Shown in pieces: positions 1-46,341 of a stretch of 46,341 nucleotides of DNA. The translations under genes and the position numbers were made by a program. Source of the stretch: Qipengyuania sp. (lineage in GTDB: Bacteria > Pseudomonadota > Alphaproteobacteria > Sphingomonadales > Sphingomonadaceae). The DNA lies in NCBI GenBank assembly GCA_019745075.1, contig JAIETR010000046.1, positions 1 to 46,341 on the forward strand, in the 5' to 3' direction. The notes under the pieces were generated by a model. The model worked only from the letters and a program-made list of their open reading frames with translations. It was not told where the DNA came from and made no database searches. Every line of letters starts with the position of its first letter. Position 1 is the stretch's first letter.

Positions 1-87
1 CGCGCGTCGGTCACGATGGATCGCCATCGCTCCCTCCTTGCTCCTACCCCTGCGCCAGAATCCGCTCCGTCGAGGCTGTTGCCGGGT

Positions 88-585
88 ATGAGTACACACC
101 CTAGCACCGTTCTCGGCCCCTCGGCACGGCTGGCGCGCGGTCTGGCGCTGGCCGTGCCGGCCTTTCTGCTGGGCGGCGCCTATGTGGCGGAATACGGGTT
201 CGGGCTTTACCCTTGCGAGATGTGCTGGTGGCAGCGCTATCCGCACTTCGCGGCGCTGGCGCTGGCGGGCCTGGCCTTCGTGGCCCCGCCGGCGCGGCTG
301 TGGACCGCGCTGGCGGCGATCGCGGTGCTCGTTTCGGCCGCCATCGGCCTGTTCCACGCCGGTGTCGAATACGGCTGGTGGCAGGGCATCACGAGCTGCG
401 CGCGCATCGTGCCCAGCGACCCGGGCGCGAGCCCGCTCGAAGCGATCATGAACACGCCGATGATCAGCTGCGACGATCCGCAGTGGACCTTGCTGGGCAT
501 TTCGCTGGCGGGCTTCAACTTCCTCATCGCCGCGGCGGGTGGCCTGGCGGTGCTCGCCCTGCTGGCGCGCGGGGATCGCGCATGA
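88..585 (+). CDS. dsbB: Disulfide bond formation protein B (DsbB)
   Basis: Inner-membrane quinone-dependent oxidase that re-oxidises the periplasmic thiol oxidase DsbA. Four hydrophobic segments frame two periplasmic loops. Loop one has the CxxC pair Cys43/Cys46 within PCEMCWWQR, the family signature; loop two has Cys104 and Cys128, the second redox pair. The length of 165 residues is normal. I start at the ATG at 88; an in-frame ATG at 16 would only add a Pro/Ser-rich tail in front of the first membrane segment. Its stop overlaps the start of coq7 (ATGA at 582-585), so the two are probably co-translated. The only realistic alternative is another member of the DsbB/DsbI family. Confidence 0.9.
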   Translation: MSTHPSTVLGPSARLARGLALAVPAFLLGGAYVAEYGFGLYPCEMCWWQRYPHFAALALAGLAFVAPPARLWTALAAIAVLVSAAIGLFHAGVEYGWWQGITSCARIVPSDPGASPLEAIMNTPMISCDDPQWTLLGISLAGFNFLIAAAGGLAVLALLARGDRA

Positions 586-1115
586 GCGATTTGCGCTCCG
601 GGGCGGACACCGCGCGGATGATTCGCGTCGATCAGGCCGGGGAGTTCGGCGCGACGCGCATCTATGCCGGCCAGCTCGCGGTTCTGGGCGATCGCGGCCC
701 GCATGCGGCGGAGATCGCCGGCATGGCCGAGGAGGAGGCCGGGCACCGGGCGAAATTCGACGCGCTGATGGCGCGGCGCGGCGTGCGGCCGACCGCGCTC
801 ACCCCGTTCTGGTCGGTCGCCGGCTACGCGCTCGGCGCCGCCACCGCGCTGATCGGACCCGAGGCGGCGATGGCCTGCACGGCGGCCGTCGAGGAGGAAA
901 TCGACCGCCACTACACCCGCCAGCTCGAGGAGCTGGAGGACAGCGGCAGCGATCCCGAGCTCGCCGGCCTGATCGCCGAATTCCGCGAGGACGAGCGCGC
1001 TCACCGCGATGCCGCGCTCGCGGCGGGGGCCGAGCGTGCGCCCGCTTATCCGCTGCTTTCTGGCCTGATCCGCCTCGGCTGCCGCGCAGCGATCCGGATC
1101 AGCGAACGGGTCTGA
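582..1115 (+). CDS. coq7: Demethoxyubiquinone hydroxylase, Coq7 family
   Basis: Di-iron monooxygenase that hydroxylates demethoxyubiquinone late in ubiquinone synthesis, at the inner membrane. The 177-residue protein shows the family's iron ligands: Glu21 (VDQAGEFGA), ExxH at 52-55, a Glu-rich helix at 104-110 (EEEIDRH) and a second ExxH at 138-141 (ERAH). A short hydrophobic stretch at about 76-102 is the usual membrane-binding helix. The start is fixed by the ATGA overlap with dsbB. Alphaproteobacteria commonly use Coq7 for this step. A 6-base-stem hairpin follows the stop at 1114-1134, without a T-run. Confidence 0.92.
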   Translation: MSDLRSGADTARMIRVDQAGEFGATRIYAGQLAVLGDRGPHAAEIAGMAEEEAGHRAKFDALMARRGVRPTALTPFWSVAGYALGAATALIGPEAAMACTAAVEEEIDRHYTRQLEELEDSGSDPELAGLIAEFREDERAHRDAALAAGAERAPAYPLLSGLIRLGCRAAIRISERV

Positions 1116-1148
1116 CGGGAACGCTGCCCCCGTCTCGCGCGCTTCACT

Positions 1149-1177
1149 TTGCGTTCACGGGCTCCCGCGCCTAAATG
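1149..1177 (+). promoter_or_regulatory. Candidate sigma70-like promoter for the exported-protein gene
   Basis: TTGCGT at 1149-1154 and TAAATG at 1172-1177 are 17 bases apart, ahead of a 25-base leader and the ATG at 1203 (GAGG ribosome site near 1192). Both boxes match the consensus only in part, so this is a positional inference. Confidence 0.3.
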
Positions 1178-1202
1178 ATCGCACCCAAATACGAGGTCCG
1201 TC

Positions 1203-1775
1203 ATGCTCCGCCGCAGCGCATTCGCCCTAACCTTAGCATCACTTTTCGCCGCGAGCCCGCTCGCGGCGCAGGACAGCGGCGGCGACAAGGTCCGTATGGT
1301 GATCGTCTATGGCGAGGATGCCGCGCCCACGCCGCAGGGCGACGAGATCGTCGTCGTCGCGCGCATGCCCGAAAGCGAACGGTTCCGCATTCCCGAGGCG
1401 CTGCGCTACAGCGAGAATCCCGCCAATGACGCCTGGATCAACCGGGTCGAAAGGCTGGAGTTCGTGGGGGCCTCCGGAACGCTGTCGTGCAGCGCGGTGG
1501 GCCCCGGCGGATCGACGGGCTGCACGCAGGAAATGATCCGCAACGCCTATGCCGACAGAAATGCGTCGCCCTCGGTGCGTTTCGGCGCGCTGATCGCGGC
1601 CGCGCGCGCGGAACGCCTGTCCACACTCGACGCCAGCGCGGCCGAAGAGCAGGCGCGCGTGGAGGCGCTCGAGCGGGAGTATATGCAGCGGCTGGAGCGG
1701 GAGCGGGGCAGCGACGCCGCCGCGCCGGTTACCCCGCTGCCGACCGCCAAGCCCCGAGACGGGCGCGACGACTGA
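1203..1775 (+). CDS. Exported protein of unknown function
   Basis: I do not recognise a functional family. The 190-residue protein begins with a clear Sec signal peptide (basic MLRR, a hydrophobic stretch, and AxA-type cleavage SPLAAQ near residue 22). The mature part has a small hydrophobic segment containing EIVVVARMP, a conserved-looking Arg/Glu-rich segment (SERFRIPEALRY, residues about 58-69), two cysteines (near 96 and 107) that could pair in the periplasm, and a long charged helix towards the C-terminus (about 130-170). The start has a GAGG ribosome site. It follows coq7 with 87 bases between and probably has its own promoter. A secreted periplasmic role is all I can infer. Confidence 0.75.
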   Translation: MLRRSAFALTLASLFAASPLAAQDSGGDKVRMVIVYGEDAAPTPQGDEIVVVARMPESERFRIPEALRYSENPANDAWINRVERLEFVGASGTLSCSAVGPGGSTGCTQEMIRNAYADRNASPSVRFGALIAAARAERLSTLDASAAEEQARVEALEREYMQRLERERGSDAAAPVTPLPTAKPRDGRDD

Positions 1776-2303
1776 GCTTTCCTATGCGTCCCCGTGCCTC
1801 ATGCAATGTCGAGGGGCTGTGGATACTCGCCCTCATCCTACAAGGCCGGTGGCGGTCAAGATTTGCCCCTCGTTCACCCTCTCGAGCCGGATCCGCGCTT
1901 CGACTGCCGGGTGTGCGTGACCCGGCACCGGTGTTCGCCGCTGCCTTGCGATCGAACCGGGTGGGTTAAGGGCGTTTGCCCAAGGGGCGGCGCGGGGTGT
2001 GGGTAGCGAGCCGGAGGCGCTATTGCGCTATGGAAGACATCTCCTCACCGAGCCGGTGGGCGGATGCTGAAATGGTACGGATTTCAGGTGCCGCAGGGCG
2101 ACAGGCGCTCTTCCGCCCAGGCCCGGGTTAGCCTGTCCGGCAGACGATCACTTGGTGTCGTCGCTCGTTCCCTTGCATCCCTATCTGAATGGAGTGACGG
2201 ATGGCTGCGATGGACATTCCCCCTAGTTGCTGCCATGCGGCCGATCTTCGCCGCACTCAAAGACGTATATCGCGGGCCTGTTGATGCGATTTAGAGGCGC
2301 TCC
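1776..2303. other. 528-base gene-free leader before the polysaccharide operon
   Basis: No open frame here has credible protein character; the two short frames (1794-2006, 2064-2294) have no ribosome site and low-complexity translations. I see no tRNA and no strong terminator. The one structured element is the inverted repeat at 2067-2087. The length suggests a regulated leader for the capD-like operon, whose start at 2304 has a good AGAGG ribosome site near 2293. Confidence 0.55.
2067..2087. promoter_or_regulatory. 7+7 inverted repeat, possible operator
   Basis: CTGAAAT at 2067-2073 is repeated exactly in inverse as ATTTCAG at 2081-2087, separated by 7 bases. It is AT-rich in a GC-rich leader, and its half-site spacing (centres 14 bases apart) is compatible with a dimeric regulator. 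No regulator gene lies next to it. It could also form a weak RNA hairpin. Confidence 0.3.
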
Positions 2304-4346
2304 ATGAATTCGCATCTCAACAAGGGGATCGACGACTGGTTGACGGCTTCGCTCGATTGGCTGGTGAAAGGCCTGATCAGGCTGGCTCACGCACCCCGAC
2401 CGTTCCGTCAGCTGTTGGCGCTGTCACTGGATTTGCTGCTGTGCGTCGCGGCCTGCTGGTTCGCGCTGTCGCTGCGTCTTGGGATCTGGCTCCAGTTCAC
2501 CAGGGAACTGTTGATCGTGATCGCCGTGTTCACGGTTGCCTGGCTTGCGGCAAGCTGGCTGTCGGAGGTCTACCGATCGATCATCAGGCTGTCCGGCAAT
2601 CGCACGATGGCCGATCTCGCAGGTGCGTGCGTGCTCATGATGGTCCCGGCGCTAGTCATCTTCACGGCTGTCGGCGTGACCGGAGTGCCGCGGACGATCG
2701 CGCTCATCCAGCCTATGGTGTTCCTGATCCTGCTGGTCGTCAGCCGACTTCTGATCCGATATCTGGTGCAGTTGACCCTAGGATACGGGATCGGCGAGCG
2801 CCGTCGCAGGGTGATGATCTATGGCGCGGGATTGGCAGGGCGCCAACTCGCCCATGCCCTCAAGGATGAAAGCAAGACGGTCCTAGTGGGCTATCTCGAC
2901 CGGGATCGCCGCTTGATCGGTCAGCGCGTCGATGGCGCCCGGGTTCATTCGGCCGAGATTGTGGCCGAACTGACCAAGTCCCTCGCCATCGACGACATCT
3001 ATCTTGCCCTGCCGAGCGCCTCGCGCAGCGAGCGGAAGGAAATCGTTGCCAGCCTCGAGGGACTCGGTGTGCGTGTCCGCTCGCTTCCCACGCTGGGTCA
3101 GCTCGCCGACGGGACGGTGTCGGTGAGCGATCTGCGCGAGGTACCTTTAGACGACTTGCTCGGGCGCGAGGTCGTCAGCCCGGACGAGGTTCTCTTGGGC
3201 CAGGCGATCACCGGCCGGACCGTCGTGGTGACCGGGGCCGGCGGCTCAATCGGGAGCGAGCTGTGCCGGCAGATTCTGCTCAGGGAACCCAGACGACTGA
3301 TCCTCGTCGAGAATTCCGAGTTTGCGCTCTACCAGATCGATGCCGAACTGCGGGCCGATGCGCTGCCCGGCATCGAGATCGTACCGGAACTGGCGGATGT
3401 GGCGGATGCAAACACCGCCGACCGAATGTTCCGGAGATTCCGGGCCGACACGGTGTTTCACGCCGCAGCATACAAGCATGTGCCGTTGATCGAGAACAAT
3501 CCGATCGCCGGGCTGAGAAACAATGTCATCGGAACCCTGAACTGCTGCCTGGCCGCCGAGAAAACGGGCGTTGGACGGTTCATCCTGGTGAGCTCGGACA
3601 AGGCTGTGCACCCCACCAATGTGATGGGCGCATCGAAACGTATCAGCGAGCTGATCCTTCAGGCCCGCGCCGACCTGGGCTCTCCAACGATCTTCTCGAT
3701 GGTCCGATTCGGCAATGTGCTGGGCTCGAGCGGCTCCGTGGTTCCCAGGTTTCGCGATCAGATCGCGAACGGCGGGCCAGTCACAGTCACCGATCGCAAT
3801 GTCACACGTTATTTCATGACCATTCCCGAGGCGGCGCAGCTGGTCATGCAGGGCGGGGCTATGGCTGAGGGCGGGGAAGTCTTTGTTCTCGACATGAAAG
3901 AGCCCATCAAGATCATCGATCTGGCGCGCAAGATGATCCTGCTATCGGGCCTTCGGGTCAAAGAAGGGCCCAGCGGCGAGGGGGATATCGAGATCGTGGA
4001 AATCGGGATGCGCCCAGGCGAGAAGATGTACGAGGAACTTCTGCTGGGCGCGGACACCGCGCCCACCAGGCACCAGAGCATCATACAGGCGTTCGAGGCC
4101 CGCCTGCCGTGGGATCGACTTGCCGCCCGGTTGGCGGAACTGGCGGTGACCTTTCGAGATGGGGACAGCGTGCGGGCGGTTGAAATCATGCGGATTCTGG
4201 TGCCCGAGTATCGCACGACGGCCGAGACCGATGGGTGCCAGGAAACCCGGCGCGATCAGGCGTCCGCCGACATGGAGTTTGCCGGGATGTCCCGGAAATA
4301 TGAGGTCGATCGAATAGCGAGTAGGTTAACACGCAATGCTGACTGA
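2304..4346 (+). CDS. Membrane nucleoside-diphosphate-sugar 4,6-dehydratase, CapD/WbpM family
   Basis: Predicted to convert UDP-GlcNAc to the 4-keto-6-deoxy sugar that feeds QuiNAc, FucNAc or 4-amino sugars. At 680 residues it has the full family layout: four hydrophobic segments in about residues 30-155, a CoA-binding-like Rossmann fold at about 165-290, and a short-chain dehydrogenase domain from about 300 with the NAD motif TGAGGSIG. The active site reads SSDKAVHPTNVMGASKR, with Met441 and Lys445 replacing the usual YxxxK, as in WbpM and PglF. First gene of the plus-strand module; its end overlaps the next start by 11 bases. The product could be the first sugar loaded by the transferase at 10029. 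Confidence 0.88.
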   Translation: MNSHLNKGIDDWLTASLDWLVKGLIRLAHAPRPFRQLLALSLDLLLCVAACWFALSLRLGIWLQFTRELLIVIAVFTVAWLAASWLSEVYRSIIRLSGNRTMADLAGACVLMMVPALVIFTAVGVTGVPRTIALIQPMVFLILLVVSRLLIRYLVQLTLGYGIGERRRRVMIYGAGLAGRQLAHALKDESKTVLVGYLDRDRRLIGQRVDGARVHSAEIVAELTKSLAIDDIYLALPSASRSERKEIVASLEGLGVRVRSLPTLGQLADGTVSVSDLREVPLDDLLGREVVSPDEVLLGQAITGRTVVVTGAGGSIGSELCRQILLREPRRLILVENSEFALYQIDAELRADALPGIEIVPELADVADANTADRMFRRFRADTVFHAAAYKHVPLIENNPIAGLRNNVIGTLNCCLAAEKTGVGRFILVSSDKAVHPTNVMGASKRISELILQARADLGSPTIFSMVRFGNVLGSSGSVVPRFRDQIANGGPVTVTDRNVTRYFMTIPEAAQLVMQGGAMAEGGEVFVLDMKEPIKIIDLARKMILLSGLRVKEGPSGEGDIEIVEIGMRPGEKMYEELLLGADTAPTRHQSIIQAFEARLPWDRLAARLAELAVTFRDGDSVRAVEIMRILVPEYRTTAETDGCQETRRDQASADMEFAGMSRKYEVDRIASRLTRNAD

Positions 4347-5811
4347 TGCGCGTCCGAAAGGCGCCGATCTGAGCCGTGCCGAAGGGCAGGCGAAGCTCCG
4401 CGCCCAGCCCGTTTTCGTGCTGCTCGCCATTCTTGTTGGTGTCCAGTTTCTCATCGGAGGAGCCTCGCGTGACGACGTCGTCTCGCTGATGGTCCTGCGC
4501 CCGCTCAACGTGCTGATCTTGGCGCTGTCGATCTTTTGGGGATGGCGGCTAGCCTGGCAACATTCTCGGCCGCTTCTGATTTTCGGCCTGGCGACGGTTG
4601 GCCTCACCCTGATCCACCTCGTGCCGTTGCCGCCAGCACTCTGGACCGCACTACCTGGCCGCGACATCGTCGCGGACATCTTCGATGCCGCAAAAGTCCC
4701 GCTGCCCTGGCAGCCGATCTCGCTGGCGCAGATTAGGACCTGGAACGCTCTCTTCTTCTTGGCAGGGCCCCTCGCCGCGCTCATCCTGACAGCCGGGCTC
4801 GGCCGGTTTGCGAATGGTCTCGTGCTGCGCGCCTTGATCGCAATCGGATTGATCAGCGGTTTGATAGGACTGTTGCAGGCAATCGGCCCGGTAAAGGGGC
4901 CGCTGTACTTTTACCGGATCACCAATTTCGGCGATGGCGTCGGCCTATTTTCCAATCGCAATCACCAGGCCGTTTTTATCGCGGCGATGTTTCCGCTGTT
5001 GGCCGCGCACTTCTCCTTGTGGCGGGCCAATGCCGACCGGTTGATGTTCCAAAAAGTCCTCACTGCGTCGGTGGCCCTTTTCTTCGTCCCGCTAATCCTG
5101 GTCAGCGGATCCCGGATTGGCCTGATCCTTGGCGCGTTCGCGCTTGGCCTCGCGGCCTGGGTCTATTCGCCGCCGCAAGCGGTGGGCCGGCGCGATAGTC
5201 TCGCACTCTACCGGCGATTGACGCGCACTGCGAGCATCGGGGCGGCGGTTCTGGGCGTCGCGCTTCTCTCGATCGTCGCGGTCCGGGCCCGTTTGCTCGA
5301 GCGGCTATTCGCTTCCGATCCCTCCACGGAGATCCGCGTTCAGGCGCTACCTACGAACCTAGAGATCGCAGGGGCCTTTTTCCCGATCGGCAGTGGGATC
5401 GGCAGTTTTGTCGAGGTCTATCGGTACTTCGAGCCCGACGCCTTGCTCAACGAACGCTATCTGAACCATGCGCACAACGACTTTCTGGAAGCCGTGATGA
5501 CGGCCGGACTGCCCGGGCTGCTGCTGATCGTCGCGGCACTGTCGATGGGCCTGCTGGGAGCACTGCGGCTGGCTCGCGCCGGCCGGGTGGCCGTCGGGTC
5601 GCCCGTGCGCTCGGAAATCATCCTCGGACGGGCGGGGATCGCCACCCTGTTTCTGCTTGCCCTCGCCAGTGTCACCGATTATCCGCTTCGGGTTCCTTCG
5701 CTCGCCGTCGTGGCAGCGATTTCTGCGACTTGGGCATGGCGCGGTTACTTGGCTTGCGCGCGCGAGCCACGCAGCACACGGGGCCATCGGTCTCCAGGGT
5801 CTTTCCAGTGA
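4336..5811 (+). CDS. O-antigen ligase/polymerase-like membrane protein (Wzy_C family)
   Basis: The 491-residue protein has about 11-12 hydrophobic segments and a large periplasmic loop (about 325-390) ending in LNHAHNDFLE, the hallmark of the Wzy_C/O-antigen ligase family. Such proteins either ligate undecaprenyl-linked glycans to an acceptor or polymerise repeat units. As a separate Wzy lies at 16461-17834, ligation or a second polymerase are both open. The start at 4336 overlaps the dehydratase end by 11 bases; the next gene starts 13 bases after the stop. Arg-rich C-terminal tail, predicted cytoplasmic. Confidence 0.82.
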   Translation: MLTDARPKGADLSRAEGQAKLRAQPVFVLLAILVGVQFLIGGASRDDVVSLMVLRPLNVLILALSIFWGWRLAWQHSRPLLIFGLATVGLTLIHLVPLPPALWTALPGRDIVADIFDAAKVPLPWQPISLAQIRTWNALFFLAGPLAALILTAGLGRFANGLVLRALIAIGLISGLIGLLQAIGPVKGPLYFYRITNFGDGVGLFSNRNHQAVFIAAMFPLLAAHFSLWRANADRLMFQKVLTASVALFFVPLILVSGSRIGLILGAFALGLAAWVYSPPQAVGRRDSLALYRRLTRTASIGAAVLGVALLSIVAVRARLLERLFASDPSTEIRVQALPTNLEIAGAFFPIGSGIGSFVEVYRYFEPDALLNERYLNHAHNDFLEAVMTAGLPGLLLIVAALSMGLLGALRLARAGRVAVGSPVRSEIILGRAGIATLFLLALASVTDYPLRVPSLAVVAAISATWAWRGYLACAREPRSTRGHRSPGSFQ

Positions 5812-5824
5812 GTTCGGCATTTAG

Positions 5825-6544
5825 ATGATCACACGCAAGTTTCTGTTTGCGGCAATGTGCACGGGCGCGTTGTGCGCCTGCGTATCGTCGGGTCCGAAGC
5901 GCTTGGGCGGATCACCTTCGATCAGCGTAGTGGGGGGCACACAACTTCCTGGACCAGACGGCCAGATGGACGGTTCTGGCTATCGCTCGGTGATCGGCCC
6001 TTTCGATAAGCTGGTCATCGATGTGCTCGGGTTTACCGAGCTCAACAACCGGCGATTCCAGGCCGACGCCACGGGATCGATCGTCCTGCCCATCGGCGGT
6101 CAGGTCTCTCTGCTCGGGCTTACCACGGGCCAGGCGGCGGCGGCCGTCGAAAACAAGCTGCGCCAGGGCTTTGTTCGCAACCCGCAGGTGTCGGTGAACC
6201 TCGAAGAGGCTGTCAGCCAGTTCGTCACGGTCGATGGGCAAGTCAGGGAGCCTGGAAACTACCCGGTGGTCGCCGACATGACCCTCATGCGCGCCGTAGC
6301 GGCCGCTCGCGGCGCGACGGAGTTCGCCAAGCTCGACGATGTCGTCATTTTCCGCACCGTCCGCGGCCAAAGAATGGTCGCGCTCTATCAGCTCTCGGGC
6401 ATCCGCCGCGGTCTGTACGCCGACCCTCAGGTTTACCCTCAGGATGTGGTGGTTGTGGGGGATTCCCCAGGCCGCCGCCTGTTCAGCCAGATCCTGCAAA
6501 TCACCCCCGCGTTAACCGCGCCGATTATAACCCTTTTGCGCTGA
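5825..6544 (+). CDS. Polysaccharide export lipoprotein, Wza/GumB type
   Basis: Predicted outer-membrane export component. It has a lipoprotein signal peptide with lipobox LCAC and lipidated Cys19, then the polysaccharide export domain (about 55-140, opening with IGPFDKLVIDVLG) and an SLBB-like domain (about 145-215, VTVDGQVREPGNYPV). At 239 residues it is shorter than E. coli Wza (about 380) and resembles the small Wza-like proteins of sphingomonads, with one SLBB domain and a hydrophobic C-terminal end. It should dock on the Wzc-like protein encoded 24 bases downstream. Confidence 0.9.
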   Translation: MITRKFLFAAMCTGALCACVSSGPKRLGGSPSISVVGGTQLPGPDGQMDGSGYRSVIGPFDKLVIDVLGFTELNNRRFQADATGSIVLPIGGQVSLLGLTTGQAAAAVENKLRQGFVRNPQVSVNLEEAVSQFVTVDGQVREPGNYPVVADMTLMRAVAAARGATEFAKLDDVVIFRTVRGQRMVALYQLSGIRRGLYADPQVYPQDVVVVGDSPGRRLFSQILQITPALTAPIITLLR

Positions 6545-6568
6545 GCCGCATCTGAACTAGCGAAAGGT

Positions 6569-8776
6569 TTGCCGGAAGTGATCCCCACGGCGCGAATGGA
6601 TTCTGCCACGATGAGTCCAGCTCAGGAGGACCCTCCTTCGGGGACTCCGCCGATCGTCTTCCAGTATTTCAACGTCGCGCGCCGCCGCATCTGGGTGATC
6701 GCGGCCATCATGGCCGCTACCCTGATCGCGGGGCTCATCCTGACCCTCCTCGCAACGCCTGAATACACCGCCACCTCGCGCATCGAGATTTCGCGACTCC
6801 AAGCCAATGTGACCAACGTGGAAAGCCTCCAGCGCGAGGAGCCCGGAGCCAGTCAGGAGTTCTATTCGACCCAATATGCCCTTCTCGAGGCCAAATCCCT
6901 CGCCACCCGCGTGGCCAGGCAATTGCGGCTGTCGCGCGACGAGGCCTTCTTCGCGGCGAGCGGTACGACGCCAGCCGGCCAGGACGACCTTTCCGGTTCC
7001 ACGGGCCCGATCCGCCCCGAGGTCCTGCAGAAGCGTGAGGAGCAGGCCGTCAATATCCTCCTGGCCAACATCAGCATTTCGCCGGTGCGCGGATCGGCGC
7101 TCATCAATGTGAGCTACACGAGTTCGTCGCCGCAATACGCGGCGAAGGTCGCGAACGCGTGGGTCGGGGAGTTCGTCCGGCAGAGTATGGATCGTCGCTT
7201 TGCCTCGACGGCAGACGCGCGCGTTTTCCTCGAAGAGCGGCTTGCCGGACTGCGGCAGCGTCTCGAACAATCGGAACGCGACCTCGTCAACTATGCCGAA
7301 CAAGAGAACATCGTACCGCTTACCGAGACTCGTGAAGAGGGGGGGGCCACCAGAACGACCCGAACGCTCGCGACTTCCGACGTCGAGGCCCTGAACTTGG
7401 CGTTGCAGCAGGCAACTGCGGAACGCGTCGCGGCGGAAGGCAAGCTCAGAGCGGCGCAGCGCTCGGGCCCTGGTCAATCCTCCTTCGAGAACACCACGTT
7501 AAACGAGCTGCGTCGCCAGCTGGCGCAAAAGGAGGCCGATTACGCCAGCATGACGGTCCGGTTCGAGCCGCGGTATCCGGCCGCGCAGGCCTTGGCCGGT
7601 GAGATCGCTTCGCTGAGGGGGGCGATAGGCTCCGAAGAGCAGCGGATCACTTCGTCTTACGTGTCGCAGTTCGAAGCCGCACGTCAGCGAGAAGGGCAGC
7701 TTCGCCAACGTGTCGATCAGCTCCTTGACAGGCTGCAGGCGGAGAACCGATCGAGCATCCAGTTCAACATCATCCAGCGCGAGGTGGACACCAACCGCCA
7801 GCTTTATGACGCGTTGCTCCAGCGCTATAAGGAAATCGGAGTTGCCGGTGTTGGCACCAACAACATCGCGGTGGTCGATGTTGCGGATATCCCGGAAGTG
7901 CCTTCGTCACCGGTTCTGCTCGTCAATCTGGCCCTCGCGTTCGTCTTCGGCATAGTCCTCGCCGCGATCGTCGTGTTCATCCTCGAGAACATCGACGAGT
8001 CGATTCGCGAACCGCACGACGTGCAGGAAAAGCTGAAAACCCCCCTGTTGGGCGCCATCCCACGGACCGATGAGCCCGACAGCGAGCAGCAGTTGCAGGA
8101 TCCCAAATCGATCCTTTTTGAAGCCTATATGACCGTGAGAACGAACTTGGCCTTCTCGACCGATCACGGCGTTCCCAAGACCCTGTCCTTGACCAGCTCT
8201 GAACCCGCGGAAGGCAAATCAACCTCCAGCTTTGGACTTGCCAGCGTGCTCGCGAGGACCGGAAAATCGGTCGTCCTCGTCGATGTCGACATGCGCCGGC
8301 CGATGCTGGGAACTATGACGGGCGTATCGTACAGCCGCGGCGTCAGCAACTATTTGGCCGGTGACGATGACTGGCGTTCGCTCGTCTCTGATGCCGGTCT
8401 GGGCGCCAATCTCGCCTTCATTCCCTCGGGTCCGGCGCCGCCCAGCGCATCCGAGCTGCTGACCAGCGATCGCTTGCCCAAGCTCATCAATGCCCTAGCC
8501 GTCGAATACGACCACGTCGTCGTGGACAGTCCCCCGATGCTGGGGTTCTCCGACGCGGTGCTGATCGCCCGCTGCGTAGAAGGCACGATCTATATCGTAG
8601 AATCCGAACAGACGTCCACGCGGGCATCGCGAGCCGCCCTCAAGCGACTGACCGACGCCGGTGCCCATCTACTCGGCGTAATCCTTACCAAATACGCCTC
8701 GAAGCAAGCCGGTTATGGATATGGCTACGGTTATGGCTATGGATACGGCCAGGACCGCAATGAAGAGGTTGTTTGA
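6569..8776 (+). CDS. Wzc-type chain-length determinant and tyrosine autokinase
   Basis: Inner-membrane co-polymerase controlling chain length and export. N-terminal Wzz domain with membrane segment at about 38-62, a long periplasmic coiled-coil region (about 215-410), a second membrane segment at about 450-472, then a BY-kinase domain with Walker A (SSEPAEGKST, Lys near 550), Walker A' (VVLVDVDMRRP) and Walker B-like VVVDSPPM. The tail has six Gly-Tyr units, the usual autophosphorylation cluster. The start is uncertain: TTG 6569, GTG 6578 (best spaced from GAAAGG at 6562-6567) and ATG 6596 are all in frame. Stop and next start overlap as TGATG. Confidence 0.9.
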   Translation: MPEVIPTARMDSATMSPAQEDPPSGTPPIVFQYFNVARRRIWVIAAIMAATLIAGLILTLLATPEYTATSRIEISRLQANVTNVESLQREEPGASQEFYSTQYALLEAKSLATRVARQLRLSRDEAFFAASGTTPAGQDDLSGSTGPIRPEVLQKREEQAVNILLANISISPVRGSALINVSYTSSSPQYAAKVANAWVGEFVRQSMDRRFASTADARVFLEERLAGLRQRLEQSERDLVNYAEQENIVPLTETREEGGATRTTRTLATSDVEALNLALQQATAERVAAEGKLRAAQRSGPGQSSFENTTLNELRRQLAQKEADYASMTVRFEPRYPAAQALAGEIASLRGAIGSEEQRITSSYVSQFEAARQREGQLRQRVDQLLDRLQAENRSSIQFNIIQREVDTNRQLYDALLQRYKEIGVAGVGTNNIAVVDVADIPEVPSSPVLLVNLALAFVFGIVLAAIVVFILENIDESIREPHDVQEKLKTPLLGAIPRTDEPDSEQQLQDPKSILFEAYMTVRTNLAFSTDHGVPKTLSLTSSEPAEGKSTSSFGLASVLARTGKSVVLVDVDMRRPMLGTMTGVSYSRGVSNYLAGDDDWRSLVSDAGLGANLAFIPSGPAPPSASELLTSDRLPKLINALAVEYDHVVVDSPPMLGFSDAVLIARCVEGTIYIVESEQTSTRASRAALKRLTDAGAHLLGVILTKYASKQAGYGYGYGYGYGYGQDRNEEVV
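8711..8746 (+). repeat. Six tandem Gly-Tyr codon pairs in the kinase tail
   Basis: Six 6-base units of the form GGN-TAY lie in tandem and encode (Gly-Tyr)6. Third positions vary between units, so the repeat is kept at protein level more than at DNA level, consistent with a selected phosphotyrosine cluster. Confidence 0.8.
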
Positions 8777-10029
8777 TGCTTGAGCGGAGCCACCATCGGC
8801 CTCGGCACCGGCGGCTCGGCTTCGGTTTCATCGTCGCACTTCTCGCAGGTCTGTTCGGCGCGGTCCTGGCGCTGGGTCATTCGGCGGCGGCGCTCGGCAT
8901 CGGTCTCGCTCCGTTTCGTCCGTTGGGCGGCAGCTTCTTTTCTTACAAGGCGGGACAGGCGCAATATCTGCAACAGCTTCGCAGCGAGACGGACGCCGCC
9001 AGCATCCGGCGCGCTCTTCCGTTCGGGCGCAACATCCTGCAAAATTCACCGCTTTCGGCGCGCGCGGCGTGGCTGATCGGCGTGAGCCTGGAAGCTGCCG
9101 GCGATCGCCGGGGGGCCAGCGCGATGATGGCCCAGGCCGATAGGATTTCCAGACGGGAAAGCTTGCCGCAATCGTGGTTGGCGCAACAGGCGCTACGCAA
9201 CGGCGACGCGCCGCTGGCGATGAAATACTTGGACGTCATGCTCCGTACCGAGCCCGAGCTTAAGCCAGAGATTCTGCCTCGGATGAGCGGATTGCTCGCT
9301 GCGCCTGAGGGTGCCGCGCTGTTCCGGAAATACGCGGGGCCGCAAACCCACTGGTATCCTGATTTTCTGAAGGCCGCGGCCGAAACGCAAACCGATGCGA
9401 GGCCGGTGGCGCGCTTTCTTCTGACAAAGGGCGCCTATCTCCCCAGGGACAGCGTGTCCGTCGAAGCCTACCGCCTCATCCTGCGCCGCCTGGCCGATGC
9501 TGGCGACTATCCGGCCATGGTGTCCTTCTATCGCAAGCTGCCCGAAGCCCGGCCTGTCGGGCTTGCAAGCCTCGATCTTGAGAGTGCCAATTCCGCCATC
9601 TCCTACCCGCCATTGGACTGGGAGTTCGTTCAGTCCGCCGACCGGAATGCCAGTCTCGTGACGCTGGGCGAAGACTCGGTCGGGGTCGAGTTTTCCTCGG
9701 GCCCCGGCCTGGTGGCGACTTTGGCTCGCAAAGTGCTGATCGTGCGCGATGGCGCGTCCTTGAACTTCGATCTGATTTCGAGGACCGCCAACGATGGCTC
9801 GACCGCGCACTGGCGCGCATCCTGCGTGGCGGGTAGCGGCAATTCGTCGGCGACCCGGTCCGCCGAACTTTTCGCGGGTGAAATCCTGCGCCCCATCGCC
9901 TTCGATATGCCCGCGCGATGTCAGTTGGTCCTGATCGAGTTTGTCATGTCGGGCGGTGTGGGTCGCGATGTTGCGACGATGCTCGTCGGGAATCTGGACC
10001 TGAAATCGGGGCATTCGCGACCGCGCTGA
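8776..10029 (+). CDS. Membrane-anchored protein of unknown function in the export operon
   Basis: I do not recognise a named family. The 417-residue protein has a basic N-terminus (ERSHHRPRHRR), one membrane segment at about 15-40, and an extended, probably periplasmic, part. Residues about 60-270 are helical with TPR/Sel1-like spacing (for example RAAWLIGVSLEAAGDRRGASAMMAQADRI, here split by eye only); about 280-400 look beta-rich with two cysteines (near 349 and 384). It starts in the TGATG overlap with the kinase and ends in the TGATG overlap with the phosphoglycosyl transferase, so it is translated in step with both. A scaffold or assembly factor between kinase and initiating transferase is inference. 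Confidence 0.75.
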   Translation: MLERSHHRPRHRRLGFGFIVALLAGLFGAVLALGHSAAALGIGLAPFRPLGGSFFSYKAGQAQYLQQLRSETDAASIRRALPFGRNILQNSPLSARAAWLIGVSLEAAGDRRGASAMMAQADRISRRESLPQSWLAQQALRNGDAPLAMKYLDVMLRTEPELKPEILPRMSGLLAAPEGAALFRKYAGPQTHWYPDFLKAAAETQTDARPVARFLLTKGAYLPRDSVSVEAYRLILRRLADAGDYPAMVSFYRKLPEARPVGLASLDLESANSAISYPPLDWEFVQSADRNASLVTLGEDSVGVEFSSGPGLVATLARKVLIVRDGASLNFDLISRTANDGSTAHWRASCVAGSGNSSATRSAELFAGEILRPIAFDMPARCQLVLIEFVMSGGVGRDVATMLVGNLDLKSGHSRPR

Positions 10030-10655
10030 TGGCAAAGCGGCTGTTCGACATCATCCTTTCGCTCGCCACGCTAGTACTGCTGGCGCCGGTCATCGCGGCG
10101 GTGGGGGCGCTGGTGAGGGCAAGGCTGGGTTCGCCGGTACTCTTCCGGCAGGTCCGTCCGGGATTGCGGGCCCGACCCTTCGAGTTGCTAAAGTTCAGAA
10201 CGATGCTTCCTCCGAAACCCGGGCAAGAGGCGGTCACTTCGGACGCGGTTCGGATGACGCGTCTGGGGCGGCGCTTGCGTGCCCTGAGCCTAGATGAGCT
10301 GCCCAGCCTGTGGAACGTCTTGCGCGGCGATATGAGCCTGGTGGGACCGCGGCCGCTGCTTTGCGAATACCTTCCGCTGTATAGTCCCCACCAGGCGCGG
10401 CGGCACGAGGTGCGACCAGGCGTAACCGGCTGGGCCCAGGTGAACGGTCGCAATTCCCTCGACTGGGAGACCAAGTTCGACCTCGATGTGTGGTATGTCG
10501 ATAACAGGAGCTTCTGGTTGGATATCCGCGTCCTGGCGCTCACCGTCTTGCGCGTCTTGCGCCGCTCGAACATTTCGGCGCCCGGGCAGGCAACAATGAA
10601 GGCCTTCGGGGGAAACTCGCGGCCGAACGGCAATGCCAGAAGCTCGGACCACTGA
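10029..10655 (+). CDS. Initiating phosphoglycosyl transferase, small monotopic (PglC-like)
   Basis: Transfers the first sugar-1-phosphate from a UDP-sugar to undecaprenyl phosphate. The 208-residue protein is the minimal catalytic form: an N-terminal re-entrant hydrophobic helix (residues 8-28), FRQVRPGLRARPFELLKFRTM, the Asp89-Glu90 catalytic dyad (SLDELPSLWNVLRGDMSLVGPRPLL) and RPGVTGWAQVNGRN. It lacks the extra membrane domains of WcaJ/WbaP types. I start at the ATG at 10029, inside the TGATG overlap; an upstream in-frame GTG would add a Cys-rich non-homologous tail. The substrate is probably the product of the CapD-like enzyme. Confidence 0.88.
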   Translation: MAKRLFDIILSLATLVLLAPVIAAVGALVRARLGSPVLFRQVRPGLRARPFELLKFRTMLPPKPGQEAVTSDAVRMTRLGRRLRALSLDELPSLWNVLRGDMSLVGPRPLLCEYLPLYSPHQARRHEVRPGVTGWAQVNGRNSLDWETKFDLDVWYVDNRSFWLDIRVLALTVLRVLRRSNISAPGQATMKAFGGNSRPNGNARSSDH

Positions 10656-10760
10656 CTGGCGGGGGGGGCAGCGCTTGCGCTTCCGTGCCGCACGCATTCG
10701 TGGTTTGCGGTGACGGCGGGCCGACGGAAATCCCGCGCGACCGAACCCACATATCCTTTC

Positions 10761-10766
10761 CCTAGG
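10761..10766. repeat. Left target-site duplication of the IS (CCTAGG)
   Basis: CCTAGG directly abuts the left inverted repeat and is repeated exactly at 11759-11764. The palindromic core CTAG matches the NCTAGN target known for Bordetella IS481. Confidence 0.85.
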
Positions 10767-10789
10767 TGTTTGGCCCCAGCATGTGATGG
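10767..10789. repeat. Left terminal inverted repeat of the IS
   Basis: Matches the reverse complement of 11736-11758 at 22 of 23 positions; the mismatch is at 10773 (C against T). Confidence 0.85.
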
Positions 10790-10822
10790 TGTAATTTTGT
10801 CATCATCGCAGCGGAGGGCTCT

Positions 10823-11763
10823 ATGGGACAAGTTCTACACGGCAGCGCCAAGACCACGCACGCCATTCGAGGCGAGCTACAGCGATCGCAGGCTTCGGTC
10901 GCGCAGCTCGCGAAGCGCTTCGGGATCAACGAGAAGACGGTCCTGAAGTGGCGCAAGCGACAGTCGGTCGAGGACATGCCGATGGGGCCGAAGGAGCGCC
11001 GCAGCACGGTGCTGTCGCCGATGGAGGAGGCCGCGATCGTCGCGCTGCGCGTGCAAGCGCGGCTGCCACGGATATCGCGCTGAAAGACGTCATCCCGCAC
11101 CTGACGCGCTCATCCTTGCACCGCTGCCTCCAGCGTCACGGCATCTCCCGGTTGCCCAAGGCCGATCGCGAGAAGCCGAAGAAGTTCAAGGTGTACGAGA
11201 TCGGCTACTTCCACATCGACATCGCCGAACTGCGCCACGAAGGCTGCAAGGGCTTCCTCTACGTCGCTGTCGACCGCACCTCCAAGCTGGTGTTCGCCCG
11301 CATCTACCGCAGCGCCACCAAGCTCGCGGCGGCGGCCTTCCTCGAGGTTCTGGTCAAAACCGTGCTCTACCGGATCCACACCGTTCTCACCGACAACGGT
11401 GTCCAGTTCGTCCAGCTGGCTCGCGGCGGCAACCGGGGATGGCTCGTCCACATCTTCGAGCGCGTTTGCCGGGAGAACGGAATCGAGCACCGGCTCACCA
11501 AGCCCTATCATCCTTGGACCAACGGCCAGGCCGAGCGCATGGTCCGAACCATCAAGGACGCGACCGTCAAATCGTTCCATTACGCTTCGATCACCGAGTT
11601 GCGGCGCCATGTTCGCGACTGGCTCACCGCCTACAACTTCGCCAAGCAGCTCATGGCCCTCAGGTTCAAAACACCCTACGAAGCCATCGACGAACTCTGG
11701 AAATCAAAACCGGATGTCTTTATCGTCAAACCCAGCCATCACATGCTGGGACCAAACACCTAG
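10823..11763 (+). pseudogene. IS481-family transposase, frameshifted
   Basis: The first part (10823-11083) carries the helix-turn-helix (SVAQLAKRFGINEKTVLKW) and ends at a premature TGA after LPRISR. The rest reads on in another frame from about 11071 and carries the integrase core: YFHIDIAE (first Asp), TVLTDNGVQF (second Asp) and NGIEHRLT...HPWTNGQAERM (Glu). Compared with remembered homologues, which have about six residues between LP and the AL of the ALKDVIPHL-like motif, 8 bases remain where 18 are expected; a 10-base deletion would also give exactly the observed frame change. No slippery run is visible, so I call it inactive. The TAG stop (11761-11763) is supplied by the target duplication. 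Start ATG has a GGAGGG ribosome site. Confidence 0.85.
11736..11758. repeat. Right terminal inverted repeat of the IS
   Basis: Inverse partner of 10767-10789 with one mismatch; ends in ACA just before CCTAGG. Confidence 0.85.
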
Positions 11764-11764
11764 G
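11759..11764. repeat. Right target-site duplication of the IS (CCTAGG)
   Basis: Identical to 10761-10766. Its CTAG core provides the stop codon of the transposase on the plus strand and of hisF2 on the minus strand. Confidence 0.85.
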
Positions 11765-12566
11765 ACGGGGCGCCCTGCTGGTGGCGTTCCAATCCCTTGC
11801 GGCAGAGCGCCGCCTTGGCCGCCATGTCCGGGTAGTTTATGAGCACGGCCTTGCGAGCGCCCTTGAACACGAAGAGGCTCCCGGCCGCCGCGCCGACAAG
11901 CCCGCACTGGGCGATGAGCTCCTCGACATCGTCAAGCGATCCCGCGCCACCAAGGACGGTAAGAGGTACCCCGAGCTGTTCACGAAACTTCCTCGCCAGT
12001 TCGAGGTCGTAGCCCTGTTGCATGCCGTCGCGGTCGACCGAGTTGATCACGATCTCCCCCACCCCGGCCTCTTCCAGGCGTTTCGCGATATCCAGTGGCT
12101 TCACAGGGGCTCGGATCCGCGCATTTACAGTGACCACTTCCTCGGATTGATGGAACAAGGTGCTGTTCCGCTTGATGTCGATCACCGCCACCACGCTCTG
12201 CCGACCTAGGCGCTCGGCTATTCGCGTCACCAGGGTCGGATCATCGATCGCCGCCTTGCTGAGCGCGACCTTTTCCACTCCAAGGCTAATAATATGTTCC
12301 GCCTGTTCGACGGTCGTGATCCCGCCGCCGTAGCACAGCGGCATGCGGCACTCGGCCGCGAGGTTTTCTATCAGACGGTAATCCGGTTCGTGGTTCAGCG
12401 CGGTTGCATCAATGTCCACCGCGAACAATTCGTCGGCGTCCTTTTCGTTGAAGATCTTCACCGCATTGATGGGGTCGCCGACATATTTCGGACTATCGAA
12501 TCTGACGGTCTTAACCAATCCTCCATCGTGGATCAGCAAAGTCGGGATGATACGTGGCCGCAACAT
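11760..12566 (-). CDS. hisF2: HisF-like amidination protein (AglZ/HisF2/WbuZ type)
   Basis: A 268-residue (beta/alpha)8 barrel related to the cyclase half of imidazole-glycerol-phosphate synthase. In polysaccharide clusters these proteins pass ammonia from HisH to a WbpG-type enzyme that makes acetamidino sugars. Conserved barrel motifs include CYGGGIT (78-84), VDRDG and the second phosphate site GGAGS. Aligned with Thermotoga HisF, position 11 is Leu instead of the catalytic Asp, while Asp130 is kept (VAVIDIKR); this argues against a histidine-pathway role. It is the last gene of the minus-strand operon; 3 bases separate it from hisH. Its TAG stop lies in the IS target duplication, which restored the original stop. 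Confidence 0.88.
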   Translation of the reverse strand: MLRPRIIPTLLIHDGGLVKTVRFDSPKYVGDPINAVKIFNEKDADELFAVDIDATALNHEPDYRLIENLAAECRMPLCYGGGITTVEQAEHIISLGVEKVALSKAAIDDPTLVTRIAERLGRQSVVAVIDIKRNSTLFHQSEEVVTVNARIRAPVKPLDIAKRLEEAGVGEIVINSVDRDGMQQGYDLELARKFREQLGVPLTVLGGAGSLDDVEELIAQCGLVGAAAGSLFVFKGARKAVLINYPDMAAKAALCRKGLERHQQGAPS

Positions 12567-12569
12567 CCT

Positions 12570-13178
12570 CTAAAGCCTCGCAAAATTGCCAAGCAACTGC
12601 TGGCCGAAGTGATGACTTTTCTCGGGATGGAACTGGACCCCGAACACTTTGCCGCGACCCACCGCACAAGTGAAGTCGGCCCCATAGTGGGCCGAGGCAA
12701 TCACATCCTCGGGCGCCGCACTGTCGAAATAATACGAATGCAGGAAATAGAACCGCGAATCCTCGATGCCTTCGAACAAGCGATGCGGGGCACGGGACTG
12801 CACGGCGTTCCACCCCATGTGGGGGCTGGGCAGATGGCCACGCATAAGGTCGCGGATTGGACGTACGCGCCCAGGAATTAGGCCGAGTCCGCCGGCGACG
12901 CCCTCGTCGCTGCCATCAGCAAGCATCTGCATTCCGACACACACCCCGATGACATGGGTTTGGCCGCCCCGCGCCAGTTCATCAAGCGGCTGCCGGAAAC
13001 CGGAAAGTTCGAACTGGTGCATGGCGCGGTCGAAGGAGCCGACCCCAGGCAGGATCACATGGGTTGCCTCGACAATCTGGCCGGGATCAATCGCTCTTTG
13101 CGCCGCTATCCCTAAGCGCTTGTAAACATTGAGGAACGCTTGGACATTGCCGATCCCGTAATCGATGATCTGGATCAT
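12570..13178 (-). CDS. hisH: HisH-like glutamine amidotransferase for sugar amidination
   Basis: Class I glutaminase supplying ammonia to the HisF2/WbpG system. The 202-residue protein has the nucleophile elbow GVCVGMQ (Cys80) and the His184/Glu186 pair in GVQFHPEKS, completing the triad, plus the oxyanion region PGVGSF. I start at the ATG at 13178 (MIQIIDYGIGN), which overlaps the wbpG stop as ATGA and has a GAAGAGG ribosome site; 21 upstream in-frame residues are not conserved in character. As the cluster is polysaccharide-specific, histidine synthesis is unlikely to be its role. Confidence 0.88.
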   Translation of the reverse strand: MIQIIDYGIGNVQAFLNVYKRLGIAAQRAIDPGQIVEATHVILPGVGSFDRAMHQFELSGFRQPLDELARGGQTHVIGVCVGMQMLADGSDEGVAGGLGLIPGRVRPIRDLMRGHLPSPHMGWNAVQSRAPHRLFEGIEDSRFYFLHSYYFDSAAPEDVIASAHYGADFTCAVGRGKVFGVQFHPEKSHHFGQQLLGNFARL

Positions 13179-14329
13179 CGAAATAGCCTCTTCTCCAGCC
13201 CCAGCTTTTGCATGACCATTGCTCCGATGCCGATGGCCCACCGCTTATTCTTGTAGTCGTGATAGGTCTTGTTCGGTTCTTCGAAAATGGCCTGAAGATC
13301 GTCGATGCCGATGTTCAGTTTGTTGGCGACATATTCGAACTCACGCTCGAGAAAATGTTCGTCCATCTCCGGCCGGGCAATTCGCTCTAACGCATCCTCG
13401 CGACTCATCTGGCCGGTCATGACCAGGCTCGAGAAGTGTGCGCGCCGCTTCTCGTATCCGAACTTGCGGGGCATCCAGTAATCTTCATAGAATCGCGTGA
13501 AGCGGGATTCGTGGTGCTTGTGCTGGAATTTCTGCCAGCCGAAGCGCTCGCTTAGCTCCTTCTCGGCATCGGCCTTGATGTAGGGTACCAGGTTCAGCGG
13601 ACGGACGATCTGCATTCCCAGGACGCGCTGATAAAGGATCTTGTAGACCATTATATCGACGATCGGAAACGTCTCGAGAGGCCGGCTCCCGAACTTTCCA
13701 TGAATGTCTTCGATTAGGGTCTTGTCGATACCAGGATAGGCCCCCCATTCTTCGGGCTCTCGGCAGCACTCTGTGGAATAGTTTCCGCCCGTGATCACAT
13801 ATTTGATCCGGTTTTGCCTCGCGAACTTGTACAGTGCAGAAAAAAAGGCCGTGTCTTGGGGGAAATCCTGATCCGCGATCTGGGATTTCAGGAACGCCAG
13901 CTGAAGATCCTTCATTTCGCGCCAGTTTATGACCTCGGTGTGAAGCTCCATCTCGAGGCCGTCGACAAGCTTCTCGATATTGCCGACCGCCTGATCGGTG
14001 TTCCATCCCGCATCGACATGGAACAGCAGCGGGCGCAACTTCATTTTCTCGACCGCGACCAAGGTGGCGTAGCTGCTGTCCAGTCCGCCGCTCAGGCCGA
14101 TGATGCAGTCGAATTCCTTGCCCTTGCCGGCGGCGAGGATCTTGTCCGAGAGCTCTTGAAGCTCGCGCGCCCCGCGTTCATCGGTGTGCCAGCTCGGTGC
14201 GATGTTGGTCTCGAAATTCTGGCAGTATTCGCAGACCCCGTTCGCGTCGAATCGGATCTGCGGGTCTGAGGTATCCATGATGCAGCGCACGCAAATGCGA
14301 TACTCAGGCTCTTCGGATACTCGATGCAT
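13175..14329 (-). CDS. wbpG: N-acetyl sugar amidotransferase (WbpG/WbuX type)
   Basis: Predicted ATP-dependent enzyme that turns an N-acyl (acetamido) group of a nucleotide sugar into an amidine with ammonia from HisH/HisF2. The 384-residue protein has a zinc-type Cys13/Cys16 and Cys33/Cys36 set at the N-terminus, then a PP-loop (SGGLDSS, residues 80-86) and the family motifs HVDAGWNTDQAVGNIE, GGNYSTE and KILYQRVLG. Known examples act on ManNAc3NAcA (P. aeruginosa O5) or on L-FucNAc (E. coli O145). Both sugars, or a formyl version of the first, are made here, so the substrate is open. Confidence 0.9.
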   Translation of the reverse strand: MHRVSEEPEYRICVRCIMDTSDPQIRFDANGVCEYCQNFETNIAPSWHTDERGARELQELSDKILAAGKGKEFDCIIGLSGGLDSSYATLVAVEKMKLRPLLFHVDAGWNTDQAVGNIEKLVDGLEMELHTEVINWREMKDLQLAFLKSQIADQDFPQDTAFFSALYKFARQNRIKYVITGGNYSTECCREPEEWGAYPGIDKTLIEDIHGKFGSRPLETFPIVDIMVYKILYQRVLGMQIVRPLNLVPYIKADAEKELSERFGWQKFQHKHHESRFTRFYEDYWMPRKFGYEKRRAHFSSLVMTGQMSREDALERIARPEMDEHFLEREFEYVANKLNIGIDDLQAIFEEPNKTYHDYKNKRWAIGIGAMVMQKLGLEKRLFR

Positions 14330-14347
14330 GGAATGGAGTTACCTTCG

Positions 14348-15508
14348 TCAGGTCTGCTGCTGGCGGTAGAGGCGTGCTGCCAATAACCGATAATCCAGCA
14401 TTCGCAAGGCCAGCTCCAGCGAGGCGGAAGCCATGCGATCCAGGTCCGCGCGCGAGCATGACGCCAGCTCCGCCATGCGCCGTTCCAGGTCCTTACGATC
14501 TCCGACGAGCCAGCCGTTTCCAGCCAGGTAGGGGCCGTGGCTGGGCACGTCGTCAAGCAGAATGGCGCAGCGGCAGCATATCGCCATCTGCATCGTCGAG
14601 GATTGCGTCCCCGGCTGGCAATAGACATCGGCAGCGCACATCAGGGCGCGCAGCTCATCGCCGCTTTGCCAGCCCACCGCTGTGATGCGGTTGTCGCGGG
14701 CGATCAGGGCATCGACCTGTTCTGCGATCTGAGTATGAACGCGTCCAGCGATGACGAAGCGCAGCCGCTGATCGCTGGTTCGCGTGAATGCCTCGAGCGC
14801 CTCGATGAGTTTCTTGGAGCGATCCAGCTTGCCCGACTGAACGAGCATGATCGCATCGGGTGGAACCGCGAGTTCCTCTCGCTTCGCCCGGCGGAGGGCC
14901 GCGTAGTCTTCGTCGCCGGGAACCGTCCCGCCGAGAGGATAAAATTCGAGCTTATCCGCCGGCACGCCGTAGAAGTCCCGCATGAACTCCAGTGCGCTGA
15001 GATTGACAGGGAGCACCTTTGCGATCTGCGGAAGCGCGTGCAGTAGGATCGGACGGTAGTAGGCGTAGTGCAGCGCCCACTTCGAGACCAGACCTCGCGC
15101 GCTGTTCATGAAGTCTTCGTGCGAATCCACGAACAGCGTCACCTCGGGATGATCGCGGACGTATTTCGCAGCTGTCAGGATTTCGTAGCCGCAGGCGCTG
15201 TGAAACAGGATCACATCAGGTCGGAAAGCCTCGATCCGCCGGTAAATCGATCCGTGGATCCGCAGCTTGCGCATGACGGCGTGAGGCAAGAAGCGGGCGT
15301 AGGCGACCCGCTCGACCATGGCGCCGTCCCGCCCCAGATAGGCCGAAGGGCGACTGTAGAAGAGCGTCCCGTCGGTGGCGATTTGTTCGGTGGAGGCAAT
15401 AACGCGCACCTCGTGCCCATCCTCGACGTTCTGCCGAACGAGTTCGTTCTCCTGATAGGAGAACCCATCGACGTAGAAGTTGGACAGGCAGAGATGCAGG
15501 ATACGCAT
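14348..15508 (-). CDS. Glycosyltransferase, GT4-like
   Basis: GT-B fold transferase of 386 residues; no signal peptide. The N-terminal half opens MRILHLCLSNFYVDGFSYQ; the C-terminal half has the nucleotide-binding pattern VQSGKLDRSKKLIEALEAF and RFVIAGRVH, followed by DVYCQPGTQSSTMQMAI, where the usual family ExxxxxxxE is replaced by a less typical sequence. One base separates its start from the methyltransferase stop. It is the best candidate for adding the uronic acid to the growing repeat (inference by elimination, as WbuB is assigned to L-FucNAc). Confidence 0.8.
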   Translation of the reverse strand: MRILHLCLSNFYVDGFSYQENELVRQNVEDGHEVRVIASTEQIATDGTLFYSRPSAYLGRDGAMVERVAYARFLPHAVMRKLRIHGSIYRRIEAFRPDVILFHSACGYEILTAAKYVRDHPEVTLFVDSHEDFMNSARGLVSKWALHYAYYRPILLHALPQIAKVLPVNLSALEFMRDFYGVPADKLEFYPLGGTVPGDEDYAALRRAKREELAVPPDAIMLVQSGKLDRSKKLIEALEAFTRTSDQRLRFVIAGRVHTQIAEQVDALIARDNRITAVGWQSGDELRALMCAADVYCQPGTQSSTMQMAICCRCAILLDDVPSHGPYLAGNGWLVGDRKDLERRMAELASCSRADLDRMASASLELALRMLDYRLLAARLYRQQQT

Positions 15509-16354
15509 CTATCGGATCGGCTCTGCTCGGATGATCAACTGGCGATAGCGAGAAGTATAAGGCAGGCTGACCCGACTTTCACGGCCCAACAGCAGCTTGG
15601 CGGCATTCTTGGCCATCTGCGTAATCGTATCGGAGCGCTCGCGCACGACCATCGCGGGGGCATAGCCGATCGTTTCGAGATATCGGCGCAACTGAGGCTC
15701 GCCGGCGAAGGTCAGATGGTCAGGCAGGCCAAGCTCGTTGGGCAGGTCCGCGCGATTTTCGAGATCGGCGGTGTTACCGGTTTCGATCAGCAAGACGCCG
15801 CCGGGCTTCAGATTGGTCGCGACGGTGGCCAAAAATTGCCGGTAATCGGGAATGTGGCTGAACACATCCATGTTCGAAACGACATCGGCCTCGAACTGCC
15901 CCTCCTCGAGAAAGCGGTTGATGACTTCGAGGCCGCGGGCCTCCGCGCATTGGGCCTTGTGTGTCATCGGCTCTACCCCAATGACTTCACTGCCCGCCGG
16001 CAGGACTGACCGCGCCGCCTCCAGCATCTCTCCGTAGCCGCAGCCGACATCGACCCAGCGCAGCGGCTCCTGCTCGGCTATGCGGTCGGCAAAGAGGTGA
16101 CGGATCAGACGACGGTAGCGCGTTATCTTGGCGGGGATCCGGCGCGAGCGAACGTTGATGGGATGCTCTTCGAAGGTCTGTTGACCGGTCTCGACCGCAC
16201 CCGCGATGTAGCTTCCGACAGGGCGCGGATCGATATAGAGCATGCGGCAATCCTCGCATCGGACTACGTCGAACCCGGCCTCGCTGGCCCAGGGGTGGGA
16301 ATGCCGCGCGCCGCAGCAGGGGCAATCGACATGTTCCAAGGCTATTCGGGTCAT
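15509..16354 (-). CDS. Class I SAM-dependent methyltransferase with zinc ribbon
   Basis: The 281-residue protein starts with a four-cysteine ribbon (Cys11/Cys14 and Cys33/Cys36), then a Rossmann methyltransferase domain with SAM motif WVDVGCGYGEM (100-110) and DVVSNMDVFSHIPD. The ribbon-plus-MT layout is seen in sugar C- and O-methyltransferases of surface-glycan clusters, so methylation of a repeat-unit sugar is inferred. I start at the ATG at 16354 (MTRIALEHVDC); the upstream in-frame extension has no protein-like character. 106 gene-free bases separate it from wzy. Confidence 0.75.
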   Translation of the reverse strand: MTRIALEHVDCPCCGARHSHPWASEAGFDVVRCEDCRMLYIDPRPVGSYIAGAVETGQQTFEEHPINVRSRRIPAKITRYRRLIRHLFADRIAEQEPLRWVDVGCGYGEMLEAARSVLPAGSEVIGVEPMTHKAQCAEARGLEVINRFLEEGQFEADVVSNMDVFSHIPDYRQFLATVATNLKPGGVLLIETGNTADLENRADLPNELGLPDHLTFAGEPQLRRYLETIGYAPAMVVRERSDTITQMAKNAAKLLLGRESRVSLPYTSRYRQLIIRAEPIR

Positions 16355-16460
16355 TGTAGAAGTCCGTTTGAAGAATGTGTTCAGACAAGCGGTGCCGTAG
16401 GCGGCGATGCGCCTCGCCTGGCTTCGGGATGGCCCCAAGGATGACATCGCTAGGTTGGGC

Positions 16461-17834
16461 TCAGCGATCCGGTACCCCCCGCAGCGTCGGCTCGGCTCGA
16501 GTGAGGAAACAAAATCGCAGTACAAGGATCCAGAACAATCCTCCGAAAGATGCGAGCACCGTGAATAGCGATCCGTTCGTAAGGGTGAGGGCAATCGGCA
16601 ACAGGATCAGAAGGGCCGCCTTCCCGACACCCCGTGAGACTGCGTCGAGGCCCCGCAGCAGCAGGCCGAGCAAAGCGAAGACGATCGGGATTCCGAGGAG
16701 GCCGAGGCTGGCAATGCCGTCCGACGCCAGAAAGCTGGCGTTTGCATTGAGCTTGGGGAAGTTGAAGTAGTCTTCGCCGATGATCACGCCGATTTCCGGG
16801 AAGCGGACATCGTTGGCGAAGGCGGTGGGGGGCGGAACGAAGAAATTAAGGCCTCGAACGTGGGAAAAGAAGGTATTTCCAATCGATTCGAAGAAGTTGA
16901 GATAATGGACGACGAGGGCTCCGGGCGTCAGGATCGTCCGCATTCCCAGGTACCAGGCCGAAAACTCGGCGATTTGCGATCGCTGGTAATTCCACACTGA
17001 GAAGAGCACGATCGCTGCCAGCGAAAGCGAGATGAATGCCAGCCCCCTAAGAAATCGCAGGCGGGTGCTGAGAACGATGTAAAGTACCACAATGAAGGCG
17101 GGATACATCAATCCTGCCTTTTCCGCCGTGATCATGTAGTTGGACACCGATCCGAAGAGCCCGAGAATGACGGCGAACGGCTTGCGGTAAACCAAGCCGA
17201 CCGCCAGCAAGCCGGTCGACAACACATATTGGGAATAGGTTTGCGCATAACCCTCGACGAAATTCTGCGCGGCCCCCCGCTCGCGCTGCTCGTAGATGCT
17301 GTCCAGAGCGACGAAGCTCATCACGCCGCCGAAACGCCAATAGAGGAAGGCGAGAAGGATCGCGGAAAGGGCCATCATCCCGGGGATAAGGAGGAAATGC
17401 GGCTTGCGCACTTCGACGACCTCCACCGGCCTCGCCGAGCGGCTCAGGAACCGCGCTCCGGCGTAGCCTATGACGATGAAGAACGAGGTCAGCGTCGGCT
17501 GGCCCGAATAGCGCGGATCCATGTAGAACAGGCAGATTATCGACGGGACGACAACGAAGAGATAGACAATCAATAGGATCAAAGTGGATGGAGACCGGAT
17601 CTCCGGTGGACAGAGCCACGAGGCGGAGGCAATAAAGAACACCACCTGTAGCCCCCCGACGAGGCCGGGCGACGAAAAACTGTAGCCGTAGAACGGCCAG
17701 ACGATCGCCGCATAATCTCGCAAGAGAACGAAAAGTGCGAACGAATAGACGGCCATGCACGTCAGGCGCATCGCGACGAGTAGCGCCGTATGCTTTCGCT
17801 GCGATGGAGCTGCAAGGAATGGCAACGACGTCAT
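16461..17834 (-). CDS. wzy: Oligosaccharide repeat-unit polymerase (Wzy-like)
   Basis: The 457-residue protein has about 11-12 hydrophobic segments and a large loop (about 290-370) with SIYEQRERGAAQ and RGLNFFVPPPTAF. Low similarity between families is normal for Wzy; assignment rests on topology and on the position next to wzx. The start ATG at 17834 overlaps the wzx stop as ATGA. A hand-counted line in the gene (16741-16800) is about 52% GC, lower than the flanking core genes, as is usual for wzy. Confidence 0.78.
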   Translation of the reverse strand: MTSLPFLAAPSQRKHTALLVAMRLTCMAVYSFALFVLLRDYAAIVWPFYGYSFSSPGLVGGLQVVFFIASASWLCPPEIRSPSTLILLIVYLFVVVPSIICLFYMDPRYSGQPTLTSFFIVIGYAGARFLSRSARPVEVVEVRKPHFLLIPGMMALSAILLAFLYWRFGGVMSFVALDSIYEQRERGAAQNFVEGYAQTYSQYVLSTGLLAVGLVYRKPFAVILGLFGSVSNYMITAEKAGLMYPAFIVVLYIVLSTRLRFLRGLAFISLSLAAIVLFSVWNYQRSQIAEFSAWYLGMRTILTPGALVVHYLNFFESIGNTFFSHVRGLNFFVPPPTAFANDVRFPEIGVIIGEDYFNFPKLNANASFLASDGIASLGLLGIPIVFALLGLLLRGLDAVSRGVGKAALLILLPIALTLTNGSLFTVLASFGGLFWILVLRFCFLTRAEPTLRGVPDR

Positions 17835-19138
17835 GTGTTCGCCTTCGCCGGTATCGCTCCACGTGACCTGAAGGCGAGTCGAAGTATGACGACGCTGTAG
17901 ATCAGGTAAAAAATCGCGCCGGAAACGGCGAACGCTTCGCTCACGAATCGACTGTCGAAATAAGCGGCGGCGACGATAGCTCCCGTTCGGAAGAGCAGGC
18001 CCCCGACCTGGAGAACCATTCCGATGCCGAGATGCCCGGTGATGCTCAGCACGCTCGAGACCGGGCTCGACACGAATTGCAGCAGCAACCAAGGAGTCAT
18101 CCAGCTAACGAGAAGTCCGGCGCGTGACCACTCCGGACCGAACAGCAGCGGGAACAGAAACGGGGCGGCAAGTCCCAGCGCTATGAGCAGCGGGAAGCCG
18201 GCGATCGCGAGGCTGCGCATCGTCTGGACGGTAAAGGCGTGAAGCTGTCCGTTCCGGGCCCGTTCGGGCGCCTGTGACAGGAAAACCTGTGCGGCCGAGG
18301 TGCCGAACAACGCCATCGGCGCCTGCACCACCATCATGGCCAGGGTGACCTGACCCAACTCTGCGGTTCCGGCCACCAGGCCGATGAGAAAGATCGGCAA
18401 CTGGATCGCGGCGCTGTTTGCAAGCGCCTCCCACACCGAGAATTGCGGGAAGGCGCGATATCGCGAAAGGGTTGATCGCAGCGCCGTCCACCGAAAGCCC
18501 GGCGCCAGTCCGCGAACGTCGGCCAGCATGGATTTCGCCATAAAGGCGGCGCCGGCCGCGCTGGTGAGGATTAGCCCGACGATCAGCCCGATGACACCCG
18601 ATCCCAGGGCGCCAAGAATGACCTGGGCGGCCGCCGCAGCGCCCGATTGCGAAACGCGCGAAGCGGCCAGCAGATTGTAGCCCTTGCGGCGGATAAACCA
18701 GTTCTGCATCGCGGAGAAAACGCCCAAGGCGAGCAGGTTGACCGGTATGAGCCAGAGGTAGGGCGCGATTCCGTGCAGGTTCTCGCCGCCCAGAAGCGCC
18801 GCCGGAATGGCTGCCAGGATGGCCGCGGTCAGTACGGCAATCGCCAACGTGGCGAGGATCGCAAGGCTGAAGACCTCGAAAGCGCGCTCGTCTTGCTCCG
18901 GTAGCGCGATGGCGACGTCCAGCCTGAGGCAAACCGCCACCGCCAAGACATAGATGACCGCCGAGTACATCGCGAACACGCCGAACTCGGACGGAGTATA
19001 GAGACGCGCGAGTACCAGCAGCGCCGCGCCGGTGATCCCGTGGCCGATCAGAGTGCCGCCGGCGAGCTTGGCTACCGGTCCCAGGAAACCATTCGGGTCG
19101 CGCAATCGCTCGAGGAAGGCTCCTGCCGAACGGCGCAT
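17831..19138 (-). CDS. wzx: Lipid-linked repeat-unit flippase (Wzx-like)
   Basis: MATE/MOP-superfamily flippase with about 12 hydrophobic segments over 435 residues; the opening VAKLAGGTLIGHGITGAALL and RLYTPSEFGVFAM are typical of the polysaccharide-transporter family. It moves the undecaprenyl-linked repeat unit to the periplasmic face. I prefer the ATG at 19138 (MRRSAGAF, TGAGG just upstream) over an in-frame TTG at 19153, which would overlap wbpE. It is followed by wzy with a 4-base overlap. Confidence 0.88.
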   Translation of the reverse strand: MRRSAGAFLERLRDPNGFLGPVAKLAGGTLIGHGITGAALLVLARLYTPSEFGVFAMYSAVIYVLAVAVCLRLDVAIALPEQDERAFEVFSLAILATLAIAVLTAAILAAIPAALLGGENLHGIAPYLWLIPVNLLALGVFSAMQNWFIRRKGYNLLAASRVSQSGAAAAAQVILGALGSGVIGLIVGLILTSAAGAAFMAKSMLADVRGLAPGFRWTALRSTLSRYRAFPQFSVWEALANSAAIQLPIFLIGLVAGTAELGQVTLAMMVVQAPMALFGTSAAQVFLSQAPERARNGQLHAFTVQTMRSLAIAGFPLLIALGLAAPFLFPLLFGPEWSRAGLLVSWMTPWLLLQFVSSPVSSVLSITGHLGIGMVLQVGGLLFRTGAIVAAAYFDSRFVSEAFAVSGAIFYLIYSVVILRLAFRSRGAIPAKANT

Positions 19139-19142
19139 GGCC

Positions 19143-20231
19143 TCAGACTGCAATGGCGCGTTGCAGCGCTTCGACGACTTCTGCCTGTTCGGTCGGCCGG
19201 ATATAGGGGTGAAAAGGTAAGCTTAGCACCTCTTCGGCCGCGCGGTCGCCGTGCGGTAGCGAGACGCTGTCATCCGCCACCGCCGGCTGCCGGTTGAGGG
19301 GCAGCGGATAGTGGACGGTGGTGGGAATGCCCGCGTCTGCCAGTGCCTCTCGGACCGCATCTCGGTTCGGTACGCGAATGGTGTACTGGGCCCACGCCGA
19401 GCGGTTCCCCTCCGCCACGACAGGTGGCGCGATCGCTGTTCCGGAGAGCGCGCGATCATAGCGTTCGGCAGCATCCTGGCGGGCCGCGAGCTCGGCCTCG
19501 AAGACCTCGAGCTTCGCCAGCAAGACGGCGGCTTGCAGAGTGTCGAGGCGACTGTTCACGCCGACGCGCACATGGTGGTAGCGCCGCGACTGGCCATGCC
19601 GGGCGATTTGCCGGATGACGGTCGCAAGCTCCTCGTCCCGCACGAAAATCGCACCTCCGTCACCGTAACAGCCCAGTGGCTTGGAGGGGAAAAAGCTGGT
19701 GCAGGCAATTCGGCTGAGATTGCACGAACGCTTGCCGTGCTGGATCGCGCCGAAGCTTTGCGCTGCATCTTCGATCACGGCGAGATCATGCGTCGCGGCA
19801 ATCGCGTTGAGCGCATCCATGTCCGCGCATTGCCCATAGAGCGAGACGGGGATGATGGCCCGGGTGCGCGGTGAGATCGCCGCTGCGATCGTCGCGGGAT
19901 CAACGGTGAAGGTGACCGGATCGATATCGACGTAGACCGGGCGCGCGCCGAGCAGGGCGCTGACTTCCGCGGTGGCGATGTAGCTGAAGGCCGGCGTGAT
20001 GATTTCGTCGCCGGGGCCGATCCCCAGCGCCATCAGGGCGATCTGAAGCGCGTCGGTGCCGTTGGCGACCGAAATGCAATGCTGGGCCCCGGCAAACTCG
20101 GCGAGCCTTGTTTCTAGTTCCTCGACCTCCGGCCCCAGGATGTATCGTCCGTGCGCGAGGACCGCGGCGATCCGCCGGTCCATTTCCAGTCCTATACGCT
20201 TCTGCTGCGCCGCCAGATCGACGAAATCCAT
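19143..20231 (-). CDS. wbpE: UDP-2-acetamido-2-deoxy-3-oxo-glucuronate aminotransferase (WbpE)
   Basis: PLP-dependent DegT/DnrJ/EryC1/StrS enzyme giving UDP-GlcNAc-3-amino-uronic acid. The 362-residue sequence matches WbpE over its whole length as I remember it: LRHGQYILGPEV-like start, CISVANGTDALQIALMALG, IEDAAQSFGA, and CTSFFPSKPLGCYGDGGAIF with PLP-lysine Lys184, then ARHGQSRRYHHVRVGVNSRLDT (cited in part). It lies 3 bases from the formyltransferase gene, which I think uses its product. Confidence 0.92.
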   Translation of the reverse strand: MDFVDLAAQQKRIGLEMDRRIAAVLAHGRYILGPEVEELETRLAEFAGAQHCISVANGTDALQIALMALGIGPGDEIITPAFSYIATAEVSALLGARPVYVDIDPVTFTVDPATIAAAISPRTRAIIPVSLYGQCADMDALNAIAATHDLAVIEDAAQSFGAIQHGKRSCNLSRIACTSFFPSKPLGCYGDGGAIFVRDEELATVIRQIARHGQSRRYHHVRVGVNSRLDTLQAAVLLAKLEVFEAELAARQDAAERYDRALSGTAIAPPVVAEGNRSAWAQYTIRVPNRDAVREALADAGIPTTVHYPLPLNRQPAVADDSVSLPHGDRAAEEVLSLPFHPYIRPTEQAEVVEALQRAIAV

Positions 20232-20234
20232 TTG

Positions 20235-21350
20235 TCAGCGTTCCCTGCGCGCCATGAGCCAAGCCAGCATCTGCTCATCGCCGGCTGCGCGGACATAGTG
20301 AAAGATGTCGCATCCAGAAACGTCGCAACGGTCGAGTCGCGCTCCGGCGGCCAGCAACGCGGACAGGACTGGATAGTCGGACGCCGCCTGGTGGAGCGAC
20401 TGTGTCTTAGCATACATCAGCGGGGTGGTGCCGTTCGCGTTCGCGCCATCGGGATCGGCTCCCTTGGCCAACAGCATTTTCACCGTTTCTAGGTGCTGTT
20501 TGAAACTGGCGCAGATGAGCGGCGACCAGCCCTTTTCGTTCCGATGCTCGATGAGAGCCGGCATCTGCTCAAGAATGGCGCCGGCCGTGGTGGTATCACC
20601 AGCCTCGCAAGCGCGCACCAGCTCTTCTCCCAATTGCCTGACATACTGTGCGTTACGCCATGAGGCGAAGCGCGCGATCGCATTGCGTTTCTCGTCCGGC
20701 AGCATCGGTTGGTTCTTGCGCTCGCGCAGGATCGGAGTCCGGCGGATCGTCCCCGTTTGCAATTCCTGCAGCACGCGGTGCAGTGCGATCAGTTGGGATT
20801 GGTAGGAGTTCTCGGCCACGATCTCGGGAGTGTCCTCGGGACCGATTGGGGTTTGTTCGAAGAGGATTTCCTCTCCTGCGTCTACCCGGCCATCGATGAA
20901 ATGCGCGGTCGCTCCCGCCGCGACGCCCTTGGTAATGGTGTAATAGAAGGCGTCCAAGCCGGAAGTCGCAGGGAGTATCCCGGGATGGATGTTGATGATG
21001 CCGTCGGAGAAGAGATCAATAATCGCCGGCTTGAGGATGCGCGCGCCCGAGATCAGCGCGATGCGTGCGCCCGATTGCGAGACCAGGTCCGAGATCGCCG
21101 TGACTTCTCCGTGCTCGCATGGCAGGAAGGCAAACCCGAGCGCGGCACAGACCCGTTCGGTATCGGCTGGGGAGCGGCGGCGCAGCGAGGTGGAAAAATA
21201 GCTCGTCGGGTCGGAGTGGACCAATTCGACCTTCGGTGCTGCGATAACTGTCACGCTGTGAAAGCCGTCCAGTCGCAGCGACAAGAGAAAGTCCTGGGTC
21301 TTCCGGTGAGGAAAGGCGTAGGCGAAAACCAGCAAGGGCGGCTTGCTCAT
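20235..21350 (-). CDS. Sugar N-formyltransferase with C-terminal ankyrin repeats
   Basis: Residues 1-215 form a methionyl-tRNA-formyltransferase-like fold using N10-formyl-tetrahydrofolate. The catalytic triad is visible as Asn120, His122 (INIHPGILP) and Asp157 (DGRVDAGEE). Residues about 243-370 hold three to four ankyrin units, the clearest being GWSPLICASFKQHLETVKML at 274 and GTTPLMYA at 307. The ankyrin-fused sugar formyltransferase QdtF of Providencia acts on a dTDP-3-amino sugar (from memory). Here the gene occupies the place of the acetyltransferase wbpD, between wbpB (ATGA overlap) and wbpE, so the likely substrate is UDP-GlcNAc3NA. A 4-amino sugar is the alternative. Confidence 0.88.
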   Translation of the reverse strand: MSKPPLLVFAYAFPHRKTQDFLLSLRLDGFHSVTVIAAPKVELVHSDPTSYFSTSLRRRSPADTERVCAALGFAFLPCEHGEVTAISDLVSQSGARIALISGARILKPAIIDLFSDGIINIHPGILPATSGLDAFYYTITKGVAAGATAHFIDGRVDAGEEILFEQTPIGPEDTPEIVAENSYQSQLIALHRVLQELQTGTIRRTPILRERKNQPMLPDEKRNAIARFASWRNAQYVRQLGEELVRACEAGDTTTAGAILEQMPALIEHRNEKGWSPLICASFKQHLETVKMLLAKGADPDGANANGTTPLMYAKTQSLHQAASDYPVLSALLAAGARLDRCDVSGCDIFHYVRAAGDEQMLAWLMARRER

Positions 21351-22285
21351 GGAGCTGCTCTCGCCATCGGATGCATGTCAGGGCCCGGCGCCGCGATCGC
21401 TCGTCGGATCTGGGCGACCATCTCGATCGCCGCTCTGCTCTCGCTGAGGCGGAACCCGCGACCGGCGAGGATTTCCTCGTAGCTTCGCGTGTGGAGATCG
21501 GTGAAGCCACCGGAGAACTCGACTTCCTGCCCGTCGATCGTGATCGAGCGATAGGTCCGCTGACCCTGGTCGCGCCATATCCGCGGGACATCCGCGACCT
21601 CGAGCGACATGAACCAGCGTACGCGCGCCTGCTCGAGCTCCAGGTAGCCGGCGCTGCGGGTCGGTTCGGCCAGGTGGACGACGTTCTCCTGCGTTGCCCC
21701 GAACAAATGGTGCAGCATATCGAAGAAATGCACCCCGATGTTCGTCGCGATACCGCCGGACCGGGCGGGATCCGCCTTCCAGCTCTTGAGGTACCAGTTG
21801 CCCCGTGAGGTCACGTAGGTCAGTTCGATCTCGTGCTTGCCCCCCGTTGCCTGTGAAACCTGCTCCTTGAGGGCCGCGATGGCCGGGTGCAGGCGCAGCT
21901 GGAGGATGGTCGAGACGCGGCGACCGGTAAGCTCCTCCAGGGCCACGAGTTCGTCGAGCTCGTGCGGCTCCAGCACCAGTGGCTTCTCGCAGATCACATC
22001 GGCGTCGGCGCGCAGCCCGTGGCCGACATGCGCGACGTGAAGATGGTTGGGCGAGGTCACCGCCACGTAGTCGATCCCGCGGCCCGTCTGGGCGGCCCAG
22101 GCGAGATACCTGTCGTATTCTTCGAACTGCGTGAAGAACTCGGCTTCGGGGAAATGGCTGTCGAGGATGCCGACCGAATCGTTGATGTCATAGGCGACCG
22201 CGAGAGCGTTGCCCGTCTCGGCGATCGAGCGCATGTGTCGCGGGGCGATGTATCCGCCGGCGCCGATCAGGGCAAATCGCTTCAT
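21347..22285 (-). CDS. wbpB: UDP-GlcNAc-uronate 3-dehydrogenase (WbpB)
   Basis: Gfo/Idh/MocA oxidoreductase that oxidises C3 of UDP-GlcNAcA. The 312-residue protein opens with the NAD fold IGAGGYIAPRHM, and carries CEKPLVL (Lys101) and ATNIGVHFFDM (His186), the catalytic pair of the WbpB/WlbA family, plus RGNWYLKSWK. Match to remembered WbpB is close throughout. WbpB recycles its NADH through WbpE's glutamate partner, so the adjacent wbpA-wbpB-wbpE set is functionally complete to the 3-amino sugar. Confidence 0.93.
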   Translation of the reverse strand: MKRFALIGAGGYIAPRHMRSIAETGNALAVAYDINDSVGILDSHFPEAEFFTQFEEYDRYLAWAAQTGRGIDYVAVTSPNHLHVAHVGHGLRADADVICEKPLVLEPHELDELVALEELTGRRVSTILQLRLHPAIAALKEQVSQATGGKHEIELTYVTSRGNWYLKSWKADPARSGGIATNIGVHFFDMLHHLFGATQENVVHLAEPTRSAGYLELEQARVRWFMSLEVADVPRIWRDQGQRTYRSITIDGQEVEFSGGFTDLHTRSYEEILAGRGFRLSESRAAIEMVAQIRRAIAAPGPDMHPMARAAP

Positions 22286-22295
22286 TGCCGGTCCC

Positions 22296-23618
22296 TCAGG
22301 CCTTGATCACGTTGGCGGCAGGATCGCGATAGACGCCGCGGCTGTCGATGATCAGCGAGGCGTGTTCGGCGATCATCGCATAATCGAACGCGTCGTGGTC
22401 GGTCGCCACGATCGCCGCATCGAATCTCGCGAGGGTATCCGGCGTAAGCGCGACGCTGGAGAGATCGAAGCGATGCTCGCGCATCTTGGGAAAGCGCGGA
22501 ACGTGGGGATCCGAATAGGCGAGCTCCGCCCCATGGTCGCGAAGCAGCTCCATGATTGCGACCGCAGGAGATTCGCGCATGTCGTCGACGTTCTTCTTGT
22601 ACGCGATCCCGAGCACCAGCACCTTGCTGCCGCGCACCGCGCGCCCCTCTGCGTTCAGACCCAGCACGAGCTTGTCGAATACATAGCGGGGCATCGCCTG
22701 GTTGATCTCGCCGGCGAGCTCTATGAAGCGCGTGTGAAGCTGGAATTCGCGCGCCTTCCAGGTCAGGTAGAACGGATCGATCGGAATGCAGTGCCCGCCC
22801 AGGCCGGGGCCAGGGAAATAGGCCGTAAAGCCAAAGGGTTTGGTCGAGGCCGCCTCGATGACCTCGAAAATGTCGATGTCCATCGCATCGCAGACGATCT
22901 TCATTTCGTTGACCAGTCCGATGTTGACCGCGCGATGGATGTTTTCCAGCAGCTTGGTCATTTCGGCGGTCTTCGTCGAACTCACTGGCACGATCCGGTC
23001 GATGATCTGGCCGTACAGCGCCTTGCCGACTTCGAGACACTTTGCGGTCGCGCCCCCGACCACCTTGGGGATGGTATGCGTGGTGAAGGCGACATTGCCC
23101 GGATCCTCGCGCTCGGGCGAATAGATCAGGAAGACGGTTTCTCCGACCACGAGGCCCGAGGAGGTGATCCGCGGCGCGACCTCCTCGTCGGTGGTTCCCG
23201 GGTAAGTCGTGCTTTCGAGCGAAACCAGCTGGCCAGGGCGCAGATAAGGGGCGATCGCCTCGCAAGTGTCGGTTACGAAGCGGAGGTCCGGCTCCCGGTA
23301 CTTGTTGAGCGGCGTAGGCACGCAGATAAGCACCGCATCGCATTGGGCGATGGCAGCGAAATCGGTCGTGCAGCGCATCCCGCGATGGTTGGCGGCGGCG
23401 ATAAGGGCTTCGTCGATATGCTCGATGGTCGATACACCGTCATTTAGTCGCGCGACCTTGTCCGCATCGACATCGAAACCGATCACGCCGAAGCCTTTTT
23501 CGCTGCAGCGCAACGCCAGCGGCTGGCCGACATAGCCCATGCCGACGATGCCGATAACCGCCTCGCAAGAGGCGATCCGGTTCAGCAGGCTGTGAAACGC
23601 ATCGGAGCCGGATGTCAT
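22296..23618 (-). CDS. wbpA: UDP-N-acetylglucosamine 6-dehydrogenase (WbpA type)
   Basis: Oxidises C6 of UDP-GlcNAc to the uronic acid in two steps. The 440-residue protein has the N-terminal NAD fold ([15 protein letters not shown]), the family motif [15 protein letters not shown] and catalytic Cys277 in [13 protein letters not shown], with the UDP-binding C-terminal domain ([17 protein letters not shown]). This motif set separates it from UDP-glucose dehydrogenases. It is 10 bases ahead of wbpB. A WecC-like ManNAc specificity cannot be excluded, given wecB at 32612. Confidence 0.9.
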
Positions 23619-23689
23619 GAGGTGATTGCCTGAAATTTCGATGAGGCCGCCCCGCGGGGCAGGCGAAACGCGCGCGCCAACTGCCGACT

Positions 23690-24862
23690 TTACCGCGCCT
23701 TGTCCAGAACTTCGGCAATCACGGCGCAGTCGCGCGCCAGTTCACTGTCGTCGATGGTCGGATGGGTCAGGAACATGATGCTGCATTCTCCCAGCGCTCG
23801 CGCGACCGGCAGTCGCTCGCGCGGCCGCCATGGCGTGCCCTCGAACGCCTTCTCGAGATAGACTTCGGAGCACGTTCCCTGGAACACCTTGACCCCCCGT
23901 CGCGCGCATTCCTCGATGAACCAGTTCCGTCCGAAGCCCTTTGCCTCCCAGCTTTCGCCGACATAACCGTAGAGCCGGTAATAAGCGTGCGTGTGCCCCG
24001 GCTGGGGGGCGGGAACCCGGACGTATTCCGGATATCGACGCAGCACTTCGGCGATGCGTCCCGCGATCTCGGTCCGTCGCCGCGTCCATTCGGCCATCCT
24101 GCGCAGCTGGATTCGACCGATCACGGCCTGCATTTCCAGCATTCGCCAATTGGTCCCAAAACTGTTGTGCAACCAGCGGAAGCCCGGCGGGTGCGCAGTG
24201 TTGTAGACCGCCTCCCAATCCTTGCCATGATCCTTGTACGACCACATTCGCGACCACAGCGCTTCATCCGCGGTGGTCACCATCCCTCCTTCACCGCCCG
24301 TGGTCATGATCTTGTCCTGGCAGAAGGACCACGCCCCCACATGGCCGAAGCTGCCAACCGACTGCCCGTCGATGCGTGCGCCGTGCGCCTGCGCGCAGTC
24401 CTCGACAACCTTGATGTCCGCGCGCGCGGCCAGGGCCATGATGGCGGGCATGTCGCAGGGCCATCCGCCGAGATGAACCGGAATGATGGCGCGCGTGCGC
24501 GGCGTCAGGACCGCCGAGATCGTCTCCGGGGTGATATTGCCGCTATCGGCGCCAACATCCGCGAATACGGGGGTCGCCCCTGCGTTGACGACCGTGGAAA
24601 TCGAGGCAATGAAGGTGCGCGGCGTCACCACGACCTCGTCGCCGGGGCCAATCCCGAGAGCCTCGAGGGCAAGGTCCAGCGCGACCGTGCCGTTGGTGAG
24701 CGCGATCGCACAGGGCGAGCCGGCCCATTCGGCGAACTCCCGCTCGAACGCCCGTGTCTCGTCGCCCGTCCAGTAATTGACCCGGTTCGAGGCCAGGACC
24801 GCTGCGACGGCGTCGACTTCCTCCTGGGTATAGGCAGGCCAGCCGGTGTTGGTCAGAGCCAC
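23690..24862 (-). CDS. DegT/DnrJ/EryC1/StrS aminotransferase, sugar unknown
   Basis: PLP-dependent sugar aminotransferase of 390 residues; PLP-lysine is Lys184 ([19 protein letters not shown]). It is not a duplicate of wbpE: the motifs [19 protein letters not shown] and the [11 protein letters not shown] loop belong to the 4-amino-sugar type branch. The start is a GTG at 24862 behind a GAGGTAGGA ribosome site, 4 bases after wbuB. A 71-base gap separates it from wbpA. A 4-keto sugar from the CapD-like enzyme is a reasonable substrate, but nothing in the sequence proves it. Confidence 0.82.
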
Positions 24863-24866
24863 GATC

Positions 24867-26117
24867 CTACCTCACTTGCATGGTCGCGGGGTTCCGGTCC
24901 CTGCGCGCCGAAGTGGCGGCGGCATTTACGGCGCGCAGCGTCTGCTCCATAGCTTGCGCGGCGCCAAACGTCTCGCGGTAGAAGTCCTTGCCGCGGCGTC
25001 CTGCGGCGAGGCGCTCCTCGGGCGATAACCGGGCCCATTCCGCGATCGCGTCGGCCATGGCTTCCGTGTCCTCGGGAGCGGTCACGATCGCCGCCCCGGA
25101 GCATGCGAGCAGCGCCGCGGCCTCGCCGGCAATGCCTGCGACAATGGGCTTTCCGCAAGCGAGATAGTGCTGTGCCTTCGAGGGCATGGTAAATTCGTAG
25201 AGCGGATCGCCCTTCAAATGAAGGATCAGGATATCGGCCTGATCGAAGATGCGGTCCATCGTGGAGCGATCGACCGGAGCGTGCAGGACCAGCGGTGTTT
25301 CGGGATTGGCCTGGAGGTGTCTTTCAAGCGCATCGCGCTCGATGCCCGATCCAAAGACATGGAAGCGCAAGTCCGGCAGCGATCGGGCGGCCAGCTCGGC
25401 CGCGCGGACCACGTGCAGCAGCGACTGCGCCTGGCCGATGTTGCCGCCGTAAATCAGACTGGGATGTCCAGCCGGGCGTTCGGCCGGCGCAGCGGACTTC
25501 TGCCCGCCTTCTTGGTAGGTCGCCCAATTGTAGATGCGGGTCACCCGTTCGGGTTCTGCTCCGTGAGCGAGAATGCGATCGCGCATACCCTCCGTCTGCG
25601 CCACTATCCCGTCCGCCGCGCGATAGACGAAGCGACACAGCGCGCCCAAGGACTGGCCCAACCACTTGGGCAACATCCCCGACGCCAGCACGCTGTCGGG
25701 CCACAGATCCTGAACGTCTACAATCACCCTGTACCGGTGAAACCAGCGCGCGAGGATCGCAGCAAGCGCAGGCGTGAGCGGAGGATGGTAGACATAGACA
25801 GCGTCGTAACGCCGCCCGCGGGCCAACAAGAAGAGCAAGCAGGATAGAAAGAAGCTGCCGTAATTGAGCGCGCGGCCTACGGTGGAGCCGTCGTGCGAAG
25901 GGTAAAGCCAGAGTCTGTGCACGGCGCGCCCGCTCGCCGTGGTCATGCGCCAGTAGGGCCTCAGGCGGTGGCCGGCGTAGAGCTTGCCCCCCGGATAGTT
26001 GGGGAACCCCGTCGCCACTTCGACCTCGTGGCCCTTGGCAGCCAACATGTCCGCGAATTGTTCCCCCTTGAACGCAGGCTCGGGCTCAAACCATTGGGTC
26101 AGGTAGAGAATTCGCAT
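24867..26117 (-). CDS. wbuB: L-FucNAc-type glycosyltransferase (WbuB-like, GT4)
   Basis: GT-B transferase of 416 residues. Typical WbuB features are MRILYLTQWFEPEP, GFPNYPGGKLY, YVYHPPLTPALA, DVQDLWPDSV, and the donor-site region FTMPSKAQHYLACGKPIVA. WbuB directly follows fnlABC in E. coli O26 and related loci and transfers L-FucNAc, and the same order is kept here. I use the ATG at 26117, inside the TGATG overlap with fnlC. Confidence 0.85.
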   Translation of the reverse strand: MRILYLTQWFEPEPAFKGEQFADMLAAKGHEVEVATGFPNYPGGKLYAGHRLRPYWRMTTASGRAVHRLWLYPSHDGSTVGRALNYGSFFLSCLLFLLARGRRYDAVYVYHPPLTPALAAILARWFHRYRVIVDVQDLWPDSVLASGMLPKWLGQSLGALCRFVYRAADGIVAQTEGMRDRILAHGAEPERVTRIYNWATYQEGGQKSAAPAERPAGHPSLIYGGNIGQAQSLLHVVRAAELAARSLPDLRFHVFGSGIERDALERHLQANPETPLVLHAPVDRSTMDRIFDQADILILHLKGDPLYEFTMPSKAQHYLACGKPIVAGIAGEAAALLACSGAAIVTAPEDTEAMADAIAEWARLSPEERLAAGRRGKDFYRETFGAAQAMEQTLRAVNAAATSARRDRNPATMQVR

Positions 26118-27277
26118 CAGACGAAATCGCGGTGCCTGATACCGTCCCATATGTTGGACAGGCGTGCCGTCCCCAGGATGAGCTTGACGACTCGTTCCGC
26201 GGTGTTGGTAATGCGATAGTCGGCCGGAACGGCCGAAGGGTCGGTCGTAGCGCCCCGCCCGGCCTTGCCGTGCAGCCGGGTAACCAAACCGACGGCTTCC
26301 AGGATCGTGTCGGGCGAAATTCCAGTCTGCACGATGGCGCCCGTATCGAGCGCTTCCGGACGCTCGATAGCGTCCCGCGGGGTGATTGCGGGGAAATTGA
26401 GGATGCTCGCCTCTTCGGCGATCGTTCCGCTGTCGCTAACGGCACAGAATGCCTTCATTTGCAGGTGGTTGTAATCGTGGAAGCCGAACGGCTTGAGATC
26501 GCGGACGCGCGGATCGAGCGCCAGCCCCTCCAGCGCCTCGAGGCGCTTGCGGGTGCGGGGATGGGTCGAGACAATCACCGGAAGGTCGAAGGTGGCCGCG
26601 AGGCGATTGAGGGCCTCGACGAGCTGGCGCAGGCGCTCCTTGCTGTCGACGTTCTCCTCGCGGTGCAGCGAGACGACGAAATAGCGCCGTGGGTCCAGAC
26701 CGAGCCGTGAGAGGATGTCGGACGACTCGATCTCCTCGCGGTAATGCGCGAGCACTTCGAACATGGGCGATCCGGTGAGGTAGATACGGCGGTGATGAAT
26801 GCCCTCGGCAAGGAGATGGCGGCGTGCGTGCTCGGTATAGACAAGGTTGAAATCGCTGATGTGATCGACGAGCTTGCGGTTGGTCTCTTCGGGGACATTC
26901 CGATCGAAGCTCCGGTTGCCCGCTTCCATGTGATAGATCGGGATCTTCATGCGCCGCGCCATGATCGCGGCGATCGCGCTGTTGGTGTCGCCGAGGACCA
27001 GCAGAGCATCGGGTGGGTGCGCCTGAAGCTCGCGTTCGGCCGCGATCAGGATGCCGCCCAGAACAGAACCGAGCGTGGTGGTGTCGACACCCAGGAACGT
27101 ATCGGGCTTGCGCACGCCCAGATCGGCGAAGAAGACCTCGTTGAGCTCGTAGTCCCAGTTCTGGCCGGTATGCACGAGGCGGTGCTCGCTACACTCGTCG
27201 AGCAAGGCCATCGTGCGGCTCAGCCGGATGATTTCCGGCCGGGTTCCCAGTATCGTGGTGACTTTCAACCGGCCCAT
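26117..27277 (-). CDS. fnlC: UDP-2-acetamido-2,6-dideoxy-hexose 2-epimerase (FnlC/WbjD)
   Basis: Last step to UDP-L-FucNAc. The non-hydrolysing 2-epimerase fold is shown by GTRPEIIRLS, GDTNSAIAA, HMEAGNRSFDRNVPEETNRK and SDSGTIAEEAS. The EAGNRSFD and LRVKxP-type details fit FnlC/WbjD more than WecB, of which a separate copy lies at 32612. The 386-residue length is normal. Two bases separate it from fnlB. Confidence 0.92.
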   Translation of the reverse strand: MGRLKVTTILGTRPEIIRLSRTMALLDECSEHRLVHTGQNWDYELNEVFFADLGVRKPDTFLGVDTTTLGSVLGGILIAAERELQAHPPDALLVLGDTNSAIAAIMARRMKIPIYHMEAGNRSFDRNVPEETNRKLVDHISDFNLVYTEHARRHLLAEGIHHRRIYLTGSPMFEVLAHYREEIESSDILSRLGLDPRRYFVVSLHREENVDSKERLRQLVEALNRLAATFDLPVIVSTHPRTRKRLEALEGLALDPRVRDLKPFGFHDYNHLQMKAFCAVSDSGTIAEEASILNFPAITPRDAIERPEALDTGAIVQTGISPDTILEAVGLVTRLHGKAGRGATTDPSAVPADYRITNTAERVVKLILGTARLSNIWDGIRHRDFV

Positions 27278-27279
27278 GC

Positions 27280-28395
27280 TCAGACCGGCTCCGCGTAGGT
27301 GTCGGGCACTGCGGGATCGAACATGCGATGGGTCCAGAAGAAGGTGACGACGTCGCGGTCGCCCAGATTTTCGATGTTGTGGGTGTGCAGGGGCAGTTGG
27401 TCGATCGCGACCGGGCGATCCCCCGACACCCGGAACTCATGCACTTCGTCGGTCAGCACCTTCCGAATGCGGATCACCGCTTCGCCGGCCACCACGACGA
27501 AGCGTTCGCACAAGGCCAGATGGAAGTGATCGCCGCGCTTCTCGCCCGGTAGGGTCGTCGAAAGGAAGGTGTGACTGGCATTGCCGCCTTTCGCGGTTTC
27601 GAACAGCCTGCCGCGCCGGTCTGCCCGGACATCGAGCGGGAACGGATAATGCGTTGGGTAGGCACCCGCTCGCAGGGTGTTGAACAACGCCAGATCGAAC
27701 GGGTCGGAAAGGTCCGGGAAGGTGTTGGCCGTATAGAGCGCGTGAAACTCGCGCAGTGTGGCGTAGAGACCCGCGATCGTCATCTCCCGACCCGCCGGTG
27801 CGAGCGTGCCCGACTGGCCGGAGATCGCCGCCTCGATGGCCGTGACGGCCGCGGTGCCGGCATGAAGGAGCGAAACCCGGCCCTCCGGATTGACGGTGGC
27901 CTCTTCCCCCCGCCAAAGTTGATCGATCAGCGTCGCGGTCACGTTGTTGTAATACGGGCGCGCGCATTCGCCGAAGATGTGCGGCAGGATCAGGTCGGTG
28001 TATCCCGAAGCGAAGTCCGCCAGAATCTCACCGGCCTCCCGCTTGGAACGTCCATAGGGCGTGTCGCGAACCGCGTGGGTCGAATTAGCGTAGACGATAT
28101 GGGGCTCCGCGCCCGCCGCCTCGCACCCGTCGATCAGCGCTGCGGCGATCGCGGGATTGGCCGCTTCCACCGCCGCATCGGACCTGCGGTTGGCGCCGGC
28201 GAAGTGCAGCACCGCCTCGACTCCGGCAAGCGCGCCGGCGAGAGCATCGCGATCCTCGAAGGTCGCCCGGTCGATGACGACGAGCTCGTGCGCGTCGGGT
28301 TCGGAGCGAAAGCGCGCCGCGCAATTGCGCGCGTGGATGTGGCCGGCGGCATGCCACCCCAACAGTCCCTTCGCGCCGGTAACCGCGATCTTCAT
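27280..28395 (-). CDS. fnlB: Bifunctional 4-keto reductase/epimerase with cupin tail (FnlB/WbjC)
   Basis: Middle enzyme of the UDP-L-FucNAc pathway. Residues 1-250 are an extended SDR domain with TGAKGLLG and Tyr114/Lys118 (TPYGRSK). Residues about 260-371 are a cupin-like domain (GEKRGDHFHLALCERFVVV, LPLHTHNIENLG, both with metal-type histidines), as found in WbjC. Starts by ATGA overlap after fnlA. Confidence 0.92.
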   Translation of the reverse strand: MKIAVTGAKGLLGWHAAGHIHARNCAARFRSEPDAHELVVIDRATFEDRDALAGALAGVEAVLHFAGANRRSDAAVEAANPAIAAALIDGCEAAGAEPHIVYANSTHAVRDTPYGRSKREAGEILADFASGYTDLILPHIFGECARPYYNNVTATLIDQLWRGEEATVNPEGRVSLLHAGTAAVTAIEAAISGQSGTLAPAGREMTIAGLYATLREFHALYTANTFPDLSDPFDLALFNTLRAGAYPTHYPFPLDVRADRRGRLFETAKGGNASHTFLSTTLPGEKRGDHFHLALCERFVVVAGEAVIRIRKVLTDEVHEFRVSGDRPVAIDQLPLHTHNIENLGDRDVVTFFWTHRMFDPAVPDTYAEPV

Positions 28396-29417
28396 CGCTG
28401 GCCGGGAGCGGCACGTTCCAGCGCCGCGCGGATTTCGGGGAGCGAAAGCAGCAGCGCCTTGATCGCATCCAGATCGAGCCGGGCGGTGTTGTGTGAGTGG
28501 AAATCCTCCGCCAGTTCGTGTTCGGTGTCGCCTTCGCTGAAATAGCCGCTGTAATTGAGGTCGCGCTCGTCGAGTTGGAGCCGCCAGTAGTCGCCCATGT
28601 TCTCCCCGGTCGCCAATTCCTGCCGGGTCGCGAGGGTTTCGAAAAGCTTCTCGGCATGGCGCCAGCCGATCACCCGGACCTCGTGGTCGGGGGCGCCGAA
28701 CAGCTGCGTGAGCGCGGCGGCGAGATTGCCGATGGTCGAAGCAGCGGACTTACGAATAAACAGGTCGCCCTGCCCCGCATGGCTCAGGGCGAACCGCACC
28801 AGATCGACGCTGTCGCGAAGCGGCATGAGGAAACGCGTCATTGCCGGTTCCGTGATGGTGATCGGCCGGCCCTTCGTGATCTGTTCGACGAACAGCGGAA
28901 TCACACTCCCACGCGAATACATGACGTTGCCGTAGCGCACGCAAGCGACGATTGTGCGGCCGCCTTGCCCCAGCTCGCGCGCAGCGGACTGGGCCAGTTT
29001 CTCCATCATCGCCTTGGACATTCCCATCGCATTGATAGGATGCACGGCCTTGTCCGTCGAAAGACAGATCACGCGGCCGACGCCGGCTGCGATGGCCGAA
29101 CGGATGACGTTTTCCGATCCGAGGACGTTGGTCCGGACCGCCTCGAGCGGGAAGAATTCGCACGAGGGCACCTGCTTCAGCGCGGCGGCATGGAACACCG
29201 CCTCGACCCCGGCCATGGCCCGATCGACGCTATCGCGGTCGCGGATATCGCCAATGTGATAGCGCACGCGCTTATCGCCCAGCTGGTTGCGAAGGGCGTC
29301 CTGCTTCTCCTCGTCGCGGCTCAGAATCCGCACTTCATCGACGCCGTCGTCGAGCAGGGCGCGTAGCATGGTTTTTCCGAAGGACCCGGTGCCTCCGGTA
29401 ATCAACACCGAATTCAT
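28392..29417 (-). CDS. fnlA: UDP-GlcNAc 4,6-dehydratase/epimerase (FnlA/WbjB)
   Basis: First enzyme of the UDP-L-FucNAc pathway and first gene of the minus-strand operon. SDR protein of 341 residues with TGGTGSFGK and active site CLSTDKAVHPINAMGMSK, where Met131 and Lys135 replace YxxxK as in FlaA1/WbjB soluble dehydratases. HxAAALKQVPSCEFFP-type residues confirm the family. The operon promoter should lie in 29418-29546, between fnlA and the fabI stop; I see no clear consensus boxes there. Confidence 0.93.
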   Translation of the reverse strand: MNSVLITGGTGSFGKTMLRALLDDGVDEVRILSRDEEKQDALRNQLGDKRVRYHIGDIRDRDSVDRAMAGVEAVFHAAALKQVPSCEFFPLEAVRTNVLGSENVIRSAIAAGVGRVICLSTDKAVHPINAMGMSKAMMEKLAQSAARELGQGGRTIVACVRYGNVMYSRGSVIPLFVEQITKGRPITITEPAMTRFLMPLRDSVDLVRFALSHAGQGDLFIRKSAASTIGNLAAALTQLFGAPDHEVRVIGWRHAEKLFETLATRQELATGENMGDYWRLQLDERDLNYSGYFSEGDTEHELAEDFHSHNTARLDLDAIKALLLSLPEIRAALERAAPGQR

Positions 29418-29546
29418 TTCAGTCTCATTCCGATGCCGCCGGGGGACCGCGACGATGCCGCGCAGCCGTTAGCGGGATGCGCCCAAGCTGGGAAGGGCTC
29501 TTGGAGACGGTGCGCCGATTACCCGAAAGCGCGCTGGAATCGCTTG

Positions 29547-30359
29547 CTACCCCAGCGCAATGTCCGGCGCGTCTTCCTGTTTCATGCCGACCGTGTGGTA
29601 GCCCGCGTCGACATGGTGCACCTCGCCGGTCACGCCCGATGAGAGATCCGACAGAAAATAAAGCCCCGCGCCGCCGACGTCCTCGATCGTCACGTTGCGC
29701 CGCAGCGGGCTGTTGAGCTCGTTCCATTTGAGTATGTAGCGGAAGTCGCCGATGCCGCTCGCGGCCAGGGTCTTGATCGGGCCGGCGCTGATCGCGTTGA
29801 CGCGGATGGCGTCGGGGCCGAGATCGTTGGCGAGATAGCGCACGCTGGCCTCGAGCGCTGCCTTGGCCACCCCCATCACATTGTAGTGCGGCACGACCTT
29901 TTCCGCGCCGTAATAGCTCAGCGTCAGGATCGATCCGCTCCCGCATCCGTCCTCGCCGCGCGGGGGCATCATCGCGGCGGCGCGCTTGGCCACCGCGACC
30001 AGGCTGTAGGCCGAAATATTCATCGTCATCAGGAAGTTGTCGAGGCTGGTATCGACATATTTGCCGCGCAGTTCGTTCTTGTCGGAAAACCCGATCGCAT
30101 GAACCACGAAATCGAGCGTGTCCCAGCGCTTCTTCAGCGTCGCGAAGCCCTGGTCCAGCGCCGCCATGTCCGAAACGTCGCAATCGAAGGTGAAATCGCT
30201 GCCGACTTCGGCGGCAAGCGGCTCGACCCGCTTGCGGAGCGCATCGCCCTGGTAGGAAAAGGCCAGTTGCGCGCCGTGCTCGGCCAGCTTCCTGGCGATG
30301 CCCCACGCCAGCGACTTGTCGTTGGCGAGGCCCATGATCAGCCCGCGCTTGCCCGCCAT
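29547..30359 (-). CDS. fabI: Enoyl-ACP reductase (NADH), FabI
   Basis: Reduces the enoyl-ACP in each round of fatty acid synthesis. The 270-residue protein has the FabI NAD motif GLANDKSLAWGIA, the QLAFSYQGDALRKRV segment and the active site LTLSYYGAEKVVPHYNVMGVAK with Tyr159 and Lys166 in the Y-x6-K spacing special to FabI. The ATG at 30359 is chosen because MAGKRGLIMG matches FabI starts. It marks the core-genome edge of the glycan region. Eight bases separate it from the BrkB-like gene. Confidence 0.95.
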   Translation of the reverse strand: MAGKRGLIMGLANDKSLAWGIARKLAEHGAQLAFSYQGDALRKRVEPLAAEVGSDFTFDCDVSDMAALDQGFATLKKRWDTLDFVVHAIGFSDKNELRGKYVDTSLDNFLMTMNISAYSLVAVAKRAAAMMPPRGEDGCGSGSILTLSYYGAEKVVPHYNVMGVAKAALEASVRYLANDLGPDAIRVNAISAGPIKTLAASGIGDFRYILKWNELNSPLRRNVTIEDVGGAGLYFLSDLSSGVTGEVHHVDAGYHTVGMKQEDAPDIALG

Positions 30360-30367
30360 CAATCCGC

Positions 30368-31414
30368 TCACGCCTCGCTCTCCTGTTCCGCTTTTCTCGC
30401 CGCCGCTGCCCGCGCCTTCTTGCGCTCCCGGTCGTCGGCCTGCCCGATACGGTTCAACGCTTCCTCGGGCGTCTCCGCCAGCGCGGCGTTTAGCTCGGCC
30501 CCGATCACGAAGCCTAGCCCGACGAGATAGAAAAAGAACAGCGCGATCATGATGCCGGCCAGGCTGCCGTAGGTCGCGTCGTAGCTGAAGAAGCCGCGGA
30601 TCGCGGGAGGCAGCGCCGCGGTCACCGCCAGCCACCACAGGCAGGTCGCCAGCGCGCCGGGCCATTTGGGATACCGCCGCTTGCGATAGGCCTTGGGGGT
30701 CAGGGTGTAGAACAGCAGATAGAGCGATCCGAACAGGCCGAGCGCGGGCACGACCCGGCTGACGCGGAGCTGGTCGATGGCATCGGCCAGGCGCGGCACA
30801 TAGGCGTCGATCACTTCCTGCGCGGTCCCGATCAACACCTGCGCCAACAGGCTGATCATCAGCAGGATCACCGCCCCGAAGATGACACCGGCGGAGAACA
30901 GCCGGTACTTCCAGAACGCATGCGTCGCCTTGGTGCCATAGGCGCGGCGCAGGACGTCCCTGATGGTCTCGATCAGGCTCGAGACGGTCCACAGCCCGAT
31001 CAGTCCGCCCAGCCACAGGACCCAGCCGCTCTTGCCCTGCACCACGCTGCGGGCGACCGGCTCGATGACCCCGCCCACCATCGGCGGAAGCGCGAGGAGC
31101 AGCGCGTTGATGGTGGCGGCGCGTTCGCTCTCCTCGCCCATCAGCGAGAAGATCGCGGCTCCCAGAATGAAGAAGGGAAAGATCGCGATGATCGCCATAT
31201 AGGCCAGATTGCCGGCGTGGATGAAGCCGTCGTTATAGGCGCCGATGGCCACGCGCTTGACGATTTCGAAGGTCCGGCTGCCCGGGCCCAGCTTGCTGGC
31301 GACGCGCCCGCGAAATCTCGCTCCGCAGCGCCGCCGGGCCGCGCGCCGGCGGGCTTCGGGCGACAGCGATTCGATCTCGCGCTCCGCGGGCTCGGGAAGC
31401 GGATGCGCCGACAC
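30368..31414 (-). CDS. YihY/BrkB-family membrane protein
   Basis: The 348-residue protein has six hydrophobic segments (about 75-300), including FIHAGNLAYMAIIAIFPFFILG and GLGFVIGAELNAALAE, and charged ends; it matches the YihY/virulence factor BrkB family, whose biochemical function is not established. Starts at a GTG, three bases after the dnaJ-like stop. The C-terminus (ADDRERKKARAAAARK) is a charged helix. It is probably co-transcribed with fabI. Confidence 0.85.
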   Translation of the reverse strand: MSAHPLPEPAEREIESLSPEARRRAARRRCGARFRGRVASKLGPGSRTFEIVKRVAIGAYNDGFIHAGNLAYMAIIAIFPFFILGAAIFSLMGEESERAATINALLLALPPMVGGVIEPVARSVVQGKSGWVLWLGGLIGLWTVSSLIETIRDVLRRAYGTKATHAFWKYRLFSAGVIFGAVILLMISLLAQVLIGTAQEVIDAYVPRLADAIDQLRVSRVVPALGLFGSLYLLFYTLTPKAYRKRRYPKWPGALATCLWWLAVTAALPPAIRGFFSYDATYGSLAGIMIALFFFYLVGLGFVIGAELNAALAETPEEALNRIGQADDRERKKARAAAARKAEQESEA

Positions 31415-31417
31415 CCG

Positions 31418-32413
31418 TCAGACCCCGAGCTTGCCGCGCGGCTCGCCCTCGTCGCTCCAGCCCTCGAGGCGCCGGGTCAGTTCGGCCAGATCCCGCGGCA
31501 GCTGGATCTCGAGCGTCACCAGCTGGTCGCCGCGCTGCCCGCCCTTGCGGGTGAAGCCCTTGCCTTTCAGTCGCAGCACGGTGCCGCCGCTGGTGCCGGG
31601 CTTGATCGTCATCATCACCGGCCCATCGACCGTGGGTACGCGCACCTTGCCGCCGCGCACGGCCTCGTCGAGCGTGATCGGCAGGTCGAGACGCACGTCG
31701 TCGCCATCTCGGCGGTAGAGCTTGTGCGGATCGACATCGATGGTGACGATGCCATCGCCCGTTCCGCCGGGACCGGTCTGGCCCTTGCCCTTGAGCCGCA
31801 TCTGGGTGCCGCTCTCGAGCCCCTCGGGCAGCTTGAGGTCGATGGTCTTGCCGTCGGCGAGAGTTATGCGCTGCGGTTTCAGTGTCGCGGCGTCGGCCAA
31901 GGAGACGCGCAGGCGGTAGGCGATGTCGGCGCCCTTTTGCGGTGGCGGTGGGCGGCGCTGCTGGCCGCCGAAGGCGCCTCCACCGAAGCCGCCGGCACCG
32001 CGCGATCGGGGGCCACCGCCGAACAACCCTTCGAACAAATCGCCCAGGTCGACGCCCTCGGCGCCGCCCATCCCTTGCAAATCCTCTGGCCGGAAGCCGC
32101 CGCTCCTGCCACCGCCTCCGAACCCGCCGCCATTGAACCCGCCGCCCATTCCACCCATGCCGGCGAAGGGGTTGGCGGGATTGCCGTCGCTGTCGATCTC
32201 GCCGCGGTCGAAGCGGGCGCGCTTGTCCTTGTCGGAAAGCAGATCGTAGGCCTGCGTCACCTTGCCGAAGCGTTCGGCCGCCTTGGGATTGTCCTTGTTG
32301 CGATCCGGGTGCAGCTCCTTGGCGAGCTTGCGATAGGCGCTCTTGATGTCCTTCTCGCTCGCGCCACGGGCGACGCCGAGCGTGGAATAGGGATCGGGCG
32401 AAGGGGTTGCCAT
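31418..32413 (-). CDS. DnaJ/CbpA-type co-chaperone without zinc finger
   Basis: J domain at residues about 8-70 with His-Pro-Asp at 35-37, a long Gly/Phe-rich linker (80-155, repeated GGFGG-type units) and two C-terminal substrate-binding barrels (about 165-320). The CxxCxGxG zinc repeats of DnaJ are missing, making it a CbpA-like class II protein that stimulates DnaK. 331 residues. ATG at 32413. The very GC-rich linker explains long spurious frames on the other strand. Confidence 0.9.
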   Translation of the reverse strand: MATPSPDPYSTLGVARGASEKDIKSAYRKLAKELHPDRNKDNPKAAERFGKVTQAYDLLSDKDKRARFDRGEIDSDGNPANPFAGMGGMGGGFNGGGFGGGGRSGGFRPEDLQGMGGAEGVDLGDLFEGLFGGGPRSRGAGGFGGGAFGGQQRRPPPPQKGADIAYRLRVSLADAATLKPQRITLADGKTIDLKLPEGLESGTQMRLKGKGQTGPGGTGDGIVTIDVDPHKLYRRDGDDVRLDLPITLDEAVRGGKVRVPTVDGPVMMTIKPGTSGGTVLRLKGKGFTRKGGQRGDQLVTLEIQLPRDLAELTRRLEGWSDEGEPRGKLGV

Positions 32414-32611
32414 CGGGCGTGTTAGCTAGGTGGAACGCCTTCGCGACGCAAGTTCCGCCAGCGCTTGCCTGCTGTCCTCGAAGAACGCATGACCGACACG
32501 CGCGCCCACGCCACGACACTATGACAACGATATGAGACCACTACATTTTTGGACCTTGCTCGCCGTGGCGATTCGTGGATTCCCTGCCGTCTTGGAGCAC
32601 GCGGTGGGGCT

Positions 32612-33757
32612 ATGAGAACGAGAAAACGGATCATGCTCGCGTTTGGAACGCGGCCCGAAGCAATCAAGATGGCGCCGGTCTATCGAGCGCTTCGTGCCCG
32701 GCCGCGCGAGTTCGACACACTGTGCTGCGTTACAGCGCAACATCGCGAAATGCTCGATCAGGCCTTGCAAACCTTCGACATGGTTCCGGACGCGGATCTC
32801 GATCTCATGCGCTGCGATCAGGACGTCGCGGACGTGAACGCCGCGGTCCTGCGCGGCATGCGCACAATCGTTCAGGAGATGCGTCCCGACCTGGTCTTGG
32901 TTCACGGCGACACCACGACGAGCATGGCGAGCACCTTGGCCGCATTCTATGCCGGGATCGCGGTTGGTCATGTCGAAGCTGGGCTTCGGAGCGGAGACAT
33001 GCTCGCCCCCTTCCCGGAAGAGCTCAACCGGCGCGTCACGGGTATGATAGCGAAGTACCATTTCGCGCCAACGGAAGCCAGCCGGGCAAACCTGCTCGCG
33101 GAAGGTTGCGACCCCGCCAGGGTCATCGTCACCGGCAACACTGTTGTCGATGCTTTGACCTACGTTCTGGCGCGCATCGACAGCGATCGCTCCATCCGGC
33201 GAGGCATTGAAGCCGGTCTTGACGCGGCTTTGGGGTTCGATTGGCGCACGAGCCGCTACGTTCTCGTCACCTGCCATCGCCGCGAGAGTCTCGCCCACGG
33301 GCTGCACCGGATCTGCGCGGCGCTGGAGGACCTGGCCCGCGCCTTTCCCGACACGCATTTCGTGTATCCCGTGCATCCCAATCCCGCCGTGCGCGAACCG
33401 GTGGAAAAGCGGCTGACCGGCTTCGGCAATGTGCACCTGCTCGAACCGCTGGCCTACGATGCCTTTGTTTATGCGCTCAGGAACTGCTTTTGCGTTCTCA
33501 CCGATAGCGGTGGCTTGCAGGAGGAGGGGCCTGCCCTGCGGAAGCCGGTGCTGGTAATGCGCAACGTCACGGAGCGCCCCGAAGCAGTCGCTGCCGGAGC
33601 CGTGGGGCTGGTCGGTACGGATCGCGATGGGATAGTTTCGGCCATGTTCGCGCTGCTTACCGACATGCGCGCCTATGAACGGATGGCCGCCGCGAGCCAC
33701 CCCTTTGGCGACGGCACGGCCGGGGAGCGGATAGCAGCCCACCTGAGCCAAACTTAG
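32612..33757 (+). CDS. wecB: UDP-N-acetylglucosamine 2-epimerase, WecB type
   Basis: Converts UDP-GlcNAc to UDP-ManNAc. The 381-residue protein follows WecB throughout: AFGTRPEAIKMAP, CVTAQHREMLDQ, VHGDTTTSMAS, GHVEAGLRSGD, CHRRES and LTDSGGLQEE. I start at the ATG at 32612 (MRTRKRIMLAFG) with GGTGGGG upstream. It stands alone, divergent from dnaJ, behind an AT-rich patch (32518-32550) with a possible promoter (ATGACA 32521, TACATT 32542, 15 bases apart). It may serve the polysaccharide locus, where no WbpI-type epimerase is found. Confidence 0.92.
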   Translation: MRTRKRIMLAFGTRPEAIKMAPVYRALRARPREFDTLCCVTAQHREMLDQALQTFDMVPDADLDLMRCDQDVADVNAAVLRGMRTIVQEMRPDLVLVHGDTTTSMASTLAAFYAGIAVGHVEAGLRSGDMLAPFPEELNRRVTGMIAKYHFAPTEASRANLLAEGCDPARVIVTGNTVVDALTYVLARIDSDRSIRRGIEAGLDAALGFDWRTSRYVLVTCHRRESLAHGLHRICAALEDLARAFPDTHFVYPVHPNPAVREPVEKRLTGFGNVHLLEPLAYDAFVYALRNCFCVLTDSGGLQEEGPALRKPVLVMRNVTERPEAVAAGAVGLVGTDRDGIVSAMFALLTDMRAYERMAAASHPFGDGTAGERIAAHLSQT

Positions 33758-33869
33758 GAAATCCTGGAAGCCCAGCCGGGAACTCGCCCCCTGGAATGCG
33801 CCATACTTCCCACACGGACGGCGGCGCGTTAGGGCCTTACCGCCCAGGGCAGTCAGGACAGCTTCGACA

Positions 33870-34502
33870 GTGTCAGCACCTCACGAGAAAATCGGCAATT
33901 CGGACCTATGCAGCGCGCTGCCCAGCTCGGCGCCCCTGTCGCTGTTTGACGATTGGTTGTCCGAGGCGAATGCGAGCGAGCCTCACGATGCCGATGCGAT
34001 GGCGCTGGCCACCGCCACTCCCGACGGCCGGCCTTCGGTGCGGATGGTGCTGCTCAAGGAGCATGGGCCGGACGGCTTCGTATTCTATACCAATTCGCAG
34101 AGCCGCAAGGGGATCGAGATCGCGGCCAATCCCCATGCCGCGCTGCTGTTCCACTGGAAGAGCCTCGGGCGGCAGGTCCGTATCGAAGGCCGGCTGAGCG
34201 AGGTCACCCCGGGCGAGGCCGACGCCTATTTTCGCTCGCGCGCGCGTGTTTCGCAGCTCGGCTCGGCGGCTTCGGACCAGTCGCGCCCGCTGCCCGAAAG
34301 GCAGACCTATCTCCAGCGGGTCGAAGCGCTCGCCGTGCGCTATCCCACAGGCGATATCCCCCGGCCAGCCCACTGGACCGGCTACCGCCTCGCCCCGCGG
34401 GCGATCGAGTTTTGGCTCGACCGCCCGAACCGCCTCCACGACCGCCGCCGCTTCACCCGCGCCGACGATGGGGGTTGGCTCAGCACGCTGCTCTATCCAT
34501 GA
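33870..34502 (+). CDS. pdxH: Pyridoxamine 5'-phosphate oxidase
   Basis: FMN enzyme making pyridoxal 5'-phosphate. The 210-residue protein shows SVRMVLLKEHGPDGFVFYTN, the FMN-site NSQSRKG, RQVRIEGRLSEV, and the C-terminal dimerisation motif AIEFWLDRPNRLHDR. The start is a GTG at 33870 (MSAPHEKIGN); the 112 bases before it hold no gene. The stop overlaps the efflux gene's start as ATGA (34499-34502). Confidence 0.92.
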   Translation: MSAPHEKIGNSDLCSALPSSAPLSLFDDWLSEANASEPHDADAMALATATPDGRPSVRMVLLKEHGPDGFVFYTNSQSRKGIEIAANPHAALLFHWKSLGRQVRIEGRLSEVTPGEADAYFRSRARVSQLGSAASDQSRPLPERQTYLQRVEALAVRYPTGDIPRPAHWTGYRLAPRAIEFWLDRPNRLHDRRRFTRADDGGWLSTLLYP

Positions 34503-35446
34503 CCGACACGCTCGCCGAACGCGCGCGGCTGGCCCGCGGCGCCGCTTTCGCCTCGATCGCGATGGCGGTGTTCCTGTCGGTCCTAAAGGGATGGGCCGCG
34601 TGGCGCACCGGATCGACCGCCATGCTCGGCAGCCTTGCCGACACCGCGCTGGACCTCGTCGCCAGCCTCGCCACCTTGATCGGGGTCTGGATCGCCGCGC
34701 AGCCCGCCGATCGCGAGCACCGCTTCGGGCATGGCAAGGCCGAGGCGCTGGCGGCGATCGTGCAGGTTATGCTGATCGCGGTATCGGCGGCGGGCATCGC
34801 CTGGCGCGCGATAACGCGGCTGACCGGGGAGGTTCAGACCGCCGCGGCCGCCGAGGGCATCGGCGTCTCGGTAATCGCGATCGCGGCGACGCTGGCGCTG
34901 CTGACGTGGCAGCGGCATGTCATCCGCCGCACCGGAAGCGTCGCGATCCGGACCGATCACATCCACTACCAGTCCGACCTGTTGCTCAACCTCGCCGTGA
35001 TCGCGGCGCTGGCGCTCGATCAATATGCCGGCTTCGCCAGGGCCGACCCGCTGTTCGGGCTCGGCATCGCCCTGTGGCTCGGCTGGGGCGCCTGGCGCGG
35101 GGCCAGCGCGGCGGTGGACCAGCTGCTCGACCGCGAATGGCCCGACGAAAAGCGCCAGCGCTTCGTGGCGCTGGCGGCGCGGCATCCCGAACTCGGCAAT
35201 CTTCACGACCTGCGCACCCGCACCAGCGGGGCACGAGATTTTGTGCAGTTCCACGTCGATTTGCCGCCCCAGATGACCGTCGCGGCGGCGAGCGCCATCG
35301 TTCATCGCGTCGAAGCCGATCTGTGCCGCGCCTTCCCCGGCATGGAGCTGCTGATCCACATCGACCCGGCGGGGCACGTCGACGAGCCGGACAATCCGCT
35401 GGTCGAGGAGAACGAATTCGCCAAGCTCGAGGACCCTCGCCCATGA
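34499..35446 (+). CDS. fieF: Cation diffusion facilitator (FieF-like)
   Basis: Proton-driven efflux of Zn2+/Fe2+-type divalent cations. The 315-residue protein has six membrane segments; metal-site residues are visible as ADTALD in segment 2 and HYQSD in segment 5 (HxxxD), with HRFGHGKAEALA between. A cytoplasmic ferredoxin-like domain follows (about 215-300) with HxxxD-like VQFHVDLP and IHIDPAGHVDEP. It is coupled to pdxH and the next gene by ATGA overlaps on both sides. Confidence 0.88.
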   Translation: MTDTLAERARLARGAAFASIAMAVFLSVLKGWAAWRTGSTAMLGSLADTALDLVASLATLIGVWIAAQPADREHRFGHGKAEALAAIVQVMLIAVSAAGIAWRAITRLTGEVQTAAAAEGIGVSVIAIAATLALLTWQRHVIRRTGSVAIRTDHIHYQSDLLLNLAVIAALALDQYAGFARADPLFGLGIALWLGWGAWRGASAAVDQLLDREWPDEKRQRFVALAARHPELGNLHDLRTRTSGARDFVQFHVDLPPQMTVAAASAIVHRVEADLCRAFPGMELLIHIDPAGHVDEPDNPLVEENEFAKLEDPRP

Positions 35447-36249
35447 AATTGCCCTACTGGCATGTCGATGCCTTCGCCGCGCGGACCTTCGGCGGCAATC
35501 AGGCGGCGGTGATGCCGCTCGAAGCCTGGTTGCCCGACGAGACGCTGCTGGCCATCGCGGCCGAGAACCTGTTCGCCGAGACCGCCTTCGTCGTGCGCGA
35601 CGCCGCCGGCGCGGCGGATTGGGAGCTGCGCTGGTTCACGCCCGCGGAAGAGGTGCGGCTGTGCGGCCACGCCACGCTCGCCAGCGGACATGTCCTGCTC
35701 ACAAGAGACGGCGGCGATCGGGTGACCTTTCGGACCAGGCGCGCGGGCAATCTCGAGGTCCGCCGCGCGGCGAGCGGTTACGAGCTCGCTCTCCCGGCGA
35801 TCGCGACCGAACCCTCGAGCTGGCCCGAGGCGGTGGCGCTGCTCGGCGTGGAGCCGCTCGAGGTGTGGTTGAGCCCAGATCGCTACGGCATCTATCTGTT
35901 CGAGAGCGAGACCGCGGTGCGCGCGCTCGAGCCCGATCTGCGCGGACTGGCTCGGCTCGGGAACGACCAGTTCATCTGCACCGCGCCCGGATCGGGGTCC
36001 GCGGCAGGCTCCGACTTCGTCAGCCGGGTGTTCGTGCCCGGCGGAGGGGTGGACGAGGACAGCTTCACCGGCTCGGCCCACGCCGCGCTCACGCCGTTCT
36101 GGGCGGCGCGGCTGGGGCGTGGCGAGCTGACCGCGCACCAGGCTTCGGCGCGCGGCGGCGATGCGGTCTGCCGGCTAGACGGCGAGCGGGTCTGGCTCGC
36201 CGGTGGCTGCGTCACCGTCGTCGAGGGAATGTTTTACCTCGCCGGGTAG
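35443..36249 (+). CDS. PhzF-family isomerase-like protein
   Basis: The 268-residue protein has the PhzF/DapF double fold with catalytic Glu46 in NLFAETAFV, RWFTPAEEVRLCGHATLA, and the second-half motif FVPGGGVDEDSFTGSAHAALTPFW. Family members isomerise small metabolites, but most have unknown substrates, and I assign none. Overlaps fieF by ATGA. Its last 16 bases overlap the 3' end of the convergent hydrolase gene. Confidence 0.87.
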   Translation: MKLPYWHVDAFAARTFGGNQAAVMPLEAWLPDETLLAIAAENLFAETAFVVRDAAGAADWELRWFTPAEEVRLCGHATLASGHVLLTRDGGDRVTFRTRRAGNLEVRRAASGYELALPAIATEPSSWPEAVALLGVEPLEVWLSPDRYGIYLFESETAVRALEPDLRGLARLGNDQFICTAPGSGSAAGSDFVSRVFVPGGGVDEDSFTGSAHAALTPFWAARLGRGELTAHQASARGGDAVCRLDGERVWLAGGCVTVVEGMFYLAG

Positions 36250-37388
36250 AGCTCGACGAGATCGGCCAGCCGGGGCATCAGCGCCGCGCGCTGCGCGGCG
36301 TCGGAATGGCCGAGGCGCACCACGGTCAGCCGCTGCTCGGGGGAGACGAGCACATATTGCCCCATGTGCCCGATCATCGCGAACAGCGAATGCGGCGCGC
36401 GCTCGGGGAACAGCGGGCTGGAGCCCGACGATTCCGGCACGGGTCGGTTGAGCCAGGTCTGCAAGCCGTAGTGCGGGCTCCGCGGGCTGGGGGTCGTCAT
36501 CGCCTCGACCCACTGGCGCGGCACGAGCTGCGCGCCCTCGAAGGAGCCCTTGTTGCGCAGGAACTCGCCGAAACGGGCGAAGTCGCGCGCGGTGGCGTGC
36601 ATCAGGCTGCCGCCGATCAGCGTGCCCGAAGCGTCGAACTCGGGAACGATGCTTGCCATGCCCAGCGGTTCGAACAGGCGCGCCTGGAGATAGTCGGCGA
36701 CCGCGCGGCGGCGCGCCTCGGGATCGCGGCTGTTGTCGGTGAGCACGCGCGCGGCGATGTCGGCGAGGATGACCGTCGTATTGCTCGAATATTCGAACTT
36801 CGCGCCCGGATCGGCCTCGAGCGGTTGCTCCTCCGCCCATTGCGCCATGTCGTCGCGCCCATCGAGGAACAGCATCCGCACCTCGCTGCTCTCGCCCGGC
36901 ACCGGCCCGGCCTCGGTGTGATCCAGGCCAGCGCGCATCTGCAGCAGGTGGCGGATAGTGATCGCGGCGCGCGGGTCGCCCGGGCGCTGCCAGCGCGGGA
37001 TCGGCGCCGGCTGGTCGAGCGTCAATCGGCCGTCGGCGACTAGCAGGCCGATCATCGTGGCGGTGACGGTCTTGGCCATCGACCAGCTCGCGAAGCGCGT
37101 CGCCGGTCCATAGCCCGCTCCGTAGCGCTCGGCCGCGATCTTGCCATTCGCCATGACGATCACGGCGCGCGTCTCGCCCAGCGCGGGATCGGTAAACAGC
37201 GTGTCGACCGCGCGCGCCAGCTCCTGGCGGGGGGCGCCCGCATCGGCGGTGACCGCGCCGAGCGCCTCTTCGCTCAGGGGCGCCGGCACGGCCGGTTCCG
37301 GCGCGCCGCACGCGCCGAGGCTTGAGCCGAGGGCGATGGCGAGGATATGGCGGTTGCGGCGCGGAAGCATGGCGGCGCTCACTCGCAT
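36234..37388 (-). CDS. Serine hydrolase, beta-lactamase class C-like lipoprotein
   Basis: The 384-residue protein has a lipoprotein signal (lipobox LGAC, Cys27) and the class C/esterase-type catalytic set: SMAK (Ser103, Lys106) and FEYSSN (Tyr and Asn of YxN) with a final GHMGQY (HxG) triad. Such proteins are more often peptidases or esterases than true beta-lactamases; no resistance is implied. Two starts fit: ATG 37388 and ATG 37370 (MLPRRNRHILAIAL). Its start region overlaps the divergent small gene. Confidence 0.85.
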   Translation of the reverse strand: MRVSAAMLPRRNRHILAIALGSSLGACGAPEPAVPAPLSEEALGAVTADAGAPRQELARAVDTLFTDPALGETRAVIVMANGKIAAERYGAGYGPATRFASWSMAKTVTATMIGLLVADGRLTLDQPAPIPRWQRPGDPRAAITIRHLLQMRAGLDHTEAGPVPGESSEVRMLFLDGRDDMAQWAEEQPLEADPGAKFEYSSNTTVILADIAARVLTDNSRDPEARRRAVADYLQARLFEPLGMASIVPEFDASGTLIGGSLMHATARDFARFGEFLRNKGSFEGAQLVPRQWVEAMTTPSPRSPHYGLQTWLNRPVPESSGSSPLFPERAPHSLFAMIGHMGQYVLVSPEQRLTVVRLGHSDAAQRAALMPRLADLVELYPAR

Positions 37389-37755
37389 GGGGATTTCCCG
37401 CTTGGCAAATGCAAAATCCCGCAGCCGCTCACGGCTCTGGCCGGTCCTCATCCTCGCGCTGGCCGCTGGTCTTGCCGCCCTGTGGTTTTCGAGCTTCGGC
37501 CAGCGTCTGCGCGGCGATGCGGCGGCGGGCGCCGCCTATGGCGCGCGGGTCGCCTGCTCGTGTCGCTTTGTGGCGGGGCGTAGCCTGGAGGACTGCAAAA
37601 AGGACAAGCTCGCGGGCATGGACCTGATCGGGCTCAGCGTCGATGATGAGACCAAAAGCGTCACAGCCAGCGTGCCGCTGATCGTCAGCGAGACCGCCAG
37701 TCTTCGGGAAGGCTATGGCTGCGTCCTCCAAAGCTGGCGCGAACGCGAGCCCTAG
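37387..37755 (+). CDS. Small membrane-anchored protein of unknown function
   Basis: The 122-residue protein has a basic N-terminus (SRSRSRLWP), one membrane segment (about residues 18-36) and a likely periplasmic domain with three cysteines (ARVACSCRF and GYGCVLQ) plus a fourth in LEDCKKDK, room for two disulfides. No family recognised. It starts within four bases of the divergent hydrolase start and is probably linked to it in function; such pairing is inference. A TTG at 37402 is an alternative start. Its TAG interlocks with the mnmA stop. Confidence 0.65.
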
Positions 37756-38948
37756 CTTGCGTCGGCGACTTCGGCCTCGGTGCTGGCGATCCACCCCCCG
37801 CCGACCACCCGTTCCCCGGCGTAGATCGCCGCCGCCTGTCCCGGCGCGACTCCGAACTCGGGCTCGGCGAATCGGATCCGCGTCGCCGCGCCCCTTCCGA
37901 GCGGACCTTCGAGCGTGACCGGCACGGGCTTGGCCAGGCTGCGCACCTTGGCCGTCAGGGGCAGGTCGGGCAGCGGGCCGATGCGATTGGTGTCCGTCAG
38001 CCGCGCCGCGCCGACAGCGAGCAAGCGCCTGGGTCCGACTCGCACTTCGGCGCGCGCCGCGTCCACGCCGACGACATACAGCGGCTCGGCCTGGCCGCCG
38101 ATCTCCAGCCCGCGGCGCTGGCCGACCGTGAAGTGGACGATGCCGCGGTGCTCGCCGAGCCGCTCGCCGGTTTCGGCATGGACAATCACTCCCGGCCGCG
38201 CGCTGTCGGGCCGCAGCGACTTGACGATGCGCGCGTAATCGCCGTCGGGCACGAAACAGATGTCCTGGCTGTCGGGCTTGGCGGCGTTGCGCAGGCCCGC
38301 GCCCCGCGCCAGCTCGCGCACCGCGCTCTTGGGCAGCGCGCCGAGCGGGAAGCGCAGGAAATCGAGCTGTCGGTCGGTGGTGCCGTAGAGGAAATAGGAC
38401 TGGTCGCGCGCTGGATCGAGCGCGCGGTGAAGCTCCGGGCCGGCGCTTCCCGCGACCCGGCGGACATAGTGCCCGGTCGCCAGACAATCGGCGCCGAGCT
38501 CGCGGGCCATGCGCAGCAGATCGGTGAACTTGGGCCCCATGTTGCAGCGGATGCACGGCACCGGTGTGAGTCCGGCCGCATAATCGTCGGCAAACTGCTC
38601 GACCACGTCCTCGCGAAACGCGCTTTCGTGGTCGAAGACGTAATGCGCCATGCCGAGCCGGTCGGCGACCGCGCGGGCATCGCGGATGTCGTCGCCGGCA
38701 CAGCAGGCGCCCTTGCGACCGGCGGCGGCGCCGTGGTCGTAGAGCTGGAGCGTGATGCCGATCGCCTCCGCGCCGCTCGCCGCCGCGAGCGCGGCGACCA
38801 CCGAGCTGTCGACCCCGCCCGACATGGCGACGACCACGCGGCAGTCCGCCGCCGGGCGCGGCAGATCGAACAGCCGCGCGGCATCGTCGCTCGCGGGAAG
38901 GGCGCGCAAGTCGATGCTCAGCCTGGCCTCGGTCATGGCCGCGTCCAT
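37752..38948 (-). CDS. mnmA: tRNA 2-thiouridylase MnmA
   Basis: Thiolates U34 of Lys, Glu and Gln tRNAs. The 398-residue protein has the PP-loop AMSGGVDSS, catalytic cysteines in PVPCIRCN and in [17 protein letters not shown] and the [10 protein letters not shown] motif, and the C-terminal beta-barrel. ATG 38936 (MTEARL) is an alternative start; neither has a strong ribosome site. Stop codons of this gene and of the small convergent gene share the palindrome CTAG (37752-37755). Confidence 0.93.
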
Positions 38949-39041
38949 AGGGGCGGATCGGAACGAACGCCAGCGCGGCGCGGATTCGGGTCGTTCGCGT
39001 GTTTCACGGAGTGTTTACCACAAGCCGCTATCAAGGCCGCA

Positions 39042-39338
39042 ATGTACGAGGGTCCCATCCAGGCCGCGGATTACGCCGGCAGCGAGGAATCGCCGATCCT
39101 GCGCCAATTGCGCTGGACCGATCTCGTCGCCCGGATCGCCGCCACGCGAGAGACCCGGCCGGCGGCGTTTCCGACCCCCGAAGAGCCCCACGCCAGCTTC
39201 GCCGCCTTTCACCGCGACAGCGAGCACGAAGGTCAACAGCGCATTAACCGTGATGCTTTAACGCATGGAAAATCGAGCCGGATAATCACGCCCGAGGCCG
39301 CGAATAACGCGGGCGATGGCGACCGAGAGACACGATGA
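39042..39338 (+). CDS. Small soluble protein coupled to sciP, function unknown
   Basis: The 98-residue protein (MYEGPIQAADYAG) is hydrophilic, with a Glu/Pro-rich centre and no membrane segment. I accept it as real because its TGA overlaps the sciP start as ATGA (39335-39338), the codon usage agrees with neighbours, and the reading frame begins just after the mnmA promoter gap. A GATTC site (GANTC, methylated by CcrM in alphaproteobacteria) lies upstream at 38983-38987. No motif tells its role. Confidence 0.6.
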   Translation: MYEGPIQAADYAGSEESPILRQLRWTDLVARIAATRETRPAAFPTPEEPHASFAAFHRDSEHEGQQRINRDALTHGKSSRIITPEAANNAGDGDRETR

Positions 39339-39634
39339 TCGAAAACCAGGACATCCGCCCCGCACAGGTAATCGGCCCCCTCGGGGAGCCGCTGACGCTG
39401 GCCGATCTGCCGCCCCCCGAAACGCGCCGTTGGGTCGTGCGCCGCAAGGCCGAGGTCGTGGCCGCGGTCAACGGCGGGCTGCTCAGCATCGACGACGTGC
39501 TCGAGCGCTACGGGCTGACGCTGGAGGAATTCGCGTCCTGGCAGCGCGCGGTAGACCGGTCGGGAATGCAAGGGCTGCGCGTGACGCGCATCCAGCACTA
39601 CCGCGAACTCTATGAGCGCCAGCTCAAATACTGA
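39335..39634 (+). CDS. sciP: CtrA inhibitor SciP (DUF1153)
   Basis: The 99-residue protein matches SciP, a small helix-turn-helix protein that binds DNA and the response regulator CtrA to block CtrA-dependent transcription in the alphaproteobacterial cell cycle. The family signature is clear: RWVVRRKAEVVAAVNGGLLS, ERYGLTLEEFASWQRA and LRVTRIQHYREL, helices about 30-85. The N-terminus reads IGPLGEPLTLADLPPP, also typical. It follows the small gene by ATGA overlap. Confidence 0.93.
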   Translation: MIENQDIRPAQVIGPLGEPLTLADLPPPETRRWVVRRKAEVVAAVNGGLLSIDDVLERYGLTLEEFASWQRAVDRSGMQGLRVTRIQHYRELYERQLKY

Positions 39635-39763
39635 CGCCGCGCAATTGCGCTTGGTAACAGCACAATAATCGTTCACACCCGCCCCTCGGCTCATCACGGC
39701 CGGGGAACGCCTTGTGTCGCGCGCCGTTCTAGTGGCGTACGACGCGCAAAAGGGCGCAAAAAC

Positions 39764-39769
39764 AGGAGG
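39764..39769 (+). promoter_or_regulatory. Perfect ribosome binding site AGGAGG of the GlsB-family gene
   Basis: AGGAGG ends 8 bases before ATG 39778; it fixes this start and suggests strong translation, unlike most genes in the window. Confidence 0.8.
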
Positions 39770-39777
39770 AGTGTGAT

Positions 39778-40047
39778 ATGTTGGGCTGGATTATCGCGAT
39801 TATCGTCGGCGGTGTCGCCGGTTGGCTTGCAAGCATGGTCATGGCGCGCGACGCGTCGATGGGCATTTTCATGAATATCGTCGTCGGCATCGTCGGCGCG
39901 ATCATCGGCAATCTTCTCGCCGGGCCTCTGTTTGGCATCGACACCACCATCCAGACGTTCAACCTTCCGGGCTTCCTCGTGGCCATCGTCGGCGCCATCG
40001 TCCTGCTCGCGATCGTCAACCTGGTTCAGCGCGGACGCGTGCGCTAG
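39778..40047 (+). CDS. GlsB/YeaQ/YmgE-family small membrane protein
   Basis: The 89-residue protein has three hydrophobic, Gly-rich helices (about 3-22, 31-50, 62-82) with GGVAGWLASMVM and IVVGIVGAIIGNLLAG, typical of transglycosylase-associated (YeaQ) proteins, a general-stress family in enterics. Molecular function is not known. A consensus ribosome site lies before it and a strong terminator after it, so it is a separate monocistronic unit. Confidence 0.9.
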   Translation: MLGWIIAIIVGGVAGWLASMVMARDASMGIFMNIVVGIVGAIIGNLLAGPLFGIDTTIQTFNLPGFLVAIVGAIVLLAIVNLVQRGRVR

Positions 40048-40073
40048 CGCCGCCGCAGCAGAACAAGCATTCG

Positions 40074-40103
40074 AAGGGCGGCTTTCGGGCCGCCCTTTTC
40101 TTT
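40074..40103 (+). terminator. Rho-independent terminator after the GlsB-family gene
   Basis: A 9-base-pair GC-rich stem (40074-40082 with 40089-40097), 6-base loop, followed by TTTTCTTT (from 40096). It closes the transcription unit 27 bases after the stop and is the only strong intrinsic terminator I found in the window. Confidence 0.85.
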
Positions 40104-40258
40104 GCGTGCGGCATCGTGTCGCTGGTCCGTCGCTTTCGGCCGCCCGTCGAGAGCGCGATTGCCCTTCGCCCGCCGTGCCGCTAGGGCGAGAAGCGTCGAA
40201 AGGCGGCCGCGCGCCGGCCAAGCGAACGCAGGATTTTCGAGCCGGGGCGGCAGGAACG

Positions 40259-41449
40259 ATGAATTACGAGACGACGGTGACCGCGGATCGCGCCGACGCA
40301 TTGTCGGGCGAACTGGACACGCCTGCGGCCGCGCCTCGCTCACGCCGGCGATGGGCGATCGGCGCTCTCGTGGCGCTGCTGCTGGCGATCGGGGCCTATT
40401 TCGCCTTCGGCACCGGCGGCCAGGTGGCCGATCCGGCCGCCGACAAGGATTCGCAGCTGCCGGTGGTGACCGTGGTGGCGCCCGGCCGCGCGACGGTCGA
40501 GGGCACCATCGCCGCCACCGGAACCATCGGCGCGCGGCGGGAAATTCCGGTCGGCGTGGTCGGCGAAGGCGGCCGCGTCGTCTCGGTTACCGTGGACCAG
40601 GGCGATTGGGTGCGCCAGGGGCAGGTTCTCGTCGCGGTCGATCGCTCGGTGCAGAACCAGCAAGCGAGCGGCGCCGCCGCGCAGATCGGGGTCGCCCGCG
40701 CCGACGCCAATCTTGCCCAGGCCAACCTCGACCGCGCGCTCAAGCTGGTCAGCCGCGGCTTCGTCTCGAAGGCCGACGTCGATCGTCTCACCGCCACCCG
40801 CGATGCCGCGGCGGCGCGGGTGCGCGTCGCCGAAGCCTCGCTCCGCGAGCTCCAGGCCCGCAATGCCAGGCTCAACATCTACGCCCCCACCGGCGGACTG
40901 ATCCTCACGCGCAGCGTCGAGCCCGGCCAGATCGTCGGCGCGGGATCGCAACCGGTGTTCACGATCGCGAAGGGCGGCGAGATGGAAATGCTCGCCCGGC
41001 TGAGCGAAGAGGATCTGGCGAAGATCTCGGTGGGCACGCCGGTTACGGTCACACCGGTCGGCCTAGACCGCAGCTTCACCGGACAAGTCTGGCAGATCAA
41101 GCCGACCATCGACCCGCAGACGCGGCAGGGTGCCGCGCGCGTCGCGCTCGGCTATGCGCCGGGGCTCAGGCCGGGCGGGTTCGCCAGCGCGGTCATCGAC
41201 TCCGGCACCGTCGTCGCGCCGATGCTGCCCGAGAGCGCGGTGATGTCCGACGACAAGGGCAACTTCGTCTATATTGTCGGGAGAGACGACAAGGTCGTGC
41301 GCCGCGGCGTCACCACCGGACTGGTGACCGACCGCGGCATCGCGATCACTTCCGGCCTCTCCGGACAGGAGCGCGTGGTGCTGCGCGCCGGCGGCTTCCT
41401 CAATCCCGGCGACAAGGTGAAGCCCAAAGCCGGCAAGATCGAGCGGTAG
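40259..41449 (+). CDS. RND efflux periplasmic adaptor (HlyD/MFP family)
   Basis: The 396-residue protein has a cytoplasmic tail, one membrane segment (about 36-52) and the MFP layout: barrel-sandwich halves (EGGRVVSVTVDQGDWVRQGQVLVAVD at 100-125, here described by position, and YAPTGGLILTR), a coiled-coil hairpin (about 130-200), and a beta-barrel domain with a DKGNFVYIV-type membrane-proximal domain. It bridges the permease to an outer-membrane channel, not encoded here. CAGGAACG serves as ribosome site; ATG 40259. Confidence 0.9.
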   Translation: MNYETTVTADRADALSGELDTPAAAPRSRRRWAIGALVALLLAIGAYFAFGTGGQVADPAADKDSQLPVVTVVAPGRATVEGTIAATGTIGARREIPVGVVGEGGRVVSVTVDQGDWVRQGQVLVAVDRSVQNQQASGAAAQIGVARADANLAQANLDRALKLVSRGFVSKADVDRLTATRDAAAARVRVAEASLRELQARNARLNIYAPTGGLILTRSVEPGQIVGAGSQPVFTIAKGGEMEMLARLSEEDLAKISVGTPVTVTPVGLDRSFTGQVWQIKPTIDPQTRQGAARVALGYAPGLRPGGFASAVIDSGTVVAPMLPESAVMSDDKGNFVYIVGRDDKVVRRGVTTGLVTDRGIAITSGLSGQERVVLRAGGFLNPGDKVKPKAGKIER

Positions 41450-41455
41450 CCGCGC

Positions 41456-44400
41456 ATGGGCCTGCGCAACATCTCCGCCTGGTCGATCCGGAACCCGATC
41501 ATCCCGCTGGTGATGTTCGTCGGCCTGCTGTTCGCGGGATTCCTCAGCTTCTCGCGCATGAGCGTGCAGAACGATCCCGACATCGAGTTTCCCATGGTTC
41601 TCGTCGTCATCTCGCAGCCCGGCGCGGCACCCAGCGAAATTTACACCCAGATAACCGAGAAGGTGGAAGCCGCGCTGGCGACGCTCGAAGGTGTGGATGT
41701 GATCGCCAGCACTGCCCGCGAAGGGGTTTCGCAGACTCAGGTTAGGCTGGACATCGGAACCGATGTCGATGTGGCGGTCAACGAAGCCAAAGCCGCAGTC
41801 GACCAGATCCGCGGCGACCTGCCCGACGGCATCCTCGAGCCGCGCGTCTTCAAGGCCGCAACCTCGAGTAACGACATCGTCAACTTCGCAGTCAGCGCCG
41901 ACGACATGACGATGGAACAGCTGAGCTGGTTCACCGACGATGTCGTCACCAAGCGGCTGCTCGCGGTGCCCGGCGTAGCGGCTGCGTCGCGTCGCGGCGG
42001 CGTGGACCGCGAAATCCGTGTCACGATCGATCCCGCGCGAATGCAGGCGCTGGGCGTAACCGCCTCGCAGATCAACGCGGCGCTGCGCCAGAGCAATGTC
42101 GATGCCGGGGGCGGGCAGGCTGAGATCGCGGGCTCGCGGCAGTCGGTGCGTGTGCTCGGCAACGCTGGGGACGCCTACGAGCTCAGCCAGCGGTCCATCG
42201 CTCTCGGCGGCGGCCGCTCGGTCAAGCTGAGCGATGTCGCGACGGTCACCGACGGGGCCAGCGAAATCCGCAACATCGCCAAGGTCAACGGGCGTCCGGT
42301 GGTGACCTTCGGCATCCAGCGCGCGCGCGGCGAATCCGACGTCTCGGTGTATGACGAATCGGTCAAGGTGCTCGCCGAAATCCAAACCGAAAATCCCGGC
42401 GTCCGCTTCACCGAGCTGTTCAACTCGGTAACCTATACAAAGGACCAGTACGAAAGCTCGATCGCCGCGATGATCGAGGGCGCCATCCTGGCGGTCGTGG
42501 TGGTGTTTTTCTTCCTGCGCGATTGGCGCGCGACAATCATTTCGGCGATCGCGATCCCGCTCTCCGCGATACCGACCTTCTGGTTCATGGACTTGCTCGG
42601 CTTTTCGCTCAACCAAATGAGCCTGCTCGCGCTCGGGCTTGTGGCGGGCGTGCTGGTCGATGATGCGATCGTCGAGATCGAGAACATCGTGCGGCACATG
42701 CGGATGGGGAAAACCGCTTATCAGGCCTCGATCGACGCCGCCGACGAGATCGGCATCGCGGTGGTGGCCACTACCTTTTCGATTGCCGCCGTGTTCCTCC
42801 CTGTCGGCCTGATGCCGGGCATCGCGGGCCAGTTCTTCAAGAATTTTGGCCTTACCGTGGTCGCCGCGGTGCTCGTGAGCCTTGCGGTTGCACGGATGAT
42901 TACGCCGCTCATCGCGGCCTATTTCCTGCGCGAACACGGCCAGCAGGAGCACGCAAGCGGGCCATGGATGCAGCGTTATACGCGCGTCCTCGAATGGTCG
43001 ATCAACCGCCGCAAAGCCGTGGCCTATCGCGAGCGCGCTCTCGTAACGCACGGAAGACTGGGCATTTTGCGACGAGTTAAGGCCCGCTTTCTTGACCATC
43101 GCATCTGGATCATGGGCGTGGGCTTGGTGTCTTTCGCGCTTACCATTTTCATGTTTGCGGTCATGCCGAAGCAATTTTTTCCTGATACCAACCTCGACTT
43201 CAGCATGGTGCGTATCGAAATGGTGCCGGGCACCACGCTCAAGCAGGCCGAGGAAGTTTCCGATCGCGTGGTAGCGATCCTGCGCCAGGAGCAGGAGGTG
43301 GAGGCCGTGCTCGAAAACGTCGGTGAGGGCAGCGGCTCGCTCTATGTGACGCTGCGCGACGACCGCGTGCGCAAGAGCATGCAGTTCGAGCGCGAGGTGT
43401 CGCTGAAGTTCCAGCAGATTCCTGACGCCCGCGTCAATTTCCAGGAGATGCAGAACGGCCCGCCCGGCGGCTCGGGCCGCGATATCTCGGTCATGCTGTC
43501 CGGCAGCGATCCCGAGCTGCTCGACCGCACCGCGCTCCAACTCGTCGAGCAGATGAAAGGCCTTGACACCATCCGCGCGCCGCGGGTCGAAGCCGACCTC
43601 AAGCGGCCCGAGCTGATCATCACTCCGCGCACCGATCTGGCCGCCTCGCTCGGCGTCACCACCGCGGCGTTGAGCCAGGCGATCCGCATTGCCACCATAG
43701 GCGAGATCGACATGAACGCGGCGAGATTCTCGCTCTCCGACCGCCAGGTCCCGATCCGGGTCATGCTACCCGAGCAATCGCGCAGCCAGCTTGGCACAAT
43801 CCAGAACTTGCCGGTGCCCACCGCTACTGGCGGCTCGGTGCCGCTGTCGCGGGTCGCCGAAATTCGCTTCGGCGCCGGGCCGACCTCGATCGAGAGCTAT
43901 GATCGCCTGCGCCGCGTCTATATCGGCGCTGATCTCTCCCCGGGCGCGGAGAAGGGTGTGGTGGACCAGCAGATCGAGAAGCTGCCGCTGATGCAGGCCC
44001 TGCCCAGCGGGGTCAGCAACAAGAAGGCCGGCTCAGAGAGATTTCTCCAAGAACTGATGCGGGACTTTGGAATCGCGCTCGGCACCGGCATCCTCTCGGT
44101 CTTCGCCGTGCTGGTGCTGCTGTATCGCCGCCTCATGAGCCCGCTGGTCAATATGGGCTCGCTGCTGCTGGCGCCGCTGGGCGGCCTGATTGCACTCTGG
44201 ATTCTCGGCCAGCCGGTGTCGCTGCCCGTGTTCATCGGCATCCTCATGCTGTTCGGCATCGTCGCCAAGAACTCGATCCTGCTGGTCGATTTCGCGCTCG
44301 AGGAGATGGAGCGGGGCAAAACCCGCTTCGAGGCGATCGTCGAGGCCGGCAAGAAACGCGCGCAGCCGATCGTGATGACCACGGTGGCGATGACCGCCGG

Positions 44401-44638
44401 CATGATCCCCACCGCGATCTCGCTTTCGGGCGATGGCGCCTGGCGCGCGCCGATGGGCACGGTGGTGATCGGCGGGCTGCTGCTCAGCACACTGCTGACG
44501 CTGCTGATCGTTCCGGCGGGCTTCAGCCTGGCCGCCGGGATCGAACGCCGGCTGGGGCCCAAGCTGCGGCGCACCTTCCTGTCCTACGATCCGCAGCGCG
44601 ACGGACACCGCGACGGGGCGGCCCTGCCCGCCGAGTGA
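41456..44638 (+). CDS. RND-family efflux permease
   Basis: The 1060-residue proton-driven pump has the two-repeat RND layout: 12 membrane segments, large periplasmic loops at about 35-335 and 565-870. Segment 4 holds [17 protein letters not shown] (about 394-411) with the proton-relay aspartates; segment 10-11 holds [15 protein letters not shown]. The HAE-1/2 type is likely; substrate cannot be read. The loop near 515-545 (43000-43090) is less typical in sequence and lower in GC. Six bases separate it from the adaptor. Confidence 0.92.
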
Positions 44639-45924
44639 GCCTGCCCGCTCTTCCCGGCCCTCGCGCGCGCAACCTCGCGGCACCATTGCCCGACCGCGCG
44701 CGCGCCATGCGCCGCACCGCCACCGGCCTGCTGGTGCTGATGGCGGCTATCTTCGCGATCTCGGGCCAGTATCTCGCGGTCCATCCGCTGTGGGGCTACA
44801 TCCATGCCTTCGCCGAAGCGGCGATGGTGGGCGGGCTGGCCGACTGGTTCGCGGTCACCGCGCTGTTCCGCCGGCCGATGGGCCTGCCGATCCCGCACAC
44901 CGCGATCATTCCCGAGAACAAGGACCGCATCGCCGAGACGATGGCGGTGTTCCTGCGCGAGAACTTCCTCACCCCCGCGGTGGTGGCGCGGCGGATGCGC
45001 GAGATGAACCTGGCGCAGGCGGTGGGCCGCTATCTCGCCGAGCCTGGCAAGGGCGGCGGCGCTTCGCGCGTGCGCGCGGGGGCGGGCGAGCTGCTGGTCG
45101 AGGTGCTCCAGTCGCTCGATCCCGAACGGCTCGGCACCCAGGTCCGCTCGGCGCTGGCGACCGGGCTCGAGCGGCTGCCGGTCGCGCCGCTGCTCGGCAG
45201 GATGCTCACCGCGATGATCGCCGACGGGCGGCATCGCCCGGTGATCGACAGCATGATCCGCTGGGCGGGGCTGGTGCTGGAGGACAACGAGGCGATGGTC
45301 CGCGAGGTCATCCACGCCCGCGCCAATGCGCTGCTGCGCTTCACCGGGCTCGACGAGCGGCTCGCCAATTCGGTGCTCGACGGTCTCTACAAGCTGCTCG
45401 CCGAGGTGCTGGTGGACGAGAACCACCCATTGCGCGCCAAGATCGAGGAAGGGCTGGCGGGCCTGGCGCGCGATCTCGCCGAAGATCCGCAAACGCAGGA
45501 GAAGGTCGAGAAGCTCAAGCGCGAGCTGATCGCCAACCCCGCGGTCACCGAATGGTGGAGCGGCGTGTGGGAGCGGCTGCGGACCGGGCTGATCGCCGCG
45601 GTGCGCGGCGAGGGCGAGGCCGACCCGAGCTTCGCCGCGCTGGGCGACAGCCTCACCGAAATGGGCGTGGCGCTGCGCGACGATCCGCGCCTCCAGGCCC
45701 AGGTCAACCGCTTCGCCCGCCGCACCGCCGTCGGCATCGCCTCGCGCTACGGCGGGCAGATCGTCCAGCTGGTCTCCGAAACCGTCAAGCGCTGGGACGC
45801 CGAGAAGGTCACCAGCCGCATCGAAGGCGCCGTCGGCCGCGACCTCCAGTTCATCCGCATGAACGGCACACTGGTCGGCGGACTGGTGGGTGTGGCGATA
45901 CATGGGGGGACGCAGGTGCTCTGA
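44635..45924 (+). CDS. DUF445-family membrane protein
   Basis: The 429-residue protein belongs to DUF445 (YjiN-like): a membrane segment at about 28-48, then EAAMVGGLADWFAVTALFRRPMGLPIPHTAIIPENKDRI (the family's core, residues 60-98), long helices, and a C-terminal hydrophobic patch GGLVGVAIHGG. No function is established. GTG start overlapping the permease stop as GTGA (44635-44638), so it may be translated with the pump. Confidence 0.88.
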   Translation: MSLPALPGPRARNLAAPLPDRARAMRRTATGLLVLMAAIFAISGQYLAVHPLWGYIHAFAEAAMVGGLADWFAVTALFRRPMGLPIPHTAIIPENKDRIAETMAVFLRENFLTPAVVARRMREMNLAQAVGRYLAEPGKGGGASRVRAGAGELLVEVLQSLDPERLGTQVRSALATGLERLPVAPLLGRMLTAMIADGRHRPVIDSMIRWAGLVLEDNEAMVREVIHARANALLRFTGLDERLANSVLDGLYKLLAEVLVDENHPLRAKIEEGLAGLARDLAEDPQTQEKVEKLKRELIANPAVTEWWSGVWERLRTGLIAAVRGEGEADPSFAALGDSLTEMGVALRDDPRLQAQVNRFARRTAVGIASRYGGQIVQLVSETVKRWDAEKVTSRIEGAVGRDLQFIRMNGTLVGGLVGVAIHGGTQVL

Positions 45925-46006
45925 CCGGACGTGAGTCTTGGTGCCACGTGTGCCGCCATTACTGACGCGCTTCCCGAGCATTTGCGGTCGAACGCCTTCT
46001 GTCAGC

Positions 46007-46341
46007 CTATCGGTTTGGAGTACTCTCGACGAACGCCTTTAGCATACCAGCGATGCCATCGACACCGCTCTGTTCATCCAGGTATTCGGCAACGGCCAAG
46101 ACTTCAGGGATCGGGTGAGTGCGAGCCAAGTAAATTCCGATAAGCAAAGTGGAGAGATAAACCTCCGGGTCCGTTTTCGAAATGCTCGGATATGCTTTGC
46201 GGAAGAATTCGGTCAGTGGGTGCGAGAAAATCCTGACCTGTTCTCTAAGCGGAAGGCCTTCCTTGAAAGGCAATGTTTCCCCGAAGTATAACCACTTCAC
46301 GGAAACCTGACCGGCAGCGGGGATCATCTCCTGCAAGGCGC
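46007..46341 (-). CDS. Partial gene of unknown function at the window edge
   Basis: The frame runs from the edge to a TAG at 46007. About 111 residues are visible, ending with LRFVEST-like AFVESTPNR; no domain recognised. The sequence is Phe/Tyr/Leu-rich with helical character (EQVRIFSHPLTEFFRKAYPS), no signal peptide. Possible internal starts are TTG 46336 and ATG 46327, but the frame is open to the edge, so the true start may lie outside. GC by hand count over 46081-46320 is about 52%, far below the neighbouring DUF445 gene, suggesting a recently acquired segment. Confidence 0.55.
   Translation of the reverse strand, partial: ALQEMIPAAGQVSVKWLYFGETLPFKEGLPLREQVRIFSHPLTEFFRKAYPSISKTDPEVYLSTLLIGIYLARTHPIPEVLAVAEYLDEQSGVDGIAGMLKAFVESTPNR

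Follow-up and report, generated by a model that had tools for sequence, protein, structure and literature searches.

The DNA analysed here (the window) is one entire contig of 46,341 nucleotides from the 82-contig, 3.02-Mb, 93.8%-complete assembly of a Qipengyuania species, in which an ankyrin-fused sugar N-formyltransferase (hereafter the FT) occupies the slot of WbpD between wbpB and wbpE. We put at roughly 0.78 the probability that these genes encode a Wbp pathway in which an exchange has made the FT the fourth enzyme, formylating the 3-amine of UDP-GlcNAc3NA, a reading drawn from sequence and gene context. We infer a route in which WbpA would oxidize UDP-GlcNAc at C6, WbpB would oxidize the sugar at C3, WbpE would install an amine on C3 to give UDP-GlcNAc3NA, and the FT would move a formyl group from N10-formyl-tetrahydrofolate to this amine, producing UDP-GlcNAc3NFoA in the gluco form, where WbpD in its place would move an acetyl group from acetyl-CoA. 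The ankyrin part may serve in handling the substrate, a role that the corresponding part of QdtF is said to have. The features on which the argument draws are the following:

2304-4343, plus strand: WbpM/PglF-like 4,6-dehydratase (Polysacc_synt_2, 373 bits, and CoA_binding_3)
11760-14329, minus strand: HisF2, HisH2 and WbuX/WbpG amidotransferase cassette, most likely directed to L-FucNAc (NF038364 and TIGR03573 above cut-off; neighbourhoods)
16461-18092, minus strand: probable polymerase (Wzy), assigned by position and length only, with no family match
17831-19153, minus strand: Wzx-type flippase (PF13440)
19143-20231, minus strand: wbpE, DegT-family 3-aminotransferase (solved WbpE, 529 bits)
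20235-21350, minus strand: FT, 371 aa, sugar N-formyltransferase bearing ankyrin repeats at its C-terminus and filling the WbpD slot (PF00551 and ankyrin)
20238-20627, minus strand: ankyrin part of the FT, about residues 242-371 (Ank_4; 42% identity to a Ruegeria protein over 123 residues)
20640-21350, minus strand: catalytic part of the FT, residues 1-237, with a YxFPHRKTQD signature at residues 11-20 (alignments A1, A2 and A4)
21347-22285, minus strand: wbpB, Gfo/Idh/MocA 3-dehydrogenase (solved WbpB, 384 and 351 bits, against 42 for the next family)
22296-23618, minus strand: wbpA, UDP-GlcNAc 6-dehydrogenase, first step of the pathway (NDP-sugDHase, 420 bits)
23690-24862, minus strand: second DegT aminotransferase, source of a rival 4-amino substrate (7l7x, 523 bits; next match 173)
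26117-29417, minus strand: wbjB-wbjC-wbjD (fnlABC) set for UDP-L-FucNAc (FnlA, WbcJ-type and CapG matches; order as in loci L115-L119)

WbpA, WbpB and WbpE are all present in the window, which places it in the Wbp pathway; the runner-up matches of WbpE are an unnamed DegT entry at 504 bits and then one at 334. The first-pass annotation of this DNA proved correct in its coordinates and in the order of wbpA, wbpB, FT and wbpE, all on the minus strand, with the wbpB stop and FT start sharing an ATGA and 3 bases (CAA) separating the FT stop from the wbpE start. The whole minus-strand series runs from wbjB-wbjC-wbjD through a GT4-like glycosyltransferase, the second DegT gene and these four genes to the Wzx-type flippase, the probable Wzy, a methyltransferase, a glycosyltransferase, WbuX/WbpG, HisH and HisF. 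The plus strand at 2304-10652 encodes the 4,6-dehydratase, O-antigen-ligase-type, export and chain-length/kinase proteins, a family-less protein and a Bac_transf initiating transferase. The dehydratase, on which no NCBIfam model passes its cut-off, is presumably of the WbpM/PglF kind and is the probable partner of the second aminotransferase. Within the wbj set, the best match of wbjB is FnlA, yet under cut-off (427 of 730 bits), and the WbcJ-type reductase is likewise under cut-off (159 of 500).

The FT combines a Formyl_trans_N domain (PF00551, 55.2 bits, cut-off 26.1) with ankyrin repeats (Ank_4, 55.5 bits, above cut-off). Asn120, His122 and Asp157, which we take to be the catalytic triad and which had earlier been described as intact, are indeed present, and are invariant in the 12 rows of alignment A1, the 15 rows of A4 and also in A2. 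Its predicted model, of low confidence at residues 311-346, adopts the formyltransferase fold; in the VIA-align comparison, which bears on the catalytic fold and barely probes the ankyrin part, the top match is the formyltransferase domain of ArnA (Z 19.7), with Met-tRNA formyltransferase level at 19.6. The ArnA domain shares with the FT this fold and, presumably, a UDP-sugar acceptor, but it acts on the 4-amine of a pentose, UDP-L-Ara4N, and is 16-18% identical over the fold. QdtF of Providencia and FdtF of Salmonella O60 are ankyrin-bearing formyltransferases of dTDP-3-amino sugars. They resemble the FT in the C-terminal ankyrin repeats, which align over 113-123 chain residues, and in the presumed 3-amine acceptor; in contrast, the catalytic parts are remotely alike (42 bits for QdtF and 40 for FdtF with profile A1, over about 100 of 239 positions, many other formyltransferases scoring higher), and a UDP-uronic acid setting replaces the dTDP-6-deoxy-sugar one. 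Because only the ankyrin part clearly resembles QdtF/FdtF, orthology with QdtF was not adopted; the analogy drawn in the first-pass annotation is clear for the ankyrin part and remote for the catalytic part, the 13 other aligned members of whose family are ankyrin-less. No RmlA/RmlB or ketoisomerase model passed among the window proteins scanned, a subset of the ORFs.

We looked for WbpB in genomes sampled from the window's class (337, of which 14 matched) and phylum (398, of which 18 matched), the window's own genome included, and in the PLSDB plasmids (7 records). With the window excluded, genome G452 counted once and G960 contributing two, there are 30 other genomic loci. Among the 37 loci in all, 30 have WbpD (28 in the slot and two further along the cluster), two have an FT and five have neither. 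Within the genomic set WbpD lies within about 1 kb of wbpB in 22 loci and further off in two (L075 and L076); an FT adjoins wbpB in one of the 30 (G297, L034/L047), upstream of it and cut by the contig end; and neither gene was seen in five (L053-L055, from one genus, L077 and L078). G960, the host of L078, carries WbpD in its other cluster. In six of the seven plasmids the Gfo/Idh and DegT genes flank one for an acyltransferase of 190-208 aa, scoring 262-311 bits with a WbpD profile derived from nine loci, which replaced a crude hexapeptide motif score because the latter was weakly calibrated. The seventh, from Ruegeria sp. SCSIO 43209, has an ankyrin FT in that slot. The window WbpA is 63-69% identical to that of eight wbpB loci (L032, L059, L066, L067, L068, L070, L071 and L073), and G452 shows the order wbpA (63%), wbpB (59%), WbpD, one further ORF, wbpE (67%) and wzx (33%). 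The prevalence of WbpD in 30 of 37 other loci and the Ruegeria FT in the slot thus support the earlier proposal that the FT stands in WbpD's place and may act on UDP-GlcNAc3NA.

WbpD itself appears to be missing. Hexapep (PF00132) has nine matches in the assembly and none on the window's contig, in keeping with the earlier statement that the window lacks a WbpD-type acetyltransferase. The matches lie on four other contigs (C6, C21, C38 and C63): CysE (117 bits to PDB serine acetyltransferases) and a GlmU-like protein on C6, a DapD-like protein on C38, a 162-aa protein on C63 nearest to CatB/Vat-kind acetyltransferases with every match under cut-off, and one further match on C21. A 196-aa WbpD query from G549 matched the 93.8%-complete assembly only twice and weakly, the C63 protein at 25 bits and CysE at 22; the query does work, since it scores the genuine WbpD of two other genomes at 248 and 204 bits. 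A wbpD outside the window, which had been named as a point to check, was thus not found in the rest of this assembly.

A second WbpB-FT-WbpE unit with an ankyrin fusion and without WbpD, such as the first-pass annotation suggested seeking, occurs on the Ruegeria plasmid. There a 368-aa FT lies between wbpB and wbpE, with the same ATGA overlap of wbpB stop and FT start that the window shows, and identity to the window proteins is 60% for WbpB, 48% for the FT catalytic part, 42% for the ankyrin part (123 residues) and 66% for WbpE. A 68%-identical WbpA is encoded about 88 kb away on the same plasmid, and a search confined to the plasmid, with the chromosome outside it, gave no match to WbpD. The ankyrin FT is rare in the sampled genomes: 190 genomes of the class searched with the Ruegeria query and 398 of the phylum searched with profile A1 returned only the window at E 1e-25, and 296 genomes of the order gave a single other match to the catalytic part at E 1e-15, partial and of 60 bits.

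Relatives of the catalytic part form a wider family. Scanning genome contigs gave 16 loci, of which 14 have the FT catalytic part in proteins of 230-308 aa; the other two, L018 with a match to ankyrin only and L019 with a short match, were excluded. The 13 others in alignment A2, which leaves out L007, a close relative of L006, are 26-37% identical to the window FT, and have 10-17 residues where it has the 130-residue ankyrin part. Hosts include Verrucomicrobiota, Deinococcota, Planctomycetota, Bacteroidota and a UBP7 bin, and ankyrin-less FTs lie in wbp-like operons of Verrucomicrobiota, Deinococcota and Bacteroidota; the window FT is nearer to this family from other phyla than to any solved formyltransferase that the sequence searches turned up. 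Across 15 bacterial FT loci (the 14 and Ruegeria) a Gfo/Idh/MocA oxidoreductase adjoins the FT in 14, the remaining one (L011) being cut off there; a WbpE-type DegT adjoins it in 11, WbpA (at least 44%) is present in nine, and WbpD was found in none within the locus DNA examined. This association with Gfo/Idh/MocA and WbpE-type DegT genes is more than chance, and the main argument for UDP-GlcNAc3NA as the likely substrate is that the constant partner of the FT is the set of enzymes that makes it. Whole-genome searches of 13 FT carriers, with those of L008 and L010 outside the set, found a strong WbpD elsewhere in two, followed by a WbpE-like gene in G973 and by a HisH-like gene in G297. Locus L005, from Thermaceae, reads wbpA-wbpB-FT-wbpE and carries a further FT-like gene (55 bits), as does L016 (43 bits); passages of PMC10622841 report WbpA, B, E, D and I in T. 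thermophilus.

Quick trees were built from 34 rows of WbpE and 32 of WbpB. Support is moderate and several forks are open; in each tree the WbpD/FT state needs at least four changes, and the five rows nearest to the window by path are of the WbpD type in both. These trees exclude short or distant copies, L007, L008, L010, L011, L054, L055 and the six WbpD plasmids. Given the FT family and these WbpD-type neighbours, it seems that Wbp enzymes descended from WbpD-type pathways have been joined by FTs from a single family. Among 27 loci from viral collections, four read by ORF list and the others by neighbour labels only, phage contigs L128 and L133 place an FT near a DNA polymerase, and the FT of L133 further has a glycosyltransferase beside it and a clamp loader close by; no wbp genes were seen in the contig DNA examined of either, which counts against the main reading. 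On balance, we lean towards a class of formyl-ending Wbp pathways spread over several phyla (the window's lineage with Ruegeria, Verrucomicrobiota, Deinococcota and Bacteroidota), with one FT family marked by YxFPHRKTQD, repeated exchange with WbpD, ankyrin repeats gained separately from QdtF in the window and Ruegeria, and members in marine-type phages.

The best-surviving alternative, which the first-pass annotation had not weighed and which we regard as unlikely, is that the FT formylates the 4-amine of a sugar made by the 2304-4343 dehydratase and the 23690-24862 aminotransferase, leaving the amine of GlcNAc3NA free or to be acylated by an enzyme not seen here. Both genes are in the window, where, with no Hexapep match on the contig and no acetyltransferase seen beside either of them, no acylating partner for that sugar came to light, so the FT is a candidate unless its amine is left free; a hexapeptide gene directly precedes the closest such aminotransferase (L123, 57%), and many known sugar formyltransferases, by structure titles, use 4-amines. 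Against this, the genes with which the FT is coupled are wbpB and wbpE rather than that of the second aminotransferase, the Ruegeria 33-kb stretch has a WbpE-type DegT only, and a second DegT was seen in just one of the 15 FT loci, L016, which carries a second FT of a different kind as well (43 bits).

If the FT does act on UDP-GlcNAc3NA, its product might still be converted by C2 epimerization into ManNAc3NFoA, of manno configuration, which we judge slightly less probable again. Two epimerase-family genes in the window could be invoked for it, but 26117-27277, within the wbjBCD set, scores 397 bits with CapG against 213 with WbpI-type models, and 32549-33754 scores 407 bits with WecB-type against 134, so that neither looks like a WbpI-type 2-epimerase. 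The gluco form is therefore likelier; of the two products first suggested, UDP-GlcNAc(3NFo)A gains support and a ManNAc analogue becomes less likely in a window where no WbpI-type gene was seen.

Very improbable is a further conversion of the formylated C3 nitrogen of UDP-GlcNAc3NA to a formamidino group by the WbuX/HisH/HisF cassette, set aside because, for all that the cassette lies in the same cluster and its HisF scores above cut-off with the AglZ/HisF2 model (357 bits against 310) and below it with WbuZ (271 against 300), in five relatives of 58-59% WbuX identity (L115-L119) WbuX-HisH-HisF directly adjoins wbjB-wbjC-wbjD with no wbpB-wbpE pair labelled, which makes L-FucNAc its most likely target. 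These come from 20 WbuX matches (19 besides the window), 14 of whose neighbourhoods were read; the other nine, including the closest (L114, 76%), show no full wbjBCD set and point neither way. L117 also holds WbpA and a WbpD-like gene.

The Wbp pathway to UDP-GlcNAc3NAcA and UDP-ManNAc3NAcA is described for P. aeruginosa PAO1 and T. thermophilus in sections of PMC10622841. The window shares with it relatives of WbpA, WbpB and WbpE in one operon and, presumably, the intermediate UDP-GlcNAc3NA, and differs in having the FT for WbpD and no WbpI-type epimerase seen in the window. For the linking sugar of P. gingivalis and T. forsythia, parts of PMC7468200 have WbpD acting and VimE/VimA proposed to swap the acyl group for an amino acid; this too is a Wbp product with changed N-acyl groups, whereas the window exchanges the acyl-transfer enzyme itself. 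Searches of open-access literature, judged by titles, abstracts and word counts and with subscription journals mostly outside, listed no paper on an FT in place of WbpD or on a 3-formamido-2,3-diamino uronic acid.

To our knowledge, the glycans of these lineages have hardly been studied; the surface sugar predicted here is GlcNAc3NFoA, made by a route that would draw on folate rather than acetyl-CoA. The FT and WbpD, sharing one slot, would both be expected to accept UDP-GlcNAc3NA. If the main reading is true, the choice between two unrelated enzymes for that slot would decide the N-acyl group of 2,3-diamino uronic acids, and the sugar would therefore be predictable from sequence.

The window cluster is bounded by two biosynthetic sets, with a transposase at its edge:

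2304-4343, WbpM/PglF-like dehydratase
10948-11763, IS481-type transposase (213.6 bits, slightly below the cut-off of 224)
11760-14329, WbuX-HisH-HisF amidotransferase cassette
23690-24862, 4-aminotransferase-like protein of the DegT family
26117-29417, wbjBCD, the set for UDP-L-FucNAc

The cassette and wbjBCD occupy opposite ends of this cluster, being separated by the wbp block; in five relatives the two sets adjoin each other. The transposase abuts the hisF end. Since the dehydratase and the DegT protein are present, and no hexapeptide acetyltransferase accompanies them on the window contig, a sugar bearing a free 4-amine may be a product of the cluster.

A formyltransferase-like gene (60 bits) also occurs in another locus, L057 (15218-19777), where it follows a DegT gene and directly precedes WbuX, HisH and HisF; this genome retains WbpD with its wbpB-wbpE. 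Members of the window formyltransferase's own family, 33-40% identical, are carried by the IMG/VR phage contigs L128, L130, L133 and L136, with the signature YxFPHRKTQD, in variant form in L136. The gene lies near a phage DNA polymerase in L128 and L133, and adjoins a glycosyltransferase in the latter.

At loci L053-L055, L077 and L078, wbpE comes after wbpB, and the stretches examined contain no WbpD and no formyltransferase of this family; here the 3-amine may remain unacylated, or a different enzyme may acylate it. Genome G297 encodes both enzymes, with WbpD followed by a HisH-like gene on contig C55 (L091) and the formyltransferase adjoining wbpB, and is perhaps a case of one strain with both acyl forms.
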